Origin: Verrucomicrobiales bacterium
GTDB lineage: Bacteria > Verrucomicrobiota > Verrucomicrobiia > Verrucomicrobiales > DEV007
Direction: 5' to 3'
Assembly: GCA_029213025.1 (NCBI GenBank)
Contig: JARGOZ010000014.1
Coordinates: forward strand, 1-64,000
Length of the DNA: 64,000 nucleotides
The position numbers and the translations under genes were made by a program. A model generated the notes under the pieces. That model was not told where the DNA came from. It was given only the letters and a program-made list of their open reading frames with translations, and did not search any database. Shown here piece by piece: positions 1 to 64,000 of the stretch; positions within the stretch are counted from its first letter, which is position 1, and each line of letters starts with the position of its first letter.

Positions 1-2
1 AA

Positions 3-1109
3 AGCCGAAAGGGTGTCTATAGTTTTGAAGTGAGAGATTCGGCCACCGGCGAGTTGCGGCGCTCGTTTACCGAACCCGGGCGATACTTTACATCAATGGA
101 CATCCATCCTCTTACCGACGAAATATTTACAGGTGGTTGGCAGAAAATGGTCTGGCAGGGGGAATCGCCTGCATATTTTACGTTACCTACATCCCATTCC
201 AGAACCGGTGTTTTCCTTGGAACCGGTGAATGGTTTATCGGGCCTGATGATCAGGCGGGGCTGGCGTTAATGCAGATGGGTAAAGGTCAGCCAGGTGTTA
301 TACGGAAATTTCCGAGGCAGAAGGTTCCGGTCACAGGTTCCGATGGGAAGTATGCTTTGCTGGAAGGAGGGCAGGGTTTGCAGTTGCTCAGGAATGTCGG
401 CACCGGGAGTGACCTGGTTGCGACCATTCCAGAGGAAAAGCGGCAACACAAGTTTCTGAAGGACACTCTGTTCACCTCAACGCGTCACATCCCCGGTCCC
501 CGTTTTGATCGCGTGCTGGCTACAGACGATAGCATGTCAGTGATAAGGGATGCAAAGACCGGCAGGTCGATTGTTGATCTTGAGCCTGCAGAAAAGGCAG
601 GGGCCGGGAGATTCAGTGTGGGAGACTTGGCATGGTTCGATCAAGGTCGAAAAATTATTGGAATAGGCAACAGGCCGGCGCGGAACGGAAAAAATCAGTC
701 CTCGCTGGTGGTTTGGGATGCCATCACGGGTAAAATCATCCAAACTGCAGCGGCGGCGACAGAGCTGGATACTTTAGCGGTCTCGCCGGACGATACTCGG
801 CTTGCTTCCGCCGGTACGGATATGACGATCCGGGTTCATGACACCTCCACTCTGCAATTTCTCTATGGATTCAGAGCGCACAATGCGGCCATCTCAAATT
901 TAGCCTGGCATCCGAAACAGCAGGTATTGGCATCGGCGTCTGAAGATCTGACGGTGAAAATCTGGGACCTGCGGGCGGATAAATGTGTTCAGATCCTGCG
1001 AACTCTCGACTCCAGGCCGACGGCGCTTTCCTTCAGTCCGGGCGGAAAAATGATCACCTGTTCAGACGAAAAGTATGTTCGGGTCTGGGCACTGGATATT
1101 TTCAAATAA
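3..1109 (+). CDS. WD40-repeat protein, C-terminal part (runs off the left edge)
   Basis: The frame is open to the window edge, so the GTG at base 30 is probably internal. The last ~130 residues contain recognisable WD40 blades, for example SPDDTRLASAGTDMTIRV and ASASEDLTVKIWDL, ending with VRVWALDIFK. The middle part is more weakly propeller-like. WD40 propellers are interaction scaffolds. In PVC bacteria they often sit behind a protein kinase or a cytochrome domain, but nothing upstream is visible here, so no specific role can be given. An ECF sigma gene follows after about 145 bp in the same direction, with its own promoter-like motif. Confidence 0.75.
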   Translation, partial: SRKGVYSFEVRDSATGELRRSFTEPGRYFTSMDIHPLTDEIFTGGWQKMVWQGESPAYFTLPTSHSRTGVFLGTGEWFIGPDDQAGLALMQMGKGQPGVIRKFPRQKVPVTGSDGKYALLEGGQGLQLLRNVGTGSDLVATIPEEKRQHKFLKDTLFTSTRHIPGPRFDRVLATDDSMSVIRDAKTGRSIVDLEPAEKAGAGRFSVGDLAWFDQGRKIIGIGNRPARNGKNQSSLVVWDAITGKIIQTAAAATELDTLAVSPDDTRLASAGTDMTIRVHDTSTLQFLYGFRAHNAAISNLAWHPKQQVLASASEDLTVKIWDLRADKCVQILRTLDSRPTALSFSPGGKMITCSDEKYVRVWALDIFK

Positions 1110-1200
1110 AAGGGGATACCTTCGGTTTTGATTCTTCTTAACAGGGATGAAAAATCTGATCGGCCCCGGTTTGGGCGGAGCAGAGGTTTGGTTCGAAAAT

Positions 1201-1242
1201 TTTTCAGAAAATTGTTACACTTCCCTCATCCCGTGGAGAGAA
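1201..1242 (+). promoter_or_regulatory. putative ECF sigma promoter upstream of the sigma gene
   Basis: GTTACAC at 1214-1220 is followed after exactly 13 bp by TGGAGAGAA. The same arrangement recurs near 17323 (GTTAGAC, 13 bp, CGGAGAGAA) and 21555 (GTTACAC, 13 bp, TGGAGAGAA). The 20 bases preceding and including GTTACAC are identical at 1201 and 21542. Spacing and placement suggest -35/-10-like elements read by an ECF sigma factor, probably the one encoded just downstream (autoregulation). This is inferred from conservation only. Confidence 0.5.
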
Positions 1243-1255
1243 AGGATACCCACCT

Positions 1256-1786
1256 ATGTTATCGGAAGAAGACCAGCAAATGTTTACCCGCCTTTGGACC
1301 GAGGATCAGCCATCGGTTTCGCAATACCTCATGTCCCTCGTGCGGGATTCTGCGACGGCGAAAGATCTCCTGCAAAACACGGCGCTGATTTTGTTGCGCA
1401 AGTTTTCCGAATACGATCGCGATAAACCCTTTCTCCCCTGGGCACTGGGGGTAGCCAAATTTGAGCTGCTCGGCCACCGTCGCGATCAGGCCCGCAGCCG
1501 TGTGATGTTCGATTCCGACATGCTTGACCGCTATACCGAAAAATGGTCAGAGTTGGCCCCCTGCCACTCCGACGATTCCGACGCACTGCAAGCCTGCCTC
1601 GCAAAACTGCCGGGCCACCTTCGCAAGGTGGTCCGATTGCGATATTTCGATGATCTGAACTCCGGTGAAATCGCAAAGTCACTTGGCATGAACGCCGGAA
1701 GCGTGCGCGTAACTCTGCAGCGCACCCGTGATCAGTTGCGCAAGTGTGTCGAACGCGAGCTCGGCACGGAAGGAGGTTCGGTATGA
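1256..1786 (+). CDS. ECF sigma-70 factor (Rhodopirellula/Verrucomicrobium-type)
   Basis: The 176-residue product has the length and layout of an ECF sigma factor. Region 2 spans about residues 15-85 (KDLLQNTALILLRKF, LPWALGVAKFELL) and region 4 about residues 110-165 (LPGHLRKVVRLRYFDDLNSG, then a helix-turn-helix GEIAKSLGMNAGSVRVTLQR). It would direct RNA polymerase to a specialised promoter set. The stop codon overlaps the start of the FecR-domain gene (ATGA), so the two are translationally coupled, a frequent arrangement in Verrucomicrobiota. It is probably autoregulated through the motif just upstream. ATG 1256 is the only sensible start, because MLSEED recurs at the start of a relic near 17366. 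Confidence 0.9.
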   Translation: MLSEEDQQMFTRLWTEDQPSVSQYLMSLVRDSATAKDLLQNTALILLRKFSEYDRDKPFLPWALGVAKFELLGHRRDQARSRVMFDSDMLDRYTEKWSELAPCHSDDSDALQACLAKLPGHLRKVVRLRYFDDLNSGEIAKSLGMNAGSVRVTLQRTRDQLRKCVERELGTEGGSV

Positions 1787-3123
1787 AAAAAGACGATCCC
1801 GAATCTCTCATCGCCGGTTGGCTCGATGGCGATCTCACTGCCGAAGAACAGACCCGCCTCGATGAATGGCTGCGCGAAAATCCTGAAAACCTCGACCATC
1901 TGGTAGAGGCATCAATCCGCGACCAGCAGCTTCGCGAGGCAGTGCATGTGTTCGAAAATCACAAATCGACCGTGAAAAAATCGCAATCGAACCGTCTCGC
2001 AGATCGCCGCTTTATTTCCCTCATCGCATTTGCCTGTGTGATGGTTTTGGGAATTTCCGCAGCGCTGTGGTTTTCCAACGGTGCATCAAGTTTCGCCGAG
2101 GTGACGGCCGCAGAAAATGTCCGCCTCACCAACCGCGGTGACTCCCTTCAAGCGGGCGCAAGATTTCCGAAAGGATCGATTTCCCTCATGTCCGGCCGCC
2201 TTGAGCTGCAACTTGATTCCGGAGTCCACCTGGAAATGACCGGCCCGCTCGAAGCCGAGCTGATCGACTCCATGCATCTCCGCCTTAAATCCGGACGACT
2301 CAATGCCGATGTCGGAGAACGCGGCAAAGGATTCACCGTTTACACCGATGCCGGCGACGTGATCGACCTGGGCACCCGCTTCGGGATCGAGGCGGATTCG
2401 GATGGCGAATGCCGCGTCGCGGTTTTCACCGGCCAGGTCGAGGTCCGCCCGCGCGGGCAGGACGAAAAGACAACACCGAAAACAATCCTGCTCAGTGAAG
2501 GACAGGCGGCGCGTTTCTCCGTGCTCGCCGGACTGCGCCGCTGGGACCAGGTAGCGCTCGCAGCGAAAGCCGCCGGCATTTCTTCGCACGATCCGAAAGG
2601 TGTCGTTACCCGTGTTCGCGACAATCTCGGCGACAGTGAGCTGAACCCCTTCTACGGAATCGTTGAAAATGGTATGAGAGACGGTGCGCTCGCCTACACT
2701 GATAAACCGAATCCGCGCTGGCACGCCGTCGAGGGCGAAACGTTTCCCGAATGGCTTGAGGGCGCCGATCAAATCCGCACCTATCACCAGTTTCGCAGCC
2801 GTCTGTATTTCAAATTGAATCTCGAAATAGCAGAACCGGCCGTCATCTATGTATTTCAGGATTCCCGTGCCGAGGCTCCTGCCTGGCTTCAAGAGACTTT
2901 TACAAACACCGGCACTCAACTTCGCGTTGGTCCCTGGAATCCGGCGGTGGCCGATGAATCCGGGGTCATTATCAAAGACGACGGCCCGTATCTCACCGCC
3001 ATTGTCTGGAAGCGTGAAGTGGTGCCCGGCGTGTTCGAACTCGGCCCGCCGCGCGAACCCGACACCGAACACCTGGTAACCATGTATGGGCTCGCGGTCA
3101 AACCGCTCGGAGAAAGTGACTGA
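1783..3123 (+). CDS. FecR-domain transmembrane protein, probable partner of the sigma factor
   Basis: The start chosen is the ATG at 1783, preceded by GGAGG and overlapping the sigma stop; an upstream GTG in the same frame is less likely. The product has 446 residues. A cytoplasmic N-terminus with an anti-sigma-like composition (residues 1-75) is followed by one membrane segment (about 78-97). A FecR domain spans about 125-240 (SGRLELQLDSGVHLEMTGP, DAGDVIDLGTRFGIE, AVFTGQVEVRP), then comes an uncharacterised ~200-residue periplasmic region. FecR-type proteins transmit a periplasmic signal to their cognate ECF sigma factor. The ligand is unknown. No TonB receptor is next to it. Confidence 0.85.
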   Translation: MKKDDPESLIAGWLDGDLTAEEQTRLDEWLRENPENLDHLVEASIRDQQLREAVHVFENHKSTVKKSQSNRLADRRFISLIAFACVMVLGISAALWFSNGASSFAEVTAAENVRLTNRGDSLQAGARFPKGSISLMSGRLELQLDSGVHLEMTGPLEAELIDSMHLRLKSGRLNADVGERGKGFTVYTDAGDVIDLGTRFGIEADSDGECRVAVFTGQVEVRPRGQDEKTTPKTILLSEGQAARFSVLAGLRRWDQVALAAKAAGISSHDPKGVVTRVRDNLGDSELNPFYGIVENGMRDGALAYTDKPNPRWHAVEGETFPEWLEGADQIRTYHQFRSRLYFKLNLEIAEPAVIYVFQDSRAEAPAWLQETFTNTGTQLRVGPWNPAVADESGVIIKDDGPYLTAIVWKREVVPGVFELGPPREPDTEHLVTMYGLAVKPLGESD

Positions 3124-3167
3124 TAATGAACTGCAAATTCTGAAACCTACCTTGCCGGTGCTGTGCC

Positions 3168-3420
3168 ATGCGCACCAATTCGAGGGGTATGTTTTCCCTT
3201 TCGCGTTCTCATTTCTATAGCGGTTCAATCGCACTGCTCTTTGCTTTTGCTGTGCTCATCGGAACGGCACTGGCCGAGCCGAACCAGCCGGCCTTTCTCG
3301 AAACCCGTACCACGAAGAAGCTGTAGTCCATGCCCGAAGGCGACGGCACCATGCTCGACAACACCGTCGTCTATCTCTCCGCGATATTTCATAGTGGTCC
3401 GCCTATCCGGTGGTTGAGAT
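3168..3420 (+). pseudogene. decayed DUF1592/DUF1552-type gene relic with amber codon
   Basis: ATG 3168 opens a 52-codon frame: a signal-peptide-like leader ending ALA-EPNQPAFLET, then RTTKKL and a TAG at 3324-3326. Directly after the TAG, in the same frame, comes SMPEGDGTMLDNTVVYLS, which resembles an internal DUF1552 segment. A CAG-to-TAG change would explain the stop. The leader looks like the start of a secreted cytochrome (FLETxC type) fused by deletion to the end of a DUF1552 gene. Sigma-FecR-DUF1592-DUF1552 is a familiar gene order in Verrucomicrobiota, so this is probably what remains of that operon. A second relic with the same junction and the same TAG lies near 17415. The family assignment is from memory of the motifs. 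Confidence 0.6.
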
Positions 3421-3537
3421 CTTTGACTCCAGCTTGTTTTCATGGTCAATTCTCCGCCTGCACCTCCTCAATTTCTCGCCGGACCGAATTGACAAAATGA
3501 ATACGATTGAAGCCGCGCGCTGCGGCGAACACCTGCG

Positions 3538-6500
3538 ATGGAAATGAAATTATCAACTATTGTCCCTCTCTTCCTTACGTTTGTGGCGGCAGCCTTCGCC
3601 GCAGATCCGCCGACTAGCCCGAGCAAAAAGCCCGCCGCGCAGTTTGACCTCGTGCACAGATCGGAAGTGGCCACCATCGTTTTCGCGGAGACCGAACACA
3701 AGGGGGTATTCCAGGCCGCCAGGGATCTTCAGCGCGACATCACCAAGGTCACGGGGCTGACCCCGAACATCGTGCACTCCGTCGATGAGGCGGCGGGCAA
3801 GTGTATCGTCATCGGCACAGCCGGTTGTCCCGGGGGTAAGGCCCTGCTGAAGTCGGTGGGAATGGCAACCGATGACCTCGACGGGCGTTGGGAGTCCTTC
3901 AAGTATCGGGTCCTCAACAACACGGGCGGGAAGGAACAGGTCCTCGCAATTGCCGGGAGCGACTTCCGCGGAACGATCTTCGGGGTTTACGATTTTGAGC
4001 AGAAGCACATGGGCATCGATCCCCTGTGGTTCTGGGCCGATCACGACCCCGCTACCCGAAGTGAATTGCGCTACGACGATCGGATCAACTTCGGCCCGAC
4101 CAATGAGCCGACCTGGAAGTACCGGGGCTGGACCCTGAACGATCATCCGCAGTTCATCGAGTGGAAGGAATCCGGATTGCTCAAACGCGAACAATACCGA
4201 CGCTACATGTTTTCAATCGATCACGAAGTCTTCGACCGGGTGTGGGAAGCGGCCCTGCGGCTCAAGATGAATATGTTCACGTGGTATTTCGTGGACGTCG
4301 ATTGGCAGCCGGACCGGGAACGTCTGCAGCGGGCGGTCGATCGTGGCCTTTTCATCACCCAGCACCAGATGGAAGGGGTTGGGGCCTACAACGGGTATTG
4401 GGATGATTACTGGAAGAATCACAACCCGACCGGCAAACCGGATGTTTTTTCTTACCGGAAACATCCCGGGGCGTTTCGCGAGTTCTGGGGCTACTACGTA
4501 AAACAGCTTTCACAATTTTCGCCGCAGGTGGTGTGGGAACTGAACCTGCGGGGCTGGGCCGACGGCCCTTACACGGAGCCGACTCTGCCCAAAGGCGGCA
4601 GCGACGAGGAACGGGCCCGGGTCATCAGTGATGCGATCGCCGATCAGGCGAAGCTCGTGCGCGAGATCGATCCCAATCCGGACCCGGAAATGATGACCAC
4701 CCTCTACGGGGAGGTGGGAAAATTCTACGACGAGGGTTGGATCACCGTGCCGGAGGGAGTCACCACCGGGTTCGGCGATGCCGGCATGGATGGCATGTCT
4801 TACTCAAAACGATTTTGGACCGAACCGCGCGATCCGAAAAGGAAATACGGGCAGTACTTCCACACCCAATATTTCGGTGGCGGCCCGCAGATCGCCAAGT
4901 GCACAAACATCGAGAAATATCTGATGGTAAACCTCGGCGCAATTCATGAGCGGGGCGACACCCGGCACATGCTGCTGGCCATGAACGAACTTCGACATCA
5001 GCAGGTCGAGATTCGCGCCATTGCCGAGATGCTCTGGGACTTTCCCGCGTTCAAGCCGCGACAGTACCTGTTGCGCTACTGCAACGAGAATTTCGGTGAC
5101 GAGGCCGGTCCCAAAGTGCTCGACCTCTATGACCAGTACTACGCGAAGTATCCCCACATCCTGAAAAAGGACGAGTTCAAGGAATACACTTACTACTACA
5201 TGATCCTTGAGCCATTTTTTCATGCAGTCACCAACCTGAATAATATCAAGAACGGCAAGCGCGACGGAGTTGTAGCCAATTATCGGTATGATCGAAAAAT
5301 CTACGAACAGGGAATTCGCGATCTGGGTGAGGTTCTGAAACAGGCAGAGGAACTGCTCCCGTCGATCCCGGAGAATCGCCAGTATTTCTATACTTACGAA
5401 TTCATCGATTCGATCCAGTTTATTCGCGGAATCTATAGTCTGACCATCGCTGTCAATGATGCGATAACCAGTCTGAAGGACGACGATCGAAAGGGAGCGC
5501 TCGTTGCGCTCCAGAATGCCAGGCCGTTGGTCGACGACTTGTATGCCGCTTTTGAGCACACCAAATCGACGGAAAAATGGAAGTACTGGTACCGAAGTGG
5601 AACCAACGAAGATTTCTATCTGCTGTTCAATCTATACCAGAAGGCGAGGCTGAGCCTGGAAGTCGATGAACTGAATTTTGTACGCGAGATCGAGCCGCAG
5701 CGGCGACCTTATCGAGGCAACGTCGTCATGCATAACTTCACTCAGGCGGGCGATATCGCCTACGGTGCGCAGGCAGAGCGAATTCATCCTTCGATGTTCA
5801 ACGGCGCGAACGCTTCCATCATGTCGCAGCCGTTGAAGCGAGTTTTTCAGATTCAGGGAGTCCAGCGGGTCGACGGCAAGTGGGATAACTTCGTCCCCGA
5901 CTACGACCTCGGCTACCAGTTCGAGTTGCAGGGCAGGGCGACGGTTTACGTAGCGGTTGATCCGAGGTCCTCACTTGAGTGGCTCGCGACAGAAGGCTTT
6001 CAAAAAACGGATCAGACCATGGACGTCGGTTTCTGGGCCTGGCCCTATCGTTACCAAAATCGGCCGCCGGCCAAAACGGTACCCTTTGAGCTGTTCGCCA
6101 GGGAATACCCGGCCGGCAAAGTTGCCCTCGGAAAGAATCAGCCCAGGGGGAACACCTACCCATACATCGTGCTGGTTCAGCCGGCCTTGCTGGCATACGA
6201 GAATTTCCATGCTGATTCGATCGGTGAAGCTCCCGATGGTTGGCAAGTGGAATCGAACGGTGGCATCGTTCAGGTAGTTGAGAATCCCGATTACGAGGGG
6301 GAAATCCGTCCGACCGTTTTCGATCTGCGGACCGTCCCGCGTTACACGCCGCTGGAACTGCGGAGCCTGCGCCTTGAGACAACCGGGGATTCGAAGGGCG
6401 CAGCGTCAGCCAGGCTGCCGTTCATGGCCCCGTCAGAGGGAGATTTCGTCGTGCAGTTCCGGGTGAAGCCCGGGCAGTCCAATGGCCAAACCTCCCTGTC

Positions 6501-6825
6501 GTTGGAAACTGCCGATGGGCAGGCCGGGATCACAGTTTGGTTTGGTGAGGATGGCCTTATCACCGCCGGTGGGTCGAAGGACTCGCAAGTTGAAGTCGGA
6601 CCCTGCTCAGCGAATCGCTGGTACAACCTGACGGTTGACGTCTCACCGAAAAAGAGGCAATTCAGCGTGTCTTTGCAGGACGACCGGATTGACTCGAAAT
6701 CCACAGGAAACCTCGAGTTGCCCGATTCCTTGAAGGGCCCGTTCAGCGTAATCCAATTGCGTCATTCCGGTGACGTGCCGGGGTCATGGATTGAATATGA
6801 CGCTCTGTGGGGGTACAATCGATAG
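3538..6825 (+). CDS. secreted GH115-like glycoside hydrolase
   Basis: The 1095-residue product has a signal peptide (KLSTIVPLFLTFVAAAFAADP); ATG 3544 is an alternative start. Residues ~30-150 resemble the N-terminal domain of GH115 (xylan alpha-1,2-glucuronidase family). The following barrel has hallmarks such as KYRGWTLNDHP, LRLKMNMFTW, VTTGFGDAG and YFHTQYFGGGPQIAK. A helical region (~550-720) and two C-terminal beta-rich domains follow, the last (~900-1090) resembling a laminin-G/concanavalin-type fold. The likely role is removal of glucuronic acid side chains from polysaccharides outside the cytoplasm. The match is motif-level and substrate specificity is not readable. The last 205 bp, including the stop region, are duplicated at 14500-14703. 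Confidence 0.7.
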   Translation: MEMKLSTIVPLFLTFVAAAFAADPPTSPSKKPAAQFDLVHRSEVATIVFAETEHKGVFQAARDLQRDITKVTGLTPNIVHSVDEAAGKCIVIGTAGCPGGKALLKSVGMATDDLDGRWESFKYRVLNNTGGKEQVLAIAGSDFRGTIFGVYDFEQKHMGIDPLWFWADHDPATRSELRYDDRINFGPTNEPTWKYRGWTLNDHPQFIEWKESGLLKREQYRRYMFSIDHEVFDRVWEAALRLKMNMFTWYFVDVDWQPDRERLQRAVDRGLFITQHQMEGVGAYNGYWDDYWKNHNPTGKPDVFSYRKHPGAFREFWGYYVKQLSQFSPQVVWELNLRGWADGPYTEPTLPKGGSDEERARVISDAIADQAKLVREIDPNPDPEMMTTLYGEVGKFYDEGWITVPEGVTTGFGDAGMDGMSYSKRFWTEPRDPKRKYGQYFHTQYFGGGPQIAKCTNIEKYLMVNLGAIHERGDTRHMLLAMNELRHQQVEIRAIAEMLWDFPAFKPRQYLLRYCNENFGDEAGPKVLDLYDQYYAKYPHILKKDEFKEYTYYYMILEPFFHAVTNLNNIKNGKRDGVVANYRYDRKIYEQGIRDLGEVLKQAEELLPSIPENRQYFYTYEFIDSIQFIRGIYSLTIAVNDAITSLKDDDRKGALVALQNARPLVDDLYAAFEHTKSTEKWKYWYRSGTNEDFYLLFNLYQKARLSLEVDELNFVREIEPQRRPYRGNVVMHNFTQAGDIAYGAQAERIHPSMFNGANASIMSQPLKRVFQIQGVQRVDGKWDNFVPDYDLGYQFELQGRATVYVAVDPRSSLEWLATEGFQKTDQTMDVGFWAWPYRYQNRPPAKTVPFELFAREYPAGKVALGKNQPRGNTYPYIVLVQPALLAYENFHADSIGEAPDGWQVESNGGIVQVVENPDYEGEIRPTVFDLRTVPRYTPLELRSLRLETTGDSKGAASARLPFMAPSEGDFVVQFRVKPGQSNGQTSLSLETADGQAGITVWFGEDGLITAGGSKDSQVEVGPCSANRWYNLTVDVSPKKRQFSVSLQDDRIDSKSTGNLELPDSLKGPFSVIQLRHSGDVPGSWIEYDALWGYNR

Positions 6826-6850
6826 ATTATTTCCGGGCAAAAAAGACTAC
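6646..6850 (+). repeat. 205-bp duplication, left copy (3' end of GH115-like gene)
   Basis: This stretch matches 14500-14703 with about five substitutions and one single-base deletion (about 97% identity by eye). The left copy lies in the intact gene and runs 25 bp past its stop codon. The two copies have the same orientation and bracket the island genes from 6896 to 14284. Whether they mark an insertion, or the residue of a second GH115-like gene, cannot be decided here. Confidence 0.95.
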
Positions 6851-6895
6851 AGCTAGGGAGGGAGTCTGTTCGAAAAACAAATCAAATGAGATAAA

Positions 6896-7858
6896 TCACT
6901 CGTTTTTTTGACTGTCTTTGCGAATTTCGGCTACCGCATTTAAAGGTAGATCCACAATCTCGGAAATTTCCTGATCTTTCATGCCTTTAGCGATCATTCT
7001 GAGAACGATTTCTTTCTTGTTTCGGTCCACTAACTGTTCTGCGACACTTCCTGTTTCGTATTTCATTTTAGGATCTCCTTTCTCATTGATAATAGTCTGG
7101 AATTCTTCGGTCGTCAATCCGGCTCCGGAGAGCAAGGCGTAGGATAAAATCAGGACCACCGGGCTGCGATTGTCTCCGTAGAGAAGGTTCAACTCTTCGA
7201 TGTTTTCCTCCAGCCATTCACCCACTTTGCGGTTCATCACGGCCCGCATCAGGCTTAGGCCCAGCCTGGCAATCGGGGCCTCCGGACGAATCCGAGGAGA
7301 GTCCTCATCCAGCCGGATCAAATCGATTTCGAAGCGCGGCACCCAGCGATGCAATTCCGGATCGAGTCCTTCCACATCAATCAAATCCTCCAGAACGAGG
7401 CCTTTTTTCCAGCCCTCGGTCCCCTGGAACAGGACGATGGGATAAACAAACGGGAGCTTCACACCGGGGAGCAGTCGATCTTCGTTTGCTAGCAGTCGAT
7501 AAATCATCCCCATGTAAATCCACATTCGCAGAGCCATCAGCGAATCGCGTCTCCGCTGGTGCTCCCACAGCACATAAACGTAAGCATCCTCGTCCTCGCG
7601 ATCGCATCGGGGGATCCGAAATAGCAGATCGGACTCAACCTCAGCCATTCGTTCATCGATGAAATGCGAGTTTTCGACCACCAGATCTTCCAATTTTAGA
7701 ACTCGTTTTAAGGTGTCCGGGAGTTGTGCCTCAAGCAGGCCCTGAGCCTCGCGAGGGGAGCCATAATAGCCCAAAACAAAGCGATTGTGCGGTCCCTGCA
7801 TCGAAGTTTCGGAATCGGCGTCCACGTTAGGATCATTGTTTTCAGGTTCTGTCGCCAT
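6896..7858 (-). CDS. Rpn-family PD-(D/E)XK nuclease (YhgA-like 'transposase')
   Basis: The 320-residue product matches the Rpn/YhgA-like family: an N-terminal GYYGSPREAQGLLEAQLPDT segment, then the nuclease core with VESDLLFRI (metal-binding Asp) and YVYVLWEHQRRRD (catalytic Glu-x-Gln variant). Next come MWIYMGMIYRLL, PFVYPIVLFQG and a C-terminal region ending in a probable helix-turn-helix (IAKGMKDQEISEIVDLPLNAVAEI). Rpn proteins are DNA endonucleases reported to promote RecA-independent recombination. They are often annotated as transposases but do not form insertion sequences by themselves. The gene lies 45 bp inside the left 205-bp repeat and reads toward it. A second family member is at 14996-15973. 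Confidence 0.8.
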   Translation of the reverse strand: MATEPENNDPNVDADSETSMQGPHNRFVLGYYGSPREAQGLLEAQLPDTLKRVLKLEDLVVENSHFIDERMAEVESDLLFRIPRCDREDEDAYVYVLWEHQRRRDSLMALRMWIYMGMIYRLLANEDRLLPGVKLPFVYPIVLFQGTEGWKKGLVLEDLIDVEGLDPELHRWVPRFEIDLIRLDEDSPRIRPEAPIARLGLSLMRAVMNRKVGEWLEENIEELNLLYGDNRSPVVLILSYALLSGAGLTTEEFQTIINEKGDPKMKYETGSVAEQLVDRNKKEIVLRMIAKGMKDQEISEIVDLPLNAVAEIRKDSQKNE

Positions 7859-7971
7859 CTCTTTCGTGACTATCCAAAAGCAAAATGAAGCGAGCTACAA
7901 TGATATTCGGCTTTAGCGACGGGGCCTCACAAGTATTTAACTTTTTAGCTCGGGTAGATAGCCTTCCTATA

Positions 7972-8811
7972 CTAGTAATCGCTAAACCAATCCGGATCGA
8001 TAGTAATGTCCTCCACGATCTTTTCTTCTACAGAGACACCCAATTTGTAATCCTTCAACATTCGAACGAGATCGTCACCGTCAATAAGATCCAGCGGCGG
8101 CGCGCCGTCTCTCAAAGCTTCTGCTTTCGCATCACGTGTAAAGGTTCCAGTCGTAATGATGATCCCTTTATCAGCACGCCCGACCATGGCACCTCGAAAG
8201 TCTCGAACTACCGGAGATGACACTGTATCTTTATATCGTTTGCACTGAAAATGAACGTGAAATGAAAGAATGGAGCCAAGCTTCACGACTCCCCGTCCAT
8301 CAATCCCTCCATCGCCCGAACGTCCGGTAACCTCTACTTGAATAAATCCTGATTCCCTCAACACCCTTTGGCAAAGGCGCTCAAAGGCTTCGGGCGGCAT
8401 CCTTTTCACTGCGTCTAGAAGTTCCTGCTCCCAAGAAGTCCCTTCTTCGGACGGTTCTTCTGCACCTTCACTTAATTCATTGTCGCGGATTTTGCGGACC
8501 GCCGCCTTAACTGTTTTTCTCACGACTGTTTTGTCAACTGTCTTTGTCTTCTGCCCTTGGGATGTTAATGCCCAAACGCCCCGTGCAGAGTTATCGATTA
8601 AACCGTATCTTTTTAGATAGGTTCTCGCCCAAGCCAAGTTGTATGAAAACTTTGTGTTATTCTCTCCGTGAGGTTCCTCTAACTCCTCCTCGGTAAGATT
8701 CATAACCTCAGCGACCTTTTCTTCCTGCTCGGGAATCGACGCAGAACTGCCCAGTTGGTGAAGAGCAGTTAACAGGGGATTGAAAAGGTCATCGTATGTA
8801 GGGATTGGCAT
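7972..8811 (-). CDS. mrr: Mrr-type restriction endonuclease
   Basis: The start MPIPTYDDLFNPLL (ATG at 8811) fits the Mrr family better than an upstream ATG that would add 16 residues. The product has 279 residues. The N-terminal winged-helix (Mrr_N) part covers about 1-90 (NLAWARTYLKRYGLID, RGVWALTSQG). The catalytic part has GDGGIDGRG and FQCKRY, the Asp and Gln-x-Lys of a PD-(D/E)XK site, then VVRDFRGAMVGRADKGIIITTG. E. coli Mrr is 304 residues long. Mrr enzymes cleave DNA carrying foreign methylation. No methyltransferase is nearby, as expected for a type IV system. It sits in the island between an Rpn nuclease and a toxin-antitoxin relic. Confidence 0.88.
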   Translation of the reverse strand: MPIPTYDDLFNPLLTALHQLGSSASIPEQEEKVAEVMNLTEEELEEPHGENNTKFSYNLAWARTYLKRYGLIDNSARGVWALTSQGQKTKTVDKTVVRKTVKAAVRKIRDNELSEGAEEPSEEGTSWEQELLDAVKRMPPEAFERLCQRVLRESGFIQVEVTGRSGDGGIDGRGVVKLGSILSFHVHFQCKRYKDTVSSPVVRDFRGAMVGRADKGIIITTGTFTRDAKAEALRDGAPPLDLIDGDDLVRMLKDYKLGVSVEEKIVEDITIDPDWFSDY

Positions 8812-9097
8812 ATGCAAGTTTTTTGAGCGAACCGTGTAAGCACATACAATGGGTGGCAAGTAAAAAGATGTTTTCGAACGACGAAGACGCAGGATTAAAA
8901 ATCAACCCGAATCAGCTTTCTAAAAGGCCTGCATCCGATCCAGAATTGGCCGGTGCAACCGATCTGGAGAACGACGAATCCAGAAGGCCCGGGCCGGCTC
9001 CAGGCTGGAAACTATCCTCAAACGATCAATTCATGCCTTGTTTCGCACCGATTCGTTTAGTTCGCCTGTTGCGTTTATTTCGTATGCTGTTATATTG

Positions 9098-9556
9098 ATG
9101 GCGATGAGCACAACCCTCACTAAAAAGGAAAAAGCTCCTTCTGGAGAAGATTTAAAGCGGGCCAAGGCTTCCGTTGAGCAGCTTACTGAACTTCTGGCAA
9201 GCACGCGGCAAGATTCGTTCGTTGTTATCATTGATGGTCGGGAAATTGAGCTTCCAGGTAGTTTTGCCAGCGTCATGACCGAAGCTTTAAAGATTATCGC
9301 TAACGGTCAGCAGGTTGAAATTTCTTCTGTGGATGCCGAGATTGGCACTCAGGAGGCAGCTGATCTTCTTGGCGTTTCCCGACCGTTCCTGGTGAAGTTA
9401 CTCGATACCGAAAAAATCCCGTCTCGAAAAGTGGGAGTTCAACGGCGCGTGCTTGTTACTGATATTCTTGCCTACCGAGAGAGGGAAAAACAACAAAGAC
9501 GGCGCGTACTAAAGGAATTAGCTGAAACGGACCAGGAACTCGGTTTGGATGAATAA
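9098..9556 (+). CDS. excisionase-type HTH antitoxin (partner of PIN toxin relic)
   Basis: The likely start is ATG 9098 (MAMSTTLTKKEK) rather than the upstream in-frame ATG; the product is then about 152 residues. The C-terminal half carries a MerR/excisionase-type helix-turn-helix: IGTQEAADLLGVSRPFLVKLLDTEKIPSRKVGVQRRV. This architecture, followed by an overlapping PIN gene, is a known type II toxin-antitoxin arrangement. The antitoxin looks intact while the toxin downstream is truncated. It may still repress its own promoter. Confidence 0.75.
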   Translation: MAMSTTLTKKEKAPSGEDLKRAKASVEQLTELLASTRQDSFVVIIDGREIELPGSFASVMTEALKIIANGQQVEISSVDAEIGTQEAADLLGVSRPFLVKLLDTEKIPSRKVGVQRRVLVTDILAYREREKQQRRRVLKELAETDQELGLDE

Positions 9557-9746
9557 CCAGCCGGTCGTGGTTTTGAATGCCTGCGTGTTATACCCGGCAA
9601 CCCTGCGGAACCTTTTGATGTGGCTGGCGGTAAATGATTTGTTTATCCCTAAATGGTCCGAGCAAATTCATGATGTCTCTTCACTTCATAGAAATCCCGT
9701 CGTTTTCTTTTGCAGTCATAACCTTTTGAGGTTCACTATGAGATAG
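9549..9746 (+). pseudogene. truncated PIN-domain (VapC-like) toxin
   Basis: The ORF overlaps the antitoxin end by 8 bp, as expected for a toxin-antitoxin pair. Its first ~42 residues (VVVLNACVLYPATLRNLLMW, then FIPKWSEQIHD) match the start of PIN toxins, whose usual motif is VLDACVLYP. The first acidic metal ligand, Asp, is Asn at residue 10 here. After HD the sequence loses similarity and stops at 65 residues, whereas PIN toxins of this type are about 130-190 residues. The RNase is therefore almost certainly inactive. Confidence 0.75.
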
Positions 9747-9851
9747 CGCTGCAAAAGGAATGGTGAAATTGCGGAAGAAATTGAAACGGAAAGAATACGA
9801 TCTCAGTGAAGGGCCCATTCCTTACAATTGAGAACAATCTAGATCTAGACA

Positions 9852-11624
9852 ATGACTGATATTTCGCCCCCAGAGGTAAAACCCAAAAAAACAAAGAATT
9901 TCGTTCAAATAGCGGATTGCAAAAGCCAATTCCATCGCTTTTTCAATGACCCAGAGGCCGGAATCTTCGTTCTTAAAGGACCATTTGGATGCGGGAAATC
10001 AGAGTTCGTTCGTAGAACAATTTTGAAGGAAGAGGAGTTTGCCAATTCCTTCAAATTTTCAGCGCAGTTATCTTTATTTGGCGGCAAAGATCTGAACACA
10101 GTCGAAGAAGAAATTATTGGTTCGTTGCGGGTGGGAAAGAAAGGAGTCAAGACTTCACATATTGACGAGGCATGTAATTTTTTGGTTCCCGTTTTAAAAA
10201 GTCTAGCTGCTTTGAAAGGGGGCGTTGGTTTGAAAGACTTGATTGGAGGAATGAAGCTTCAAATTTCGGCGAAGACATTATTTTGGAGGTTGGCAAATCA
10301 ACTAGGGTTCTTACTTGTCATTGACGATGTTGATCGGAAAGAACCTGAACTCAAGCTCAACCAAGTGCTGGGATTTACATCATCATTAGTTGAAAAGACG
10401 GAACGGAAAACAAAGGTGATTCTGATTGTAAACGAGGATAAGTTGGATGAGAGGGAAGTCTGGGATGCGCTCCGCGAAAAATTTGTTGATTTCGAATTTC
10501 GGTTTCATCCATCGCCGAGTGAGTTGGCATATGAATACATAGATTCGGTCAATTTGAGAGGGCCTATAGCTGAGATTCATGAAGCACTGTGCTCGCCCAA
10601 CATCCGCACGATGCTAAAAATTGAAAGTCATGTTAAGAATTTGACAAAATTTCTTGCCGACAAAGGTATCGAGATGACAGGGGATCAGCAGGCTTATGCT
10701 GTCAGCTATGCTTCGCTATTTCTGGGCGCAGGAAAAGACTATGTTCTAGCCGACCTTTGTGGGGCCGAGTCGAGGGCGTATAATTATTTTGATAGCCTCC
10801 AGGGAGACAGCGAATCCGAGGCGAGTGTTCGGCGGTCAAACTTGGGGGTTCGAAAACAAAAGACCGAGCACTTCGACCGAATCTATTGGGATATCGTCCT
10901 CTTTAAGTTTTTTAGCGATGGAACGGTTGATGGGGAGACGTTGGATTCGCTGAAAAAATCAATACCAGCTAAGCAAAAGCAAGAAGAATTTTCTGAGCAT
11001 GAGAAGAAGGTTTACAGGCTGCTGTATTGCTCATTTCGTGACACATCAACCGATTTGATTGGTGAAATTTCCCAAGGCATAGAGGAGTTTCCTGAATTCT
11101 ATTCGACCGGAAAAGTAGAAAGCGTGTCCGGCATTGTCAGAGCGTATGGAAACGAAAAGGGTGCTCTTGAATTGTGGAAAAAATGGTTAAACGCTCGCGG
11201 ACCCGATGCCTTTTCTAACATCAGAATAACGGAACTCCACTCGATTGTGCCGCAAGAATGTCATTCTTTGATTCCACCTCTCGATAGTAAGGATCTGGAT
11301 CAGGTAAATCCGCTTGATGTTTTCCGGAAAGCTGAGAATCCGGAAGTCTTTTTTGATTCTGATACAGACTATGATGCTCTTTCACAGAAGACCCCGGAAG
11401 AATGGATCGTGTTTTTTGAGTCAATGACAATTGAGGAGGAAGCTGAATTTGAGAGTTTCCCACAAGCCGTTCGGGAAGTAGTCGACGATGCGGGGAAAGG
11501 TAAATCACGCGCTACTATTGCGAAAAACTTGAAGGAAGCATTGCGCTCTCTCGCTGAAAAGACGCCATTAAATAGGTTCCGAATCGGGAAATTGTTTCCA
11601 GATCTATTTGACGAGAAGAAATGA
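9852..11624 (+). CDS. KAP-like P-loop NTPase
   Basis: The 590-residue product has a Walker A motif at about residues 43-50 (GPFGCGKS) and a Walker B at 154-162 (LLVIDDVDR), with a sensor-like strand VILIVNEDKL near 190. The IDD-DR signature resembles KAP-family NTPases (FIDDLDR). No membrane segment is evident. The C-terminal 300 residues are helical, charged and of unknown function. It is AT-rich compared with flanking housekeeping genes. KAP-like and related STAND/AAA NTPases recur in anti-phage islands, and Mrr and nuclease-NTPase genes lie close by, so a defence role is plausible but inferred. A 57-codon ORF overlaps its stop by ATGA. Confidence 0.7.
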   Translation: MTDISPPEVKPKKTKNFVQIADCKSQFHRFFNDPEAGIFVLKGPFGCGKSEFVRRTILKEEEFANSFKFSAQLSLFGGKDLNTVEEEIIGSLRVGKKGVKTSHIDEACNFLVPVLKSLAALKGGVGLKDLIGGMKLQISAKTLFWRLANQLGFLLVIDDVDRKEPELKLNQVLGFTSSLVEKTERKTKVILIVNEDKLDEREVWDALREKFVDFEFRFHPSPSELAYEYIDSVNLRGPIAEIHEALCSPNIRTMLKIESHVKNLTKFLADKGIEMTGDQQAYAVSYASLFLGAGKDYVLADLCGAESRAYNYFDSLQGDSESEASVRRSNLGVRKQKTEHFDRIYWDIVLFKFFSDGTVDGETLDSLKKSIPAKQKQEEFSEHEKKVYRLLYCSFRDTSTDLIGEISQGIEEFPEFYSTGKVESVSGIVRAYGNEKGALELWKKWLNARGPDAFSNIRITELHSIVPQECHSLIPPLDSKDLDQVNPLDVFRKAENPEVFFDSDTDYDALSQKTPEEWIVFFESMTIEEEAEFESFPQAVREVVDDAGKGKSRATIAKNLKEALRSLAEKTPLNRFRIGKLFPDLFDEKK

Positions 11625-11794
11625 GCGAAGAGAACCCAAAACTGACAAGAATTGCAACCCGGGGAGTTTACCTACCGGGAAAACGGAGCAAAGGTGGAGG
11701 TTGCATAATAAGGGGGCAGTCAAAAACATTTTGTATTTGCCCATTCTCGAATGTTGGAACGTCGTTTTTGCAAAGAATTGTAGAATATTTTTGA
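11621..11794 (+). CDS. small ORF coupled to the KAP-like NTPase gene
   Basis: A 57-codon frame (MSEENPKLTRIATRGVYLPG, then a cysteine- and glycine-containing stretch, ending RIVEYF) starts with an ATGA overlap on the NTPase stop. It may be a genuine small partner protein, or the stump of a longer gene lost when the convergent gene was acquired. It has no recognisable domain. Support is only the overlap and continuous reading frame. Confidence 0.35.
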   Translation: MSEENPKLTRIATRGVYLPGKRSKGGGCIIRGQSKTFCICPFSNVGTSFLQRIVEYF

Positions 11795-11850
11795 CTGGTA
11801 CCTCTACACGTTAAGAAACGCGTGAAGCCTTTTTTATCTTAATAATTAGT

Positions 11851-14284
11851 TCACTTTTTATGCCGCCCTTTTCGGGGGGCTTTCTGGGAGGATTCAATTT
11901 CATCGATTTCTTTTTCTCCTTTATCAAGAAGCTCGCTAATGAGTGTTCGTCCGCTAGAGTCATGTAACTGAGTCAACGAATCTTTTAAGTATTCAATAAA
12001 CACCCTAGTCGAGATCAATCTTTCTTTCAGATCATCACCAACAAATAGTTGAGTCTTAACTGCATTATCTATTATGGGTGTATCGACTATCATCGCGTCA
12101 TAATACTGAAACTGAGATGTCATTTCATATAGATGAAACACGCCTCTGCTTCTTATACGATAGCCTTCATTGAGAATCCCGCTTCTTCCTTGAAGGTTCT
12201 GAACTTTGATGCATTTCCCCTTAATGAGCTTATCCAAATGCCTGATGAACACATCACTCGAAAAATGGTAGGACTGCATGTATTGCTTAAAATTAACAGC
12301 ACTCACATAACCGTCGTCCTCAGTGGCCTTATCGAATCGGGACAGAAATTCGAGGGCGAGAATCCGAAAGAAGTGCTCTTTTCTGTCGCTATAAAAGACT
12401 TCGAAAAGATTAAGGAAAACTGAGGAATGGGGGTCAAACTGCTTGTAGTCACCGTAAAGCAAGGTTTTTACAGCCTCAAAGTCAGGTATAGTATAGTTAC
12501 CGCTCTCTTGGATCCGTGAAATTATTTTCCTGGTATCCAAATGTCCACTTGTGAGTATTCGTTTAGCAAGGTCGTTTAACTCCCGAATATTTGAATTCGA
12601 TAGCGCCGTGAGCATCTGAATTGCACTGGTTTTTTTTCTTGAAGAAAACCTGCAACACTCAAGGATTTCAGCAACACTAGGCAATTTTAGTGCGACATGG
12701 GTGTCATTGACAAACTGTTTCACAATTGGATTTTCAATATCACCCATTGTAATCCGCTTGGCGTAATCGAAGCGACGTTTTAAAACTAACGACAAATCCG
12801 GCTGTCCCACTGTAAACGTCTTGGGTGCGACCGAGTCTAAGACTCCGTTCGCCAGCGACTCGAAAAAAGTTTCTGGACGAAGGCAAATGAAAACGGCGCA
12901 GCCCCAGTCTCTTGCAATTGACGACGCTTTCAAAAAAGCGGCTTCTTGAATTTGTCCATTTCTTCTGTCCAAATTATCAAAGAAAATTGCAATGGACTTC
13001 CCTTGTCCCTTTTTTAAATGTCGGAATAGATCACGAAAATATTTGTGTTTGCTCCGAATTTTTTCCTCAATAAAATCCGATTCAGCTTTTCTCTCCAGGT
13101 CGGGATCTCCACTTTGCAATTTCCATTTCGAACTCTTTCTAAACCGACCTAATTCCGTATGTAGGACGCCTCTGACAATTGAGTCCTCTTGGATGTCAAT
13201 CTTGAATTCGTTTAGTAAAAGCGTTTCAATTTCTTCATATATAAATTCAGTCACCTCACCTTCATTGTCAGGTCGATCAAGAAAGTTTAGTTGGATTTGG
13301 ATATACTTATCCAATTCATGTTTGCCGGAAAAAAGCCTCAAATGGTCTAAGAAACTCGTTTTCCCTCTGCCGACTTCTCCCAAAATCACGAACGGTTTAT
13401 CACTTAATCCGGACTTAATTGAATCAGATACTTTTACAACATGGTCAACGTCTGTTGAGCGTAGGTTCTCGTCAGCCTCGGAACGCATCTTGAGAATCTC
13501 ACGTGCGTATGTTGTAATATCTTTGTTGTAACTAGATTCAACATAACAGTGATTGAGGAATTCTTCAGAATGCTCACATGTATCGAGCACGTCCCAAAGC
13601 TTGTTCAATACAAACGATAATTCATTGAGGTACACGTTTCGGTCGGAAATCTGAGGATAATTGGGGATTTCCCCCGAGAGTTTCCTCGGAGCTGGTTTGG
13701 CACGGCTATCAATCAGTGATTCGGCTATTGAATTTGACTCGATACCATTCTTACTAAAACAGTCCCAGAAGAGGCGAAAATTCCTCTCAATACTTTCGAG
13801 TGAGTCGAAAACAAATACTTGCCTATCTTCAATGGCCTGTGCCTGCACGAATGTTAAGGAGATTATCCACTGTTTACCGTTCGTGATAGCAATGAATTGT
13901 GAGCCGAGCTGTGTTGCGTATCCTGCTGCTTGAATCATCGCTGTTCGGGCGTTAGAAGACTTCTGAAGCGAGGAGCGAGAATGGGACAGGCTTTTTCGCG
14001 TCTATCTTTCCCAACTCAATTGTGAAGCCTACTCCGGTCTTCTTTGCTTCGAGAACGAGTGGTAAATTGTTGTTCAAGATAAAAACGTAGTCTGCAAAAC
14101 CCTCATCCCGGCAATATTTTTCAACTTCGACTTCGGATTTCGTCCAATCGAGGATCTCAAAAAGGATCTCGTCGATAACCTCCAAGCGAGTTTGAGCTTC
14201 GTTCGAATCAACGTCAAAAAGCTCAAGTTTACCTTTTCGCTTTTTAAATTCTAGAAACGCCTCCTCAGCTGTCCACTCTTCCAT
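11851..14284 (-). pseudogene. PD-(D/E)XK nuclease-NTPase fusion gene, interrupted by one frameshift
   Basis: Two adjacent frames read as one protein of about 805 residues. The N-terminal ORF (14284-13952, 110 aa) holds a PD-(D/E)XK core of the HSDR_N type: RLEVIDEILFEIL, GFADYVF (Asp65) and LVLEAKK (Glu79, Lys81). It ends SEVF-stop. One base out of frame, the sequence continues SNARTAMIQAAGYATQLGSQ then FIAITNGKQW, the expected next part of that domain. The downstream frame (start ATG at 13938, 695 aa) has Walker A GEVGRGKTS (187-195) and Walker B SIAIFFDNLDRR (315-326). The whole looks like a DNA nuclease fused to a P-loop NTPase, as in several defence systems. Whether the +1 shift is real, programmed or a sequencing error is open. 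Confidence 0.7.
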
Positions 14285-14499
14285 TTAGAGATTATGGAGA
14301 TGAACGATTAAAAGGCAACATCGTCTTCAAAAACGCACCACAAACATCTATCTAAATCTAGCCCAAATACAGCTACTCCGATCAACTTCTGTTGATAATA
14401 TGAAAAATATGATAATCAGCCAAAACAAGAAGTCGAAACTATCGTCAGCCGATCAATAATGCCTCGCTTCATGAAGAGGGTGCCAGGCTCATTGTTCCC

Positions 14500-14703
14500 C
14501 CGAAAAAGAGGCAATTCAGCGTGTCTTTGCAGGACGACCGGATTGACTCGAATCCACAGGAAACCTCGAGTTGCCCGATTCCTTGAAGGGCCCGTTCAGC
14601 GTCATCCAATTGCGTCATTCCGGTGACGCGCCGGGGTCATGGATTGAATATGACGCTCTGTGGGGGGACCATCGATAGATTGTTTCCGGGCAAAAAAGAC
14701 TAC
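14500..14703 (+). repeat. 205-bp duplication, right copy
   Basis: A near-identical, same-orientation copy of 6646-6850, with one base deleted so that it no longer encodes the GH115 C-terminus in one frame. Nothing upstream of 14500 resembles the rest of that gene. Its right end coincides with the TAA that borders the MITE-like element, so that junction may have been created by the element. Confidence 0.95.
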
Positions 14704-14706
14704 TAA

Positions 14707-14879
14707 GGGCCGCGGAAAAAATAACCACCCCAACTTCCTTGATCTTTTGTCCGTCTTCATCGTTGGAATCCGGATCATTTAGCGGAAGGCCGCCCCACTC
14801 GCTAAACTCAGCCCGATTCCGCCTCGAATACGAACAAAATCTCTGCGGAATTTGGGACGTTTATTTATTTCCGCGGCCC
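14707..14879. mobile_element. 173-bp MITE-like element with terminal inverted repeats
   Basis: The ends are GGGCCGCGG and CCGCGGCCC, perfect 9-bp inverted repeats. They extend inward to about 33 bp at roughly 85% identity (GGGCCGCGGAAA-AAATAA against GGGCCGCGGAAATAAATAA, then CCCAA and TTCC shared). TAA is present directly outside each end (14704-14706 and 14880-14882), consistent with a 3-bp target-site duplication. There is no ORF inside. This is the structure of a non-autonomous transposon. The mobilising transposase is not in the window. Confidence 0.65.
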
Positions 14880-14995
14880 TAACCGCGCTTTGACTCCGCT
14901 ATCCGGATCTTCTAACCATTCAAGCCCCTTCTCAAACAGGTATTGACGATAGTCGGCTCTCGCCTTGCGCCAGGCCGGGAGTTTGGTTTACTTTC

Positions 14996-15973
14996 TCAAG
15001 CGCCATGTTTTTCCAACCAATTGGAAAGATCATCCAGCGAAGTGAACGCAAGGGCAGCGTCGAAAAGTCTTTCGAGTTGATCCCCGGCGAGAGCGGAAAC
15101 CCTCTTTTGCTGCGATTCCGATAATTCGCCACATGACTTCTGCAAAAGGCGAAGCACCATTTCAGCCTTGCCTTCCTCCTTCCCTTCTTCTTTAGCAAAT
15201 CTTTCCCACGATGTTATGTATTCTGTCATTTCTGGAAACCTTTCGGACTTGATGGCTTTCAACTCCTCACGGAGTCGCCTTTCCAAATCTTCGCTCAGAT
15301 GCATCATCCAGTCAAGGTAGCGCAATATCTCAAGCACTTCGTCGCGCTCGTATTTGTGCTCGTACAACATGCGGATAAGTTGCTTCTTCGCTTCGTATCG
15401 CGCTTCGGCATCGGACGAAGTCCTGAGGGCTTCGATCTGGGCACGGGCAACCATCACGGGGAGAGTGAAATCATCAACCCAGGTCGTTTTCAGGTTTTCA
15501 GAGATCTTACAGGTCGGAAATTTTGCGTTCAAAGAGTATTCGTCCAACTCGAAGTGATAAGTCAGCTGTTCCCACTTGCGGGCAAGATCGGTTCGGATCA
15601 CCAGAGAAACCACGTCGTATTCCGGAAACTGCCACTGCAAACCGCAGTTCAAAAGGTAGAGGCGCTTGCCGAGATCAGATGAATAGTTGGTCTGAACTTC
15701 AAAATGCAGCAGCACGATCTGTTGTTCTCCCGTTAGCAAGGTGACCTGAACGATTACATCGACAAATTTGTTGCGCCGCTTCGCTGTTCCCAGAAATTGA
15801 CTGACTTCTGTGGGGTCAAACACCGGTTCGGTATTCCAATCGACGTTTCCGGCCATCCCCGCGAAGTAAACATTCAAAAACGCACGGAAATGATTCACAA
15901 TAAAAGCTTTCCAGGGCTCATCATAATTGCTGTCGTGAGAAGTTGATGGCTCGCTTTTCTTTCTTTTCGGCAT
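14996..15973 (-). CDS. Rpn-family nuclease with DUF4351-like C-terminus
   Basis: The 325-residue product belongs to the broad Rpn/'transposase-like' PD-(D/E)XK group. The core shows FVDVIVQVTLLTGEQQIVLL (Asp) followed by HFEVQT (Glu-x-Gln), then KRLYLLNCGL. The C-terminus (EEGKEEGKAEMVLRLLQKSC, LSESQQKRVSALAGDQLERL) resembles DUF4351. It is a different subfamily from the Rpn gene at 6896-7858. Together the two stand at the outer edges of the island. The function, DNA cleavage linked to recombination, is inferred from family knowledge. Confidence 0.75.
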   Translation of the reverse strand: MPKRKKSEPSTSHDSNYDEPWKAFIVNHFRAFLNVYFAGMAGNVDWNTEPVFDPTEVSQFLGTAKRRNKFVDVIVQVTLLTGEQQIVLLHFEVQTNYSSDLGKRLYLLNCGLQWQFPEYDVVSLVIRTDLARKWEQLTYHFELDEYSLNAKFPTCKISENLKTTWVDDFTLPVMVARAQIEALRTSSDAEARYEAKKQLIRMLYEHKYERDEVLEILRYLDWMMHLSEDLERRLREELKAIKSERFPEMTEYITSWERFAKEEGKEEGKAEMVLRLLQKSCGELSESQQKRVSALAGDQLERLFDAALAFTSLDDLSNWLEKHGA

Positions 15974-16694
15974 CGCAAGGCATCCTCAACCCATTTTGGG
16001 TTCTCATCAAAAATAATCAGCGGTTCGGCCGGTTTTGTTGAACAAGTCTTCCAAACTCACCGGAAGCGACTCGTTTCATCTGATTCCACGCGCAAGACTG
16101 GCGCTCGAACCATGCGTGGTGCCAACTGGGGAGGATTGACCACTTTACGAGATCTCCGGATCATCGTAATTGGTCACCCTTCCTGAAATCCTTGAGCCGC
16201 CTCGAACGGATCTCTGATCTCTTAGATTTCGCCTCACACCCTGCTTTAGGCACCTATATTATATTAAGCATGGATTGATTCTGTCCAGTTTTCACGAATT
16301 CCCCCTGGAAGGTGGGCAGAAACTGCTAGTAATTTCTGCTCTCTACTGAAACAAACTCCCTGCGCAGGGAAAATCCACTAAAGCTTAGTCAACTACCAAT
16401 CAAACCTAACTAAATTTCCCGATCACTCTTTTTAGGAGCCTGTCACGAGCCTGTCACCCTTTACCTTTCCGTCTCACCGCGCATTCAACTGGCCGAAGGG
16501 ATAAGAAGTTTGAGATGACACTGAGTGCGTTCGGTGTTACTGGTTAACCCGGTTAATGAGATCCGAAGAGAAAAAAAGCGATTCCCCTCTCGCGCAAGAA
16601 GGTGCAAAAGATGGTGCTCGCACGGCAGGTAGCGTCCTCCCAGGTGATGTCCGCTGTGGAATTCTTGCGTCAATCGCCGAAGGAAGTGAGAGCA
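15974..16694. other. 720-bp stretch without a recognisable gene
   Basis: No frame here has a domain, a plausible start with ribosome binding site, or consistent codon use. A short direct repeat (GAGCCTGTCAC / GAGCCTGTCAC) lies around 16436-16458. The rest appears to be degraded DNA between the island and the next relic. Confidence 0.5.
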
Positions 16695-17218
16695 CAACCT
16701 CTGCCCGGGCGTGAAAAGAACGAGAGTTCCTCGTAGAGTCAAGCGGGCTGCCGATTTTGGATCGCCCTGCGAAGAATGAAATCCTGACCAGGGGTAAGGA
16801 GCACTTGGTTGCCCTGAAGGAAACCCGCGTTTCGAAATATCAGGATGGCCCCGCTCTGGTGCCTATACCGAAGGGTGGGAAGGTGGCGGTTCGCGAAGCC
16901 CTCCCGATAGAGTACCTCGAGCGCTTAGATCTACAAAATGAGTTCTTTGGTGATGATCTTCGGGTCGAAGGGGTTTTGAAGAGCGGCAAGCTGGTGACAT
17001 CGCAAACATTGGTCAAGGGAAGCCAGCCGACCGGGAAAGAAATGACCGGGATGTTGAAGGACTTGGGGTGGGTGAGGATCCCTGCCAATCTTCATGACCT
17101 GCCTCACAATCTGATGGCGACAGCGTGGATGCATCCAGGGGAAGAGATTGTTTTGGTCGATGCAAGGATACCCAATTTAAAAAGACACAGAGCGGCGATG
17201 TGCTGGCAATTGATCTGA
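16695..17218 (+). pseudogene. polyvalent-protein-kinase-like domain fragment
   Basis: The frame is open from 16695, but the first usable start is TTG 16757, giving 153 residues. The stretch PIEYLERLDLQNEFFGDDLR, then VLKSGKLVTSQTLVKGSQPT and finally IVLVDARIPNL, follows the pattern of the kinase-like domain found in phage/plasmid polyvalent proteins (…P.EYL.RL..QN..FGD, VTSQPFI.G, DARP.NV). The ATP-binding N-terminal part is short and the C-terminus breaks off at LKRHRAAM. It is probably a truncated remnant of mobile DNA. The assignment rests on remembered motif spacing. Confidence 0.45.
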
Positions 17219-17322
17219 TGTGGTCAAAGCGAAAGGAGATCTGTTAAGTATGGTGAAGGGGATTGAGGTTGATTACTGACAGCGAAGCCTCGTGTTCAAA
17301 TTCAGCTCTTTTTCAAATTCCT

Positions 17323-17351
17323 GTTAGACTTCCACTCTCCCGCGGAGAGAA
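17323..17351 (+). promoter_or_regulatory. copy of the ECF promoter motif ahead of the second relic
   Basis: GTTAGAC at 17323-17329, a 13-bp gap, then CGGAGAGAA. This is the same layout as upstream of the sigma gene and of the cytochrome-DUF1080 gene. It is followed by ATGTTGTCAGAAGAAGA (17366), which encodes MLSEED, the first codons of the sigma factor at 1256. Confidence 0.45.
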
Positions 17352-17365
17352 AGGACAAGGACTAT

Positions 17366-17545
17366 ATGTTGTCAGAAGAAGATCACGTGAAATACCATGA
17401 AATTCCACCCGCCCATGATAAAACGTCAATTTCTCACAGCGATTTTGGCTTTTGCGATCCTCTCCGGCACAGTCAGCGCCGAACCGAACCAGCCGACCTT
17501 TCTCGAAACCCGCACCACGAAGAAGCTGTAGTCCATGCCCGAAGG
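17366..17545 (+). pseudogene. second relic: sigma start fused to DUF1592/DUF1552-type remnant
   Basis: MLSEEDH (the sigma factor's opening residues) is followed almost at once, in another frame, by ATG 17415. That frame encodes a 38-residue secreted-leader peptide ending SAEPNQPTFLET-RTTKKL and TAG (17529-17531), then SMPEG. The part from CCGAACCAGCC to ATGCCCGAAGG is nearly identical to the relic at 3168-3420, including the amber codon, although the leader sequences before it differ. It looks like an internally deleted copy of a sigma/FecR/DUF operon. Confidence 0.55.
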
Positions 17546-17618
17546 ATTTGATAAGCAATTTCTCAATTTTTACAATTCACTGACAACTTCGCGGTGAGAG
17601 TAATGTAGACTTTGCCAG

Positions 17619-19133
17619 ATGAAGCCCGTTCGCCTCCTCTTCGCATGCTACCTTTTCGCACTGGCTTCAGAGTCGTCAGCAGAAGAAAAGGGGAACCATC
17701 GATTTACCGAGTTGCCTCGCCCCAATTCCGGGACGTTTACCTTCGAACAGGCCGAAGTCAGAAAACTGGAGATTTTGAACAATGAACCGACCGGGATGTT
17801 CGACGTCGAGGCCGAATCTAATTTTGATATTGGCATCCATATCGAGGAAGACGACAGCATAACTGTTTACGATCACCCTCTGGTGAAACACCTGAATGGA
17901 AACAAGGGGCCCTACCGAAATCAGACGACAGAACAGGTGAAAAAAATGCTGGCTCAAATCCCTGTCTTGTCGAGAGTCGTTAATATTTTGGTTACTTCCG
18001 ATCGTTCATTAACGGAGTCCGGGGCGATACTTGAGGTTCTCGAAGTGGCTTTCAATCCTTCTGTCCAGATATTCTATGTGGCGGCGGGTGGTGAAAATGC
18101 AAAACAGAGCAAGGATATCGAGGTGTTACGTAAGCTCGATGATGCTGTAACCAGACCCTGTATCATCGTCGAGGCATGGCATGATCGCGAATATTGCTCG
18201 GATTTGTATGCTTACGCTTTCGATGGCCAATTGCTCCGTCGACTGACGCATGATTCGCTGCCGAGTTGCAGGCTGGCTGCCGTGTCGGCGGATGGCGGGC
18301 AAGTGACGTTTGTTGCCAGCGCATCGGCACTGTACCACATGAGTGTGCGCTCTGAACTGATCTGGCCTCTCCATGCGGGAGACGCTAAAGCTGTCGCGAT
18401 TTCTCCCGACGGAAAAGGCGTGGCGTATTCCGCGCATGGATTTGAAAGTGAGTCCGGGCATTTTTTGCGTATTCAGCCAATGGTCGCCGGAGCGCCATTC
18501 GGGAGGATAGAGATCCAACTTCCGGAGGTGGTGCAGGAAACGGCTTTCGGCCCAAAGGGGCAGCACGTCTTGCTCACTACATGGAGCGGCGAGCGAGCGA
18601 GAGTTGATCGCTGCGAACTGCAAAGCCGAGAGATTGAACCGTGGATGTCGGATCCAAAGGCCTCGTACTATGGGCCGACCTTCGCGCCGGATGGCAGTAG
18701 TGTGGTGGCGATCAGTGAGAATCCTGAGACTGCAGAGTGGACTATTGTCTCCAAAAAATGGCCCGCCGGAGACGTCAAGACGCTGCGCACGGCACCGGTG
18801 GGTGCGCAAATGTCCAACCCGATATTTACCGCCGACGGAAAGTATCTTCTATTCTGGCAGAACGGCGTGCTGGCACGGATGGCAGCTGAAGGAGGCGAAG
18901 CGGACGGGCGTTCAGGTGAGCTTGATGATACGCCTATTCACCCCCTCGCACCAATGGATCGCCCCAGACACGTGCGACCTTCCTATATGCCGCGGTTGGT
19001 GGACCGATGGATCGCTTGCATCGACTACGGGAAGCCCGACACCGGGCTTGTAGTTATCGACGTGCGGTCAAAAGAAACGAAGATTGTGCTGCTACCGAAG
19101 GGAAGGCTCATAGGTGCCGTCGTTGTGGAATGA
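17619..19133 (+). CDS. secreted TolB/PD40-like beta-propeller protein
   Basis: The 504-residue product has a signal peptide (MKPVRLLFACYLFALASESSA). The second half has PD40/TolB-type blades: AAVSADGGQVTFVASA, VAISPDGKGVAYSAH, PTFAPDGSSVVAISEN and PIFTADGKYLLFW. The first ~150 residues are not recognised. Such propellers are periplasmic or surface binding modules. The ligand is unknown. The next gene overlaps the stop by ATGA, suggesting a two-gene unit. Confidence 0.7.
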   Translation: MKPVRLLFACYLFALASESSAEEKGNHRFTELPRPNSGTFTFEQAEVRKLEILNNEPTGMFDVEAESNFDIGIHIEEDDSITVYDHPLVKHLNGNKGPYRNQTTEQVKKMLAQIPVLSRVVNILVTSDRSLTESGAILEVLEVAFNPSVQIFYVAAGGENAKQSKDIEVLRKLDDAVTRPCIIVEAWHDREYCSDLYAYAFDGQLLRRLTHDSLPSCRLAAVSADGGQVTFVASASALYHMSVRSELIWPLHAGDAKAVAISPDGKGVAYSAHGFESESGHFLRIQPMVAGAPFGRIEIQLPEVVQETAFGPKGQHVLLTTWSGERARVDRCELQSREIEPWMSDPKASYYGPTFAPDGSSVVAISENPETAEWTIVSKKWPAGDVKTLRTAPVGAQMSNPIFTADGKYLLFWQNGVLARMAAEGGEADGRSGELDDTPIHPLAPMDRPRHVRPSYMPRLVDRWIACIDYGKPDTGLVVIDVRSKETKIVLLPKGRLIGAVVVE

Positions 19134-19864
19134 GTTATTTGAGAGGCTTACTTATGAAAATGACCCACCTATCCAGTATCTTTGTCCATATTTTATCCGT
19201 CGCCTTGTGCTTATCCGCAGATGATGTTTCCGGGAACCGGCCAAACAATGCCAACCCCGACGTCGTAGGCACCTGGAGGTCAGAGCGCACTACCTTATCG
19301 ATCCATCCTGATGGGCGGTTCGAATCAAATGGCGGGCCGAAAATCGAATATGGAATCTGGGAAGAATCGAGAGATGGCGGATTTTATCTGCGATATGGTG
19401 CGAGAAACAGAGGAGAGGCCGGTTTGAGCCGCGCCGGTCACTTTGTAATTGAGCAGGGCGATATCGTGTTCCATCACGATGATGAGGTCGAGCGGTTAAA
19501 GAAAGTCGAAAGACCAAAGGTAACTGAACAAAATGATGTCAAATCCTCTACACCGGTCGAGTCGGTGGGCACCATAAAGATAATGGATGACTTCTCAAAA
19601 CGTGTCGCTTCATGCCTGAAAGATTTTCAGAGTCTAAAGCCAGGCATGAGCCGAAGTGAAATCAGTCGGATATTTCCGTTGGACGGAGGTATACAGGGGA
19701 TTTCACCTGTGCGTTTTGCACATCCGGACTGCCTCTATTTCAAATTTGAAGTTGAGTTTGAATTCAAAACAGATTCTGACGACCAAAATCGCGCGATACG
19801 TGGGGATGATGACCGTGCTACAATTATTTCGAAGCCATATATTGAGGCACCGCATCTCGACTAA
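19130..19864 (+). CDS. secreted hypothetical protein
   Basis: ATG 19130 overlaps the previous stop. ATG 19154 (MKMTHLSSIFVHILSVALCLSA) would give a cleaner signal peptide. The mature part of about 220 residues begins with a lipocalin-like strand pattern (VGTWRSERTTLSIHPDGRFE, YGIWEESRDGGFYLRYG), as in small beta-barrel domains that test 'new value versus threshold'. The tail has a SmpA/BamE-like helix (FQSLKPGMSRSEISRIFP). The function is unknown. Coupling to the propeller gene suggests a joint extracytoplasmic role. Confidence 0.6.
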   Translation: MSYLRGLLMKMTHLSSIFVHILSVALCLSADDVSGNRPNNANPDVVGTWRSERTTLSIHPDGRFESNGGPKIEYGIWEESRDGGFYLRYGARNRGEAGLSRAGHFVIEQGDIVFHHDDEVERLKKVERPKVTEQNDVKSSTPVESVGTIKIMDDFSKRVASCLKDFQSLKPGMSRSEISRIFPLDGGIQGISPVRFAHPDCLYFKFEVEFEFKTDSDDQNRAIRGDDDRATIISKPYIEAPHLD

Positions 19865-20153
19865 ACGGACCGATCCAGACGTTGGACTCAGCACCTGAAC
19901 TAACTTTGGCTCGTTGTGGATTTTCCGGGCAATCTCGGTGCGGTACCTGCCCGCCGTTCGAACAGATCGTGTGCTTTTGTCTCATCCAACTAACTCGGAA
20001 GTATATTGAAATATCCAGCAAACAATAGAAGATTTGGAATTTTTTACTGACCTCTTATCACCTTGTTCTCTTCGCCGCAGTGACAGCCTTTCCCTGCCTT
20101 GACCGCTATACGGTTTGATACCAGCCTCCCGGACCGGTTCTTGATATATATAT

Positions 20154-20618
20154 TTATCCCTTTGAAGGCTGCAGGCTATCGACCGGGTGACCTTCGAAAA
20201 ATGTGTTCAGTATCTTTTTGTGGTATAGAGACAAATTAATTGCCGTGACGCACAGGATACCCGCTGCGATGTAGACGAGCATCCACTTGGGTTCCGATCG
20301 CAAAAAGAACTCGGATAAAAGCGCTCCGCTCATCGCTCCAATCGCATATAGATTCGTAGCGGCGAACAGCCTGACAATTTTCCGGCTGTCGATCTTGCTG
20401 AATAGGAAAATAAGGCCGTTAGTAAAGAAAGAAATCGCGGCAAAACCGATAATGAAACCGGTGAATATTCTAAAGAAGGTAGGATCCAGTCCCAGAGGTT
20501 TGGCCATGTCTTCAAACGCAGCGACCGAAATCGGCCAGGCGGCGAATTTTGACACGGTAAACCTGACTAAGATAAGTCCGGCAAACAGATTGAGTAAGGC
20601 AAGTGTTGCTTTTTTCAT
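20154..20618 (-). CDS. four-helix membrane protein (DoxX-like topology), probable TetR target
   Basis: The 154-residue product is mostly hydrophobic with four probable membrane segments (about 6-26, 49-70, 82-104 and 115-135). Size and topology resemble DoxX/DUF-type small membrane proteins, but no diagnostic motif is visible. It is divergent from a TetR-family regulator, and two palindromic sites lie between them, so it is the likely regulated gene. Confidence 0.6.
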   Translation of the reverse strand: MKKATLALLNLFAGLILVRFTVSKFAAWPISVAAFEDMAKPLGLDPTFFRIFTGFIIGFAAISFFTNGLIFLFSKIDSRKIVRLFAATNLYAIGAMSGALLSEFFLRSEPKWMLVYIAAGILCVTAINLSLYHKKILNTFFEGHPVDSLQPSKG

Positions 20619-20672
20619 GATAATTGATTGGTAATTTTCTTTATTGATCGCGAATACGCCGCTGTTGATTAT

Positions 20673-20743
20673 TTCTTGAACGAACGATCAAGAATATGAT
20701 GAATCGGCCAGGGTGTCAAAATGTTTTTGAATAATCGTTCAAA
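20673..20743. promoter_or_regulatory. TetR-type operator pair in the divergent promoter region
   Basis: Two related palindromes: TTCTTGAACGAACGATCAAGAA (20673-20694, arms TTCTTGA/TCAAGAA) and TTTGAATAATCGTTCAAA (20726-20743). Both contain the TTGAAC/CGTTCAA-type half-sites common to TetR/AcrR operators. The second overlaps the annotated upstream ATG of the regulator, arguing that the true start is further downstream. Confidence 0.6.
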
Positions 20744-20759
20744 TATGGCAGGTTTGAGT

Positions 20760-21344
20760 ATGGCACGCGCAGCTGAATTTGATCGGGATCAGGTTATCGA
20801 GAAGGCGATGGACGTATTCTGGACAAAGGGATACCACGCCACTTCGATGAGTGATTTGAAAAAGGCGATGGGTTTGCAACCCGGAAGTATTTACGGAGCT
20901 TTCGGGAGCAAGAACGAGCTGTTTCTGGATTGTCTTGAGCATTATTCTGCCAGGGCGAAAGCCAGGTTTGACGAAATCAGCCGGTCGAGTGCCGCGCAGA
21001 GAGAAGCGTTTGGCAAAATCTATGATTCCATGATCAGCCAAATGATATCGAATGAACCGTGCCGCGGATGTTTAATGATCAATAGCCTGGTCGAATTGGC
21101 AGCGCTTGAGCATTCCGGCGGGAAGGCGGCTCGCAAATACCTGAAGAGAAATCAGAAATTTTTCGAAAATATGCTGAAGAAAGCAGCGGATTCGGGAGAG
21201 TTGAAATCGGAGCGCTCCATTGAAGAGTTGGCGGTATTTTTGATGGGGACAGTTTTTTCTCTCCGCGTCATGGGAAAAGCGAAGGTCGGCAGGGCCGCTC
21301 TGGAGTCGGTCCGCGAACAGGCCCTGGATCAGGTGTTTGGGTGA
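20760..21344 (+). CDS. TetR/AcrR-family transcriptional regulator
   Basis: The start at ATG 20760 gives MARAAEFDRDQVIEKAMDVF, the classic TetR opening; upstream ATGs at 20721 and 20745 overlap the operator. The product has 194 residues. The helix-turn-helix is GYHATSMSDLKKAMGLQPGS followed by IYGAFGSKNELF (about 25-55). The C-terminal ligand domain contains CRGCLMINSLVELA, typical of the AcrR-like group with the TetR_C_16-like 'GC' motif. It probably represses itself and the divergent membrane-protein gene until an effector binds. Confidence 0.88.
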   Translation: MARAAEFDRDQVIEKAMDVFWTKGYHATSMSDLKKAMGLQPGSIYGAFGSKNELFLDCLEHYSARAKARFDEISRSSAAQREAFGKIYDSMISQMISNEPCRGCLMINSLVELAALEHSGGKAARKYLKRNQKFFENMLKKAADSGELKSERSIEELAVFLMGTVFSLRVMGKAKVGRAALESVREQALDQVFG

Positions 21345-21374
21345 TAAAGCTATAGTGGCTTCATTTTGTCGTGT

Positions 21375-21398
21375 CGCGGGCACTCCTGTCCGCGTTTT
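21375..21398 (+). terminator. hairpin plus T-tract after the TetR gene
   Basis: CGCGGGCA, loop CTCC, TGTCCGCG, then TTTT: an 8-bp stem with one G.T pair. A second hairpin with the same GCGGACA arms (ATGCGGACA/TGTCCGCAT, loop AGAGAG) sits at 21429-21452 without a T-run. Confidence 0.55.
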
Positions 21399-21541
21399 GT
21401 TGAGCGAGTGGAACGGGTGCAAATGGATATGCGGACAAGAGAGTGTCCGCATCACAGTTTTGGCCCTGTATTCGCCAGGCCATGGCGACGTTGTCCGGGA
21501 CTCTACCATACCGCCGTCAAAGATATCCGCTCCCACGATTC

Positions 21542-21583
21542 TTTTCAGAAAATTGTTACACCGATCTACTGCGATGGAGAGAA
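21542..21583 (+). promoter_or_regulatory. copy of the ECF promoter motif upstream of the cytochrome-DUF1080 gene
   Basis: The 20 bases 21542-21561 are identical to 1201-1220, and TGGAGAGAA follows GTTACAC after 13 bp. The next gene begins 55 bp further on. This links the gene to the sigma factor at 1256-1786. Confidence 0.5.
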
Positions 21584-21637
21584 TGGGGGACTACTACCAG
21601 CCGCGCTGGATGAAACTTAGCAATACCCTTTACGCTT

Positions 21638-24600
21638 ATGAAGCCTCACAACTCAGGAGACTCCCGACAGTGCCGTGACTGGAGTCGAAATACCTTTCTT
21701 TTCGCCCTTTTTCTCTCGAACTTCTTCGCTGGGCCTGCCGGAGCTGATGACGAGGCTCTGCTGAAGAATTTCACGGTCGCACCGGGGCTGGAAGCGACGC
21801 TGTGGGCTGGTACCGATCTGATCCACAGCCCGGTGGCGATGGATGTCGATGCGAAAGGCCGACTCTGGGTGACGGAGGATCTGCAGCAGGATCGATCCGG
21901 ACCGCAGGGGCCTCATTCGCGGATCAAGATTCTCGCTGATACGGATAACGACGGTCGAGCTGATTCGGCAAAGCTTTTCGGCCCGACTTTTGATTCGAAA
22001 CCTCTCGGAATCAGCGTTTTTGATAATGTGATTGTCGTTTCGATGGCACCGAATATCTATGTCTTTACCGATGTGAATCGCGATGATGTGTTTGATCCGA
22101 AAGTGGATACCGAAACGATCATCGCCAAAGGATTCCATGGGAAAACCCATGACCACGCTCTGCATGCTGTCGTTCCCGGGCCGAGTGGGAAATGGTATGT
22201 GAATCACGGCAATATTGGTGCCGATATCACAATGGCCGACGGGCGGGAGTTTCACTCGAGCTGCTACTACAGCCAGAACCCGGAAAGTATCGGAAAGAAA
22301 AGTTTCGATGGCCGCCTCTATGTCGGTGGTTTCGGGTTGCGAATGAATCCCGATGGCAGCGGGGCGGAAGTCATCTTCCAGAACACCCGCAACGCCCATG
22401 CGATGCTGGTCACTTCATTCGGGGATGTTCTCCAGGCGGATAATGATGATCCGGCCCATTCCCGCGCCGCCTGGGTGATGGAGCATGCCAACTTTGGATA
22501 TGCCTCGCTGGAGGACGGCAGTCGTTCGTGGGAGGATTCGGCGAAAAGCTGGGAGAAAAAAACAGTGACACAGGAGATTATGGACGATGCCTATGAGCGG
22601 CACTCGAAGTCTGTGCTCCGGCTCGATGAAGGCCACTGGCGCGAACATTTCCCGGGTGTGACGCCACCGGGAAATGTATGGGGACCAGGCGCACCCACCG
22701 GCGACTATATGATCGAGGGCGATGAGCTGGGGAAAGAATTCCGCGGGCGATATCTCGTCTGTGAAACCGTTCACCGCGCGGTTTTCAGCTTCCGTCCCGA
22801 ACTGCGCGATGCTCAGATTGAGATGACCGGTCTTGACAAAAAATTCTTCGCCACAGATAGGGATTCCGAAAACAAAAAAGCCTCCGGCTTTCTGCCTACT
22901 GATATCGTTGCCGGTACCGATGGCTCTCTTTTCGTCAGTGACTGGAATTCCCACGTGAATGCCAGGAATTCCGGCAACGGTGAGGGATCTATATTTCGCA
23001 TCACCCGGAAGGACACCCCCATGAGTGCTCCGGAAATAGACTTTTCCACGACGAAAGGACTACTGGAAGCACTGAAAAGCCCTGCGCCCGGGGTGCGTTG
23101 GGTATCTCAGGATAAACTAAAGAAACAGGCTGATGTTTATGATTCTCTATTGGGGTTTTTCGATGCTAATGCCGCAAATCCATACTACCAAGCGCGGGCT
23201 GTTTTCATCATGGCACAGATGGATGATGCCCGGGGCCCTGGTAAGGTCAAAGAACTTCTCAACTTCGATGACCCGCAATGGAGAATTGTAGCTTTCCGCG
23301 CCTTGAGATTAGGCGGGCGCGAGCCTCTTTTACCTTTGGTTACCGAGCTTTCCACAGACCCTTCTCCGGCTGTTCGTCGCGAAATCATGGCTGTGATGAG
23401 AGACATGAAACTGGAGCAAATCAAAGTGCCACTTAAAGAACTGATTGCAGGCTACGACGGGAAAAACCGCTGGTACCTGGAAGCGCTCGGAACCGTATCA
23501 GATGACCGCAGCGCGGAAGTGTATCAACAGTTCATCAAGCCCGAACAACCGGATCCCGCCGCCTGGAATGAGCGCGAGAAAAACCTCGCCTGGCGCGTGA
23601 GATCACAGGGTGCACTCGCCGATTTGGCCGGCTGCATGACTTCCCGGAATGTCGATTCCGCGTCCTTCCGCCGTCTCGCCTATACCTACGGGCTGTGTTA
23701 CTCGGAGGAAGAACGAAAGCGGAATCTCGACTACATGAAGCGGTTCCGCAAACACGAAGCTTTTGCGGGCGAAGACTACCAGCAAACCATTGCCGAATTC
23801 ATCGAGAAAGATATAGATGATCCGGAACCTGTATCTCTGTCGCAAAGTTATATTTTTCCCAAAGTAATGGGTATTCCGACTGAACTCGGAACGATTGAGG
23901 AAATCTCCGCTCTGAAACCCGATCTCGACAGTGGGCGCAGTAAAGCGGCTCTGTGTATGATGTGTCACAAACTGGGAAGCAATGGCGTTGATTTCGGTCC
24001 GAATCTGACCAACTGGGGGCAAGTCAGAGATACACCATCCATCGTTCGGGCCTTGATCGATCCGTCGGCTGAGCTGGCTCACGGGTTCGACAAACCGGTG
24101 GTGATCACCCAGAAAGGCCACCGCCTCGAAGGCGTTTCCCGGGGACTTAGTTGGCATTCCGGTGCGATACGGGTCAAGACGATGGGAGGCGCAACGATCA
24201 AAGTGGCGTTCCGCCGTCCGAAGGCCAAGATCGAATACCCGAAAAACCATTCGTGGATGCCGTCTGCCTCGGCGATGGGTCTGAGCAATCAGGATGTCCG
24301 GGATATCGCCGCCTACTTGCAGACCGATATTGCCGGGGAAATCGACAGCGGATTAACTGCCGAGTTCAAACCGGAATTCAGTCGAGGGGACGGTCCGGGT
24401 TGGGTCGAACTCACCGGTGAGGATTTTTTCAATGTCAGTTGCTTTCCCGATACCTGGCGGTGGAAAGGTAATCATGCCTGGTGCACCGGAAAACCCACCG
24501 GCGTGATCCGATATAGAGAACCACTCACCAATTTTGAATTTTCCTGCGAATGGATGCACAAGAAAAAGGGCGGTAATTCAGGCGTGTTTGTGTGGGCCTC

Positions 24601-25312
24601 ACCACAGTCGCTGAACGAGGTCATGAAACGCGGACGGGGACTACCGAAAGGGATCGAGGTGCAGGTTCTGGACCTTGGCTACCGCGAGGTATATGAAGCG
24701 CAGTTCAAAAAGAAAGGCGACTGGTTTACCAGTCATGGAGATGTCTTTGCGGTTGGGCCGGTGCAAATGAAACCTTTCCCACCGGCTGGCCCGCGGGGGA
24801 GGAGGAGCTTTCCTTCAAAAGAAACCACGAAGGGAATTAATCAGTGGAATCACTACTACATCCGCGCCATCGATGGAGTGGTACGTCTTTGGGTCAACGG
24901 CGAAGAGGTTTCGGGTGGCGAAGACATCAGTCCGGCGTCCGGTTATCTTTGTCTCGAGTCCGAGGGAGCCCCGGTCGAGTTTAAAAACCTGCGTCTGCGA
25001 GTCCTGCCTCCGTACGAAACCAAAATGGATGTAAGCCTCGACAGCCTGGCTCCGAAACCTGCCACCCCGAAATCGAAACCTGCTGTTCTCAAAGATCACC
25101 CCATACTCGGAACCTGGGCCTATCAAAACAACTACACTCGCGAGTTCCTTGCTGACGGGCGTTGCATCCTGCGGAAGGGTGACGAGGAAATTTGGACGAA
25201 AAACATCACTGAGGTGACTGCCGATTCTATTATGGTCGGCGGCAAATTTGGGCACGTCTTAAAAGGAGACACGCTTCATATCGAGGGCAAATATGAGGCG
25301 AAACGAAGGTGA
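21638..25312 (+). CDS. PVC-type multidomain cytochrome c with HEAT and DUF1080 domains
   Basis: The 1224-residue product is exported (signal peptide to about residue 36, AGPAGADDE). A PVC-type six-bladed propeller covers about 40-450 (VAPGLEATLWAGTDLIHSPV, AMDVDAKGRLWVTED, CETVHRAVF). HEAT-like repeats follow (about 460-640), then a c-type heme site CMMCH (773-777) with FGPNLTNWG downstream. A DUF1080 (3-keto-disaccharide hydrolase-like) domain lies at about 910-1125 (GKPTGVIRYREPL, GNSGVFVWA, VEFKNLRLRV), and a short beta domain ends the protein. It probably couples oxidation of a sugar or related substrate to electron transfer in the periplasm. The substrate cannot be read. The upstream motif suggests ECF control. 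Confidence 0.88.
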   Translation: MKPHNSGDSRQCRDWSRNTFLFALFLSNFFAGPAGADDEALLKNFTVAPGLEATLWAGTDLIHSPVAMDVDAKGRLWVTEDLQQDRSGPQGPHSRIKILADTDNDGRADSAKLFGPTFDSKPLGISVFDNVIVVSMAPNIYVFTDVNRDDVFDPKVDTETIIAKGFHGKTHDHALHAVVPGPSGKWYVNHGNIGADITMADGREFHSSCYYSQNPESIGKKSFDGRLYVGGFGLRMNPDGSGAEVIFQNTRNAHAMLVTSFGDVLQADNDDPAHSRAAWVMEHANFGYASLEDGSRSWEDSAKSWEKKTVTQEIMDDAYERHSKSVLRLDEGHWREHFPGVTPPGNVWGPGAPTGDYMIEGDELGKEFRGRYLVCETVHRAVFSFRPELRDAQIEMTGLDKKFFATDRDSENKKASGFLPTDIVAGTDGSLFVSDWNSHVNARNSGNGEGSIFRITRKDTPMSAPEIDFSTTKGLLEALKSPAPGVRWVSQDKLKKQADVYDSLLGFFDANAANPYYQARAVFIMAQMDDARGPGKVKELLNFDDPQWRIVAFRALRLGGREPLLPLVTELSTDPSPAVRREIMAVMRDMKLEQIKVPLKELIAGYDGKNRWYLEALGTVSDDRSAEVYQQFIKPEQPDPAAWNEREKNLAWRVRSQGALADLAGCMTSRNVDSASFRRLAYTYGLCYSEEERKRNLDYMKRFRKHEAFAGEDYQQTIAEFIEKDIDDPEPVSLSQSYIFPKVMGIPTELGTIEEISALKPDLDSGRSKAALCMMCHKLGSNGVDFGPNLTNWGQVRDTPSIVRALIDPSAELAHGFDKPVVITQKGHRLEGVSRGLSWHSGAIRVKTMGGATIKVAFRRPKAKIEYPKNHSWMPSASAMGLSNQDVRDIAAYLQTDIAGEIDSGLTAEFKPEFSRGDGPGWVELTGEDFFNVSCFPDTWRWKGNHAWCTGKPTGVIRYREPLTNFEFSCEWMHKKKGGNSGVFVWASPQSLNEVMKRGRGLPKGIEVQVLDLGYREVYEAQFKKKGDWFTSHGDVFAVGPVQMKPFPPAGPRGRRSFPSKETTKGINQWNHYYIRAIDGVVRLWVNGEEVSGGEDISPASGYLCLESEGAPVEFKNLRLRVLPPYETKMDVSLDSLAPKPATPKSKPAVLKDHPILGTWAYQNNYTREFLADGRCILRKGDEEIWTKNITEVTADSIMVGGKFGHVLKGDTLHIEGKYEAKRR

Positions 25313-25365
25313 TCCATCATTTGCGGGGTTGCGATGCGTTTCGCACCAATCGAAGGTTGTCACGA

Positions 25366-25797
25366 ATGGAGAGCTTCAGCGAAATTTTTCAGGCAATGGT
25401 TCAGGACCACGGTCAGCGACCTCGAAATTTCGGGAGGCTTGAGGCTTTTACCCATCACGCGGAGGGCGTGAACCCACTCACAGGAGACAGAATCGAAGTC
25501 TATTTTCAGGTCAGTGAAGCCGACGTCATCAATGCCGCCCGTTTTTCGGGAAAATTGTCTTCGCTGGCCGCCACTTCCGCTTCGGTGATGATTCCTCAAC
25601 TCATCGGGCTTGCCCGGCAGGAGGCGCAGAAACTCATCGTGGAGACTCTCAAACGGATATCCGGGGAACAACCGGTGCCGGAAGAGCTGCCTGAGAGTGA
25701 ATACACTGTCCTCCTCGAAATCAGAAACTTTCCCCACCGGGTTCGTTGTGCTTCTCTGGCGTGGAACACGGCGGCGACGGCTTTGGCCTCTGATTAG
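25366..25797 (+). CDS. SufU/NifU-like scaffold homologue lacking two of three cysteines
   Basis: The start MESFSEIFQAMVQDH (ATG 25366) fits the family. The 143-residue product follows SufU/IscU N-type sequence: FGRLEAFTHHAEGVNPLTGD, FSGKLSSLAATSASVM, NFPHRVRCASLAW. In SufU the three metal ligands are Cys in NPLCGD, GKGCAIS and KCATLAW. Here they are Thr39, Ser65 and a conserved Cys near 128, while the Asp in the GD motif remains. Standard Fe-S or zinc binding is therefore unlikely. It may have another role or be decaying, but the frame is intact. No sufBCDS genes are nearby. Confidence 0.75.
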   Translation: MESFSEIFQAMVQDHGQRPRNFGRLEAFTHHAEGVNPLTGDRIEVYFQVSEADVINAARFSGKLSSLAATSASVMIPQLIGLARQEAQKLIVETLKRISGEQPVPEELPESEYTVLLEIRNFPHRVRCASLAWNTAATALASD

Positions 25798-25875
25798 GCC
25801 AATTTTTCTCCGCTTTTACGCTTAGAAATCGCGTTGCTAAGAATTTCAGACCCCGCTAGGTTGGAGTTTTACTCC

Positions 25876-27426
25876 ATGAAATTTCAACCACTTTTCATCG
25901 CTGTTTTCGCCCTGGGGGTTCTTTGTAACCCAGCTTTTTCAGAGGATTTTACGCCTCTTTTCAACGGGGAGAATCTCGATGGATGGGAAGGGGAACCCTC
26001 CCTGTGGCGAGTGGAGGATGGAGCGATTGTCGGAGAGACTTCGGACGAAAAGCCTATCGAATACAACCAGTTCCTTATCTGGAAAAACGGGGAAGTCGAT
26101 GATTTCGAATTAAAGGCAAAATATAAGATCGATTCCGGTAATTCCGGGATTCAGGTGCGCAGTTTTATGAGGGGCAATCCTCACCAGCTTGCAGGTTATC
26201 AGGCTGATATCGATTCGACCGGGAAATTTACCGGGATTTGCTACGGCGAAGGCTTCCGCGGAATTCTCTCCAAAAGAGGCGAGACAGCCGAGATGAATGA
26301 GGAGGGTAAATCGCAGAAAACCGGCGACCTCGGTGACCCTGCGGAGCTTGGCGCGAAGGTAAAAGCCGGCGAGTGGAACGATTATCACATCATCGCCAAA
26401 GGCCACAAGATCACAATCAAAATCAACGGCGAAACGATGACGGAGCTGACCGATAACGATACCGATACCCGTCGCCGGGTTGGTTTGCTTGGCTTTCAGC
26501 TTCACAAAGGCCCCGCGATGAAAGTCCATTTCAAAGACATCATGCTCAAGCGCCTGCCGATCACCGATGTGAAGAAAGTGGTTTTTGTCGCCGGAAAACC
26601 GAGTCACCCGCCGCGCACTCACGAACACAATGCGGGGTGCAAACTCGCGGCTCATATCCTGAACAAACATCACAGCGACAAGCTCGTGGCAACGGTTTAC
26701 ACCAACGGATGGCCGGAAGATTCGACTGCCTTTGATAATTGTCACGCTGTGGTGATGCACGCCGATGGAGGAATTCGCCATCCTGCAGCGAAATATCTCG
26801 ATGTCCTCGCTGATTTGCGGAAGAAAAAAATCGGCGTAGGAGCGATTCACTACGCGGTTGAAATGCTGCCCGGTGAAACCAATGATGAGCTGACCCGCTG
26901 TATTGGCGGTGCTTTTGAGACCAACTATTCCGTAAACCCCCACTGGGTAGCACAGTTTACCACATTTCCTGATCATCCCGTGGCAGCCGGAGTTGAGCCG
27001 TTTGAAATCAACGATGAATGGTATTTCAACATGCGTTTCGCCGAGGGCATGAAGGGTGTCATCCCGATCCTCTCAGCGATTCCGCCCGAAGAAACCATGG
27101 CCCGGAAAGATGGCGCTCATTCGGGGAATCCGGACGTTCGGAAAATGGTCGCCGAAAAGCAACCCCAGCATCTCCTCTGGCTCTACGAAAGGCCGGATGG
27201 CGGACGAGGCTTCGGGTTTACCGGAACTCATTATCATGACAACTGGGCCAATGACAGTTTCCGAACGGCCGTTTACAACGCGATTGCCTGGATCGCCGGA
27301 GTGGAAATCCCGGCGCAGGGAATCGTGACGCCAACTCCGGACAAACCGCTTTTGGACATGAATCTGGATCCCAAAAAGCCCCGTAAACCGAAAGCAAACA
27401 AGTCGGCTGCCAAAAAGGCGGCGTAA
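25876..27426 (+). CDS. secreted DUF1080-ThuA fusion
   Basis: The start MKFQPLFIAVFALGVLCNPAFS (ATG 25876) is a clear signal peptide; the product is 516 residues. Residues ~22-225 are DUF1080 (TPLFNGENLDGWEGE, NSGIQVRSF, VGLLGFQLHKGPAMKVHFKD). Residues ~235-480 are ThuA-like (VVFVAGKPSHPPRTHEHNAG, AVVMHADGGI, GVGAIHYAVE, RPDGGRGFGFTGTHYHDNW). The tail is Lys/Pro-rich. DUF1080 proteins act on 3-keto-disaccharides and ThuA belongs to 3-ketosugar metabolism, so both halves fit 3-keto-glycoside breakdown outside the cytoplasm. The adjacent Gfo/Idh/MocA gene fits the same pathway. Confidence 0.88.
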   Translation: MKFQPLFIAVFALGVLCNPAFSEDFTPLFNGENLDGWEGEPSLWRVEDGAIVGETSDEKPIEYNQFLIWKNGEVDDFELKAKYKIDSGNSGIQVRSFMRGNPHQLAGYQADIDSTGKFTGICYGEGFRGILSKRGETAEMNEEGKSQKTGDLGDPAELGAKVKAGEWNDYHIIAKGHKITIKINGETMTELTDNDTDTRRRVGLLGFQLHKGPAMKVHFKDIMLKRLPITDVKKVVFVAGKPSHPPRTHEHNAGCKLAAHILNKHHSDKLVATVYTNGWPEDSTAFDNCHAVVMHADGGIRHPAAKYLDVLADLRKKKIGVGAIHYAVEMLPGETNDELTRCIGGAFETNYSVNPHWVAQFTTFPDHPVAAGVEPFEINDEWYFNMRFAEGMKGVIPILSAIPPEETMARKDGAHSGNPDVRKMVAEKQPQHLLWLYERPDGGRGFGFTGTHYHDNWANDSFRTAVYNAIAWIAGVEIPAQGIVTPTPDKPLLDMNLDPKKPRKPKANKSAAKKAA

Positions 27427-27476
27427 ATGATTGTCCTGTTCACCCTGAACCCATAAAAAAAGATCTGCCAGCACTG

Positions 27477-27537
27477 ACTGTACCCTGTTGAATGGGAAAC
27501 TGTACCCTGTTAAGTCCGGCACTGTACCCTGTTGAAT
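27477..27537 (+). repeat. 22-bp-period repeat, locus 1 (three units)
   Basis: Three copies of ACTGTACCCTGTTgAAt (17 bp) start at 27477, 27499 and 27521, separated by variable 5-bp spacers (GGGAA, CCGGC). The array ends 20 bp before the start codon of the Gfo/Idh/MocA gene. The same unit recurs at 53574-53634 (inverted) and 63657-63695. Confidence 0.95.
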
Positions 27538-27556
27538 CAAGAATTTTATATATATC

Positions 27557-28990
27557 ATGAGCGAAAATAACAAAGACAAGAAGACGGAAACTTCCGGCAC
27601 ATCGCGCCGCAAGTTTGTCGCCGGAGCAGCTGCTACCACTGCGGCAGCTTCCGCATTGCCCATTCAAAGCTACGCCCAGGTGGCAGGGAGTGACAAAATC
27701 AAAGTAGGCCTCATCGGTGTGGGTGGTCGGGGATCCGGTGCGATCGTCCAGGATCTCAGCGCGAATGACCGCGCCCAGTTTGTCGCCGTGGCTGATGCCT
27801 TCCAGGACAAGATCGACGGAACCGGGCCGCGCGCCAAAGGTCTGCCGATGATCACTAAGCAGCTCGAAAAGCTCGGCAAAAGTGGCCAGATCGACCTTCC
27901 GGAAAGCCGTCAGTTTGCCGGATTCGATGCCTATAAGGCAGTGATCGATGAAGTGGACCTCGTATGTATCGCGACGCCTCCGGGCTTTCGCCCCTATCAT
28001 TTCGAGTATGCCGTTCAGCAGGGCAAAAATGTATTTATGGAAAAGCCGGTTTGTGTAGATGCCGCCGGATATAACAAAGTGATCAACGCAGCGAAACTCG
28101 CTGATGAGAAAAACCTGAAAGTGGTGGTTGGTCTCCAGCGTCACTACGAAAACCGCTACCTCGAGGCATTCAAAAAAGTGCACGAAGAGGGGATGATCGG
28201 TGAAATCGTCAGCGCCCAGTGCTGGTGGAACGGCAACCGCCCCTGGATCGTTGCCCGTGAGCCGGGTTGGACGGAAATGGAATACCAAATGCGGAACTGG
28301 TATCACTTCAACTGGCTCTGTGGTGACCACATCGCCGAGCAGCACGTTCACAACCTGGATATTATCAACTGGTTCGTGAGTGGTGATTCCGAAAAAGGTG
28401 GGCATCCCGTTGTCGCGCAGGGAATGGGTGGTCGCGCCGGAACTGAGCCGAAAACAGTAGGTGAGATTTTTGATCATCACTACGTGGAATTCCGTTACGG
28501 TCCTGAGCACAATAATACCGTGTTGAACAGTCAGTGTCGCCACATCCGGAATACCTGGAGACAGGTCGCCGAGGAAATTCACGGAACGGAAGGTATTCTT
28601 TATATGGGTGCCGGCAAGATTACCGATCTCAAGGGTGAAACCAAGTGGCAGTATCGTGCTCCCCGTAACGGTGACCCCACTCCCTACCAGGTCGAGCACG
28701 ATCGTCTCCACAAGGCAATTGCCGAGGACACTCCTCTCAACAATGCCCACTACGGAGCGAAGAGTTCTTTCACTTCCGTCCTCGGTCGGATGGCTACATA
28801 CAGTGGTCAGAACATCACTTGGCAGGAAGCGGTTGATTCCAACTTTTCCATTATGCCGAAGGAGTTCGACTTCAATGCGGAAGCGCCGGTTAAGCCTGAT
28901 GAAAACGGCGAGTACTACGTGGCGATCCCCGGTGAGTATAAATTGCCATGGAGAGAAGACACTCCGGCTAAGAAGAAAAAGAAAGCGTAA
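27557..28990 (+). CDS. Tat-exported Gfo/Idh/MocA-family oxidoreductase
   Basis: The 477-residue product begins with a twin-arginine signal (SRRKFVAGAAATTAAASA). The NAD(P)-binding Rossmann fold has KVGLIGVGGRGSGAIVQDL, and the family hallmark MEKPV lies at about residue 160 (EKP Lys is catalytic). The substrate domain follows (DHIAEQHVHNLDIINWF). The C-terminus is Lys-rich. Such secreted members in PVC bacteria oxidise or reduce sugars and sugar acids with a co-exported cofactor. Together with the DUF1080-ThuA gene 130 bp upstream it suggests 3-keto-sugar chemistry. A hairpin terminator follows. Confidence 0.88.
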   Translation: MSENNKDKKTETSGTSRRKFVAGAAATTAAASALPIQSYAQVAGSDKIKVGLIGVGGRGSGAIVQDLSANDRAQFVAVADAFQDKIDGTGPRAKGLPMITKQLEKLGKSGQIDLPESRQFAGFDAYKAVIDEVDLVCIATPPGFRPYHFEYAVQQGKNVFMEKPVCVDAAGYNKVINAAKLADEKNLKVVVGLQRHYENRYLEAFKKVHEEGMIGEIVSAQCWWNGNRPWIVAREPGWTEMEYQMRNWYHFNWLCGDHIAEQHVHNLDIINWFVSGDSEKGGHPVVAQGMGGRAGTEPKTVGEIFDHHYVEFRYGPEHNNTVLNSQCRHIRNTWRQVAEEIHGTEGILYMGAGKITDLKGETKWQYRAPRNGDPTPYQVEHDRLHKAIAEDTPLNNAHYGAKSSFTSVLGRMATYSGQNITWQEAVDSNFSIMPKEFDFNAEAPVKPDENGEYYVAIPGEYKLPWREDTPAKKKKKA

Positions 28991-29023
28991 ACTACGTTTT
29001 TTATCTATTCAGTTGTTTCGGAA

Positions 29024-29050
29024 AGGGCGCTCGAAAGAGTGCCCTTTTTT
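29024..29050 (+). terminator. rho-independent terminator after the Gfo/Idh/MocA gene
   Basis: AGGGCGCTC, loop GAAA, GAGTGCCC, then TTTTTT: an 8-bp stem with a T-run about 35 bp after the stop codon. Confidence 0.85.
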
Positions 29051-29120
29051 CGTCCCCGCGGAATGCAGCTGCGACCGTGAGGCCCTGCGTGACAAATCAG
29101 CGAAGCCTGTCAGATCCGGC

Positions 29121-29200
29121 AAATCCATGTTCGATCCGTGTTTCATCCATGCTCAATGTTTCAGTGACTGTGGAATCTAGCATGGATGGAACATGGATTT
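29121..29200. repeat. long imperfect inverted repeat in the 470-bp intergenic region
   Basis: The left arm AAATCCATGTTC...CATCCATGCT (with an 11-bp insert) pairs with AGCATGGATG-GAACATGGATTT on the right. It would form a cruciform or hairpin of about 20 bp. The remainder of 29051-29461 shows no gene or motif I can support. Confidence 0.6.
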
Positions 29201-29461
29201 CACAGGATTTACATGGATGCATTGATTTATCATACAGACTCGTGAGGAAGTAGAGTTTCATCGTTTTTGAGCACAGGCCCGAAACAAATGTGCCGGGGTA
29301 GGTCAGCCCGCGAAAATGTAGATGCGAACGTGAGGGAGTATCGTTCCATCGATTGTGAGCCCAACCCCGAAACCACTGTCTCGGGCTCGATCATCTACTC
29401 GGCACAGCCTCGCAGCTACCTGTATGTGAAGCTTAAATACCTCTCTCCTTCGCTACACCCT

Positions 29462-31696
29462 CTATTTCCGCCTTCCAGGTTTCTTCCGTGAGCTGCTTTG
29501 TCTCCGTGGACCAGACGGCTTTTTCCTGTTTCCAGGTTGGGAAGTTCTTTTCCGGGAAGATTTTTTGCGTGGAGTGGTAGACTTTTTGGTGGACCGTGGC
29601 GACGACGCCAACCGGAAGTCGACTTCCTTCTTGAATGTATCGACTTTGTCGACTTCCACCTCCAGGGAGTCGCCCAGTTTGATCACCCTTTTGCTTTTCC
29701 TCCCAATTACCTGCACCCGGGTGGAATCAAACTCGAAAAAGTCATTCTGGATACTGGACAGGGGGACCATTCCTCTCATACCCAAATCGACTACATCAAC
29801 GAATAAACCAAAGTTCCTGATGTCCGTTACCAGCGCCTTATACTTCTGCGGTTTCTCAGAATCCAGCTGATCGAGAAGGTAGGCGTACATCTTCACATCT
29901 TTGCTGTCTCTTTCCGCATCACTTGAGTTTCTTTCTGTAGTCGAGATATGCTCGGCAACCCGCGACAGGAAAGGAACGGCCAATTTCTTTTTCTCAAACA
30001 AACTGCGATGAACAATCAAATCTGCATATCGCCGGATCGGCGAAGTGAAGTGAGTATACTTATCTTTAGCCAGCCCGTAGTGTCCCAGCGGTTCGACGGC
30101 ATACCTCGCCCGCATAAGCGATTTTAAAAAGCCGATTTTTAGAGCCGCACCGATGGCCAGCTTGCTGAGCCGCTTGAGCAACTTCTGCACCTCCTCCGTC
30201 TTTTCGAGATTTCCGCAAGGCAGATTATGACTCAGAACTTCCTCCCGGTAGTCATAGAGACGCTTCGGATCCGGTTTTTCATGAACCCGGTGGATCGTCG
30301 GGCGGCGCAGACTGATCAGGCGGGCGGCCACCGCTTCGTTCGCGAGAAGCATAAACTCCTCGATCAATTGGTGAGACTCGTCGTAGTCCACTTTTTCAAT
30401 GCGCGATACTTTGCCTTTGTCATCCAGACGAATCTTTGTTTCCGGGAATTCAAGATCAAGCGAACCGTTGTCGAAACGGCGCTGGCGGATTTTCATAGCC
30501 AGGCGGCAGGCCTGCTGCAGCATGCGCTCGGTTTCATCTCCGGGAAGCTTTGCTTTGATCACTTCATGAGCTTCCTCATAGCTGTAGCGACGTTTGGAGT
30601 GAATGACGGCGGAATAAAACCGGGCTTGTAATACTTTGCCTTCTTCAGAGATTAAAAACTCTACACATTTTGACAGGCGGTCGACGTTGGGTTTTAGCGA
30701 ACAAAGTTCGTTGGATAACGCTTCCGGTAACATCGGGATAACACGGTCTACCAGATAGGTGGAGTTGCCCCGTTTCCGGGCTTCTTTATCGAGAGCGGAT
30801 TCAGGTTTTACATAGTGGGATACATCAGCAATGTGAACCCACAGTTTCCAGCGTTTCCTGGTATGAGCTTCGAGATAGAACGCATCATCAAAATCTTTCG
30901 CGTCGGCCGGATCGATCGTGATAACATCGTGGCTTCTGCAGTCTTTCCGGTCGGCGCGCTCCTGAGCGGACACAAAGGGCCCGAATTTTTCCACCTCTTT
31001 CAGAACGGCGGGAGGGAATTTTAGAGGCAGTTCATACTGGCGGAGAACAGCCAGCATATCAACGCCCTCTGCAGTCGGGGGGCCGAGCACTTCGGTTATG
31101 ATCCCTTCGGGATTGTTATGGCGGGATTCCCACAACTTCATCTCGACCACCACTTTGTCTCCCTCCCTTGCCGGGCGACCGACATCTTTGGCCGGGGGAA
31201 CAGTGATGTCCTGTTGAATTCTCGGATCATCGGGAATGACATAAAGAAACTCCCGGCCGCGCTTCAAAGTTCCGACAATTTGATTTCTCCTCCGCTCGAG
31301 GACCCGGACTACAGATCCGGTTGCGGGTTTATCGGTTTTTGTTCGCTTTCCTTTCGGGCGGACGTCGAGCCGAACGAGAACGCGGTCGTCGTGCATCGCT
31401 GTGCCGGTTCCCCGTGCCGGAATTGAAATTTCCTGCAGACCGGCTTCGTCGGGCAGGAGGAAACCGCGGCCCTGCCGGGTGATTTGGATCCGACCGGGGA
31501 TCAGGTCGGCTTCCTTCGGCAGGATGTATCGATTGCCTTTGATTCTGGCGACTCGTCCGGCCCTCTCCAACTCCTGAAGCGATTTTTGTAACGTTTGTTG
31601 TTCGCCGGGGGGCAGTTTCAGTCCTTTGAGAAGTTCAGGAACGTTTGAGGGCAGATACGATTTCCGCCCCAGTAATTTAAGGATTTTTTCTTCCAT
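29462..31696 (-). CDS. rnr: ribonuclease R
   Basis: The 744-residue product has the RNase II/R layout. A winged-helix N-terminus (about 1-60) is followed by cold-shock domains (about 65-240). The RNB catalytic domain has the Asp cluster in DVITIDPADAKDFDDAFYLE (about 257-276) and IRRYADLIVHR. An S1 domain follows (YKALVTDIRNFGLFVDVVDL), then a long Lys/Arg/Ser-rich tail of about 50 residues. RNase R degrades structured RNA 3' to 5', and the basic tail is typical of this enzyme. It is a single gene transcribed against its neighbours. Confidence 0.95.
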   Translation of the reverse strand: MEEKILKLLGRKSYLPSNVPELLKGLKLPPGEQQTLQKSLQELERAGRVARIKGNRYILPKEADLIPGRIQITRQGRGFLLPDEAGLQEISIPARGTGTAMHDDRVLVRLDVRPKGKRTKTDKPATGSVVRVLERRRNQIVGTLKRGREFLYVIPDDPRIQQDITVPPAKDVGRPAREGDKVVVEMKLWESRHNNPEGIITEVLGPPTAEGVDMLAVLRQYELPLKFPPAVLKEVEKFGPFVSAQERADRKDCRSHDVITIDPADAKDFDDAFYLEAHTRKRWKLWVHIADVSHYVKPESALDKEARKRGNSTYLVDRVIPMLPEALSNELCSLKPNVDRLSKCVEFLISEEGKVLQARFYSAVIHSKRRYSYEEAHEVIKAKLPGDETERMLQQACRLAMKIRQRRFDNGSLDLEFPETKIRLDDKGKVSRIEKVDYDESHQLIEEFMLLANEAVAARLISLRRPTIHRVHEKPDPKRLYDYREEVLSHNLPCGNLEKTEEVQKLLKRLSKLAIGAALKIGFLKSLMRARYAVEPLGHYGLAKDKYTHFTSPIRRYADLIVHRSLFEKKKLAVPFLSRVAEHISTTERNSSDAERDSKDVKMYAYLLDQLDSEKPQKYKALVTDIRNFGLFVDVVDLGMRGMVPLSSIQNDFFEFDSTRVQVIGRKSKRVIKLGDSLEVEVDKVDTFKKEVDFRLASSPRSTKKSTTPRKKSSRKRTSQPGNRKKPSGPRRQSSSRKKPGRRK

Positions 31697-31939
31697 GATA
31701 AGGAAATTCCCTGAATTGGGATTTCTTGACCGGATTCAAGATCACTGTGTGGAACCCGGATTTGTGATTTTTCTAATAAATCAACCTATCTATCGCCGTT
31801 TCCCCGGGAAAAGCAATCACGATTGTGCATCGCTGCGAGTTTTTTCCGGAAAACCGTATACAAATTTTACTGTGGCATGGGAACTGCTGATTTTTGCTTC
31901 GACCGGTGGTGACAAAATCGCCGTCAAAAAAACATAAAA

Positions 31940-31983
31940 ATGAAATGGGAGGAAGTAATATGAAAAGGGAGGAAGTGAAATGA
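31940..31983 (+). promoter_or_regulatory. tandemly duplicated ribosome binding site with two mini-ORFs
   Basis: Two 20-bp units (TGAAATGGGAGGAAGTAATA and TGAAAAGGGAGGAAGTGAAA, three mismatches) lie end to end before the DUF6941-like gene. Each carries GGGAGGAAGT. They create two 7-codon frames (MKWEEVI and MKREEVK), each ending in a TGA that overlaps the next ATG. This would couple translation into the gene. Confidence 0.6.
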
Positions 31984-32375
31984 CAGCGGAAATATTTAGC
32001 TTTTGTGAGTTCGCGAGTCAGAGGGGCGGATCCCTTTCGATTCAGGGTGCTTTTGATAGACTTGATCCGGAGGCTGTGCCGGTTTTTTACACGGCATTGC
32101 GGATTCGACTGCCGGCACAACGCCCGCTGGCAGACATGCAGATGGTTACTATAGATCCGAATGGTAATCTGGTGTGTCCACCAGTTGCGTTGAAAGTCAC
32201 GGGACCTGTCACCAATTTTGTGATTAAAAACCGGAATGTGAAGATGAAACTACCGGGCGTCTATCACACGGTATTGAGGGATGAAGGCAAAATGATCGCT
32301 TCAATCCCACTGTTTGTGGGTAACACAGCTTCTTTGCCTAAGAGAAATGTAAGTGCCTCGAGTTGCTTAAACTAA
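31980..32375 (+). CDS. DUF6941-like protein, copy 1
   Basis: The 131-residue product begins MTAEIFSFCEFASQRGGSLS and continues IQGAFDRL. It then has ALRIRLPAQRPL, TIDPNGNLVCPPVALKV, NFVIKNRNVKMKLPGVYHTV and ends with IASIPLFVG, a predicted beta-sandwich matching DUF6941. A paralogue with the same landmarks lies at 52176-52595. The pair brackets the LEPR-type locus. The function of the family is unknown. It has no signal peptide, so it probably acts in the cytoplasm. It is strongly translated in prospect, given the duplicated Shine-Dalgarno. Confidence 0.75.
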   Translation: MTAEIFSFCEFASQRGGSLSIQGAFDRLDPEAVPVFYTALRIRLPAQRPLADMQMVTIDPNGNLVCPPVALKVTGPVTNFVIKNRNVKMKLPGVYHTVLRDEGKMIASIPLFVGNTASLPKRNVSASSCLN

Positions 32376-32406
32376 TAGATAAAAGAAAAACTAAACTCTT
32401 TCACCT

Positions 32407-32793
32407 ATGAAAAAGCTCCATCATTCTGTATTTGTTGCCGAATCACCGAAAAGTAGAATTCTCTATTCGGACTCACCACTTCCTGCAGCAGAGCAATTTC
32501 CCCCTGACCTCACTCCCGCCGCCGCCAGTGAATACTCGATGGCGACGGATGAAAGTACGGTCGGGGACGAAGCACGAAAAACGGGCGAAGTGGAAAAGCA
32601 AACGCCGGTTATTTTGACGAGTAATAAGAATCTCTCTTCTTCTGAGATTGCCAGGCTTACCCGCTTGGCTGAGAAATGGAAAACTCCCACCGCATTCCCG
32701 GTAACGGGCGCGACACCATCGACCGGCGTGATTAACGGTTTTGTGGAAGTCGCCAATGAGTTCCTGTACTCCGGATCGACGTTTGATCGGTAA
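32407..32793 (+). CDS. small LEPR-XLL-type protein
   Basis: The 128-residue product opens KKLHHSVFVAESPKSRILYS, then DSPLPAAEQ. The SPKSRILYS segment lines up with the LEPR-XLL signature (usually LEPRILLSA; ALEARILYSAAP in the giant protein here). The middle has NLSSSEIARLTRLAEKW, resembling NLSTDEIAELTGNV in the protein at 35659, so the two small proteins share two blocks. It ends EFLYSGSTFDR. LEPR-XLL is an N-terminal motif of large exported PVC proteins. Having it on a 128-residue protein is unusual. The function is unknown. Confidence 0.6.
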   Translation: MKKLHHSVFVAESPKSRILYSDSPLPAAEQFPPDLTPAAASEYSMATDESTVGDEARKTGEVEKQTPVILTSNKNLSSSEIARLTRLAEKWKTPTAFPVTGATPSTGVINGFVEVANEFLYSGSTFDR

Positions 32794-32812
32794 ACTTTCT
32801 CGATTTGAGTTG

Positions 32813-32829
32813 TAACCCGTAGCGGGTTA
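32813..32829. other. short perfect hairpin
   Basis: TAACCCG, loop TAG, CGGGTTA, 20 bp after the small LEPR gene. There is no T-run, so it is a weak terminator or RNA processing site at best. Confidence 0.35.
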
Positions 32830-32914
32830 GCGGTTTGCGTTTGCGCATTCCGGTTTTCGTGTCAGGTTGCCTGATCGCCCGGTTGTGGCGTGTAAGTCTA
32901 ACCCGACTAACACT

Positions 32915-33706
32915 GTGATTGAAAACTCTTTACGTGATGATGATGTTCGCTCGATGATTCGCCTTTTGGGGGACGTTGCCGGAACCGAAAATCAGATCGA
33001 AGCGAAGAGGGCCATGTTGCTCGAAGGCTTGCGTTCGCTTATTGATGCGGACCGCTGGGTCTGGACTTTGATGGGGTATGTCTCGGAAAATACGAAAGTC
33101 CCTCACACTTTGTTTCTTCACGGCGGATTCGCCGAGGGGGAGTTGACGAAATATCTGGAGATCCAGGAGCATAGCGATCTCAAATGGATGACGGAAAAGT
33201 TTTTTACCGAGCTTCAGGAGACTGAAAAAAATGTGACCCGGCTCGGACAGCAACTTGTGACGGAAGAGCAACTTGCCGGGGCTGACATCTATCCTCACCT
33301 GGTTCAGGCGAATCTTGGGCCCATTGCTTTGTTCGGGAGATCAACCCGCAATGGTCAGGTCAGTGTGATCAGTTTTTTTCGGACTGTTGATCGGCCGCTC
33401 TTTTCGAGCCGGGATGCGAGGATCATCCATATCATTTTAAGTGAGGTGCAGTGGATGCACGAAAACAGTTGGCCAAACCATCCGAGGGAGGAAATTTCCA
33501 GGTTGTCGCCGCGTCTGCGGACAGTGCTCTGTCTAATGATTCAGGGTGCTTCGCGAAAAACAATCGCCAGGGAATTAAGTCTCTCGTTACATACGGTTCA
33601 TGGCTACATAAAACATATTTATCAGGCCCTGGGTGTTCATTCGCAATCCGAGTTGATCTGTCGCTTTATTGAAGGGGATGGTGGCGACCGGGTCGTGGCG
33701 CGATGA
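32915..33706 (+). CDS. LuxR-type transcriptional regulator
   Basis: The C-terminal ~60 residues are a LuxR/GerE helix-turn-helix: LSPRLRTVLCLMIQGASRKT followed by IARELSLSLHTVHGYIKHIY and ALGVHSQSELICRF. The ~190-residue N-terminus is a sensor-like region of unknown type, possibly GAF-like, with no receiver or autoinducer-binding landmarks. The start is uncertain: GTG 32915, ATG 32954 or TTG 32867, none with a good ribosome binding site. Its position between a small LEPR gene and two AraC regulators suggests it controls this locus. Confidence 0.75.
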   Translation: MIENSLRDDDVRSMIRLLGDVAGTENQIEAKRAMLLEGLRSLIDADRWVWTLMGYVSENTKVPHTLFLHGGFAEGELTKYLEIQEHSDLKWMTEKFFTELQETEKNVTRLGQQLVTEEQLAGADIYPHLVQANLGPIALFGRSTRNGQVSVISFFRTVDRPLFSSRDARIIHIILSEVQWMHENSWPNHPREEISRLSPRLRTVLCLMIQGASRKTIARELSLSLHTVHGYIKHIYQALGVHSQSELICRFIEGDGGDRVVAR

Positions 33707-33743
33707 AGGCAACCACGTTCGTGGATGGACAGAATTTCAAGTT

Positions 33744-33762
33744 ACCCCCTCATTTGGGGGGT
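33744..33762. other. GC-rich hairpin between regulator genes
   Basis: ACCCCC, loop TCATTTG, GGGGGT, about 40 bp after the LuxR-type gene. No T-run follows. The 203-bp gap holds no gene I can support. Confidence 0.35.
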
Positions 33763-33909
33763 TGAGTTGGCGTTTTATCCAGGTAGCTTACAGCCAATAC
33801 GATATGAGTCTTTTGAAGAACCGCTCTGGAAGCCGCGCAGGTGGCGCATTGGTAAAAATGTTAGTGCGTTTTTCTATGGGCTCTGATCGATATCAACACG
33901 AGTTGCTGA

Positions 33910-34620
33910 ATGATGGTGAAATATAACGATTCTGATACTCCGGGGGTTCTTGTGATCGAAAGGGGCGGGGAAATTTCCAGTCGGTTGGAGGGTTCCTATG
34001 AAGTGTCCTCATCAGGGCCGGACGGGGCGAAAAAAGAGAATCTGAAAAAAATCGATCCGGATGTGGTTCTCATAGAGGTGGAGGAAAGGGAGGATACAGG
34101 GTTTGCAATTTGTCATCAAGTGAAAGCCGGCTGCAGCGATATTCCGGTTATCCTTGTTACCCCGGGACCTTCCGAGTCCCTGCAAATTGAAGGACTCCGG
34201 ATTGGCGCGGACGACGTGATCCACTGTGCGGCGTCTGAAGAGTTGCTGAAGTTGAAAATAGACCGGGTTCTGCTGACGGGAAACCGGAAGGCCAACCATT
34301 CGGAGTTTTTGGAAAAGGTCGATAAATGCATTCTGAAGAATATTTCGGATCCCGGTTTCCATGTTAAGGATCTGGCCGAGTGCCTCAAAATCGACCGCAA
34401 AACTCTTTACCGAAACCTGATGAAGGAGGCGAACATGAACGCGCAATCCTACGTAAAGAAGTTCCGCCTCAACTTTGCTGCGCGACTGATTGAACAGGGA
34501 GAGGATTACACGATTTCTGAAATCTCAGATCTGTGCGGATTCTCCGATGTTAGTTTTTTCTCAAGAAGCTTTACTGATGAATTTGGGGAGCTGCCTTCAA
34601 AAAGTCACCGCGCAAGTTAG
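33910..34620 (+). CDS. AraC-type regulator with degenerate receiver domain, copy 1
   Basis: The 236-residue product has a receiver-like N-terminus (VLVIERGG, PDVVLIEVEERED, IPVILVTPG, GADDVIHCAASEELLKLKI). The phospho-acceptor Asp of a receiver would fall at VVLIE and is Glu here. The C-terminus (about 135-236) is an AraC-type double helix-turn-helix: FHVKDLAECLKIDRKTLYRN, ISEISDLCGFSDVSFFSRSF. The layout resembles the output half of hybrid two-component proteins. Glu can mimic a phosphorylated Asp, so it may be locked active. It is 44% or so similar by eye to the next gene, a tandem paralogue. Confidence 0.8.
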   Translation: MMVKYNDSDTPGVLVIERGGEISSRLEGSYEVSSSGPDGAKKENLKKIDPDVVLIEVEEREDTGFAICHQVKAGCSDIPVILVTPGPSESLQIEGLRIGADDVIHCAASEELLKLKIDRVLLTGNRKANHSEFLEKVDKCILKNISDPGFHVKDLAECLKIDRKTLYRNLMKEANMNAQSYVKKFRLNFAARLIEQGEDYTISEISDLCGFSDVSFFSRSFTDEFGELPSKSHRAS

Positions 34621-34721
34621 AACCGCCATTCTTTTTCAGGGGAGCTGTGCCCCGTATGTACAAATTTACTCCCCATCGTTACTAATGAATTATAGATGGT
34701 TATGTATGTTTTTTGTCGGAC

Positions 34722-35462
34722 ATGATGTATAACGGTCAAAGCAGATTCGATATTCTAAGGAATGAAGAACCGTACCTGTTGGTCTTGGATACCGGTAGGG
34801 AGATGACTGAGAAGATGTCAGCGATGTATCACATAGTCACTACGAATTGTGATAACGTCCTATTGAGCCATTTTAAAGAACCCTACCCATGCGCCGTGTT
34901 AATTTCCGCAGAAATGGATCCGCATTTGGTGCGTCGAGTATCGCGGCAGGTTGCTTCTATTTCTTCGTGTTCACATATTCCTATGATTTATGTGGTAAAT
35001 GAATTGTCCGAACAGGTGGAGATAGATGCTCTTCATTCGGGGTTTCACGAAGTGATTCTACGTTCAGCCAGCGAAGAGCTTTTCACTCTTCGAATCGACT
35101 TGCTGATTAACAGGCTCGGAAAAAGCTATCGGAGACCCCGGTTTTTGGAGAGGGTCGACGAGGTGCTGTTTGAGAATATCGAATATTCCACCTTTCATGT
35201 TGAGGATTTAGCGGCCCGTCTGCATATGGACAGGAAGACGTTGTACACGAGGATTAAAAGAGACTCCGGAATCACCCCTCAGATTTACATCAGAAATATA
35301 CGGATTTGCCGGGCCGCGCATCTTCTTAAAAAAGGAGTTCTTACTGTTTCTGAAGTCGCATTTCAAACCGGGTTCTCGGACGTTAGTTATTTTTCGAGGT
35401 GCTTCAAAGCGTATTTCCGAAAAACTCCCAGCGAATTTCTGGCAAAATACGCTTCGGAATAG
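34722..35462 (+). CDS. AraC-type regulator with degenerate receiver domain, copy 2
   Basis: A paralogue of the previous gene: LLVLDTGREM, CAVLISAEMDPH, IPMIYVVNE, SASEELFTLRIDLL, then FHVEDLAARLHMDRKTLYTR and VSEVAFQTGFSDVSYFSRCF. The phospho-acceptor position is Ser in LISAEM, so no aspartyl phosphate can form there. The start is ATG 34722 or 34725; a TTG at 34713 is also open. Length is about 246 residues. The DNA-binding half is better conserved than the receiver, as expected if signalling inputs diverged. Confidence 0.8.
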   Translation: MMYNGQSRFDILRNEEPYLLVLDTGREMTEKMSAMYHIVTTNCDNVLLSHFKEPYPCAVLISAEMDPHLVRRVSRQVASISSCSHIPMIYVVNELSEQVEIDALHSGFHEVILRSASEELFTLRIDLLINRLGKSYRRPRFLERVDEVLFENIEYSTFHVEDLAARLHMDRKTLYTRIKRDSGITPQIYIRNIRICRAAHLLKKGVLTVSEVAFQTGFSDVSYFSRCFKAYFRKTPSEFLAKYASE

Positions 35463-35658
35463 TCGGGCGTGTACCGCTTCGGTCTTGATACTTCAGCCGT
35501 CTTTTTGTACAGAGGTGCCCCGTGTGTCACAATATTCTCCCCGTGGGTCCATGTTATTTTATTTGACGAAATTCATGCGTTTGGAATCTTGTCAAGTGGC
35601 TGGCTAATTACCTCATGGTAGGCATGGTGCGGATCTAAAATGTAGATCGAAGTGTGAT

Positions 35659-36486
35659 ATGGAAGAATGGAATGCCATATATGAGCGAATCTCAAAGAAC
35701 GCCGATTTCGGTGACAGTTCAGGGCAGTGTGATTACCTGGCAGAAGCTTTGGAATCCCGTGTTCTTTACTCAGGTTCCCCGGTCGATTCGGGTATTCAGG
35801 ATTTCCTCGAACCGGAATGGCTGCTCGATGATGTAGTGACTGACATCGAAATGCCGAAATCATTCGAGTATGAATCGGAAGTTTCTTCCAGCTCGTTTTT
35901 AAAGGAGATCCCGGTCTTTCTTAGTTGCCTGAGTAATTTGTCCACGGATGAAATTGCCGAGCTTACTGGCAATGTCATCAACCGGGGGAAGTCGGCGGAC
36001 CTCGATGACGCCCAGAAGGATGTCATTGACGCCCTCGAAATCTCGATGATCGATGTCCTATCTCTGGTTGAGTCGGGGCCAAATGAAAGTCTTTCTGACT
36101 TTGTATCCATTACCCCCTTGGCAGACAGCAGTACCTTTTCGGGCTCAACACTGGGCGTTCACCCGGAAGCTTCACCGGACCGGATAGGGTTTGATTTGAT
36201 TTGCCATCTGTTACCCGAGTTAAACGGACCGGTTCGTTTAGAAAGTCTTGCCAATCTTCAGATCGCGAAAAGAACCGTCGATGTGGCTCCTGAATCGGAA
36301 ATCACAACGATCAATACTTTGTCGATAAAAGAAGTGAAAAGCCTTACTCCCGTGATGGCGGAAACGCATTCGGTTGTGCAGGTGAATGGAGATTCCCTCG
36401 GTTTTGGATACAAATCCCAATTATTCCTTGATTTGGATGTCGCGAAGCAAATGGGTTGTATCACAGATTCGTCAGGCGTGGAGTAA
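35659..36486 (+). CDS. LEPR-XLL-type protein, medium size
   Basis: The 275-residue product carries CDYLAEALESRVLYSGSPVD near residues 24-43, a clear LEPR-XLL-type block (compare EALEARILYSAAP in the giant protein). NLSTDEIAELTGNVINRGKS near 95-115 resembles the block shared with the 128-residue protein at 32407. The rest is acidic and without known domain, and no membrane anchor is visible. It may be an exported partner of the giant protein, or a truncated derivative of such a protein. The function is unknown. Confidence 0.65.
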   Translation: MEEWNAIYERISKNADFGDSSGQCDYLAEALESRVLYSGSPVDSGIQDFLEPEWLLDDVVTDIEMPKSFEYESEVSSSSFLKEIPVFLSCLSNLSTDEIAELTGNVINRGKSADLDDAQKDVIDALEISMIDVLSLVESGPNESLSDFVSITPLADSSTFSGSTLGVHPEASPDRIGFDLICHLLPELNGPVRLESLANLQIAKRTVDVAPESEITTINTLSIKEVKSLTPVMAETHSVVQVNGDSLGFGYKSQLFLDLDVAKQMGCITDSSGVE

Positions 36487-36862
36487 AAGATCAACAGTCC
36501 TGTTTTCCTGCTCCGGTACCAGTAGATCCATTTGGCTTACAGGCGCTGGAAATCATTGCCTTGTAGTGGCAACAAAAAAATTCTGAGAAGGGTTTACCCG
36601 GGAATTGCTCTCTGAAAATTTCGATCAGTTTCATGTCGCATCTCCGTTTCACTGTAAATCGCTGTTGAGCAGCATCTTGAATTTCGATACCGATAAACCG
36701 GGAGGGCTGTGAGCGTTTTACGAATTAACAGCTGTTTGCGCCTCATGGGTGATAAAATGCGCCCCCTGTCTCCTAACGGTCTGACGAGGAGCTGGTTATT
36801 TTTCGTTTGTGCTGGAATGGGAGTTTTTCAGTCAAACAGGGAAATTGTAAACACAACGCGCA
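36487..36862. other. 376-bp intergenic region before the giant gene
   Basis: No gene-like frame is convincing. It presumably contains the promoter of the giant gene, but no sigma-70 or ECF-type motif stands out, and no strong Shine-Dalgarno precedes ATG 36863. Confidence 0.4.
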
Positions 36863-39800
36863 ATGAAGTTCTGGAGGAGAAAAGGAAATCGGAAGTCAGA
36901 ATCGGAAATCGACCCGGCCGGGAAAAGGGAATTTATTGCGGAGGCTCTTGAGGCGCGGATTCTTTATTCAGCCGCCCCGGCACCGGTAGAAGGGATTGAA
37001 CAAACGGAAGTGGTTCAGGAATCTCCGGAAACCGGGCAGAGTTTTGATTCGATCGATAATTTCGAGATGGATCAGACACGGATATCGATCTCCCCGGTTG
37101 AAAAGAATTCCGCGTCGGAGACTTTGCCGGTAGATGATCTCCAGGTTTACCTGTTAAACCCGGAAGAACTCGATGAACTTATCGTCGAGGCGGCCGGGAC
37201 CGATTGTGGCGATGGCGTTGCGGCAATTACCGGCCTTTCCATTGGTGGCGCGGAGCTCGGCTATTCCCCGGACTCTCAGGTGCTGATTTCCTCCGCCGAG
37301 TGCGGGCTGGCCATGTTGCAGGACAGCATACCGGCGGATGGTGTTAGCTTCTCTGATCAAACCGGACTCGATGAATCGGCACTGGAATCAACAATTTCCG
37401 GAACGGTCGAGATCGAAAACATGCCGTTGACTCTCGACACTCTTGAATGGATGGCTGAGGCGGCGGAACAGCACTGGAGCGAGGCCGGTCTGACCGGGGA
37501 ACAGATACAGGCTCTGGACAGTGTGGAATATCACATCGCCGATCTGGAAGGTTCCGTTTTGGGATATGCAGATGGCTCCCATATCTATATAGATGACGAT
37601 GCCGCCCAGCTGGGTTGGTTCATTGATGAAACGCCTCTCGATTTAAGTGAAACCGGTTTTTCCGGTGTCGATCTGGTTAGTGTACTGGTGCACGAGCAGG
37701 GGCATGTTCTCGGTCTGGAGGATCAGTATCTGGAGGCTTCAGCGGACGTCATGAATGGCATCTTTGCAGAAGGAGAGCGCAGGGATATTGCTGAGGGGAG
37801 AGCTGATGGCGCAGATCCGCTAAGTTTGGCAGGTCCGCATTTCGCAACCACCGAAATCGCCGGTGCGGGTCAACCGTTGGACACTCGCCAGCCATACGCT
37901 ACCACCAACTACGCCATCGCTCTGCAGGGAACTTTTCCGTCACCACAAAACCTGTCCGGGGGTGGCGATCCGGTTCTTGGTTCGATTATGCAATTCGCCG
38001 GAAATTTCGCCCCCCGCGGCTGGGCTCTCGCCGAAGGGCAGATCCTTCAGATTTCGCAACACTATGCACTGTTTTCTATTCTCGGAACCACTTACGGTGG
38101 AGATGGCGAAACCACCTTTGCGCTGCCCGATTTGCGAGGTCGTGTCCCGGTCGGGATCGGAACCGGTCCGGATCTGTCCAGTGTAGCACTCGGGCAAACC
38201 ATCGGCAGCGAGCAAATCAGTCTTTCGACCAGCGAGCTTCCCGGACACGATCACGATCTGGGAAGCGGTTCCACAGACGATACCGGGCTAGGGCAAAGCT
38301 TCGATAACCGGATGCCTGGACTTGGACTAAGACCGCTGATTGCCGTAAGTGGCACTTATCCTTCCAGAAACGCCGAAGCCGGCCTCGGCTCAGTATACTG
38401 GTTTGCCGGCAATTTTGATCCCGCAGGATATCACATCGCCGACGGTTCTCTACTGTCTATGTCTCAAAACCCGGCGTTGTTTTCTCTGCTTGGGACGACT
38501 TACGGAGGTGATGGCCAGACCACTTTCAGGCTGCCTGATTTGCAAGGTCGCACGCCGATCCACAGTGGCTCAGGACCTGGGTTGTCCGATGTCACGTGGG
38601 GAGAGCAGGGCGGAAGCGAAACGGTGACTCTTGAGGAAGTAAATCTGCCGCCGCACTCGCATACCATAGATGACGGCGATCAAAACACGGTCGATTTGCC
38701 AACCGAAGATACAGGTAGTGGGCACCCAATCGACTTGCGCAGTCCTTACCTCGCTTTGACTTATGAAATTGCTCTATCAGGCCTTTACCCCTCCAGCAGT
38801 ATCGATGCGGATGAAACTCCGGTCGAAACGGAAGATACCGGTTTCCGATCCGGAAAAGATTTCATTGATATCGATACCGCCGGTCAGTTGATCCAGAGTC
38901 TCGCCGAAGAAGGTATCCAGCGTTGGGCCGAAGCCGGAATCGACGCCGGCCAAATCAGCCAACTGCAATCGATCAACTTCACAATCGAAGATCTCGATCG
39001 AGGCGTTCTCGCATCAGTCACCGGGCCCGACTCGGTGACGATAGATATAAACGCCGCAGGGCGGGGGTGGTTCGTCGATCTATCCGGCACCGACGATGCC
39101 TTTGATTTGACCGATCCACTAACCGGCGAACTCTACACCAATGATGGAGAAGCCGCCCGCTACTATGATTTGCTGACCACAATCATGCATGAACAGGGGC
39201 ACATCCTCGGCCTGTCCCATCCCGGCCAGAGGGGTAGTGTAATGAGCGGAGTGCTTTCGATCGGCGGACGGTTCAACCCTGAGGCAACGGATCTGTCTTT
39301 TACAGAACATGAAGAAGAGACCGATTCGCCGGACCTGATCGGGGGCGAGCCATTCATAGCGCAGATCGGGATGTTTGCCGGAAACTTCGCCTCCCGGGGG
39401 TTCGCCGAAACCAGCGGCCAACTCCTACCCATTTCAAGCAACGTTGCGTTGTTTTCCCTGTTAGGCACAATGTACGGAGGTGACGGTCTATCGACTTTCG
39501 GGCTGCCGGATTTCCGCGGCCGGGCCGTGGTGGGTGCCGGTACCGGACCTGAGCTGAGCCCCTATTCCCTCGGTCAAATTGGTGGTAGGGAGTCAGCACA
39601 ACTATCCGTGGCGCAAATGCCGGCGCACAGTCATGAATTGTCGTCGGGTACCGGACTCACGATCGACGGCGAAGGCAACCTCGTAATCACCGATAATGAC
39701 GGCACCGCTGACAATCTCACTCTCTCTTCTGATGGAGCGTTTCTCACGATAAAGGATAATCAGGGGGGCACGATTGATATCGGCGACCTGGAAGGCTCGG

Positions 39801-42800
39801 GTAATGGAACCGCTCAGGTTGAAATTGCTCTATCGAAGTTTTCAGGCGGAATCATCTTTAACGGAGCAGGGGGAGATGACACCTTTGAAATCGATTTCAC
39901 CAATGGCTCTGATTTCGGAAACCGGGCGATTACGATCAACGGCGAGGGGCAGAACAGTTCCAACCCCGGCGATCAGTTGGTTCTCACCGGCGGTACCTTC
40001 ACCGATGCGACATTCAATTTCGACAACGCCAACGATGGTAACATAAACCTCGACGGTCTGCTGGTAAACTACACCGGTCTGGAACCGATCACTTCCACGA
40101 GCGCGGCTGAAAACGTGACTCTGACTTTTAACGGCGGAGACGAGACGATCGATGTCACTGACAACGGAGCAACCATCACGGTCGATTCAACCGCTGGCGA
40201 AAGCCTGACCTTTGCCGAACCCGCCGGCTCGCTGACTATCGACGCCGGAACAGGAACCGATGTGATCAATTTCCCCAATGCATTTTCCATGGCTGCCGAT
40301 CTTATCGTCACCGGGGAAACCATCAATCTCGATGGCGGTTCGGTTTCGACCACGGAATCCGATCAGGAGTATAACGGTGCTGTAGTTCTGAGCGCGGATA
40401 CCACTATCACCGGGAATGATGTAATTTTTAACGGGGCTGTGGATTCGGATTCTTCTGTTGATGCTTCAATACCAATTGGATCAGCATTAAACAATCTGGA
40501 AATTAACCACTCCCTGATCAATTCGTTGATCCCTTCACGCTATGATTTTTCCGATGGATTCATTGGCACTACCATAAATGACGGTGGAAGCGACATGTAC
40601 GATGGCGGCAATCGCCTGAACACAAATCTCGCCACGGACATTTCCTACACGAATAATATCACAACCGCTGGAGCTTCCGCTTCCGCTTTCGGTGCCGGGA
40701 GTGAATATTTTACTGCAAAATATGACGGGATTTTCACCATGGTAGCCAAAGATATTTCAATTGATTATTTCGAGATTACCGGCAACAACGGGGCTGATGG
40801 CGGCGGCGCAGTAAACGGTGCCGTTTTGGCGACTAGTGTGGGAGCGCAGCGCTATACAATATTCCTGAAGCGCGTTTACGATGCGGGTGATCCTTCCATT
40901 AATCACATCATAGTTGTTCCAGGAGACGGTTCGGGCCAGAGCCATAATTTCGCAACGAGCACTGATAACGATCAACACCGGGTAATCGGACTCGCAGAGG
41001 TTGACGAAATTTACTATGCGCTGGTGGCGCGCTCCGGTGGCCAGTTTCTGGCAGACGGAGACGTAATTGACATCGCGAACGCTTTGATCGAAGAAGTCAC
41101 ACCCGAATCGGTGCCATGGTCTCTGACAGTGAATACGACAGACGGAGGCGTCACCGCTTTCAATGGTGTGGTAGGTGGAAACTCCTTCTTGTCGGTCTCC
41201 ACTAACAATGATGGACGGACGGAGATTGCCAGCGACCTGGAACTGAAAGGAAATAACTCGTCTTTTGGTGACAGCGTTTTGGTAAAGGGAGATGTTACCA
41301 TAAGGAGCTATTCCGACCTGAGTTTCGAATCAACCGTGGATTCAGCTTCCGGAAACAGTTTTGATCTTAGTGTTCTCGCCGGAAGTCGCAATGTTGAATT
41401 TCTCGGGGATGTTGGAACCGGCAATCTCGGGACGCTATCCGAAGGCGCCGGTCTGGGTGGTCTTTCCCTGAAGGGATCAATTTCGACGAATTCAAATACA
41501 CTGGCAATCAAGGCATCAGATTTTCAGCTTTCAGGCACCTTCGATGCGGGTGCGGGAACATTACACATCATACCCCATGATGGTGATATAGTGAAGCTGG
41601 GATTGGAAACGGAAATACTGGAACTACCCGGTGGCTTGGAAATATCCCGTCAGGAAGGAGAGCGGATAACTGCTTCAACCTTGAAAATAGGCAATGAATC
41701 CTCGGGAACAATATGGGTTGATCATTTCGAACTTCCAAATGTCACAACACTACAGTTACAAACGGCTGGAGCTGTTTTGGAGTATGATCCTGATTCGGGA
41801 AGAGATATTGAAGTTACGAATCTTGCCATTAATGCGGCGATGGGAATCGGCGACTCCGCAGCCAGCTTCGATTTGGATGCGTACTTGCAATCAGCCGCAG
41901 TCGCTCCAAATATCTTCACCACTCTTGTAAGCTCTGCGACCACTCAACCGGTCGTCAATATTGGCTCCATCCCGGGCGAGGTCGGCAAATCCATTCTGGT
42001 GACGGCTGTGGGTATCGGTGGCGATTCCACGTCAGGTTCCGGAGATAACAGGTTTGTCCTTTCTGGTGGAGGGCTGGATTTTTCATGGGTAGCGGGACAG
42101 CAATCTACTCCGGCGGATCTACGCATTCCGGGAACTCCAATAGTATCGAACGGGCCGGATAGCTCAGCGCGCGGGTTTAGCGTCGGGTCACCATTCCTGG
42201 TTGCGGAACAGGGGGCAGCTCTTGAACTGAGCTGGGATTATCATTCCGACTACGACGGTCTCTATACCTACGGAACCGATCCACTCGGGAACTTTTATGA
42301 TGACAGCGGGACGTCATCTTCGATTCGACCAATCGTTCAATATGCGTATGTAACAGATTCGGAAATCGAGCAGATTCGGGCTGGAGTCTCCTCCACGGCA
42401 CTTGAACTTCATGTTTCCAATCTGGAAGCCGATGGAGGTTCAGGTGGAGTTTATGTCGAAAACTATGGCGCGTTGACTCTCGGTGGAGTCAGTTCCTCCA
42501 ATGGAGTATCGGCTTCCGGTGGGAATATAGAGGTCACAGCGACAACGCTTTATGTGAACGAAGACGTATTGTTGACCGGTGGCGGTGAAGTCTTTCTTGA
42601 AGCAGCAGGCTCATTGGGCTCGATCGTAAACAACGATACCGATTTACTTGACGCAGCGAATCTTGCCGAATTGGAAGGCTGGCTGGGAGAACCTTTTACT
42701 CTCGAAAACATTTTTGAGCGTAACTCCGGAGATGCCGCGACGGCGACTGATTTTCACAGTAAGGCCGATGGTCAGGGCCCCACCATTTCTGTATTTGAGG

Positions 42801-45800
42801 TGGTTGGCCCGAACGGGACGGAACTGATCGGTGGCTACAATCCACAAAGTTGGGATTCGTTTTCGGGCTACAACGCTGACAATACAAATGATGCGTTCAT
42901 TTTCAATCTGACTACTGGTTTGAAACTCGATAATACTGATTCAAGGTATCATACTTTCAATTCTATCAACTACGGTCCCACGTTTGGTGGCGGGCATGAC
43001 CTGTATTCGAATAGCGCGCTGACGTCAGGGTATGCGAGCCCTCATTCCTATAATCCGTCGGGAGTGAATATCTTTGGGGTCAGTGTCCGTTCAAATTTCA
43101 CAATCAATGCGGTCGAAGTATTCACTATTAACGAAGGCAGTCCGCCATCACCAGCGACTTTGACGGTAGACGCCGGAATCTCGGCCGAGGAGGGTACGGT
43201 CAATCTCACAGCTACTGACATTGAATTTGAAGACGGCGGTGCGTTTTCTCCCGGATTGCGAACGCCTACTGACTTCGACCAATTTATTATCAATGGGGAG
43301 CTTACGATCAAATCCGGGGCGGAACTTAACCCTGCCATCGATCCCGGGATTATGGGTGGCAACTTTGAAATCGTTCTTTTCGCGAATGACGAGGAGGAGG
43401 AAATTGGTGGTTTTCTGACTCAGGGCGGTGTTACCCTGAATGAGGGAGATCTTGTCACGGTGGGATCCGAGACATTTTCGATTAGTTATGTGGGCGGCGA
43501 CGGGAACGATATCGTGCTGACGCCGGGCACAACTACGACAGTGACAATCAATACCGATGGCGACCTCGTAATTACCGACTCGGACGGTGAAGACACTGCA
43601 GACGATCTCACCATCTCAGCGTATGGAGAGAATCTCTACATCAGCGATTCGAACCCTGATAATAAAATCGACCTTGGCGATATCACGGGAACCGGTGACG
43701 GAACCAACTCTGTATCCATAGCTCTCGACCACGATGGTTGGAACGGCAACATCATCATCAATACTCTCGGCAGTGACGATAAGGTGAATCTGGGCGCTGC
43801 TACAGGATTGAATGGATCGGTAACGATCAACACGGGAAGTGGCACCGATGAAGTCAATGTGATTGGCGATTTTGATGCCGGTGCCGGGAATATTCTGATT
43901 GGTTCAGAAAGCGACAATGTGGAATCGATCAACTTTGCGGGTGGAAAACTTATCAGCACCGGCGATATCACCATTTACGGCGATGTGACGCTGAAAGCTG
44001 ATGCAAGAGTTGAAGGTAACAACATCACCTTTGGTGGAAATATTGATCTGGGAGGATTTGATCTTACAATTGTTGTTGGTGGTGATGCCACGATCGCAGG
44101 ATCGATCCGCGGTTCTGATGATGATCGTTTACTTAAAGAGGGCTCAGGCACTTTAACTCTGACTCAGGAAAGTGCCTCCTATTCAGGCACCACAGTGTTA
44201 AACAGCGGTAAACTTTCTATACAAACCGCTGAAGTAGACGGTGTTAGTCAAGTATTGGGAACCGGGAACTTGATCTTAAATGGCGGTATTCTGGATTTGC
44301 ACGCGGATGTGTCCACCGATTTTGGCGTCGCTGTTGCGGTGACGGACGATACCACGGTCATTGGGGGAGCACTCCCGGAAACCATTGACGCGGCGGCGAT
44401 TACCTTTGATTTTGCAAGTCTTAGCATCGATGCCCACCAATTGACGATCCAGCGGGGGGAAGGGTTTAGTGACAATGCCTCCTATGCCTCATTCGATTTT
44501 AATCAGGTGACTCTGACAGGTAACGCCACATTTCATGTCGTGGATACCACTTCCGGGCGAAACAACCGGGCGCAGCTCTTTGTCCGGGGTATGGACGACG
44601 GCAGTGGCGACAGCTTCGGTTTTTCGAAAACGGGCCGGGGATTTATGATCATGGGCAACGGAATGTATAGATACAAATCGGCCAGTCTCAGTAAAGGGGA
44701 GCTTAGAGTTGTCTCCAACGACGGTTTGCAAGGGGTCACCAATGTATCCGGTGGCACGTTGAATCTACGAACCCGTCCTGATGCGGCCCGCCAGAGCGAC
44801 TTGGTATTTTCGGACGATTCAAACCTCACCTTATCAAGGAACGCTGAAGCAACTACCTTTACAGCAAAATCAATAGAGATTGAAAGCGGGGTTGTTTTGA
44901 AAATTACCTCCTCCAGACAGAACAGCACTTTCACGGTAGAGGGTGTGAATACGCTCGTCACGACCGGTGCCTTTATAACAGGGGCGGGAGCAACGATTCA
45001 ATCCAATCAGGCAAGCACGGTCCCTTTTGATACTGTCATCAGCTCGGATATCACAATGGAGGGAGATCTGATTTTTGACACTCTCACTCAAGGCACCAGC
45101 GGCCCCACCGAATTGACAGTTACCGGCAAAATTGACGATGGTGACGGGACATTTTCAATTACTAAGACCGGCACAGGATTTTTGACCCTGTCGGGTGCCA
45201 ACACTTTTGGCGGTGACACGTCTATCGATGAGGGAACTATGATCCTCGGTGGAGGAGGCGCTCTGGGGGCCACGAGTGCTGTGTCGGTTGCCAATGGAGC
45301 GACTCTCGAAATACACGATGTTTCTTCGAGCACAATCAATGACGCAGCTACTTTGGAGGTTCTCGGCACCGGTTTGGTGCGACTTGATCAGGATGAAGAG
45401 GTTGGTGGTTTGAAGGGAGACGGAACGGTTCGTGCGCAGGATCTGGATTCCAGCGGTGCTGCTACAGTTACTTTGACAGTGGGTTCGGGGGATGCGACCG
45501 CTTCGTTCAGCGGGCTGCTTACGGACGGGGATCAAACGCTTGCATTCGCAAAAGCAGGAACCGGCGTTCAAACATTGGCTGGCAACAACACCTATTCCGG
45601 AACGACTTTAGTTTCAGAAGGAACTCTCGCTGTCGGGATCGACGATGCACTTCCCGTGACAACGGATCTAACAGTAGGCGAAGACTCCGATACCACGACT
45701 GCTCACCTCGATTTGAACGGTTTCAGCCAAACGGTTGGCAGTCTCTCAGTTTATGGTAACAATGCGACACCAAACACAATCACGGTTGATACCGGGGATG

Positions 45801-48800
45801 CCCTGACTGTCAGCGGGGACTTTGTTGTTGGTCTGCCTGCTTCGGCTGGTGCGACCACTAATTTGACCGGCCTCGGAGGAGGATCTCTGATAGTAAACGG
45901 GGATTTGGTTGAAATAGGTATAGCATCAACCGATACCGGTATAATCAACACCACTGCAGTTGATTTGACCGCTCTTGGTACTTTCACCGCAGACGTTACA
46001 GACTTCAGGGTTGCCAATGCCCAGAGAAATGCAGCGACTCTCCTGCTTTCGGATGTCGCTAATGCAATTACGACCGGCGTTCTGTCTGTGAGTGATTCGG
46101 TTGGCAATAATTCAGCCGCAGGTGTGATGGTATTAGGCGCGGGCACGAATGTGATCAACGCGGATTCAATTGACATAGGGCTCGGAAAGGGTAACGGCAC
46201 AATCAAATTTGCTTCTCAGATGTCGGTTACCCCGAATGCACTGATCATTCGGGATCAGCTGGGGACAGGAGCAGCGAATCTTACCGTTGGAGAAAATACT
46301 TCAGCCGGCACCAGCGCCACCACCACAGGCATTCTTGATCTGAGGGGGCATGACGTTGACGTTGAAGTGGCGTCGATGACGATCGCTCACCGCGATAAGT
46401 CCGGGACCAGCGAAACGAATGGAGGAGTCGCCGGGACGGTTTCGTTTGATACCGGAACGTTCACGGTTGATTCAATCGATATGGCGATCCGCTCAGGCAA
46501 CTTTGGCAACCCGGCCACGGCAACACTTAATATCGGCGGCGGAACCTTTACGGTGAACGATTCGTTTTCCATGGCCAACAAGACGGACGACAATACGGCG
46601 GATGCCGTGGCAAGGGTCAACCTGACGGGTGGTGTATTGGTGACCAACGCAGATATCACTCAAAGTGGTCCGGAAGCGGACATAAACACCCTGATCTATA
46701 TTCCGGGCAATACCGCAGACGGTCGTCTTGAATTACAGAATGACGTTGACGTGCAAGTTCCCATTCAGATTGGTGGCCGTCAGGGGGCTACTTTCGCTGC
46801 AGACCATATCCGCAACGTCTCCGGTAATAATACCATCTCCGGAGATATTAACGGCATCATGGGTGGAGGTGCCTATAACATCAGTTCCGTTGCAGGAACA
46901 TTAACGATTTCCGGAACCGTTCACAACCCGAATTCCGGAACGCGAGTCCTTCATCTCGGAGGAGTTGGGGACGGCGAAATTAGTGGCGATTTAACCGGTA
47001 GTTGGTTCGTCGAGAAGGAAGACGGTGGAACCTGGGAATTCTCAGGAACCAATACCAACACCGGGACAACAACCGTGGAAGCGGGAACGTTGCTGATAAA
47101 CGGTACTCATATCGGTGGCGGTAGTTACACCGTAGATGCTAACGCAACGCTCGGCGGAACCGGAACGATCACCCTCGCTGATGACGCCAAAACGGTGACC
47201 ATTAACGGCACCCTGGCGACCGGAGATCCGGACACGGCGGATGGGATTGGAGATCTCACTATCAACAACGACGTTATCTTCAACGGCATTTATAATTTCC
47301 AGATCGACGGAAGCACCTCTGACACACTTGTGGTGGGCGACGGTGATACGGACGGAGGCGATGACGAAACCGTTACTCTCGGTGCCGGGTCCACGTTGAC
47401 TGTGACCGACATCAACAATGACGCCACCGACAATTCCACCATTGTCATGATCGACAATGACGGAGCTGATGCCATAATCGGAACCTTTGGAGATGATGGC
47501 AATGTTGCGGGAACCAGTGAACTGACCGAGGGCACTACAGTGGTTGATGACGACGGCGACATATATGTGATCACCTATGCCTATGAAGCGGGAGCTGACG
47601 GCAATGCCAATGATGTCGCTCTGTTCGAAGGCGCGCCGGAAACTCAGGTGGATTTTGATTCAGGAACAGGCGTACTCTCGATCACCGATATCAATAGTGA
47701 TTCAGTGAATGACATCACCGTAACATTTGACGCAACCGGAAACGGAGGAACCGGAACCTACACCATTTCTGAATCGGATGCCGACAACGTTATCGGCACC
47801 AGCGGTGTGACCGTGATTTCCCGGACTGCAACCAGTGTGACCATTGATGCTACGGGTATCAGTTCTATTGTTATTGACACTGATGGAGCAGTTGACGCGG
47901 ATGATACACCGGAAAATAACGACACGGTGAGCTTCGCGGCAGGCGATGCAGTCGTATTGAGCGGCGCGTTGACTGTTATTGCCGACGATATCGTGGTGGA
48001 AGCTGGAGCGAAAATTAACAGCTCAGGTGCGGGTTCAGTGAATTTCAACGCCAATACCCAAATTGATGTTCTGGCGGGTGCAGAAGTCACTTCGGATTCC
48101 GGAGCTATCACCATGAGCGCAAATGCGGCGGGGACCGGCAACGGCAACTTTATCGGCATAGATATCAGCGGTGCCACCGTATCATCCAACTCCGGCCCGA
48201 TTGCTTTGACGGGAACAGGTTCAAACAACGACGGAATTCAAATCGATGACGGAACCGAAATTTCATCGACCAGCGGAACCATTACCCTGACGGGAACCGG
48301 CGGAGCCACCGCCAATGACGAAGGAGTCGTGGTAGCCGGGGCCGGTACCAAAGTGACTTCCGAAACAGGAAATATTACCATTACAGGCACCAATAACGAC
48401 ACCGATGATGGCGTTCAAGTTTCTGGTGGCGCCGAGATTTCTTCGACTGGAACCGATATTTCCACCGCCGCGACGATAACCATCACCGGCACTGGTGGTG
48501 ATGGCGCTGCTGATGGCGAAGGTAGCGGCGATAGAGGCGTGGAAATCGTTGGTGGTGCCACGGTCACCTCTGCGGCAGGCGGGATTTCTATCACAGGCAC
48601 CGGTGCTGGTGATGACGGTGTCTATATTGCCGGAGGGGCAACCGTTTCTTCTACCGGGACGCTCTCCAACGCAGCGACTATCATGATCGATGGGACCGGT
48701 AGTGGTATAGCCAATAGCGAAGGCGTAAATATTACCGGTGCCGGAACCACCGTAACATCAGTGGACGGGGATATCTCGATCAGCGGAGACACCGATTCAG

Positions 48801-51800
48801 TCGCCACTGGACTGGATGGAAATGGCGGTGATGACGATGGGGTGCAAATTTCCGTAGGTGCGCTGATTTCCTCTACCGGAACCGATGTTAGCAACGCAGC
48901 AAAAATCACCATTACCGGCGATGGTGGCGCGATTGGCGGCGATCGCGGAGTGGAGATAAACAGTGCCGGTACCAAAGTCACTTCCCACGCCGGTGCTATT
49001 TTGATCAAAGGAACCAGCGCCGGGGACGGCGGCGTGTTTGTGGGCGGAGGAGCGGAAGTCAGCTCCACTGGTAACGGTGCCAACGCCGCTACAATCACCC
49101 TCGACGGCGAAGGTGGAGCCACCAGTAATGATGAAGGAGTGGAAATCACCGGAGCTGGAACACTGGTGACATCCATCGACGGCAACATCCTTATCGACGG
49201 AGACAGTGGAGGAGCTGATGACGGGGTCGATATCAATTCCGAAGCTGTAGTTTCCTCTACAGGGACAACCACCGATGCTGCGACCATCACAATCATTGGG
49301 GCGGGAGGTAACGGTGAAGCCGACCGCGGCGTGGAGATTGCTGATGACGCACTGGTTACTTCGATAATTGGAACTATCAGCATCACCGGAACCAGTTCCG
49401 GAGACGGTGTGGGGATCGAAGACCGCGGGACGGTTTCCTCAACCGGAATCGGTGTCAATGCGGCTACCATTACAGTCAACGGCACCTCCAGCGGCGGCAA
49501 CGAGGATGACGGCGTGGCGATTGGCGACAGTGATCAGACCACTGCCACCACCGGCGGAACCATTACTTCCGTCGACGGCAATATTATCATTACCGGAACA
49601 AGCAGTGGTGACGATGGGGTTTCCATAGACGACGGAGGTGTGATTTCCTCGACCGGAACCGGTGCCAACGCCGCGAATATATCGATTACTGGAAATGGTG
49701 GTGGCAATTCCGGCCTCGACGACGGAGTCATTATAAAAGGCGCTGACAGCAGTGTTTCGTCCGTGGATGGAGATATCAATATTGAAGGAACCGGGGGCGA
49801 AGACGGTGTTGAAATGGAAGCGGGCGTCACCGCGCCGGTTTCAGCAACCGGAGATGGCAATATCCGGATCTGTGGAACCTCTACCAATCCCGACAACGCC
49901 GGAGGAAATTTTGATGTCCAGATTGACGCGCCTGTTGCGAGTCATACCGGAACTGTCGAAATTTGTTCTATTGGAAGCGGAAGCGTCAGCTTTGGGGCAG
50001 ACGGTGATGTGACCTCAACCAGTGAAAAGATTACCGTTAGAGGCGCTGACCAGGTTATCATGGCAAACGGCTCTCTGATCAACGCCGGAAGCGGTGACAT
50101 AGATGTAGATGCAAATGGTGATATCACAATCGGCGGCCTGAAGACCACCGGAGCAGGGTCTGTGACAGTGGATACCACAAACCCATATCGACATAGTTGC
50201 TGCCAATGCGGGCGACGTGGAACTCAACGCTTCAAATGGAGCTGTCGGAAGCGATGGAACTATAGATAATGCGCTGGAAACTACAGTATCAAATCTCGAC
50301 GGTGCGGCTGAAGGAAAATTCCTGATCGACAATACCGGCAATCTGTCTGTAGGGTCTGATAACATATCGGCGGGAGACGATGTCGGTATCACTACGACCG
50401 GCGACATGACAGTGGGCGCTCAATCCGTCACCTCTGGCAGCGGTGATATCGACCTCGATGCAGGGAACGACTTTACTCTTGCTAACGATGGTATTCTCGA
50501 CGCCGGAGGTCAGATCACTATCGATGTCGATCAAACAGGCACTGTTGATGCGGACGACGGCAGCACGGTAGAACTGCGCGGCACGGTCCGTACCGGAGAC
50601 GAAAAGGAAGTGTTTATCTCCGGAGGCAATGAGGTTGATACGTTCAACATCACACCCAGTGCAAACACAATCATCAATGTGGAAGGCAACGATCCCAATC
50701 CGCATTGCGATGGCGATGAAATCAATCTGCTAAACGCCGGAGCGGACACTCAGTTTGCCGGAACTCAGTTTAATCAGGCGGACCCGCATGTTACAGGTTC
50801 CGGTTTCTATACCTTTACCGGAGCGAAGAATGTGGTTGTGAAAGAGCTTGAAGATGACAATGTCGATCCGCGGATCGTAAACCTGTCTGCAACAAATGTA
50901 GATGAAAACGGAATATCGACACTGAGTGGGCAGGTGATTGATTTGGGAAGCCTGGGGGTTCATGAGTTGAGAATTGACTGGAGAGACGAGTCCGGGGTGG
51001 AAACGGTGAACCTGGGTGCAGTCAGTACCAATGCTACGATTGACGATGCCGGAAATTTCACGGTGACTCATCGATATCTGGACGACAATCCGACTGCAAC
51101 TCCTTCAGATCAATACACCGTCAGTGTGACGGTGGAAGATAACTGCGATGATCGCGAAACTAATCAGGTAACAAATCTAACGGTTTTCAATGTCGCACCG
51201 TCTCTGGTATTTGATGAAATCCCGTTTGTCCAGCGCAACGAGACCACAGTGGTGACCGGCCGGTACACCGACCCTGGTTTGCAGGATACATTTACTCTGG
51301 AGGTAGACTGGGTGACCGGTCCCGGAGCAACATTTGTCATCTCGAAAGTCGGCGAATTGAATGTGGATGATGAAATTGACTCGAACACAGATCGATCCAA
51401 ACTCCGTATCACCAGTGTAGACCCCGGGACCGGTGAAGTCGGTTTTGAAGTAAAGCACATCTACACGGTAGATAGCTGCTACGATATTATCGTAAGGGTG
51501 ACAGACGATGACGGAGGAACGGTGGAAGACACGAAGCAGGCTCTGGTATATTTTCTGAAGCCGGGACCGAATACACTTGGATTTTTCTCTTTTAAAGGCC
51601 CGAATCGTCTTGCCGGTATTGACGGGATTTTTCGCAATCTGGAAACGGAAGGATTTGTCGCCGGTGTTTCAGCTCCGGATTCCGGTTCCGGTGATTCCTC
51701 TGTAGCGATGATGCCTACCTTCAGTGGTGCTGGCCTGCCGATGTCCAATATTTCTGTCACGGTTCGTGATGCTTTCGGACGGAAATTAGCGACACAAACC

Positions 51801-52031
51801 ATTGATGCTGGTGCGTCAGGATCCTGGACTGTTTCGTTCCCGGGAATTGACGCCGCGCGCGGGCCGTTAGTGATCGAGGTGAGTAATCAGTCTTCCGGGA
51901 CGCAGGATCTCTATCGATTTAACCTCGATGAGAATACGGCAGAGAAACTTTTTGAACTTCTCGTCCCGGGGCAGTCGGTTTTTTCCTTCCCGGCTACCTT
52001 TGACGATGCCTTTTTGAAGTGGATTGAATAA
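36863..52031 (+). CDS. giant LEPR-XLL exported mosaic protein, one frameshift near 50185
   Basis: ATG 36863 reads 4,468 codons, and the downstream frame (from 50217) completes the protein after a one-base excess near AACCCAT (50181-50187). Removing one C gives a continuous reading of about 5,055 residues. Order: LEPR-XLL block (29-39); metzincin-like site HEQGHVLGLED (277-287) with VMNG Met-turn; two tail-collar modules (about 372-470, 509-603); second metzincin-like site HEQGHILGLSH (776-786) with VMSG; third collar (831-928). Then come beta-strand repeats with several autotransporter-associated (PATR-type) units such as GTGTLTLTQES and GNNTYSGTT, and about seven 62-73-residue repeats with VSSTGT (nt 48430-49700). 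PKD-like domains and a C-terminal beta domain end it. It is probably a surface-exposed adhesin/protease, with no PEP-CTERM or LPXTG. Confidence 0.75.
48120..49750 (+). repeat. in-frame tandem repeat region of the giant gene
   Basis: A block of the form DDGVxIxxGAxVSSTGTxxxAATITIxGxGG recurs about seven times at intervals of roughly 185-220 bp, alternating with half-units of the form GAGTxVTSxxGxIxIxG. It would fold as a parallel beta-helix. Slippage here could change length. Confidence 0.8.
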
Positions 52032-52175
52032 CGAACTCTTACCACCGGGTAGAGCTTAGATCGTGAAGAATTCAATAAAATGCCCCGTTGATGCAAAAGT
52101 TAACCCCGTGGTTATTAGTGTTTAATGTCTTTTTGAGGTATTAATGTTCGGGTTGAGGAAACCATTATCATAGAG

Positions 52176-52595
52176 ATGGACGAGTTGGCGAAAGAATTGA
52201 AGGTGGAGATATTTACTTTTTGTGATAACGCATCAAAAAAAGGCGGTTCTCTCTCGATTACCGGCACGTTTGAGAATTGGACCGCAAAGGAGTTTCCCGC
52301 CGATTTTCCGGATTTTTGTATCGCAATTCGGATCAGATTGCCTCGCACCCTGCCCGTGGTTTTATGTCAATTGTTGATCCTGAATCCGGATGGAGATTTG
52401 ATGCTGAAACCTTTAGATTTGAAGGTGACTGCGCCGGTGTGGACCGCAGTCGTGACCAATCGAAATGTAAAATTACCGAAAGAGGGCACCTACAGGGCGG
52501 TTCTGTACGCGGACAAGCAGGTTGTGGCGTCTCTGCCCCTCTTTATCAAGTGTGCTCCTGTCCCCGGGGAAGTTCTTGAAGGTCATTTGAACTGA
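52176..52595 (+). CDS. DUF6941-like protein, copy 2
   Basis: A 139-residue paralogue of the protein at 31980: KVEIFTFCDNASKKGGSLSI followed by TGTFENW, AIRIRLPRTLPV, LNPDGDLMLKPLDLKV, VTNRNVKLPKEGTYRAV, VVASLPLFI. It has a slightly longer N-terminus. Sharing the landmarks at both ends of the LEPR locus, 20 kb apart, suggests the family belongs to this locus rather than being there by chance. The function is unknown. Confidence 0.75.
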   Translation: MDELAKELKVEIFTFCDNASKKGGSLSITGTFENWTAKEFPADFPDFCIAIRIRLPRTLPVVLCQLLILNPDGDLMLKPLDLKVTAPVWTAVVTNRNVKLPKEGTYRAVLYADKQVVASLPLFIKCAPVPGEVLEGHLN

Positions 52596-52713
52596 CAGAA
52601 CCCTGCCACTCGCGGGGCTGACATAAAAATCATAAAAAAATCCGGGTGAAAAGCGGTAATCTTTTGCCGAAAAGCTTTGCAAAGTCGGTCTTCCCGGATA
52701 AATTCCGCCCGCT

Positions 52714-52923
52714 ATGGCTCGAAGAGGAGGAAAAGCAAAAACAAGAAAAGCCGTCGCCAAGAGATTCAAGGTGACAGGCAGTGGACGTGTTTTACGTCGC
52801 AAACAGGGCAAACGCCACTTGATGCGTCGGAAAAACTCGAAGAGGAGACGTAGATTGACGCAAGCCACTCTCGTTTCCAAAGCAGATGAGAAAGACATTA
52901 AGGCAGATATGCCTTTTGCCTAG
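52714..52923 (+). CDS. rpmI: 50S ribosomal protein L35
   Basis: The 69-residue product begins MARRGGKAKTRKAVAKRFKV and has TGSGRVLRRKQGKRHLMRRK, the family signature, with a typical length. It binds 23S rRNA in the large subunit. The usual upstream partner infC is not present; a DUF6941-like gene precedes it instead. Confidence 0.95.
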   Translation: MARRGGKAKTRKAVAKRFKVTGSGRVLRRKQGKRHLMRRKNSKRRRRLTQATLVSKADEKDIKADMPFA

Positions 52924-53075
52924 ATCAATTGCCCACTCGAATTCTAAACGAATTCAACAGTCGTCTGTCTGAGGGCGCGGTTCCGGATTAAGAACCTACC
53001 GCCTTCTGTATGAAGGGATGAGGCAAGTCGACTGAAACAAATAAACAACAGTCCGTTCAACGAGGATATAAGAAA

Positions 53076-53462
53076 ATGCCACGTGCAACCAATGCACCCG
53101 CCAGTCGGAAGCGTCGTAAGCGCATGCTGAATAAGGCCAAGGGATACCGCGGAGCCCGCTCCAAGCTGTATCGCTACGCCAAAGACGCTGTATATAAATC
53201 ACAAACTTGGGCCTACAGGGACCGGAAAAAGCGTAAAGGAAACTTCCGCCGTCTCTGGATCCAGCGTATCAGCGCTGCAGCCCGGGCGAACGAAATCAGT
53301 TATTCACGATTTATGGAGGGTCTTAAGGCTTCCGGAATCGAACTGGACCGCAAGGTTCTCTCTGATATCGCTATCAACGATGCCACTGCTTTCACAGCTC
53401 TTGCTGAGAAGGCCAAGTCAGCTCTCGAAGATAAAGCGAAAGATCAGCAGAAGGCTGCCTGA
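53076..53462 (+). CDS. rplT: 50S ribosomal protein L20
   Basis: The 128-residue product begins MPRATNAPASRKRRKRMLNK and has KGYRGARSKLYRYAKDAV and RRLWIQRISAAARANEISYS, all diagnostic of L20. It is needed early in large-subunit assembly and in other bacteria represses its own operon. It follows rpmI after 152 bp. A ribosome binding site GAGGATATAAG precedes the ATG. Confidence 0.97.
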   Translation: MPRATNAPASRKRRKRMLNKAKGYRGARSKLYRYAKDAVYKSQTWAYRDRKKRKGNFRRLWIQRISAAARANEISYSRFMEGLKASGIELDRKVLSDIAINDATAFTALAEKAKSALEDKAKDQQKAA

Positions 53463-53491
53463 TTCTCAGGTAACCCAGACAAAATTTAACC

Positions 53492-53569
53492 ATCCGATCA
53501 TCCGGAAGCAAGGAGTTGGGCTTGAACTGAGCCCGATTCCCTCATCTGGTGGTCGGATTTTTGTTTTTT
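53492..53569 (+). terminator. branched hairpin with T-rich end after rplT
   Basis: ATCCGATCATCC pairs (with G.U pairs) with GGTGGTCGGAT, enclosing an inner stem GGGCTTGAACTGAGCCC, and the outer stem is followed by TTTTTGTTTTTT. It works as a terminator for rpmI-rplT. A control role for pheST, which starts 110 bp further, is possible but unproven. Confidence 0.6.
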
Positions 53570-53573
53570 GACG

Positions 53574-53634
53574 ATCTAACAGGGTACAGTCTCACATTCA
53601 ACAGGGTACAGTCCCGGACCTAATAGGGTACAAT
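53574..53634 (-). repeat. 22-bp-period repeat, locus 2 (three units, inverted)
   Basis: Three copies of the reverse complement (ATTCAACAGGGTACAGT and variants) end at 53590, 53612 and 53634, again exactly 22 bp apart. They lie between the terminator and pheS, ending 47 bp before its start codon. Confidence 0.95.
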
Positions 53635-53681
53635 TTGTCCTGCAGGCCTTTTTCGATCCGTTCCCACACACACCATTTCTC

Positions 53682-54698
53682 ATGATAGAAGAATTAGAGC
53701 AAATCCAGAAAGATGCACTCGCCGCGATTGCCGCAGTCGACAGCGAAACGGCACTGGAAGATCAGCGCGTCGGTTTTCTCGGCAAAAAAGGCCGCCTTTC
53801 CGTCGCCGGAGCCGGCATGCGCGATGTTCCTAAAGAACAAAAGCCGGCCGTTGGCCAGAAATTGAACGAAGTTCGCACCGCGATTACCGAAGCGCTCGAA
53901 TCCAAAGGGGCCGAAATGATCGCGGCTCGTGATGCCAAACAGTTCGCGTCCATCGATGTCACGCTGCCGCCGCGCCCGCTGCCGCAGGGTGGTCTTCATC
54001 CCCTGACTCAGGTGCAGGACGAGGCCATTCAGATTCTCCGCCGGATGGGATTTGCCCTCGCTGACGGCCCGGAGATTGAAACCGCCTGGCACTGTTTCGA
54101 TGCTCTCAATACGCCGGAAGAACACCCGGCCCGGAACGAATCCGATACCTTTTATTTCGAGAACGGCAAGATTCTCCGAACCCACACCTCTTCGGTCCAA
54201 ATTCAGACCATGCTGAAAAATCCGCCTCCGATTCGGATTATCGCTCCGGGGAGTGCTTACCGCCGGGATGAAATCGACGCGACCCATTTGCCCGTTTTTA
54301 CCCAGCTGGAGGGGCTTTATGTGGATACTCATGTGACCCTCGCCGATTTAAAAGGCACATTGGAATACTTCTTTCGCGAAATGTTCGGAAACAGTATCGA
54401 TGTTCGGTTCCGCCCTCACTTCTTTCCTTTTACCGAGCCCAGTTTCGAAGTCGATTTGAAACTGCAGGTCAAAGGCAAGTCCGACAAATGGATCGAGATC
54501 GCCGGGTGCGGAATCGTAGATCCGAATGTATTCATCGAAGTCGACGGAAAGCGTAAACAACCTGCTTATAATCCCGACGAGGTCAGCGGGTTTGCTTTCG
54601 GAATGGGTATCGAACGTCTTGCGATGATTAAGTATGAGATATCGGACATCCGGCACCTCATTGATAATGATACCCGTTTCCTCTCCCAGTTCCGGTAA
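53682..54698 (+). CDS. pheS: phenylalanine-tRNA ligase alpha subunit
   Basis: The 338-residue product has the coiled-coil tRNA-binding N-terminus (about 1-90) and the class II catalytic core. Motif 1 is in EIETAWHCFDALNTPEEHPA, motif 2 in AYRRDEIDATHLPVFTQLEG, and motif 3 in GFAFGMGIERLAMIKYEISD near the C-terminus. It forms the alpha2beta2 enzyme with PheT, encoded 19 bp downstream. Length and order are standard. Confidence 0.97.
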   Translation: MIEELEQIQKDALAAIAAVDSETALEDQRVGFLGKKGRLSVAGAGMRDVPKEQKPAVGQKLNEVRTAITEALESKGAEMIAARDAKQFASIDVTLPPRPLPQGGLHPLTQVQDEAIQILRRMGFALADGPEIETAWHCFDALNTPEEHPARNESDTFYFENGKILRTHTSSVQIQTMLKNPPPIRIIAPGSAYRRDEIDATHLPVFTQLEGLYVDTHVTLADLKGTLEYFFREMFGNSIDVRFRPHFFPFTEPSFEVDLKLQVKGKSDKWIEIAGCGIVDPNVFIEVDGKRKQPAYNPDEVSGFAFGMGIERLAMIKYEISDIRHLIDNDTRFLSQFR

Positions 54699-54717
54699 AG
54701 TATAGATTGTAATTTGT

Positions 54718-57111
54718 ATGAAAGTTTCTCTAAAGTGGCTCAGCGATCACGTTGATTTCAGCGACTACAGTATGGATCAGTTGGATGAATTGCTGACCTT
54801 CGCCGGTATCGAAGTGGAGGGGATTACCAACCTTCCCGACAAAGTGGTGGTAGCGGAAATTCTGTCGGCGGAAAAAGTCCCGCAGACTGATAAACTGGCC
54901 GTTTGCCAGGTCAATGACGGTACCGGTACCAATCGCCAGATTGTCTGCGGAGCGCAGAACTATAAGCCGGGGGATAAAGTTCCTCTGGCTCTGCCTGGTT
55001 GCAAACTGGACGCCGGCGACGGTAAGATTTTTGAGATCAAGAAGAGCAAGCTCAAAGGCTTCGATTCCCATGGAATGATGTGTGGAGCATCCGAGATCGG
55101 TCTCGAAGACGAGAGCGACGGGCTTATGATTCTGCCCGCCGAGCTGGAGCCGGGAACCCCGATTACCGAAGTGTATCCGGCGATCCTCGAATTGGAGATC
55201 ACGCCGAACCGCCCCGACTGCCTCAGTCATCTCGGAGTGGCCAGAGAGCTCGCTGCTCTTGTCGGGCGCGAGTTGAAAGGCGTTCGCGACCATGGTAATT
55301 CCGGCACCCCGACCCGCAAGGCGAAGAAAGATGAAATCGCGATAGAATCGGATAGTTGTCCCTACTACACAGGGCGTTGGATTCGTGGCGTCGAAGTAAA
55401 GGAATCACCCGCCTGGCTGAAAGAAAAACTGATTTCTATAGGTCTTCGGCCAATCAATAATGTAGTGGATATCACCAACTATGTATTGATGGAGATGGGC
55501 CAGCCGCTCCACGCTTTCGATCTCGCTAAACTCGATGGAGGCATCGTAGTTCGCCAGGCAAAAGAGGGCGAAAAATTTGCCGCTCTCGACGGAGAAGAAT
55601 ACCAACTCACGGCCGAAGATCTGGTGATTGCCGATCAGAAGAAAGCTGTCGCCATTGGTGGCGTTATGGGGGGCGAAGACTCCGGGGTAACAGAGGAGAC
55701 TACAGATATCCTTTTGGAGTCGGCCTGGTTTGTTCCTGCGGATGTGCGGCGCACTTCCAGAACCTCCGGGATCCGCTCTGATTCCAGCTATCGTTTCGAG
55801 CGGGGAGTTGATCCGCAGCAGGTCAAAGGGGCATCCGATCTGGCTGTGAAATTGATTCTCGAACTGGCCGGAGGCAAAGTCGACGACGAAATTGTCGAAT
55901 GCGGGAAAATTCCGGCTGATCCTAAACCGGTTAAGATGAGTGGCGATTTTTGTCGCAAAGTGATCGGCACAGATATTCCGGATGAAAAGATTGAAGAGAT
56001 CCTCACTTCTCTCGGCCTCGGAAAGAGTAAAAAAGGCTGGGAAATCCCCTCCTTCCGTCGGGATTTGGAACGGGCTGTGGATCTTGTCGAAGAAGTGGCT
56101 CGCGTCTACGGTCTCGACAATGTGCCATCCAACACAGTGGCGCGTTTTGTGGAGTCCTCGAAAGCGGATGCCGCCTACGACTTTAACCGCCGGATTCAGG
56201 AGACTTTGTCTTCTCTTGGTTTTTACGAGACCCGGAATTTGAAACTGATCTCGGAAGAGCAGCTCGATGACAACCGGGCGACGAATCTTCGGGGTATGAG
56301 TCCGATCCGTCTCAAACATCCTTTGAATGATGAGCAGGACTATCTGCGTCCCGGATTGGTGCCGGGTCTCCTTGCATCAGCAGGACGAAACGTTCGCTTC
56401 GGTAACCCGGATCTGCGTCTCTTTGAAATCGGAAAAGTTTTCACGATGACGAAGAAGGGTATGGAAGTAGAGAATGAGAATCTCGCCCTGCTCATGACCG
56501 GTGCCCGTTATCCCGGTAGCTGGTCGGACAACAAGCCGGAAAATGTAGATATACATGATCTTCGGGCCGCACTCGCAGCTATTATGGGGTCGGAAAGCGA
56601 AAACCTTGTTCTTGTCCCTTTGGAAGATGATCGTCTGCCCGGAGCCTGCAGTATAGAGCTGGGGCGGGGTAAGAAGTCTGCGAAGCTCGGTATAGCCGGG
56701 TATTTACCTCCGTCGCGGGGACGGGATTTTGATATAGAGACACCTATCGCTGTAGCGGAGTTGAATCTGAAGAAGCTGTCTGCGGCATTGTCCGTTCCGG
56801 TTACCTTTGAAGAACTACCGAAATTCCCCGGAAGCTCGCGGGATATCGCGATGGTAGTTCCCGGAGATTTGCCCAACGAGACGGTAGCCACGTTCTTTGC
56901 CGACTTGCAGGAACCACTCTTGATTGAAGCCAAGCTCTTTGATGTATTCCGCGACGAAACTGGAGAGAAACTCGATGCCGACAAAAAGTCAGTGGCGTGG
57001 TCGCTGCTGTATCGTTGTCCGGAACGAACTCTCGAAGGCACCGAAGTGGAGCAGGCTCATGAAAGGGTATTGAAAGGCCTGCAGAAAGCATTGCCTGTCG
57101 AATTCCGGTAA
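54718..57111 (+). CDS. pheT: phenylalanine-tRNA ligase beta subunit
   Basis: The 797-residue product has an EMAP-II-like tRNA-binding domain (about 39-150: VVVAEILSAEKVPQTDKLAV), the B3/B4 editing region (about 210-380: LRPINNVVDITNYVLMEMGQ, LLESAWFVPADVRRTSRTSG), the B5 domain, the catalytic-like core (DYLRPGLVPGLL) and a C-terminal anticodon-binding domain (FPGSSRDIAMVVPGDLP, LFDVFRDETGEKL). It is complete. The stop lies 9 bp from the end of the convergent trmJ-like gene. Confidence 0.97.
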   Translation: MKVSLKWLSDHVDFSDYSMDQLDELLTFAGIEVEGITNLPDKVVVAEILSAEKVPQTDKLAVCQVNDGTGTNRQIVCGAQNYKPGDKVPLALPGCKLDAGDGKIFEIKKSKLKGFDSHGMMCGASEIGLEDESDGLMILPAELEPGTPITEVYPAILELEITPNRPDCLSHLGVARELAALVGRELKGVRDHGNSGTPTRKAKKDEIAIESDSCPYYTGRWIRGVEVKESPAWLKEKLISIGLRPINNVVDITNYVLMEMGQPLHAFDLAKLDGGIVVRQAKEGEKFAALDGEEYQLTAEDLVIADQKKAVAIGGVMGGEDSGVTEETTDILLESAWFVPADVRRTSRTSGIRSDSSYRFERGVDPQQVKGASDLAVKLILELAGGKVDDEIVECGKIPADPKPVKMSGDFCRKVIGTDIPDEKIEEILTSLGLGKSKKGWEIPSFRRDLERAVDLVEEVARVYGLDNVPSNTVARFVESSKADAAYDFNRRIQETLSSLGFYETRNLKLISEEQLDDNRATNLRGMSPIRLKHPLNDEQDYLRPGLVPGLLASAGRNVRFGNPDLRLFEIGKVFTMTKKGMEVENENLALLMTGARYPGSWSDNKPENVDIHDLRAALAAIMGSESENLVLVPLEDDRLPGACSIELGRGKKSAKLGIAGYLPPSRGRDFDIETPIAVAELNLKKLSAALSVPVTFEELPKFPGSSRDIAMVVPGDLPNETVATFFADLQEPLLIEAKLFDVFRDETGEKLDADKKSVAWSLLYRCPERTLEGTEVEQAHERVLKGLQKALPVEFR

Positions 57112-57119
57112 GAATATCT

Positions 57120-57833
57120 CTACTTATCTCTCCCGGCCACTCCCAACGCCGTGACGACTCCGTGTAACATCCGGAGTTCGCGCTCGGTGGGGGCGATGCG
57201 ACCAAACAGGGTCCGAAGATTGCGCACTGTTTCCGGACGAAGGTCGGGAGAGGGGAAAAACTGCCCTGCTTCGAGTTGGCTTTCGAGGCGGTCCATAAAA
57301 CTGTTCAGTCCCTCTTTGGTAGCGGGAGGTTCGACGGTTCTCTCTACTTCCGTTTTTCCTCTCCACCACTCCCAACCAAAAAGCAACACTGCCTGGCCGA
57401 GATTCAGGGAGCTGAATTCCGGGTTCACCGGAAGATCCAGCAGTGTGTCAGCAAACGAAAGGGATTCATTATCGAGCCCGGATGCTTCCGGACCGAAAAG
57501 GATGGCGCACCGCCCCGGCGAGGCGTTGATCTCTCCGACCGCTTTTTCCACTTCCAGAGCGGGGATTTGTCGCGATCTGTTCCGCGCTGTAGTGGCAAAG
57601 ACACGCGTGCAGTCGGCTACGGCGTCCCGAACCGTGTCAAAGCAGGCGATCTGCTCAATCACTTCATCAGCATCCGCAGCGGTTGCGACTGCGCGGTCAT
57701 TGGGCCATCCGTCACGCGGGGCGACGAGCCGCAACTGGTTCAGTCCGCAATTCAGCATCGCCCGGGCACACATGCCGATATTTTCGCCCATCTGAGTTTC
57801 GACCAGAACTATGACCGGTTGCGGCTTTTCCAT
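57120..57833 (-). CDS. trmJ: SPOUT-family tRNA 2'-O-methyltransferase, TrmJ-like
   Basis: The 237-residue product has the SPOUT signature: VIVLVETQMGENIGMCARAM near the start, CAILFGPEASGLDNESL (AdoMet-binding knot) in the middle, and EFSSLNLGQAVLLFGWEWWR. The C-terminal extension (MDRLESQLEAGQFF, NLRTLFGRIAPTERELRML) is typical of TrmJ, which methylates the 2'-OH of position 32 in tRNAs. rRNA or other SpoU-type targets cannot be ruled out from sequence alone. Confidence 0.85.
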   Translation of the reverse strand: MEKPQPVIVLVETQMGENIGMCARAMLNCGLNQLRLVAPRDGWPNDRAVATAADADEVIEQIACFDTVRDAVADCTRVFATTARNRSRQIPALEVEKAVGEINASPGRCAILFGPEASGLDNESLSFADTLLDLPVNPEFSSLNLGQAVLLFGWEWWRGKTEVERTVEPPATKEGLNSFMDRLESQLEAGQFFPSPDLRPETVRNLRTLFGRIAPTERELRMLHGVVTALGVAGRDK

Positions 57834-57934
57834 GGAGTGACCAAAGCATTTCTGCGATCAAAAGCGAGAGCGGAATCTTCCGGTATTATTGTGATACCGC
57901 TTGAGTCGGGGCGTCCCCGTGTTATTAGCCGTGG

Positions 57935-58330
57935 ATGAGTGCTGATCGAGTTGGAGAAATAACGATGTCTTACCGGGTTCCCTATGCGGACACCGATCAG
58001 ATGGGAGTGGTCTACTACGCGAACTACCTGGTATATTTTGAGCGATCCAGAAACGAAATTCTGCGCGAGTTGAATTACCCTTACACACGTTTCGAGGCGG
58101 AAGGATTGATCCTGCCCGTGGTCCAGGCTCACTGCGACTATCGCAAACCGGCCCGCTACGATGATCTACTGGACTTTCACGGCTGGTTTGAGATGGGTGG
58201 GAAAACCCGCGTGCGGGCGTGCTGCGAAATTCGCCGGGGCGAAGAGCTGTTGGCCGAGGGCTACACCATCCACGCCTGTTTGTCCGCAGAGACCATGCGG
58301 CCGGTGAGGTTACCGAACGTCTTCGGGTAG
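57935..58330 (+). CDS. YbgC/FadM-type acyl-CoA thioesterase
   Basis: The 131-residue hotdog-fold protein has the family motif VPYADTDQMGVVYYANYLVY with the catalytic Asp, FERSRNEILRELNYPY, and KTRVRACCEIRRGEELLAEG. It hydrolyses short or aromatic acyl-CoA thioesters. YbgC is often part of the tol-pal cluster, but no tol genes are nearby. The start is ATG 57935 or ATG 57965 (MSYRVPYADTD). Confidence 0.88.
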   Translation: MSADRVGEITMSYRVPYADTDQMGVVYYANYLVYFERSRNEILRELNYPYTRFEAEGLILPVVQAHCDYRKPARYDDLLDFHGWFEMGGKTRVRACCEIRRGEELLAEGYTIHACLSAETMRPVRLPNVFG

Positions 58331-58397
58331 CGTTGATTCTATCCATTCAACAAATCCGCGGGTTGCAAATTGCAACTTTTAGTGCTCTTTTAAGGTT

Positions 58398-58796
58398 ATG
58401 CCTACAGCGATTAAAATTGGCGACGAACTGGCTGAAGACGCCCGGGATGCGGCAAAAAACGCAGACCGCTCGCTTACCGGGCAGGTTGAGCACTGGGCTC
58501 GTATCGGGCGGGGGATTGAAGAATGGCTCCCGGCATCTGCCATTGCCCTACTCAAAAAATGTGGAGGTAACCCGGACGATCTCGAAGACGAAATGGAAAA
58601 GAGGCGACTGTTTGATATCCTTCAAAAAGTGCGGGAAAATTCCGATTTTACTTCGTGGAGAAAAATGATTCTTGATAACAATTCTCCAGCCTACGAAGAG
58701 GACCCCAACGATCAGGAAAAAGTTGTTCAGGTTTGGCCGAATGGTCAGAAGATTCCCGGACGATTCGTGAACCGGCAATTTGTTCCCGAGGCTTGA
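58398..58796 (+). CDS. ParD-like antitoxin
   Basis: The 132-residue product opens with PTAIKIGDELAEDARDAAKN then ADRSLTGQVEHWARIGRGIE, a ribbon-helix-helix region of the ParD-like antitoxin family. The rest (SDFTSWRKMILDNNSPAYEE) is an acidic tail that would cover a toxin. The next gene encodes a zeta-like kinase, so the pair is a type II toxin-antitoxin module. It is probably autoregulatory. Confidence 0.78.
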   Translation: MPTAIKIGDELAEDARDAAKNADRSLTGQVEHWARIGRGIEEWLPASAIALLKKCGGNPDDLEDEMEKRRLFDILQKVRENSDFTSWRKMILDNNSPAYEEDPNDQEKVVQVWPNGQKIPGRFVNRQFVPEA

Positions 58797-58848
58797 TACT
58801 AATGGCGGCCATTGATCGTAAAAAGAATGATTTACAAGTGTAATGTAA

Positions 58849-59496
58849 GTGTTTTTATCTGAAATTATTCCGCCTGATAAATCTGTCATAGTAATGCTGG
58901 CCGGTCCGAATGGGGCGGGTAAGTCGACATTCTATGAAAATCATTTGTCTGATATCGGGCTGCCCTTCATCAACGCTCATTTGTTAGCGAGCGAGCATTT
59001 TGGAAATCAGGAGCCCGAAACCGCTTATGATGCGGCCCGTTTAGCGGAGCAGATTCGCCAACACCATGTGGAGAATGCTAATTCCTTTATTTTCGAGACT
59101 GTTCTTTCTGATCCAGTAGGTGCCAAAGTGCAGTTTCTGGAGGATGCGAAGCAAGACAGGGGCTTTTTCGTTTCTGTGCATTTTATTGGCATTTCTTCAG
59201 CCAATTTAAGTCAGGCCCGGGTCATTCAGCGAGTTCAGAAAGGCGGTCACGATGTTCCGGATGAGAAAATATCCTCGCGATTCCCGCGCACCCTGAAAAA
59301 TTTGCAGCGCCTTTTACCGGTCGCAGATGAATTGACGATTTATGATAATTCGGAAGTGGCCAGGCCTCATCGAGTGGTCGTTTATTTGCAAAACGGGGAT
59401 CTGTCATCTCTTTCTGACGACATCCCTGACTGGCTGGAATTTCTGAATCTTCCGTCCCTCACCAAACCTGAAACCACAATTCTCAATCACAAATGA
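58849..59496 (+). CDS. zeta-toxin-like P-loop kinase
   Basis: Start GTG 58849; 215 residues. Walker A is GPNGAGKST at 19-27, followed by INAHLLASEHFG, AEQIRQHHVENANSFIFETV and FVSVHFIGISSANLSQARVI, then RFPRTLKNLQRL. This is the zeta-toxin/UDP-N-acetylglucosamine kinase fold (the Asp for substrate activation in classic zeta is Asn in FINAH here). It would be neutralised by the upstream ParD-like protein. A third gene overlaps its stop by 4 bp (ATGA). Confidence 0.8.
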   Translation: MFLSEIIPPDKSVIVMLAGPNGAGKSTFYENHLSDIGLPFINAHLLASEHFGNQEPETAYDAARLAEQIRQHHVENANSFIFETVLSDPVGAKVQFLEDAKQDRGFFVSVHFIGISSANLSQARVIQRVQKGGHDVPDEKISSRFPRTLKNLQRLLPVADELTIYDNSEVARPHRVVVYLQNGDLSSLSDDIPDWLEFLNLPSLTKPETTILNHK

Positions 59497-60047
59497 GCCG
59501 CCTTAGCCAAAGCGAAACCGTGCAGCATCTTGAAAAGATTCTCGAATCATCCCCGGAAGTGAACGATGTGTTTCGCAATGTCAATGAATGCATTGCCTTT
59601 CAGGGGCGGGTGGAAAAACTTATTGATCTGATTGATCAGATCGATTCGGCGGAGCCCAATCTGCAGCAGGTTTATCAATCCGTTTTTCCTGGGCTGAAGG
59701 GTTCATCTCCGAGGGTGGAATTTTCAAAGTTCCGAACACTCATTTCCAGAATTTCAGAAGCGGAGTCCCGCGAATTTCTGAGTTTGGTCTTGAGTGTAAT
59801 CTGCGACGAAGACAGGCATCGCTACGTGAGCGCGTCTTCTGACAACACGGTGAAAGTGTGGGACGCGGAAAGTTTCGAGAGCCTCGCTACAATAATGCAC
59901 TTACCCGCCCAACAGTGGGCTTCTTTTAAACCAGGGGTTGCGAGACCTGTAGCTATGTCGACAGATGCAGCCGAACACTTGAAGTGGGTGGGGCGTGAGG
60001 TGAATTCCCAGCGACTTGTCGCGATTCCTTACGAAGCTTTACGCTAA
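59493..60047 (+). CDS. third gene of the TA unit, unknown N-terminus plus a WD40 fragment
   Basis: The 184-residue product starts with an ATGA overlap on the zeta-like gene. Residues 1-105 are helical and unrecognised. Residues ~110-145 (HRYVSASSDNTVKVWDAESF) are a single WD40 blade with ESLATIMHLPAQQWASFKPG after it, which looks like the tail of a WD40 protein. One blade cannot form a propeller, so this is either a chimera created by recombination with a WD40 gene or a divergent adaptor. Its end overlaps the convergent lipoprotein gene by 4 bp. Confidence 0.6.
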   Translation: MSRLSQSETVQHLEKILESSPEVNDVFRNVNECIAFQGRVEKLIDLIDQIDSAEPNLQQVYQSVFPGLKGSSPRVEFSKFRTLISRISEAESREFLSLVLSVICDEDRHRYVSASSDNTVKVWDAESFESLATIMHLPAQQWASFKPGVARPVAMSTDAAEHLKWVGREVNSQRLVAIPYEALR

Positions 60048-60595
60048 TCCCGCTGCTCCAAAACGTTATTGATCCCGGAAAAGTCGACTTCCGGAATTTT
60101 GTTTTCAGCCGGGTGTTTCCAGGTGACGAGGTTTCCGTCGCCGATGACGTTGCCTTCTGCAACAGCGTCGCAGGTCAGTTTATTGTCGTTGCCTTTCACT
60201 TCGATGTTTTGGACGAAGTCGCAGCTGATTTTGTTGTTTTTGCCGTGCACGGTAAGATTGGCGCAGCCTCCCTGAATGGTCAGATCGGCTTCATTCGCGG
60301 TCACGACGATCTCTTTTCCATCGGCCTGGATGGTCCGCTTTGTGCCGTTTTTTGCGACCTTAATAGATGAAGAAAAATCGTCTTCGTTCACATCGCCGCC
60401 CGGTTTCAGGGACAGGTTGCCGGTCTTTTTCCATTTGGGTAGCTGCCCGGGGATGACTTCGAGGGTTTCGATGCCTCGATTCGAGCTGATCGGGCTGGTG
60501 GTGTTCACCTTCGGCGCGTTACACCCGGACTGAATCAGGGCGATCACGAGAAGCACAGATAACCATCTGCCGGAATTTCGAATCGGGAACATCAT
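60044..60595 (-). CDS. DUF3060-type lipoprotein
   Basis: The 183-residue product has a lipoprotein signal with lipobox LIQSGC (Cys25). The C-terminal half matches DUF3060, a right-handed beta-helix-like repeat: VVTANEADLTIQGGCANLTV, HGKNNKISCDFVQNIEVKGN, DNKLTCDAVAEGNVIGDGN. The function is unknown. Such proteins are surface- or periplasm-anchored. An SCO-family gene lies 54 bp upstream in the same direction. Confidence 0.8.
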   Translation of the reverse strand: MMFPIRNSGRWLSVLLVIALIQSGCNAPKVNTTSPISSNRGIETLEVIPGQLPKWKKTGNLSLKPGGDVNEDDFSSSIKVAKNGTKRTIQADGKEIVVTANEADLTIQGGCANLTVHGKNNKISCDFVQNIEVKGNDNKLTCDAVAEGNVIGDGNLVTWKHPAENKIPEVDFSGINNVLEQRD

Positions 60596-60648
60596 GCCAA
60601 AACTACAAATTCTCTACGAATCGGCCGGATGTTTTGTTAGCTGTAGTG

Positions 60649-61317
60649 TCAGGGTGTTTCGCTTGACTCGAGAAGTTTTCGCACCACCCGGGTGACTTCT
60701 TTGGCAGCTCCGGGATTCATTCCGTTGGCGTAGAACCGAACCACCCCGAGTTGATCGACAACGGCGATCTTTTCGCTGTGCAACAGCTCCCTGGTTCGGC
60801 GTACCGAGCTGGCTTCCGGTGTTTCGCCGGGAGTTGTCACCATGAATCCTTTGGTGCTGAGCCGCTCGATTTCTTTGGTATCACCGGTGAGGAAGGCCCA
60901 GCGATCTCCGGCTTTGAAGGCTTCCGCGTATTTGGCGAGCCTTTTCGGATTATCGGTTCGTGGATCTACGCTTATAGAGACGAGCTCGACGCGGGGATCA
61001 TTTATAAAGGCCTCCTGCACATCCTGCATTCTGCGGCTGAGTAGAGGGCACTCTGTGGCGCAGGAGGTGAAAATGAAATTGGCGACCCAGACTTTCCCGG
61101 CAACATCTTTGATCCCGAAAGGCTGTTCGCGGTGATCTGTGAGGGAGAAGTCCTGAATCATACCGTAGCGGGAGATTTTCGGAGCGTTGTCGCGGGAGTT
61201 CCGGTTTTTTCCGCTGTAGGCGAACAGGAGTGCGCCCATCACCGTGACCGCCAGCAGGGCTACAGCGATCTTTGCTGCCGGGAAACTGCTTTTATCGGGT
61301 TCGGATGATGCGTTCAT
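60649..61317 (-). CDS. SCO1/SenC-family copper-binding protein
   Basis: The 222-residue product has an N-terminal membrane anchor (about 15-35) and a thioredoxin-like fold with the copper ligands Cys86 and Cys90 in FTSCATECPLL and His181 in ELLHSEKIAVVD. SISVDPRTDNPKRLAKYAEA is also typical. SCO proteins deliver copper to cytochrome c oxidase CuA or protect thiols outside the membrane. No cox genes are in the window. Confidence 0.9.
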   Translation of the reverse strand: MNASSEPDKSSFPAAKIAVALLAVTVMGALLFAYSGKNRNSRDNAPKISRYGMIQDFSLTDHREQPFGIKDVAGKVWVANFIFTSCATECPLLSRRMQDVQEAFINDPRVELVSISVDPRTDNPKRLAKYAEAFKAGDRWAFLTGDTKEIERLSTKGFMVTTPGETPEASSVRRTRELLHSEKIAVVDQLGVVRFYANGMNPGAAKEVTRVVRKLLESSETP

Positions 61318-61375
61318 GTTGTGAATTCATACGCAAATTGCATCGCGATGGATGTAGTCGCCACGAAAATCGGTC

Positions 61376-61771
61376 TTAGGAATCTTCGCGATCACGGATT
61401 TCGTTGATTTTATCGAGCAAATCGTTCAACGCATAGGGTTTGGAGAAAATCGCGTAGGGCGTGCCGCCGGTCTGTTGAATGATCTCGTCTTTATCGACGA
61501 GAAATCCGCTGGCTACGATTACGGGAATCTTCGAGTTGGAAAGGATCATTTCCCGGTAAAGTTCGGTGCCGGTCATTCGCGGCATGGCGATATCAAGAAT
61601 GGCCACGAGGATATCTTTTTCGTGCTCTGCGATTATCTCCAGAGCTTCAATACCGTCTCCAGCAGGGAATGTCCGGTAGCCGTTGCGCTCACAGAGTGAG
61701 ACTACCATGTTTCGGATCACTTCCTCGTCTTCAACGACGAGGACTCCCGGTGGCTTTTGAATTTCCGCCAT
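61376..61771 (-). CDS. single-domain response regulator
   Basis: The 131-residue receiver keeps all key residues: acidic pair Glu14/Asp15 (VVEDEE), phospho-acceptor Asp60 (ILDIAMPRMTG), Ser near 88 (VIVASGF) and Lys111 (FSKPYAL). It has no output domain, so it would act by protein contact, for example in a phosphorelay. No histidine kinase is adjacent. Confidence 0.92.
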   Translation of the reverse strand: MAEIQKPPGVLVVEDEEVIRNMVVSLCERNGYRTFPAGDGIEALEIIAEHEKDILVAILDIAMPRMTGTELYREMILSNSKIPVIVASGFLVDKDEIIQQTGGTPYAIFSKPYALNDLLDKINEIRDREDS

Positions 61772-61954
61772 TTGGAACTAAAATGGCGAAACGGCCAGGG
61801 AAATCCTGGCGCGTGGCAGTGAATATTCAGTTCGTTCTTTAGTCGAGACGGGCATCAATTGAGTCACTGGTAACATACTCAATCTCAATCCGTTTTCCAG
61901 CAACAATGGCAGGTTTCCAGCGCACACGGCGCTATCTGCTCCTCGTCAGGGGAT

Positions 61955-62536
61955 TCATTTTTTTTGCGGTTCGACCCAGCCGGAAATGTTGGCCGGTTGA
62001 ATCTTCAGACCCAAGTCAATCAGCAGATCGCCGAGCTCAAAACGGTCGGTGGTGCGGTCGGAAAGACTCGCAAACCGGGCGTCGATATGGCCGAAAATTT
62101 CCTCTCTCAGGCTGGCCATTTCATCAGCAAAATGATCGGAACGGGATTGAAGCTCACTTTTCATTTCCCTCTCAATGTTGTCGAGTCGGTCTTCCAGCGA
62201 AGCAATACGGTCTGCAGTTGATTTCGCGGTTTTGTCGAGGCTCTTACGAAATTCCTCGTCGTGTTTGATTCTGGTGGCTGCTTCTGACTTTAAACGGCTG
62301 TCGATACTACCGATTCTGGTTTCAGAGGTTTCGATAAGGTCCTCGATAAAACTCAGTTTGGTATCAATTTTTGTTTCCACGCGTTGAAGCTCGTCTTCTG
62401 GACTCGGCTCCGGATCTACATGAACGGTTCTAACTCTGACTTCTGCCTTTCGATTACCGAAAAGCAGGTCTCTGACCGATTCGATGTTGTCGTTAGCTTG
62501 CTCTTCTGTATCTGAAAACAGGACCGAATTTTCCAT
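61955..62536 (-). CDS. coiled-coil protein of unknown function
   Basis: The 193-residue product is a long heptad-rich coiled coil from about residue 50 to 160 (RVETKIDTKLSFIEDLIETS, IASLEDRLDNIEREMKSELQ), with a short N-terminal block around VRDLLFGNRKAEVRV and a C-terminal FELGDLLIDLGLKI segment. There is no membrane segment or catalytic motif. FGNRKAE-type N-termini occur in several hypothetical proteins, but I recognise no family. An AT-rich gap precedes it. Confidence 0.65.
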   Translation of the reverse strand: MENSVLFSDTEEQANDNIESVRDLLFGNRKAEVRVRTVHVDPEPSPEDELQRVETKIDTKLSFIEDLIETSETRIGSIDSRLKSEAATRIKHDEEFRKSLDKTAKSTADRIASLEDRLDNIEREMKSELQSRSDHFADEMASLREEIFGHIDARFASLSDRTTDRFELGDLLIDLGLKIQPANISGWVEPQKK

Positions 62537-62599
62537 AGTTTTCAGTATATGTTATTTGTTTGAATAGTAAAATATATTTATTAATATATGTTAACTTTT

Positions 62600-63613
62600 T
62601 TAAAAGGAATCCAGAAATCCGTTGAGTAAATCTCTATAGGCAAATCCAGCTCGTATAATCATACCGGCGACTACAAAAAGTGTAGTAAAGTATACACCTT
62701 TCGGGACCCATTCAGCGAGTTGGTCCATGGCATCGGAAAGGGCCTCACCGTAAAATTTTCTCCAGCGGGCAAATTCGGCATCCAGCATCCCGGCTTCCTC
62801 TGCGGAGGCGATTCCCCGCGCGAAGTCGTTGGGAAAGGCGGCAGGATGCTCAAACAGAGCTAAAGCCAGTTTATCGCCCTGCTTGACGATTTTTTCCCCC
62901 TGTTTGGCGGCGCTGCGAATCAATCCGCTGTTCGATGCATCGCCGGCGCCTTTGATTGATTCACTCATTTTCATACCGGCGAGGAGAAAGATCTCAAATA
63001 CAGAAGTAAACCTTTCCAGGGCGGCGTATTTTCTGGCCTTGCCGAGCACCGGTATCATATTCAGGAGTCTGTCGGCAGTTTTGCTGTTGGCGGCCTGCTG
63101 TCTGAGTAGCACAAGGGCGATGCCGGTAAGGACCAGGATGATATAGATTAAAACGGCCCATCGGCCGGTTTCCCATACGATTTGCATATAGGGTTTGTCT
63201 TCGTTGGCGGGATTGAATTTGGTAAACATGGCTCCGGCGAAAGTGGTGACAAGCAGGCCAAAGTGGAAAAGGAACACCGGATATATCAGGCCTTTGCGGA
63301 TCCGTTGGCGGGTTCGGTTGAGGCGCTCGTAGTATTCGGAAAGATGCTGTAGTCCGGCATCGAGTTGACCGCCGCGCTCGGAGGCATCCAGCATTTGGTA
63401 ATCGAGAGCGGCGAGTTTTGATGAGCTGGACATGGACTCGGCAATGCTCTGTCCGGAGGATACGCCGCGGTGAATGGAATCGTAGATCACGCGCTCTTCT
63501 TTTCGCACCCCTGGTTGGCTCAGCATCGAGTCGCAGGCCTTTTCTATACCCATCCCGGTTCGGACATATCGGGAAAGGTTGCGGAATATATGACTTTTAG
63601 CGGAAGGCGACAT
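62600..63613 (-). CDS. type II secretion/pilus inner-membrane protein, GspF-like
   Basis: The 337-residue product has two T2SSF-type halves (FRNLSRYVRTGMGIEKACDS near residue 9; ERFTSVFEIFLLAGMKMSES near 200) and three probable membrane segments (about 115-135, 150-170 and 305-330). It fits the GspF/PilC platform protein, slightly shorter than the usual 400 residues. No other secretion gene is in view, so it may be an orphan that works with a remote apparatus. Confidence 0.82.
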   Translation of the reverse strand: MSPSAKSHIFRNLSRYVRTGMGIEKACDSMLSQPGVRKEERVIYDSIHRGVSSGQSIAESMSSSSKLAALDYQMLDASERGGQLDAGLQHLSEYYERLNRTRQRIRKGLIYPVFLFHFGLLVTTFAGAMFTKFNPANEDKPYMQIVWETGRWAVLIYIILVLTGIALVLLRQQAANSKTADRLLNMIPVLGKARKYAALERFTSVFEIFLLAGMKMSESIKGAGDASNSGLIRSAAKQGEKIVKQGDKLALALFEHPAAFPNDFARGIASAEEAGMLDAEFARWRKFYGEALSDAMDQLAEWVPKGVYFTTLFVVAGMIIRAGFAYRDLLNGFLDSF

Positions 63614-63656
63614 GGCGGAAAGATTCCACGTTTCCGCGTTAAGGACAAGCTACACG

Positions 63657-63695
63657 ATTATACCCTGTTAAGTCTGCGATTGTACCCTGTTGAAT
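63657..63695 (+). repeat. 22-bp-period repeat, locus 3 (two units)
   Basis: ATTATACCCTGTTAAGT at 63657 and ATTGTACCCTGTTGAAT at 63679, 22 bp apart. They lie in the 85-bp gap upstream of the GspF-like gene and just after the stop of the dNTPase gene. Confidence 0.95.
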
Positions 63696-63698
63696 CGG

Positions 63699-64000
63699 TT
63701 AACCGGATACGAGGTCGCCGATTGAGCCGTAATCGACTTCGAAGAGCCGCTTGTAGTTTCGTCGCACGACTCCGTCAGTCATCCGGGCGACTGAGTCGCA
63801 CACAAGGCGCGCGCGGTCTTTTTGCTCAAGTCCGTCGGCGAAAATTCTTTCCTCTTCATCGTCGGATAGAATTTTGTAGTGGTCTTCGCGTCGGCCGGGT
63901 GTTTCTCTGATATAGAAACGGGCAAATTCTTCGAACAGGCGGGTCAGTATCACGTCGGCCTTCCGGTCGAGCTGACTCATTTGCTGAGAACGAAAGACTA
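63699..64000 (-). CDS. dNTP triphosphohydrolase C-terminus (runs off the right edge)
   Basis: The frame is open beyond ATG 63980 (codons upstream read VFRSQQ), so it is partial. The visible end contains DRKADVILTRLFEEFARFY, DGLEQKDRARLVCDSVARMT, then DGVVRRNYKRLFEVD, which resembles the C-terminal helices of dGTPase/dNTPase proteins of the HD superfamily (…R.V.DYIAGMTD..A…LF). The HD catalytic core would be outside the window. Assignment rests on this tail. Confidence 0.6.
   Translation of the reverse strand, partial: VFRSQQMSQLDRKADVILTRLFEEFARFYIRETPGRREDHYKILSDDEEERIFADGLEQKDRARLVCDSVARMTDGVVRRNYKRLFEVDYGSIGDLVSG

Follow-up and report, generated by a model that had tools for sequence, protein, structure and literature searches.

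Prophage e14 of Escherichia coli K-12 provides a case of a gene end duplicated at inserted DNA: it duplicates the 165-bp 3' end of icd, and the duplicate, icdC, has 12 nucleotide changes (PMC11148124, PMC6379469). Foreign DNA can also be added without a site-specific recombinase through homology-facilitated illegitimate recombination, which combines one homologous anchor with one illegitimate joint (PMC3240628). In addition, RecA-independent recombination increases on overproduction of four E. coli Rpn proteins, and RpnA leaves polymerase-extendable 3' hydroxyl ends and promotes short exchanges (PMC5350276). A literature search for duplicated gene ends at islands found no paper.

Here, we describe a locus of similar layout in a verrucomicrobial draft genome of 7.88 Mb (338 contigs, 95% complete, contamination estimate of 4.5%). 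The window, i.e., the whole stretch of DNA that was analyzed, is the first 64 kb of the 69.8-kb contig C188. Like icd/icdC, the locus has the 3' end of a metabolic gene, here a GH115 glycosidase gene, directly duplicated around apparently inserted DNA, with the live copy in the gene and the dead copy on the far side; the copies are a few per cent diverged in both systems and are 165 bp long for e14 and 205 bp long for GH115. The original prediction regarded a 205-bp unit as exceeding the length of a normal att site; this argument fails in view of the 165-bp e14 repeat (PMC11148124, PMC6379469), while the general idea of integration keeps its precedent. Unlike e14, which has an integrase and for which e14-free strains prove insertion, the GH115 locus yielded neither an integrase nor an empty site, and its cargo consists of nuclease and NTPase genes rather than phage genes. 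Overall, the locus looks like an insertion scar of a known general type and not like an active mobile element.

Two copies of a GH115 gene end

The segment at positions 6646 to 6850 recurs in the same orientation at 14500 to 14703, 7.7 kb downstream, and a gapped alignment of the two copies has 199 of 205 identical columns (97.07%). The copies differ by a 1-bp deletion at 6697 and by substitutions at 6750, 6776, 6814, 6817, and 6829, and the longest identical run is 52 bp. This repeat is by far the top match in a self-comparison of the whole window (E = 7.6e-95; the next pair is 68 bp), and a genome-wide search found exactly two copies in the 7.88 Mb. The near-identical direct repeat, with its single 1-bp deletion, is thus as originally claimed.

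The left copy (plus strand) comprises the last 180 bp of an intact GH115 gene (3538 to 6825, plus strand; 1,095 amino acids; PF15979, E = 1.9e-45) and 25 bp beyond its stop codon. Homologues of this GH115 protein are 54 to 61% identical across nearly the full protein length. In the right copy (plus strand), the deletion shifts the reading frame, and the four substitutions in the coding part are three missense changes (V1080A, Y1093D, and N1094H) and one synonymous change; the fifth lies past the stop. Residue 1093 is Y or W in all aligned GH115 relatives, and it is Y in the left copy and D in the right copy. Judged by these differences, the left copy is the live and functional 3' end of GH115 and the right copy is a dead scrap, which decayed after losing function, given its frameshift, its missense changes, and the D at a conserved Y/W position.

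The original prediction also held that recombination between the copies would excise the intervening DNA cleanly, which is not borne out by the crossover products worked out from the sequence. A crossover to the left of 6697, within the first 51 bp of the repeat, would move the frameshift into GH115 and give a product of 1,064 amino acids with a scrambled tail. Only crossovers to the right of 6697 would keep GH115 at 1,095 amino acids, and most of these would alter up to three residues. Excision by recombination between the copies would therefore not always be clean. An identical run of 52 bp is in principle sufficient for RecA-type recombination.

Genes and composition between the copies

The genes between the copies hold up as originally called. 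Next to the left copy, an Rpn nuclease gene (YhgA-like, Transposase_31; 6896 to 7858, minus strand; PF04754, E = 2.9e-31) is followed by a gene for an Mrr-type restriction endonuclease (7972 to 8859, minus strand; Mrr_cat, 2.5e-31; Mrr_N, 9e-22). A toxin-antitoxin relic on the plus strand (9038 to 9746) consists of an HTH_17 antitoxin protein (9038 to 9556; 1.1e-9) and a short PIN-like scrap (9549 to 9746), the likeness of the latter being read from the sequence without a Pfam match. Then come a low-GC gene for a KAP-family P-loop NTPase (9852 to 11624, plus strand; PF07693, 3.5e-7; PADLOC candidate PDC-S49, 5.3e-17) and a nuclease-NTPase gene (11851 to 14284, minus strand) with an HsdR_N-like domain and a KAP-like NTPase. 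The nuclease-NTPase gene is broken by a frameshift near 13,945: an 826-amino-acid homologue (L164, genome G130), in which HSDR_N is matched at 5.7e-4, aligns in two frames, with the break at homologue residue 132. In the three other genomes with a nuclease-NTPase relative (G130, G225, and G285), it occurs without relatives of the window's Rpn, Mrr, or KAP proteins. The block is therefore not a conserved unit, and the idea of a conserved island present elsewhere was rejected.

The Rpn family has five matches in this genome. Contig C306 carries an Rpn paralogue approximately 88% identical to that of the window (L017, 7776 to 8771) and, 2.7 kb away, an internal 206-bp Rpn scrap (5243 to 5449), and a scrap of the Rpn 3' end (~167 bp) is present on contig C323 (L018, 6710 to 6875). 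A 32-bp sequence directly downstream of the window's Rpn gene (6862 to 6893) has a 91% match on contig C219 (L019, 6744 to 6775), where, as read by eye, it lies directly downstream of an unrelated minus-strand gene.

We compared GC content to that of 1-kb windows of a genome sample (mean, 51.2%; s.d., 4.4). The Rpn gene, at 50.9%, falls at the 41st percentile and Mrr, at 47.7%, at the 11th; the KAP gene (43.5%) and the nuclease-NTPase gene (41.8%) fall at the 2nd and 1st percentiles, respectively. The stretch at 14285 to 14499 has 39.5% GC, below the 1st percentile, and GC is 53.4% from 14500 onward. The compositionally extreme block therefore starts near 9.8 kb and stops exactly at the right copy (14,499/14,500), and there is no composition edge at the left copy, where Rpn is ordinary and Mrr mildly low. 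All of the genes between the copies had been described as unlike their neighbors in composition, which is only partly right, as only KAP, the nuclease-NTPase, and 14285 to 14499 are extreme. The broader proposal of a flanked island stands insofar as a gene-end direct repeat flanks foreign-looking defense genes and the right copy is the right edge of the low-GC block; however, the pieces differ in composition and so are not a single island in this respect, and genes of accessory type are also found beyond the right copy. The inner edges of the flanked region (6851 to 7900 and 13400 to 14499) show no similarity to each other.

Right of the repeat

A 174-bp MITE-like element (14707 to 14880, unstranded) starts three bases after the right copy. 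It has a self-inverted match, with the terminal inverted repeat GGGCCGCGG, and TAA on both sides. Four copies were found in the genome (in the window and on C306, C153, and C219), with TNA at the ends; the flanks are TAA/TAA, TCA/TCA, TAA/TTA, and TGA/TAA, so that two of the four copies have matching 3-bp flanks. The evidence that this element caused the right end of the repeat is suggestive only.

Beyond it lie a gene for an accessory DUF4351-type protein (14996 to 15973, minus strand; PF14261, 2.8e-16) and an accessory open reading frame (ORF) (16757 to 17218, plus strand) with 62% identity to L166 (12643 to 13071) of genome G285, where this relative is located ~2.2 kb from the nuclease-NTPase relative. 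Accessory-type genes are thus found on both sides of the right copy, to ~17.2 kb.

Other repeated sequences occur in the region. The segments at 3229 to 3340 and 17434 to 17545 form a second direct repeat (81% over 112 bp), each segment having a signal-peptide start to which a short tail is fused; the tail presumably resembles a DUF1552 protein. A leader-like element precedes three genes (1200 to 1245, 17309 to 17385, and 21542 to 21586), with the stretch GGAGAGAAAGGA in the first two copies. A tandem array built from the 3229 to 3340/17434 to 17545 pair and the leader pair (1200 to 1275/17309 to 17385) was rejected, as the order is not that of one tandem duplication; the recurrence of 1200 to 1245 at 21542 makes it probably a dispersed leader element.

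Similar repeats elsewhere in the genome

We surveyed 2.03 Mb (26% of the genome) for low-copy repeats with a minimum length of 200 bp and a minimum identity of 95%. This sample was non-random, consisting mostly of the first 20 kb of contigs plus several whole large contigs, and it also took in contigs chosen for their Rpn or MITE copies. Five pairs were found in this 26%, all of them direct repeats within a single contig and none between contigs: the 205-bp repeat under study (C188, spacing of 7.7 kb) and repeats on C153 (224 bp, spacing of 33 kb), C36 (224 bp, spacing of 1.0 kb, plus one more related sequence on a different contig), C155 (285 bp, spacing of 1.8 kb), and C165 (542 bp, spacing of 0.2 kb). 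With four other spaced, direct, same-contig repeats, the GH115-end repeat thus belongs to a recurrent class.

On C155 (L098), the 285-bp direct repeat (5174 to 5457 and 7292 to 7576) holds the ends of convergent RCC1-like and alcohol dehydrogenase genes, and the copies flank 1.8 kb with a trypsin-like gene that separates these two genes. The first 60 bp of the copies are ~85% identical and the rest more than 99%. The C155 locus has the anatomy of an insertion with duplication, as at the GH115 locus. Each edge on C155 also has, on its inner side, a copy of another direct repeat (~40 bp).

The C153 case is of another kind. At contig positions 56626 to 57101 (L137), two gene fragments abut, overlapping by 2 bp; the genes they match are located at 42.2 kb and 23.7 kb on this contig, at distances of 14 and 33 kb, and there is no island at the boundary. 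Synonymous-to-missense ratios relative to the source genes are 4:0 and 21:6, so the fragments may have their origin in other strains or in paralogues rather than in a local paste. The survey class is therefore recurrent but mixed, and the five cases prove neither one mechanism nor a 3'-end bias.

Relatives and recombination machinery

This GH115 is present in 1 of 33 genus relatives, at 63% identity and in non-syntenic surroundings, and none of the 33 is close enough to show an empty site. No syntenic empty site was found through the GH115 protein in 57 relatives or through the right-flank DNA in 34 genus genomes. A relative with a tandem GH115 pair, named originally as the observation that would mark the right copy as a gene remnant, was not seen in seven homologous loci inspected together with flanks of up to 10 kb or among the best two matches scored per genome in 388 genomes.

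As in e14-type integrase islands, a gene 3' end is directly repeated on both sides of the intervening genes. The tyrosine recombinase family (PF00589), for which the genome-wide search was made, has 11 matches, none of them on contig C188, and no recombinase was found among the window ORFs scanned with Pfam. There is no tRNA within the 64-kb window, and no phage or conjugation genes were identified among the Pfam-scanned ORFs between the copies. The window's repeat list contains no inverted repeat pair at 6851/14499. A transposon insertion with target duplication is not supported, as the repeat is 205 bp long, not a short fixed-length duplication, and that list has no pair of edge inverted repeats. 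Ku (PF02735) had no match in this 95% complete genome, in a search whose control detects Ku in Bacillus subtilis, and Ku-dependent end joining was accordingly rejected as the cause.

Origin of the repeat

We put at roughly 45% the probability that the GH115-end repeats are the scar of the insertion of a foreign block with a duplicated gene end, where we infer the insertion itself, its having been a single event, and its route. A foreign block ending in the low-GC KAP and nuclease-NTPase genes would have joined beside GH115, and during joining the 205-bp segment (the GH115 3' end plus 25 bp) would have been left on both sides. The likeliest route would be a single crossover or illegitimate recombination assisted by homology, with the gene end carried or copied by the incoming or rearranged DNA, preferred because no integrase and no Ku were found; a flanking duplication of exactly this form would be our own extension of the published mechanism (PMC3240628). 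Selection would then have maintained the left copy as the true end of the gene, while the right copy, like parts of the inserted block, decayed. Insertion is supported by the position of the right copy exactly at the end of the low-GC block (39.5% to 53.4% GC), by the polarizable changes (the frameshift and the D at the Y/W residue), which are all in the right copy, by the recurrence of same-contig, same-orientation repeats of similar size, by the C155 anatomy, and by the match to icd/icdC. Against it stand the failure to find an empty site, the left copy without a composition edge, the accessory-type genes to ~17.2 kb, the lack of an integrase or tRNA nearby and of Ku in the genome, and the C153 scraps, which, joined without an island, fit a paste process better.

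Such a process is a serious rival, albeit one we consider rather unlikely: the genes would already have been present, and template switching in the course of repair would have placed a copy of the 205-bp GH115 end in a break at 14,499/14,704, perhaps where the MITE inserted, so that the repeats delimit no element. The two joined fragments at 56626 to 57101 of C153, with their 2-bp overlap, the Rpn scraps of 206 bp (C306) and ~167 bp (C323), the end of the right copy at the MITE-flanking bases, and the accessory genes on both sides of that copy all agree with this account. However, a random paste would not predict that the right copy is also the edge of the low-GC block, and the mostly synonymous differences on C153 (4:0 and 21:6) possibly reflect origins in other strains or paralogues. 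That the right copy is instead the remnant of a second, tandem GH115 gene is unlikely. The relic pair at 3229 to 3340 and 17434 to 17545 shows earlier duplication at the locus, but neither the seven loci nor the scored matches from 388 genomes include a tandem GH115 of this subfamily, and 97% identity needs a recent second gene, of which 3.1 kb would have gone without other traces in 6851 to 14499.

Quite improbable is an e14-type integrase island that has lost its integrase, with the repeats as attL and attR. The left copy does restore the gene 3' end, with a degenerate displaced copy on the far side and a size near the 165 bp of icdC; yet none of the 11 integrase matches in the genome is on C188, the window has no tRNA, the repeat has only two copies in the genome, and no phage or conjugation genes were identified between them. 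An artefact of assembly seems the least probable origin. Strain mixtures can produce false duplications in assemblies, and this fragmented draft genome, probably metagenome-assembled, has 338 contigs, a contamination estimate of 4.5%, and several survey repeats of similar length (200 to 290 bp). However, the longest identical run, at 52 bp, is shorter than common final assembly word sizes, the window contains no N, and the differences (three missense, one frameshift, and one synonymous) resemble those of a decaying, dead gene end more than variation between strains, a pattern that argues against two strain alleles merged by the assembler.

Rpn-promoted recombination offers a parallel in that an Rpn gene adjoins the left copy, but several Rpn copies are present in the genome. 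Given this position, the five family matches, and the biochemistry of RpnA (PMC5350276), Rpn may be regarded as a candidate source of the breaks behind such duplications. A far-reaching extension, which we hold to be very doubtful, is that this lineage actively copies 200- to 290-bp gene scraps, often 3' ends, to nearby sites in the same orientation and sometimes around foreign genes, that multiple Rpn nucleases could drive this copying via template switching, and that defense genes could be captured in this way without an integrase or Ku.

Implications

Taken alone, the locus adds one case to those in which a duplicated gene end flanks accessory DNA. If the repeats are an insertion scar, they mark how, in this lineage, defense-type genes settle beside a glycosidase gene with no integrase in sight. 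Should the pattern of the survey also hold in closed genomes, short local duplication of gene ends would generally supply pseudogene scraps and recombination substrates in this lineage.

Follow-up and report, generated by a model that had tools for sequence, protein, structure and literature searches.

A giant LEPR-type protein with a metzincin-type front module and its neighbouring genes in a Verrucomicrobiales genome

The window, that is, the whole stretch of 64,000 nucleotides analysed here, belongs to a draft genome of 7.88 Mb in 338 contigs. A block of plus-strand genes was located between rnr, which lies upstream on the minus strand, and the rpmI-rplT-pheS-pheT genes, which follow directly. 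The genes are arranged in the order DUF6941 paralogue a, a 128-aa ORF, a LuxR-type regulator, AraC-type regulators 1 and 2, a 275-aa ORF, a giant ORF, its continuation, and DUF6941 paralogue b (Table 1). All the genes named by a first-pass annotation of this DNA, namely two DUF6941 genes, one LuxR-type and two AraC-type regulators, and two short and one giant LEPR ORF, could be confirmed to exist. Elsewhere in the window, the region 6896–15973, in which the GC content falls to 42%, resembles an acquired island and contains a YhgA-like transposase-family gene, a KAP-family NTPase, a Pfam-less 695-aa protein and a DUF4351 protein.

Table 1. Features of the plus-strand block, with window coordinates and the basis of each assignment
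Feature	Position	Strand	Basis
DUF6941 paralogue a, 131 aa	31980..32375	+	PF22091 50.6 bits, cut-off 27
Short LEPR-like ORF, 128 aa, SPKSRILYS, no zinc site	32407..32793	+	Alignment to giant fronts; module HMM 26 bits
LuxR-type regulator, 279 aa	32867..33706	+	GerE 48.7 bits
AraC-type regulator 1, degenerate receiver	33910..34620	+	HTH_18 57.7 bits; Response_reg below cut-off
AraC-type regulator 2, receiver unrecognisable	34713..35462	+	HTH_18 81.9 bits
Short LEPR ORF, 275 aa, LESRVLYS, no zinc site	35659..36486	+	Alignment to C256 giant front
Giant LEPR mosaic ORF, 4468 aa	36863..50269	+	ORF and translation, domain matches
LEPR-type stretch EALEARILYS, giant aa 27-36	36941..36970	+	Genome-wide motif search
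Metzincin domain, front module	37439..37900	+	Peptidase_M10 20.5 bits (cut-off 24); module HMM 239.8 bits; PDB profile
Phage-tail collar-type domain 1	37982..38158	+	PF07484; coordinates by inspection
Phage-tail collar-type domain 2	38390..38566	+	PF07484; coordinates by inspection
Second metzincin copy, HEQGHILGLSH	38885..39352	+	Peptidase_M10 27.5 bits, above cut-off
Phage-tail collar-type domain 3	39362..39538	+	PF07484; coordinates by inspection
TLDc-like domain	42731..43129	+	PF07534; NF038124 158 bits
PATR / autotransporter-type repeat, best of four	45551..45634	+	PF12951, TIGR02601
Giant continuation in other frame, 604 aa, PKD/Ig-like tail (inspection)	50217..52031	+	Repeat style, coding bias
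DUF6941 paralogue b, 139 aa	52176..52595	+	PF22091 65.2 bits, cut-off 27

The motif said earlier to be shared by three proteins could be recovered as LEPR-like stretches in all three (LEARILYS in the giant, LESRVLYS in the 275-aa ORF and SPKSRILYS in the 128-aa ORF), but the last copy is degenerate and the NCBIfam scores stay below cut-off. None of the three ORFs reached the curated 17 bits of the LEPR-XLL profile (NF012209, LEPR-8K), which gave 15.8 bits for the 275-aa ORF, 13.1 bits for the giant and no match for the 128-aa ORF, so that the family assignment is drawn from the genome's own LEPR set. In the very long window giant, as in the other giants, a LExR.L[YF]S stretch was found close to the N-terminus. 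This pattern occurs at 11 places in the genome compared to 2 for a reversed control, and the LEPR profile returned 13 sites, the window rows having been part of its training set. Searching 75 family genomes with a profile built from the LEPR N-termini of this genome, and covering the LEPR region only, revealed matches in 27 genomes. A scan of a contig collection with the LEPR profile produced only four loci, all from one Verrucomicrobia MAG (MAG-85).

The feature common to the LEPR proteins exceeds the motif and is a whole front module. This conserved module of ~265 residues opens with the LEPR stretch and closes with a zinc protease of metzincin type, recognised by HExxHxxGxxD and a Met-turn, the zinc site typically lying ~165 residues downstream of the LEPR stretch. 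The genome encodes about nine giants, each with a LEPR-type stretch and a metzincin front; the metzincin site was present in 9/9 of them and in 41 of the 54 readable LEPR loci of other family genomes (16 genomes). Among 13 giants examined (nine own, four from G020 / MAG-85), HExxHxxG was located at most 350 aa from the LEPR stretch in every one, with a spacing of 165–177 aa in 11, whereas the remaining 39,193 aa of these proteins, beyond the first 350 residues, contained it a single time. Because the search profile spanned the LEPR region only, this coupling was not selected for. Beyond the family, one of 11 phylum LEPR loci was readable and had no zinc site there, so the coupling is shown inside the family only. 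The module HMM of 265 positions formed a conserved block without breaks, its consensus being roughly RW..sGLs.eQlaAL..I.Y.i.DLeG..LG.AeG..I.iD.DAAG.gWFvD.TP..DeEF...giDLLsVlmHEqGHvLGL.D.y...vMyG.f.eGeRR.

In the window giant, the module carries HEQGHVLGLED at 37691 and the Met-turn VMNG (zinc site to Met-turn, aa 277–299), and a second zinc site was detected at aa 776. The combination of HExxHxxGxx[HD] with a downstream Met-turn was found in the giant and is absent from the 128- and 275-aa ORFs. Against PF00413 (cut-off 24 bits), the front module of the window scored 20.5, its later copy 27.5 and the giant C186a 31 bits. The module profile matched stromelysin-3, karilysin and snapalysin in the PDB. 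An AlphaFold2 model of the metzincin reached only middling confidence, with a pLDDT of 62, and Foldseek gave no significant matches for it; the VIA-align rows of this same model were nearly all zincins with Z values of 5.6–7.4 (selecase, MMPs, snapalysin and karilysin). The module resembles peptidase family M10 and matrixin-like metzincins in HExxHxxGxx[DH] with its Met-turn, in the Pfam M10 matches and in the zincin-like fold model. As examples of the M10 enzymes, karilysin, stromelysin-3 and snapalysin may be named. The front modules differ in having mostly Asp as the third ligand, as snapalysin does. Moreover, no separate propeptide was seen, and the protease is fused to the LEPR leader and a giant repeat body.

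Behind the front module, the body of the giant contains three collar-type domains, with a second full metzincin set among them, then a TLDc-like domain and PATR repeats, and its PKD/Ig-like tail, recognised by inspection, is encoded in another frame. The giant LEPR mosaic described earlier is present with its domains matched, but it is frame-broken near 50.2 kb. Its sense is lost there, the repeat pattern being abandoned within 50150–50300, and the other-frame continuation at 50217–52031 matches the giant in repeat style and coding bias. Either a fault of the assembly or a genuine lesion may underlie the break. A similar frame change was observed near 19.45 kb of L103 in a giant of the same genome on contig C256, and both breaks would suit a decaying pseudogene at a locus where nothing is active. 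Such decay is unlikely, since the coding bias persists in both parts, the break lies close to the 3' end and an indel error is equally likely in a draft assembly of 338 contigs. The giant is probably an exported mosaic protein, and our verdict is that it represents a known kind of giant, probably adhesive exported protein whose LEPR-metzincin front module is undescribed. When the last 250 aa of the giants were compared by BLAST, no conserved sorting region was found at their C-termini.

The two short LEPR ORFs could be aligned to this module. The 275-aa ORF matched the front of the C256 giant with 27% identity over 263 aa (E 4e-18), and the 128-aa ORF matched the fronts of several LEPR giants (E about 1e-6). 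Two further short LEPR ORFs of the genome, 220 and 225 aa long, align to the module likewise, and the zinc site is absent from all four; beyond the module, no mutual match could be found between their tails. Since they align to the module without the zinc site, truncation is a simpler reading than the small motif-sharing partners proposed before, and the short ORFs are most simply taken as truncated front-module copies on sequence grounds. Tandem LEPR giants were found on C80 and C52 of G027 (four on C80), on C144 and C126 of G020 (three on C144) and on C186 of the genome itself, with a spacing of ~13–30 kb, so the presence of three LEPR starts within 4.5 kb is simply explained by a deletion in an array of this kind, and the short ORFs probably arose in this way. 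Both window ORFs retain in-frame coding bias and may therefore still be made.

It is rather unlikely that the short proteins form a functional class of their own, free of the zinc site, using the same export route and acting as inhibitors or decoys of the giants' proteases. The genome does hold four of them, two outside the window and not adjoining giants, the LEPR motif is well preserved in three of the four, and coding bias is kept in both window ORFs. However, their tails are unlike each other beyond the module, the LE of the motif is gone from the 128-aa ORF, and a short LEPR ORF of a relative (G062) is a visibly frame-broken module.

The two AraC-type proteins are 35% identical and both exceed the HTH_18 cut-off. 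The receiver of AraC 1 scored 25.4 bits against a Response_reg cut-off of 30.2 and that of AraC 2 gave no match, and inspection revealed that the phospho-acceptor Asp is replaced by Glu or Ser; the earlier description as tandem AraC-type regulators with degenerate receivers holds. Besides each other, they had no relative at E <= 1e-22 in the 75 family genomes, while relatives of the window LuxR were present in 11/75, its own genome included. The first-pass annotation had allowed that the arrangement would be chance if DUF6941 and the regulators were rarely near LEPR genes elsewhere. They were indeed rare: when the upstream flanks of LEPR genes in relatives (58 regions, each up to 6 kb) were scanned with our own HMMs, DUF6941 was detected in 0/58, AraC-type genes in two and LuxR-type genes in two or three. 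The figures for rare neighbours are drawn from these HMMs, as the Pfam listing covered 25 of 91 neighbour families.

The genome contains 11 GerE genes in total, two of which lie just upstream of LEPR giants (in the window and, divergent, on C256), compared to a rough chance estimate of ~0.1 cases. In G062, a LuxR gene of the window type is located 3.5 kb from a LEPR giant. The LuxR protein on C256 differs in type from that of the window, the two aligning over ~80 C-terminal residues only. As the types differ and several gene classes were examined, the adjacency is suggestive only; this weak LuxR-LEPR link may be a real regulatory tie. At L103:4543-5592 (contig C256 of genome G000, the genome analysed here), a LuxR-type gene of 349 aa, divergently oriented, and an HTH-like gene of 89 aa adjoin the C256 giant.

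The DUF6941 paralogues at the edges were confirmed, both being above the PF22091 cut-off and 44% identical to each other, and they are the sole two copies in the genome. DUF6941 was detected in 34/75 family genomes and in 168/289 genomes of a phylum sample, mostly in single copy. The window pair consists of divergent duplicates, whereas elsewhere a genome mostly has one member of the family, set among unrelated genes. Outside the window, none of the copies listed in the 75-genome family search shared a contig with a LEPR gene, and the nearest DUF6941-LEPR pair among the matches listed for the 289-genome phylum sample was ~249 kb apart. DUF6941 as a part of a LEPR system was rejected on the family and phylum coordinates and the 0/58 upstream regions. 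No viral relatives were found in IMG/VR, no sequence relative in the PDB and no literature on DUF6941; the AF2 model built from two sequences had a pLDDT of 34.

Around DUF6941 genes of other genomes, recurrent neighbours were observed. In one genus (L050-L052; G007, G011, G013), DUF6941 adjoins a small ~107-aa protein (MK.NL.L.KY.R.KN.RS), a possible pair in that genus, and in several other family genera (L029-L043) it comes after one recurring large gene (PGEGLACHVIGYVGKKA...), which on inspection resembles a penicillin-binding protein. Single-genome neighbourhoods around DUF6941 should be read with caution and not as systems.

Seven relatives (G020, G032, G007, G029, G012, G026 and G003) lack the block next to rpmI-rplT; unrelated genes lie beside rplT in these, including the closest, G020 (L20 88% identity). 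No DUF6941 or AraC neighbours were found at the ten other LEPR sites of the genome. Based on the family, phylum, upstream, synteny and within-genome results, the gene set is particular to this lineage and a DUF6941 linkage is unsupported. The proposal of a regulated surface system bounded by DUF6941 genes is not supported, as no DUF6941-LEPR linkage was found elsewhere among the copies listed, the AraC genes are without close family relatives and the block is missing at rpmI-rplT.

With a rough probability of 0.68, the locus is best explained as one site of a dispersed giant family, in which the short ORFs are truncated fronts, the DUF6941 and AraC pairs are chance neighbours and the LuxR link is possible. 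It is an odd coincidence for chance neighbours that both DUF6941 copies of the genome sit here. This fact, together with all genes lying on one strand within 20.6 kb, the two of only 11 GerE genes just upstream of LEPR giants against ~0.1 expected and the coding bias kept by the short ORFs, speaks for a young lineage-specific functional locus, where the giant would be regulated by LuxR and both AraC proteins, assisted or inhibited by the short LEPR proteins as inactive relatives of the protease, and accompanied by DUF6941 as an accessory. We consider such a locus doubtful, as the set is not conserved in the 75 family genomes and is absent at the site in seven relatives, the window LuxR is of another type than the one on C256, and no such set is present at the ten other LEPR sites.

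As one of the scattered sites of a family of paralogous giant exported proteins, the locus would encode a protein following a common plan: a LEPR-type stretch, a linker, a metzincin domain and then a variable repeat body. The LEPR stretch would most likely mark the giant for export. The body of the window giant (collar, TLDc, PATR and PKD/Ig-like parts) is probably adhesive and would extend outward from the cell surface, and the putative protease would act near the anchor, its target being either its own leader or substrates that the body holds; its role is perhaps leader release or the cutting of surface substrates. The short LEPR ORFs would be shortened fronts that lost the zinc site, probably derived from former neighbouring giants of a tandem array, and the DUF6941 and AraC pairs would be local duplicates found here by chance. 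The fixed placement of a protease ~165 residues after the motif in a Verrucomicrobia family may offer a handle on leader cutting, possibly self-cutting. It is a very unlikely extension of this that LEPR and metzincin form a self-contained export-and-processing cassette with the zinc-site-free short copies as dominant inhibitors under LuxR/AraC control; in such a cassette, the protease would remove its own LEPR leader or trim neighbouring surface giants after export.

A search of the literature revealed LEPR-XLL in two passing uses only, and no description of the export and maturation of these proteins could be found. In a Vibrio protein of ~8000 aa, LEPR-XLL is located at the N-terminus, while RTX and serralysin domains lie at the C-terminus (PMC10868602). 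The window giant resembles LEPR-XLL (NF012209) and this protein in its LEPR-type stretch near the N-terminus, its giant, modular and probably secreted nature and its metzincin-class protease. It differs in the motif, LExR[IV]LYS, which scores below the NCBIfam cut-off, in the metzincin, which lies directly behind the motif and not at the C-terminus, and in having no RTX family match. Stieleria varia, a member of another phylum, was described with 12 giant adhesin-like genes over 15 kb, one annotated as Matrixin, and with adjacent giant locus tags (PMC7717043). According to the sections of that paper available to us, such PVC giants are likewise mosaics with cadherin, pectin-lyase, Ig-type and matrixin parts, several per genome and some apparently adjacent, and those sections do not mention a LEPR-metzincin front module for S. 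varia. Giant LEPR proteins are thus known, whereas the fixed LEPR-metzincin front module across a Verrucomicrobia family and the zinc-site-free short copies, for which no description was found in the literature, appear to be new. LEPR-XLL proteins can rank among the largest bacterial proteins. The LEPR matches in G028:C57, G074:C8 and G092:C1 lie in open frames of ~16,800–19,200 aa, far exceeding the window giant.
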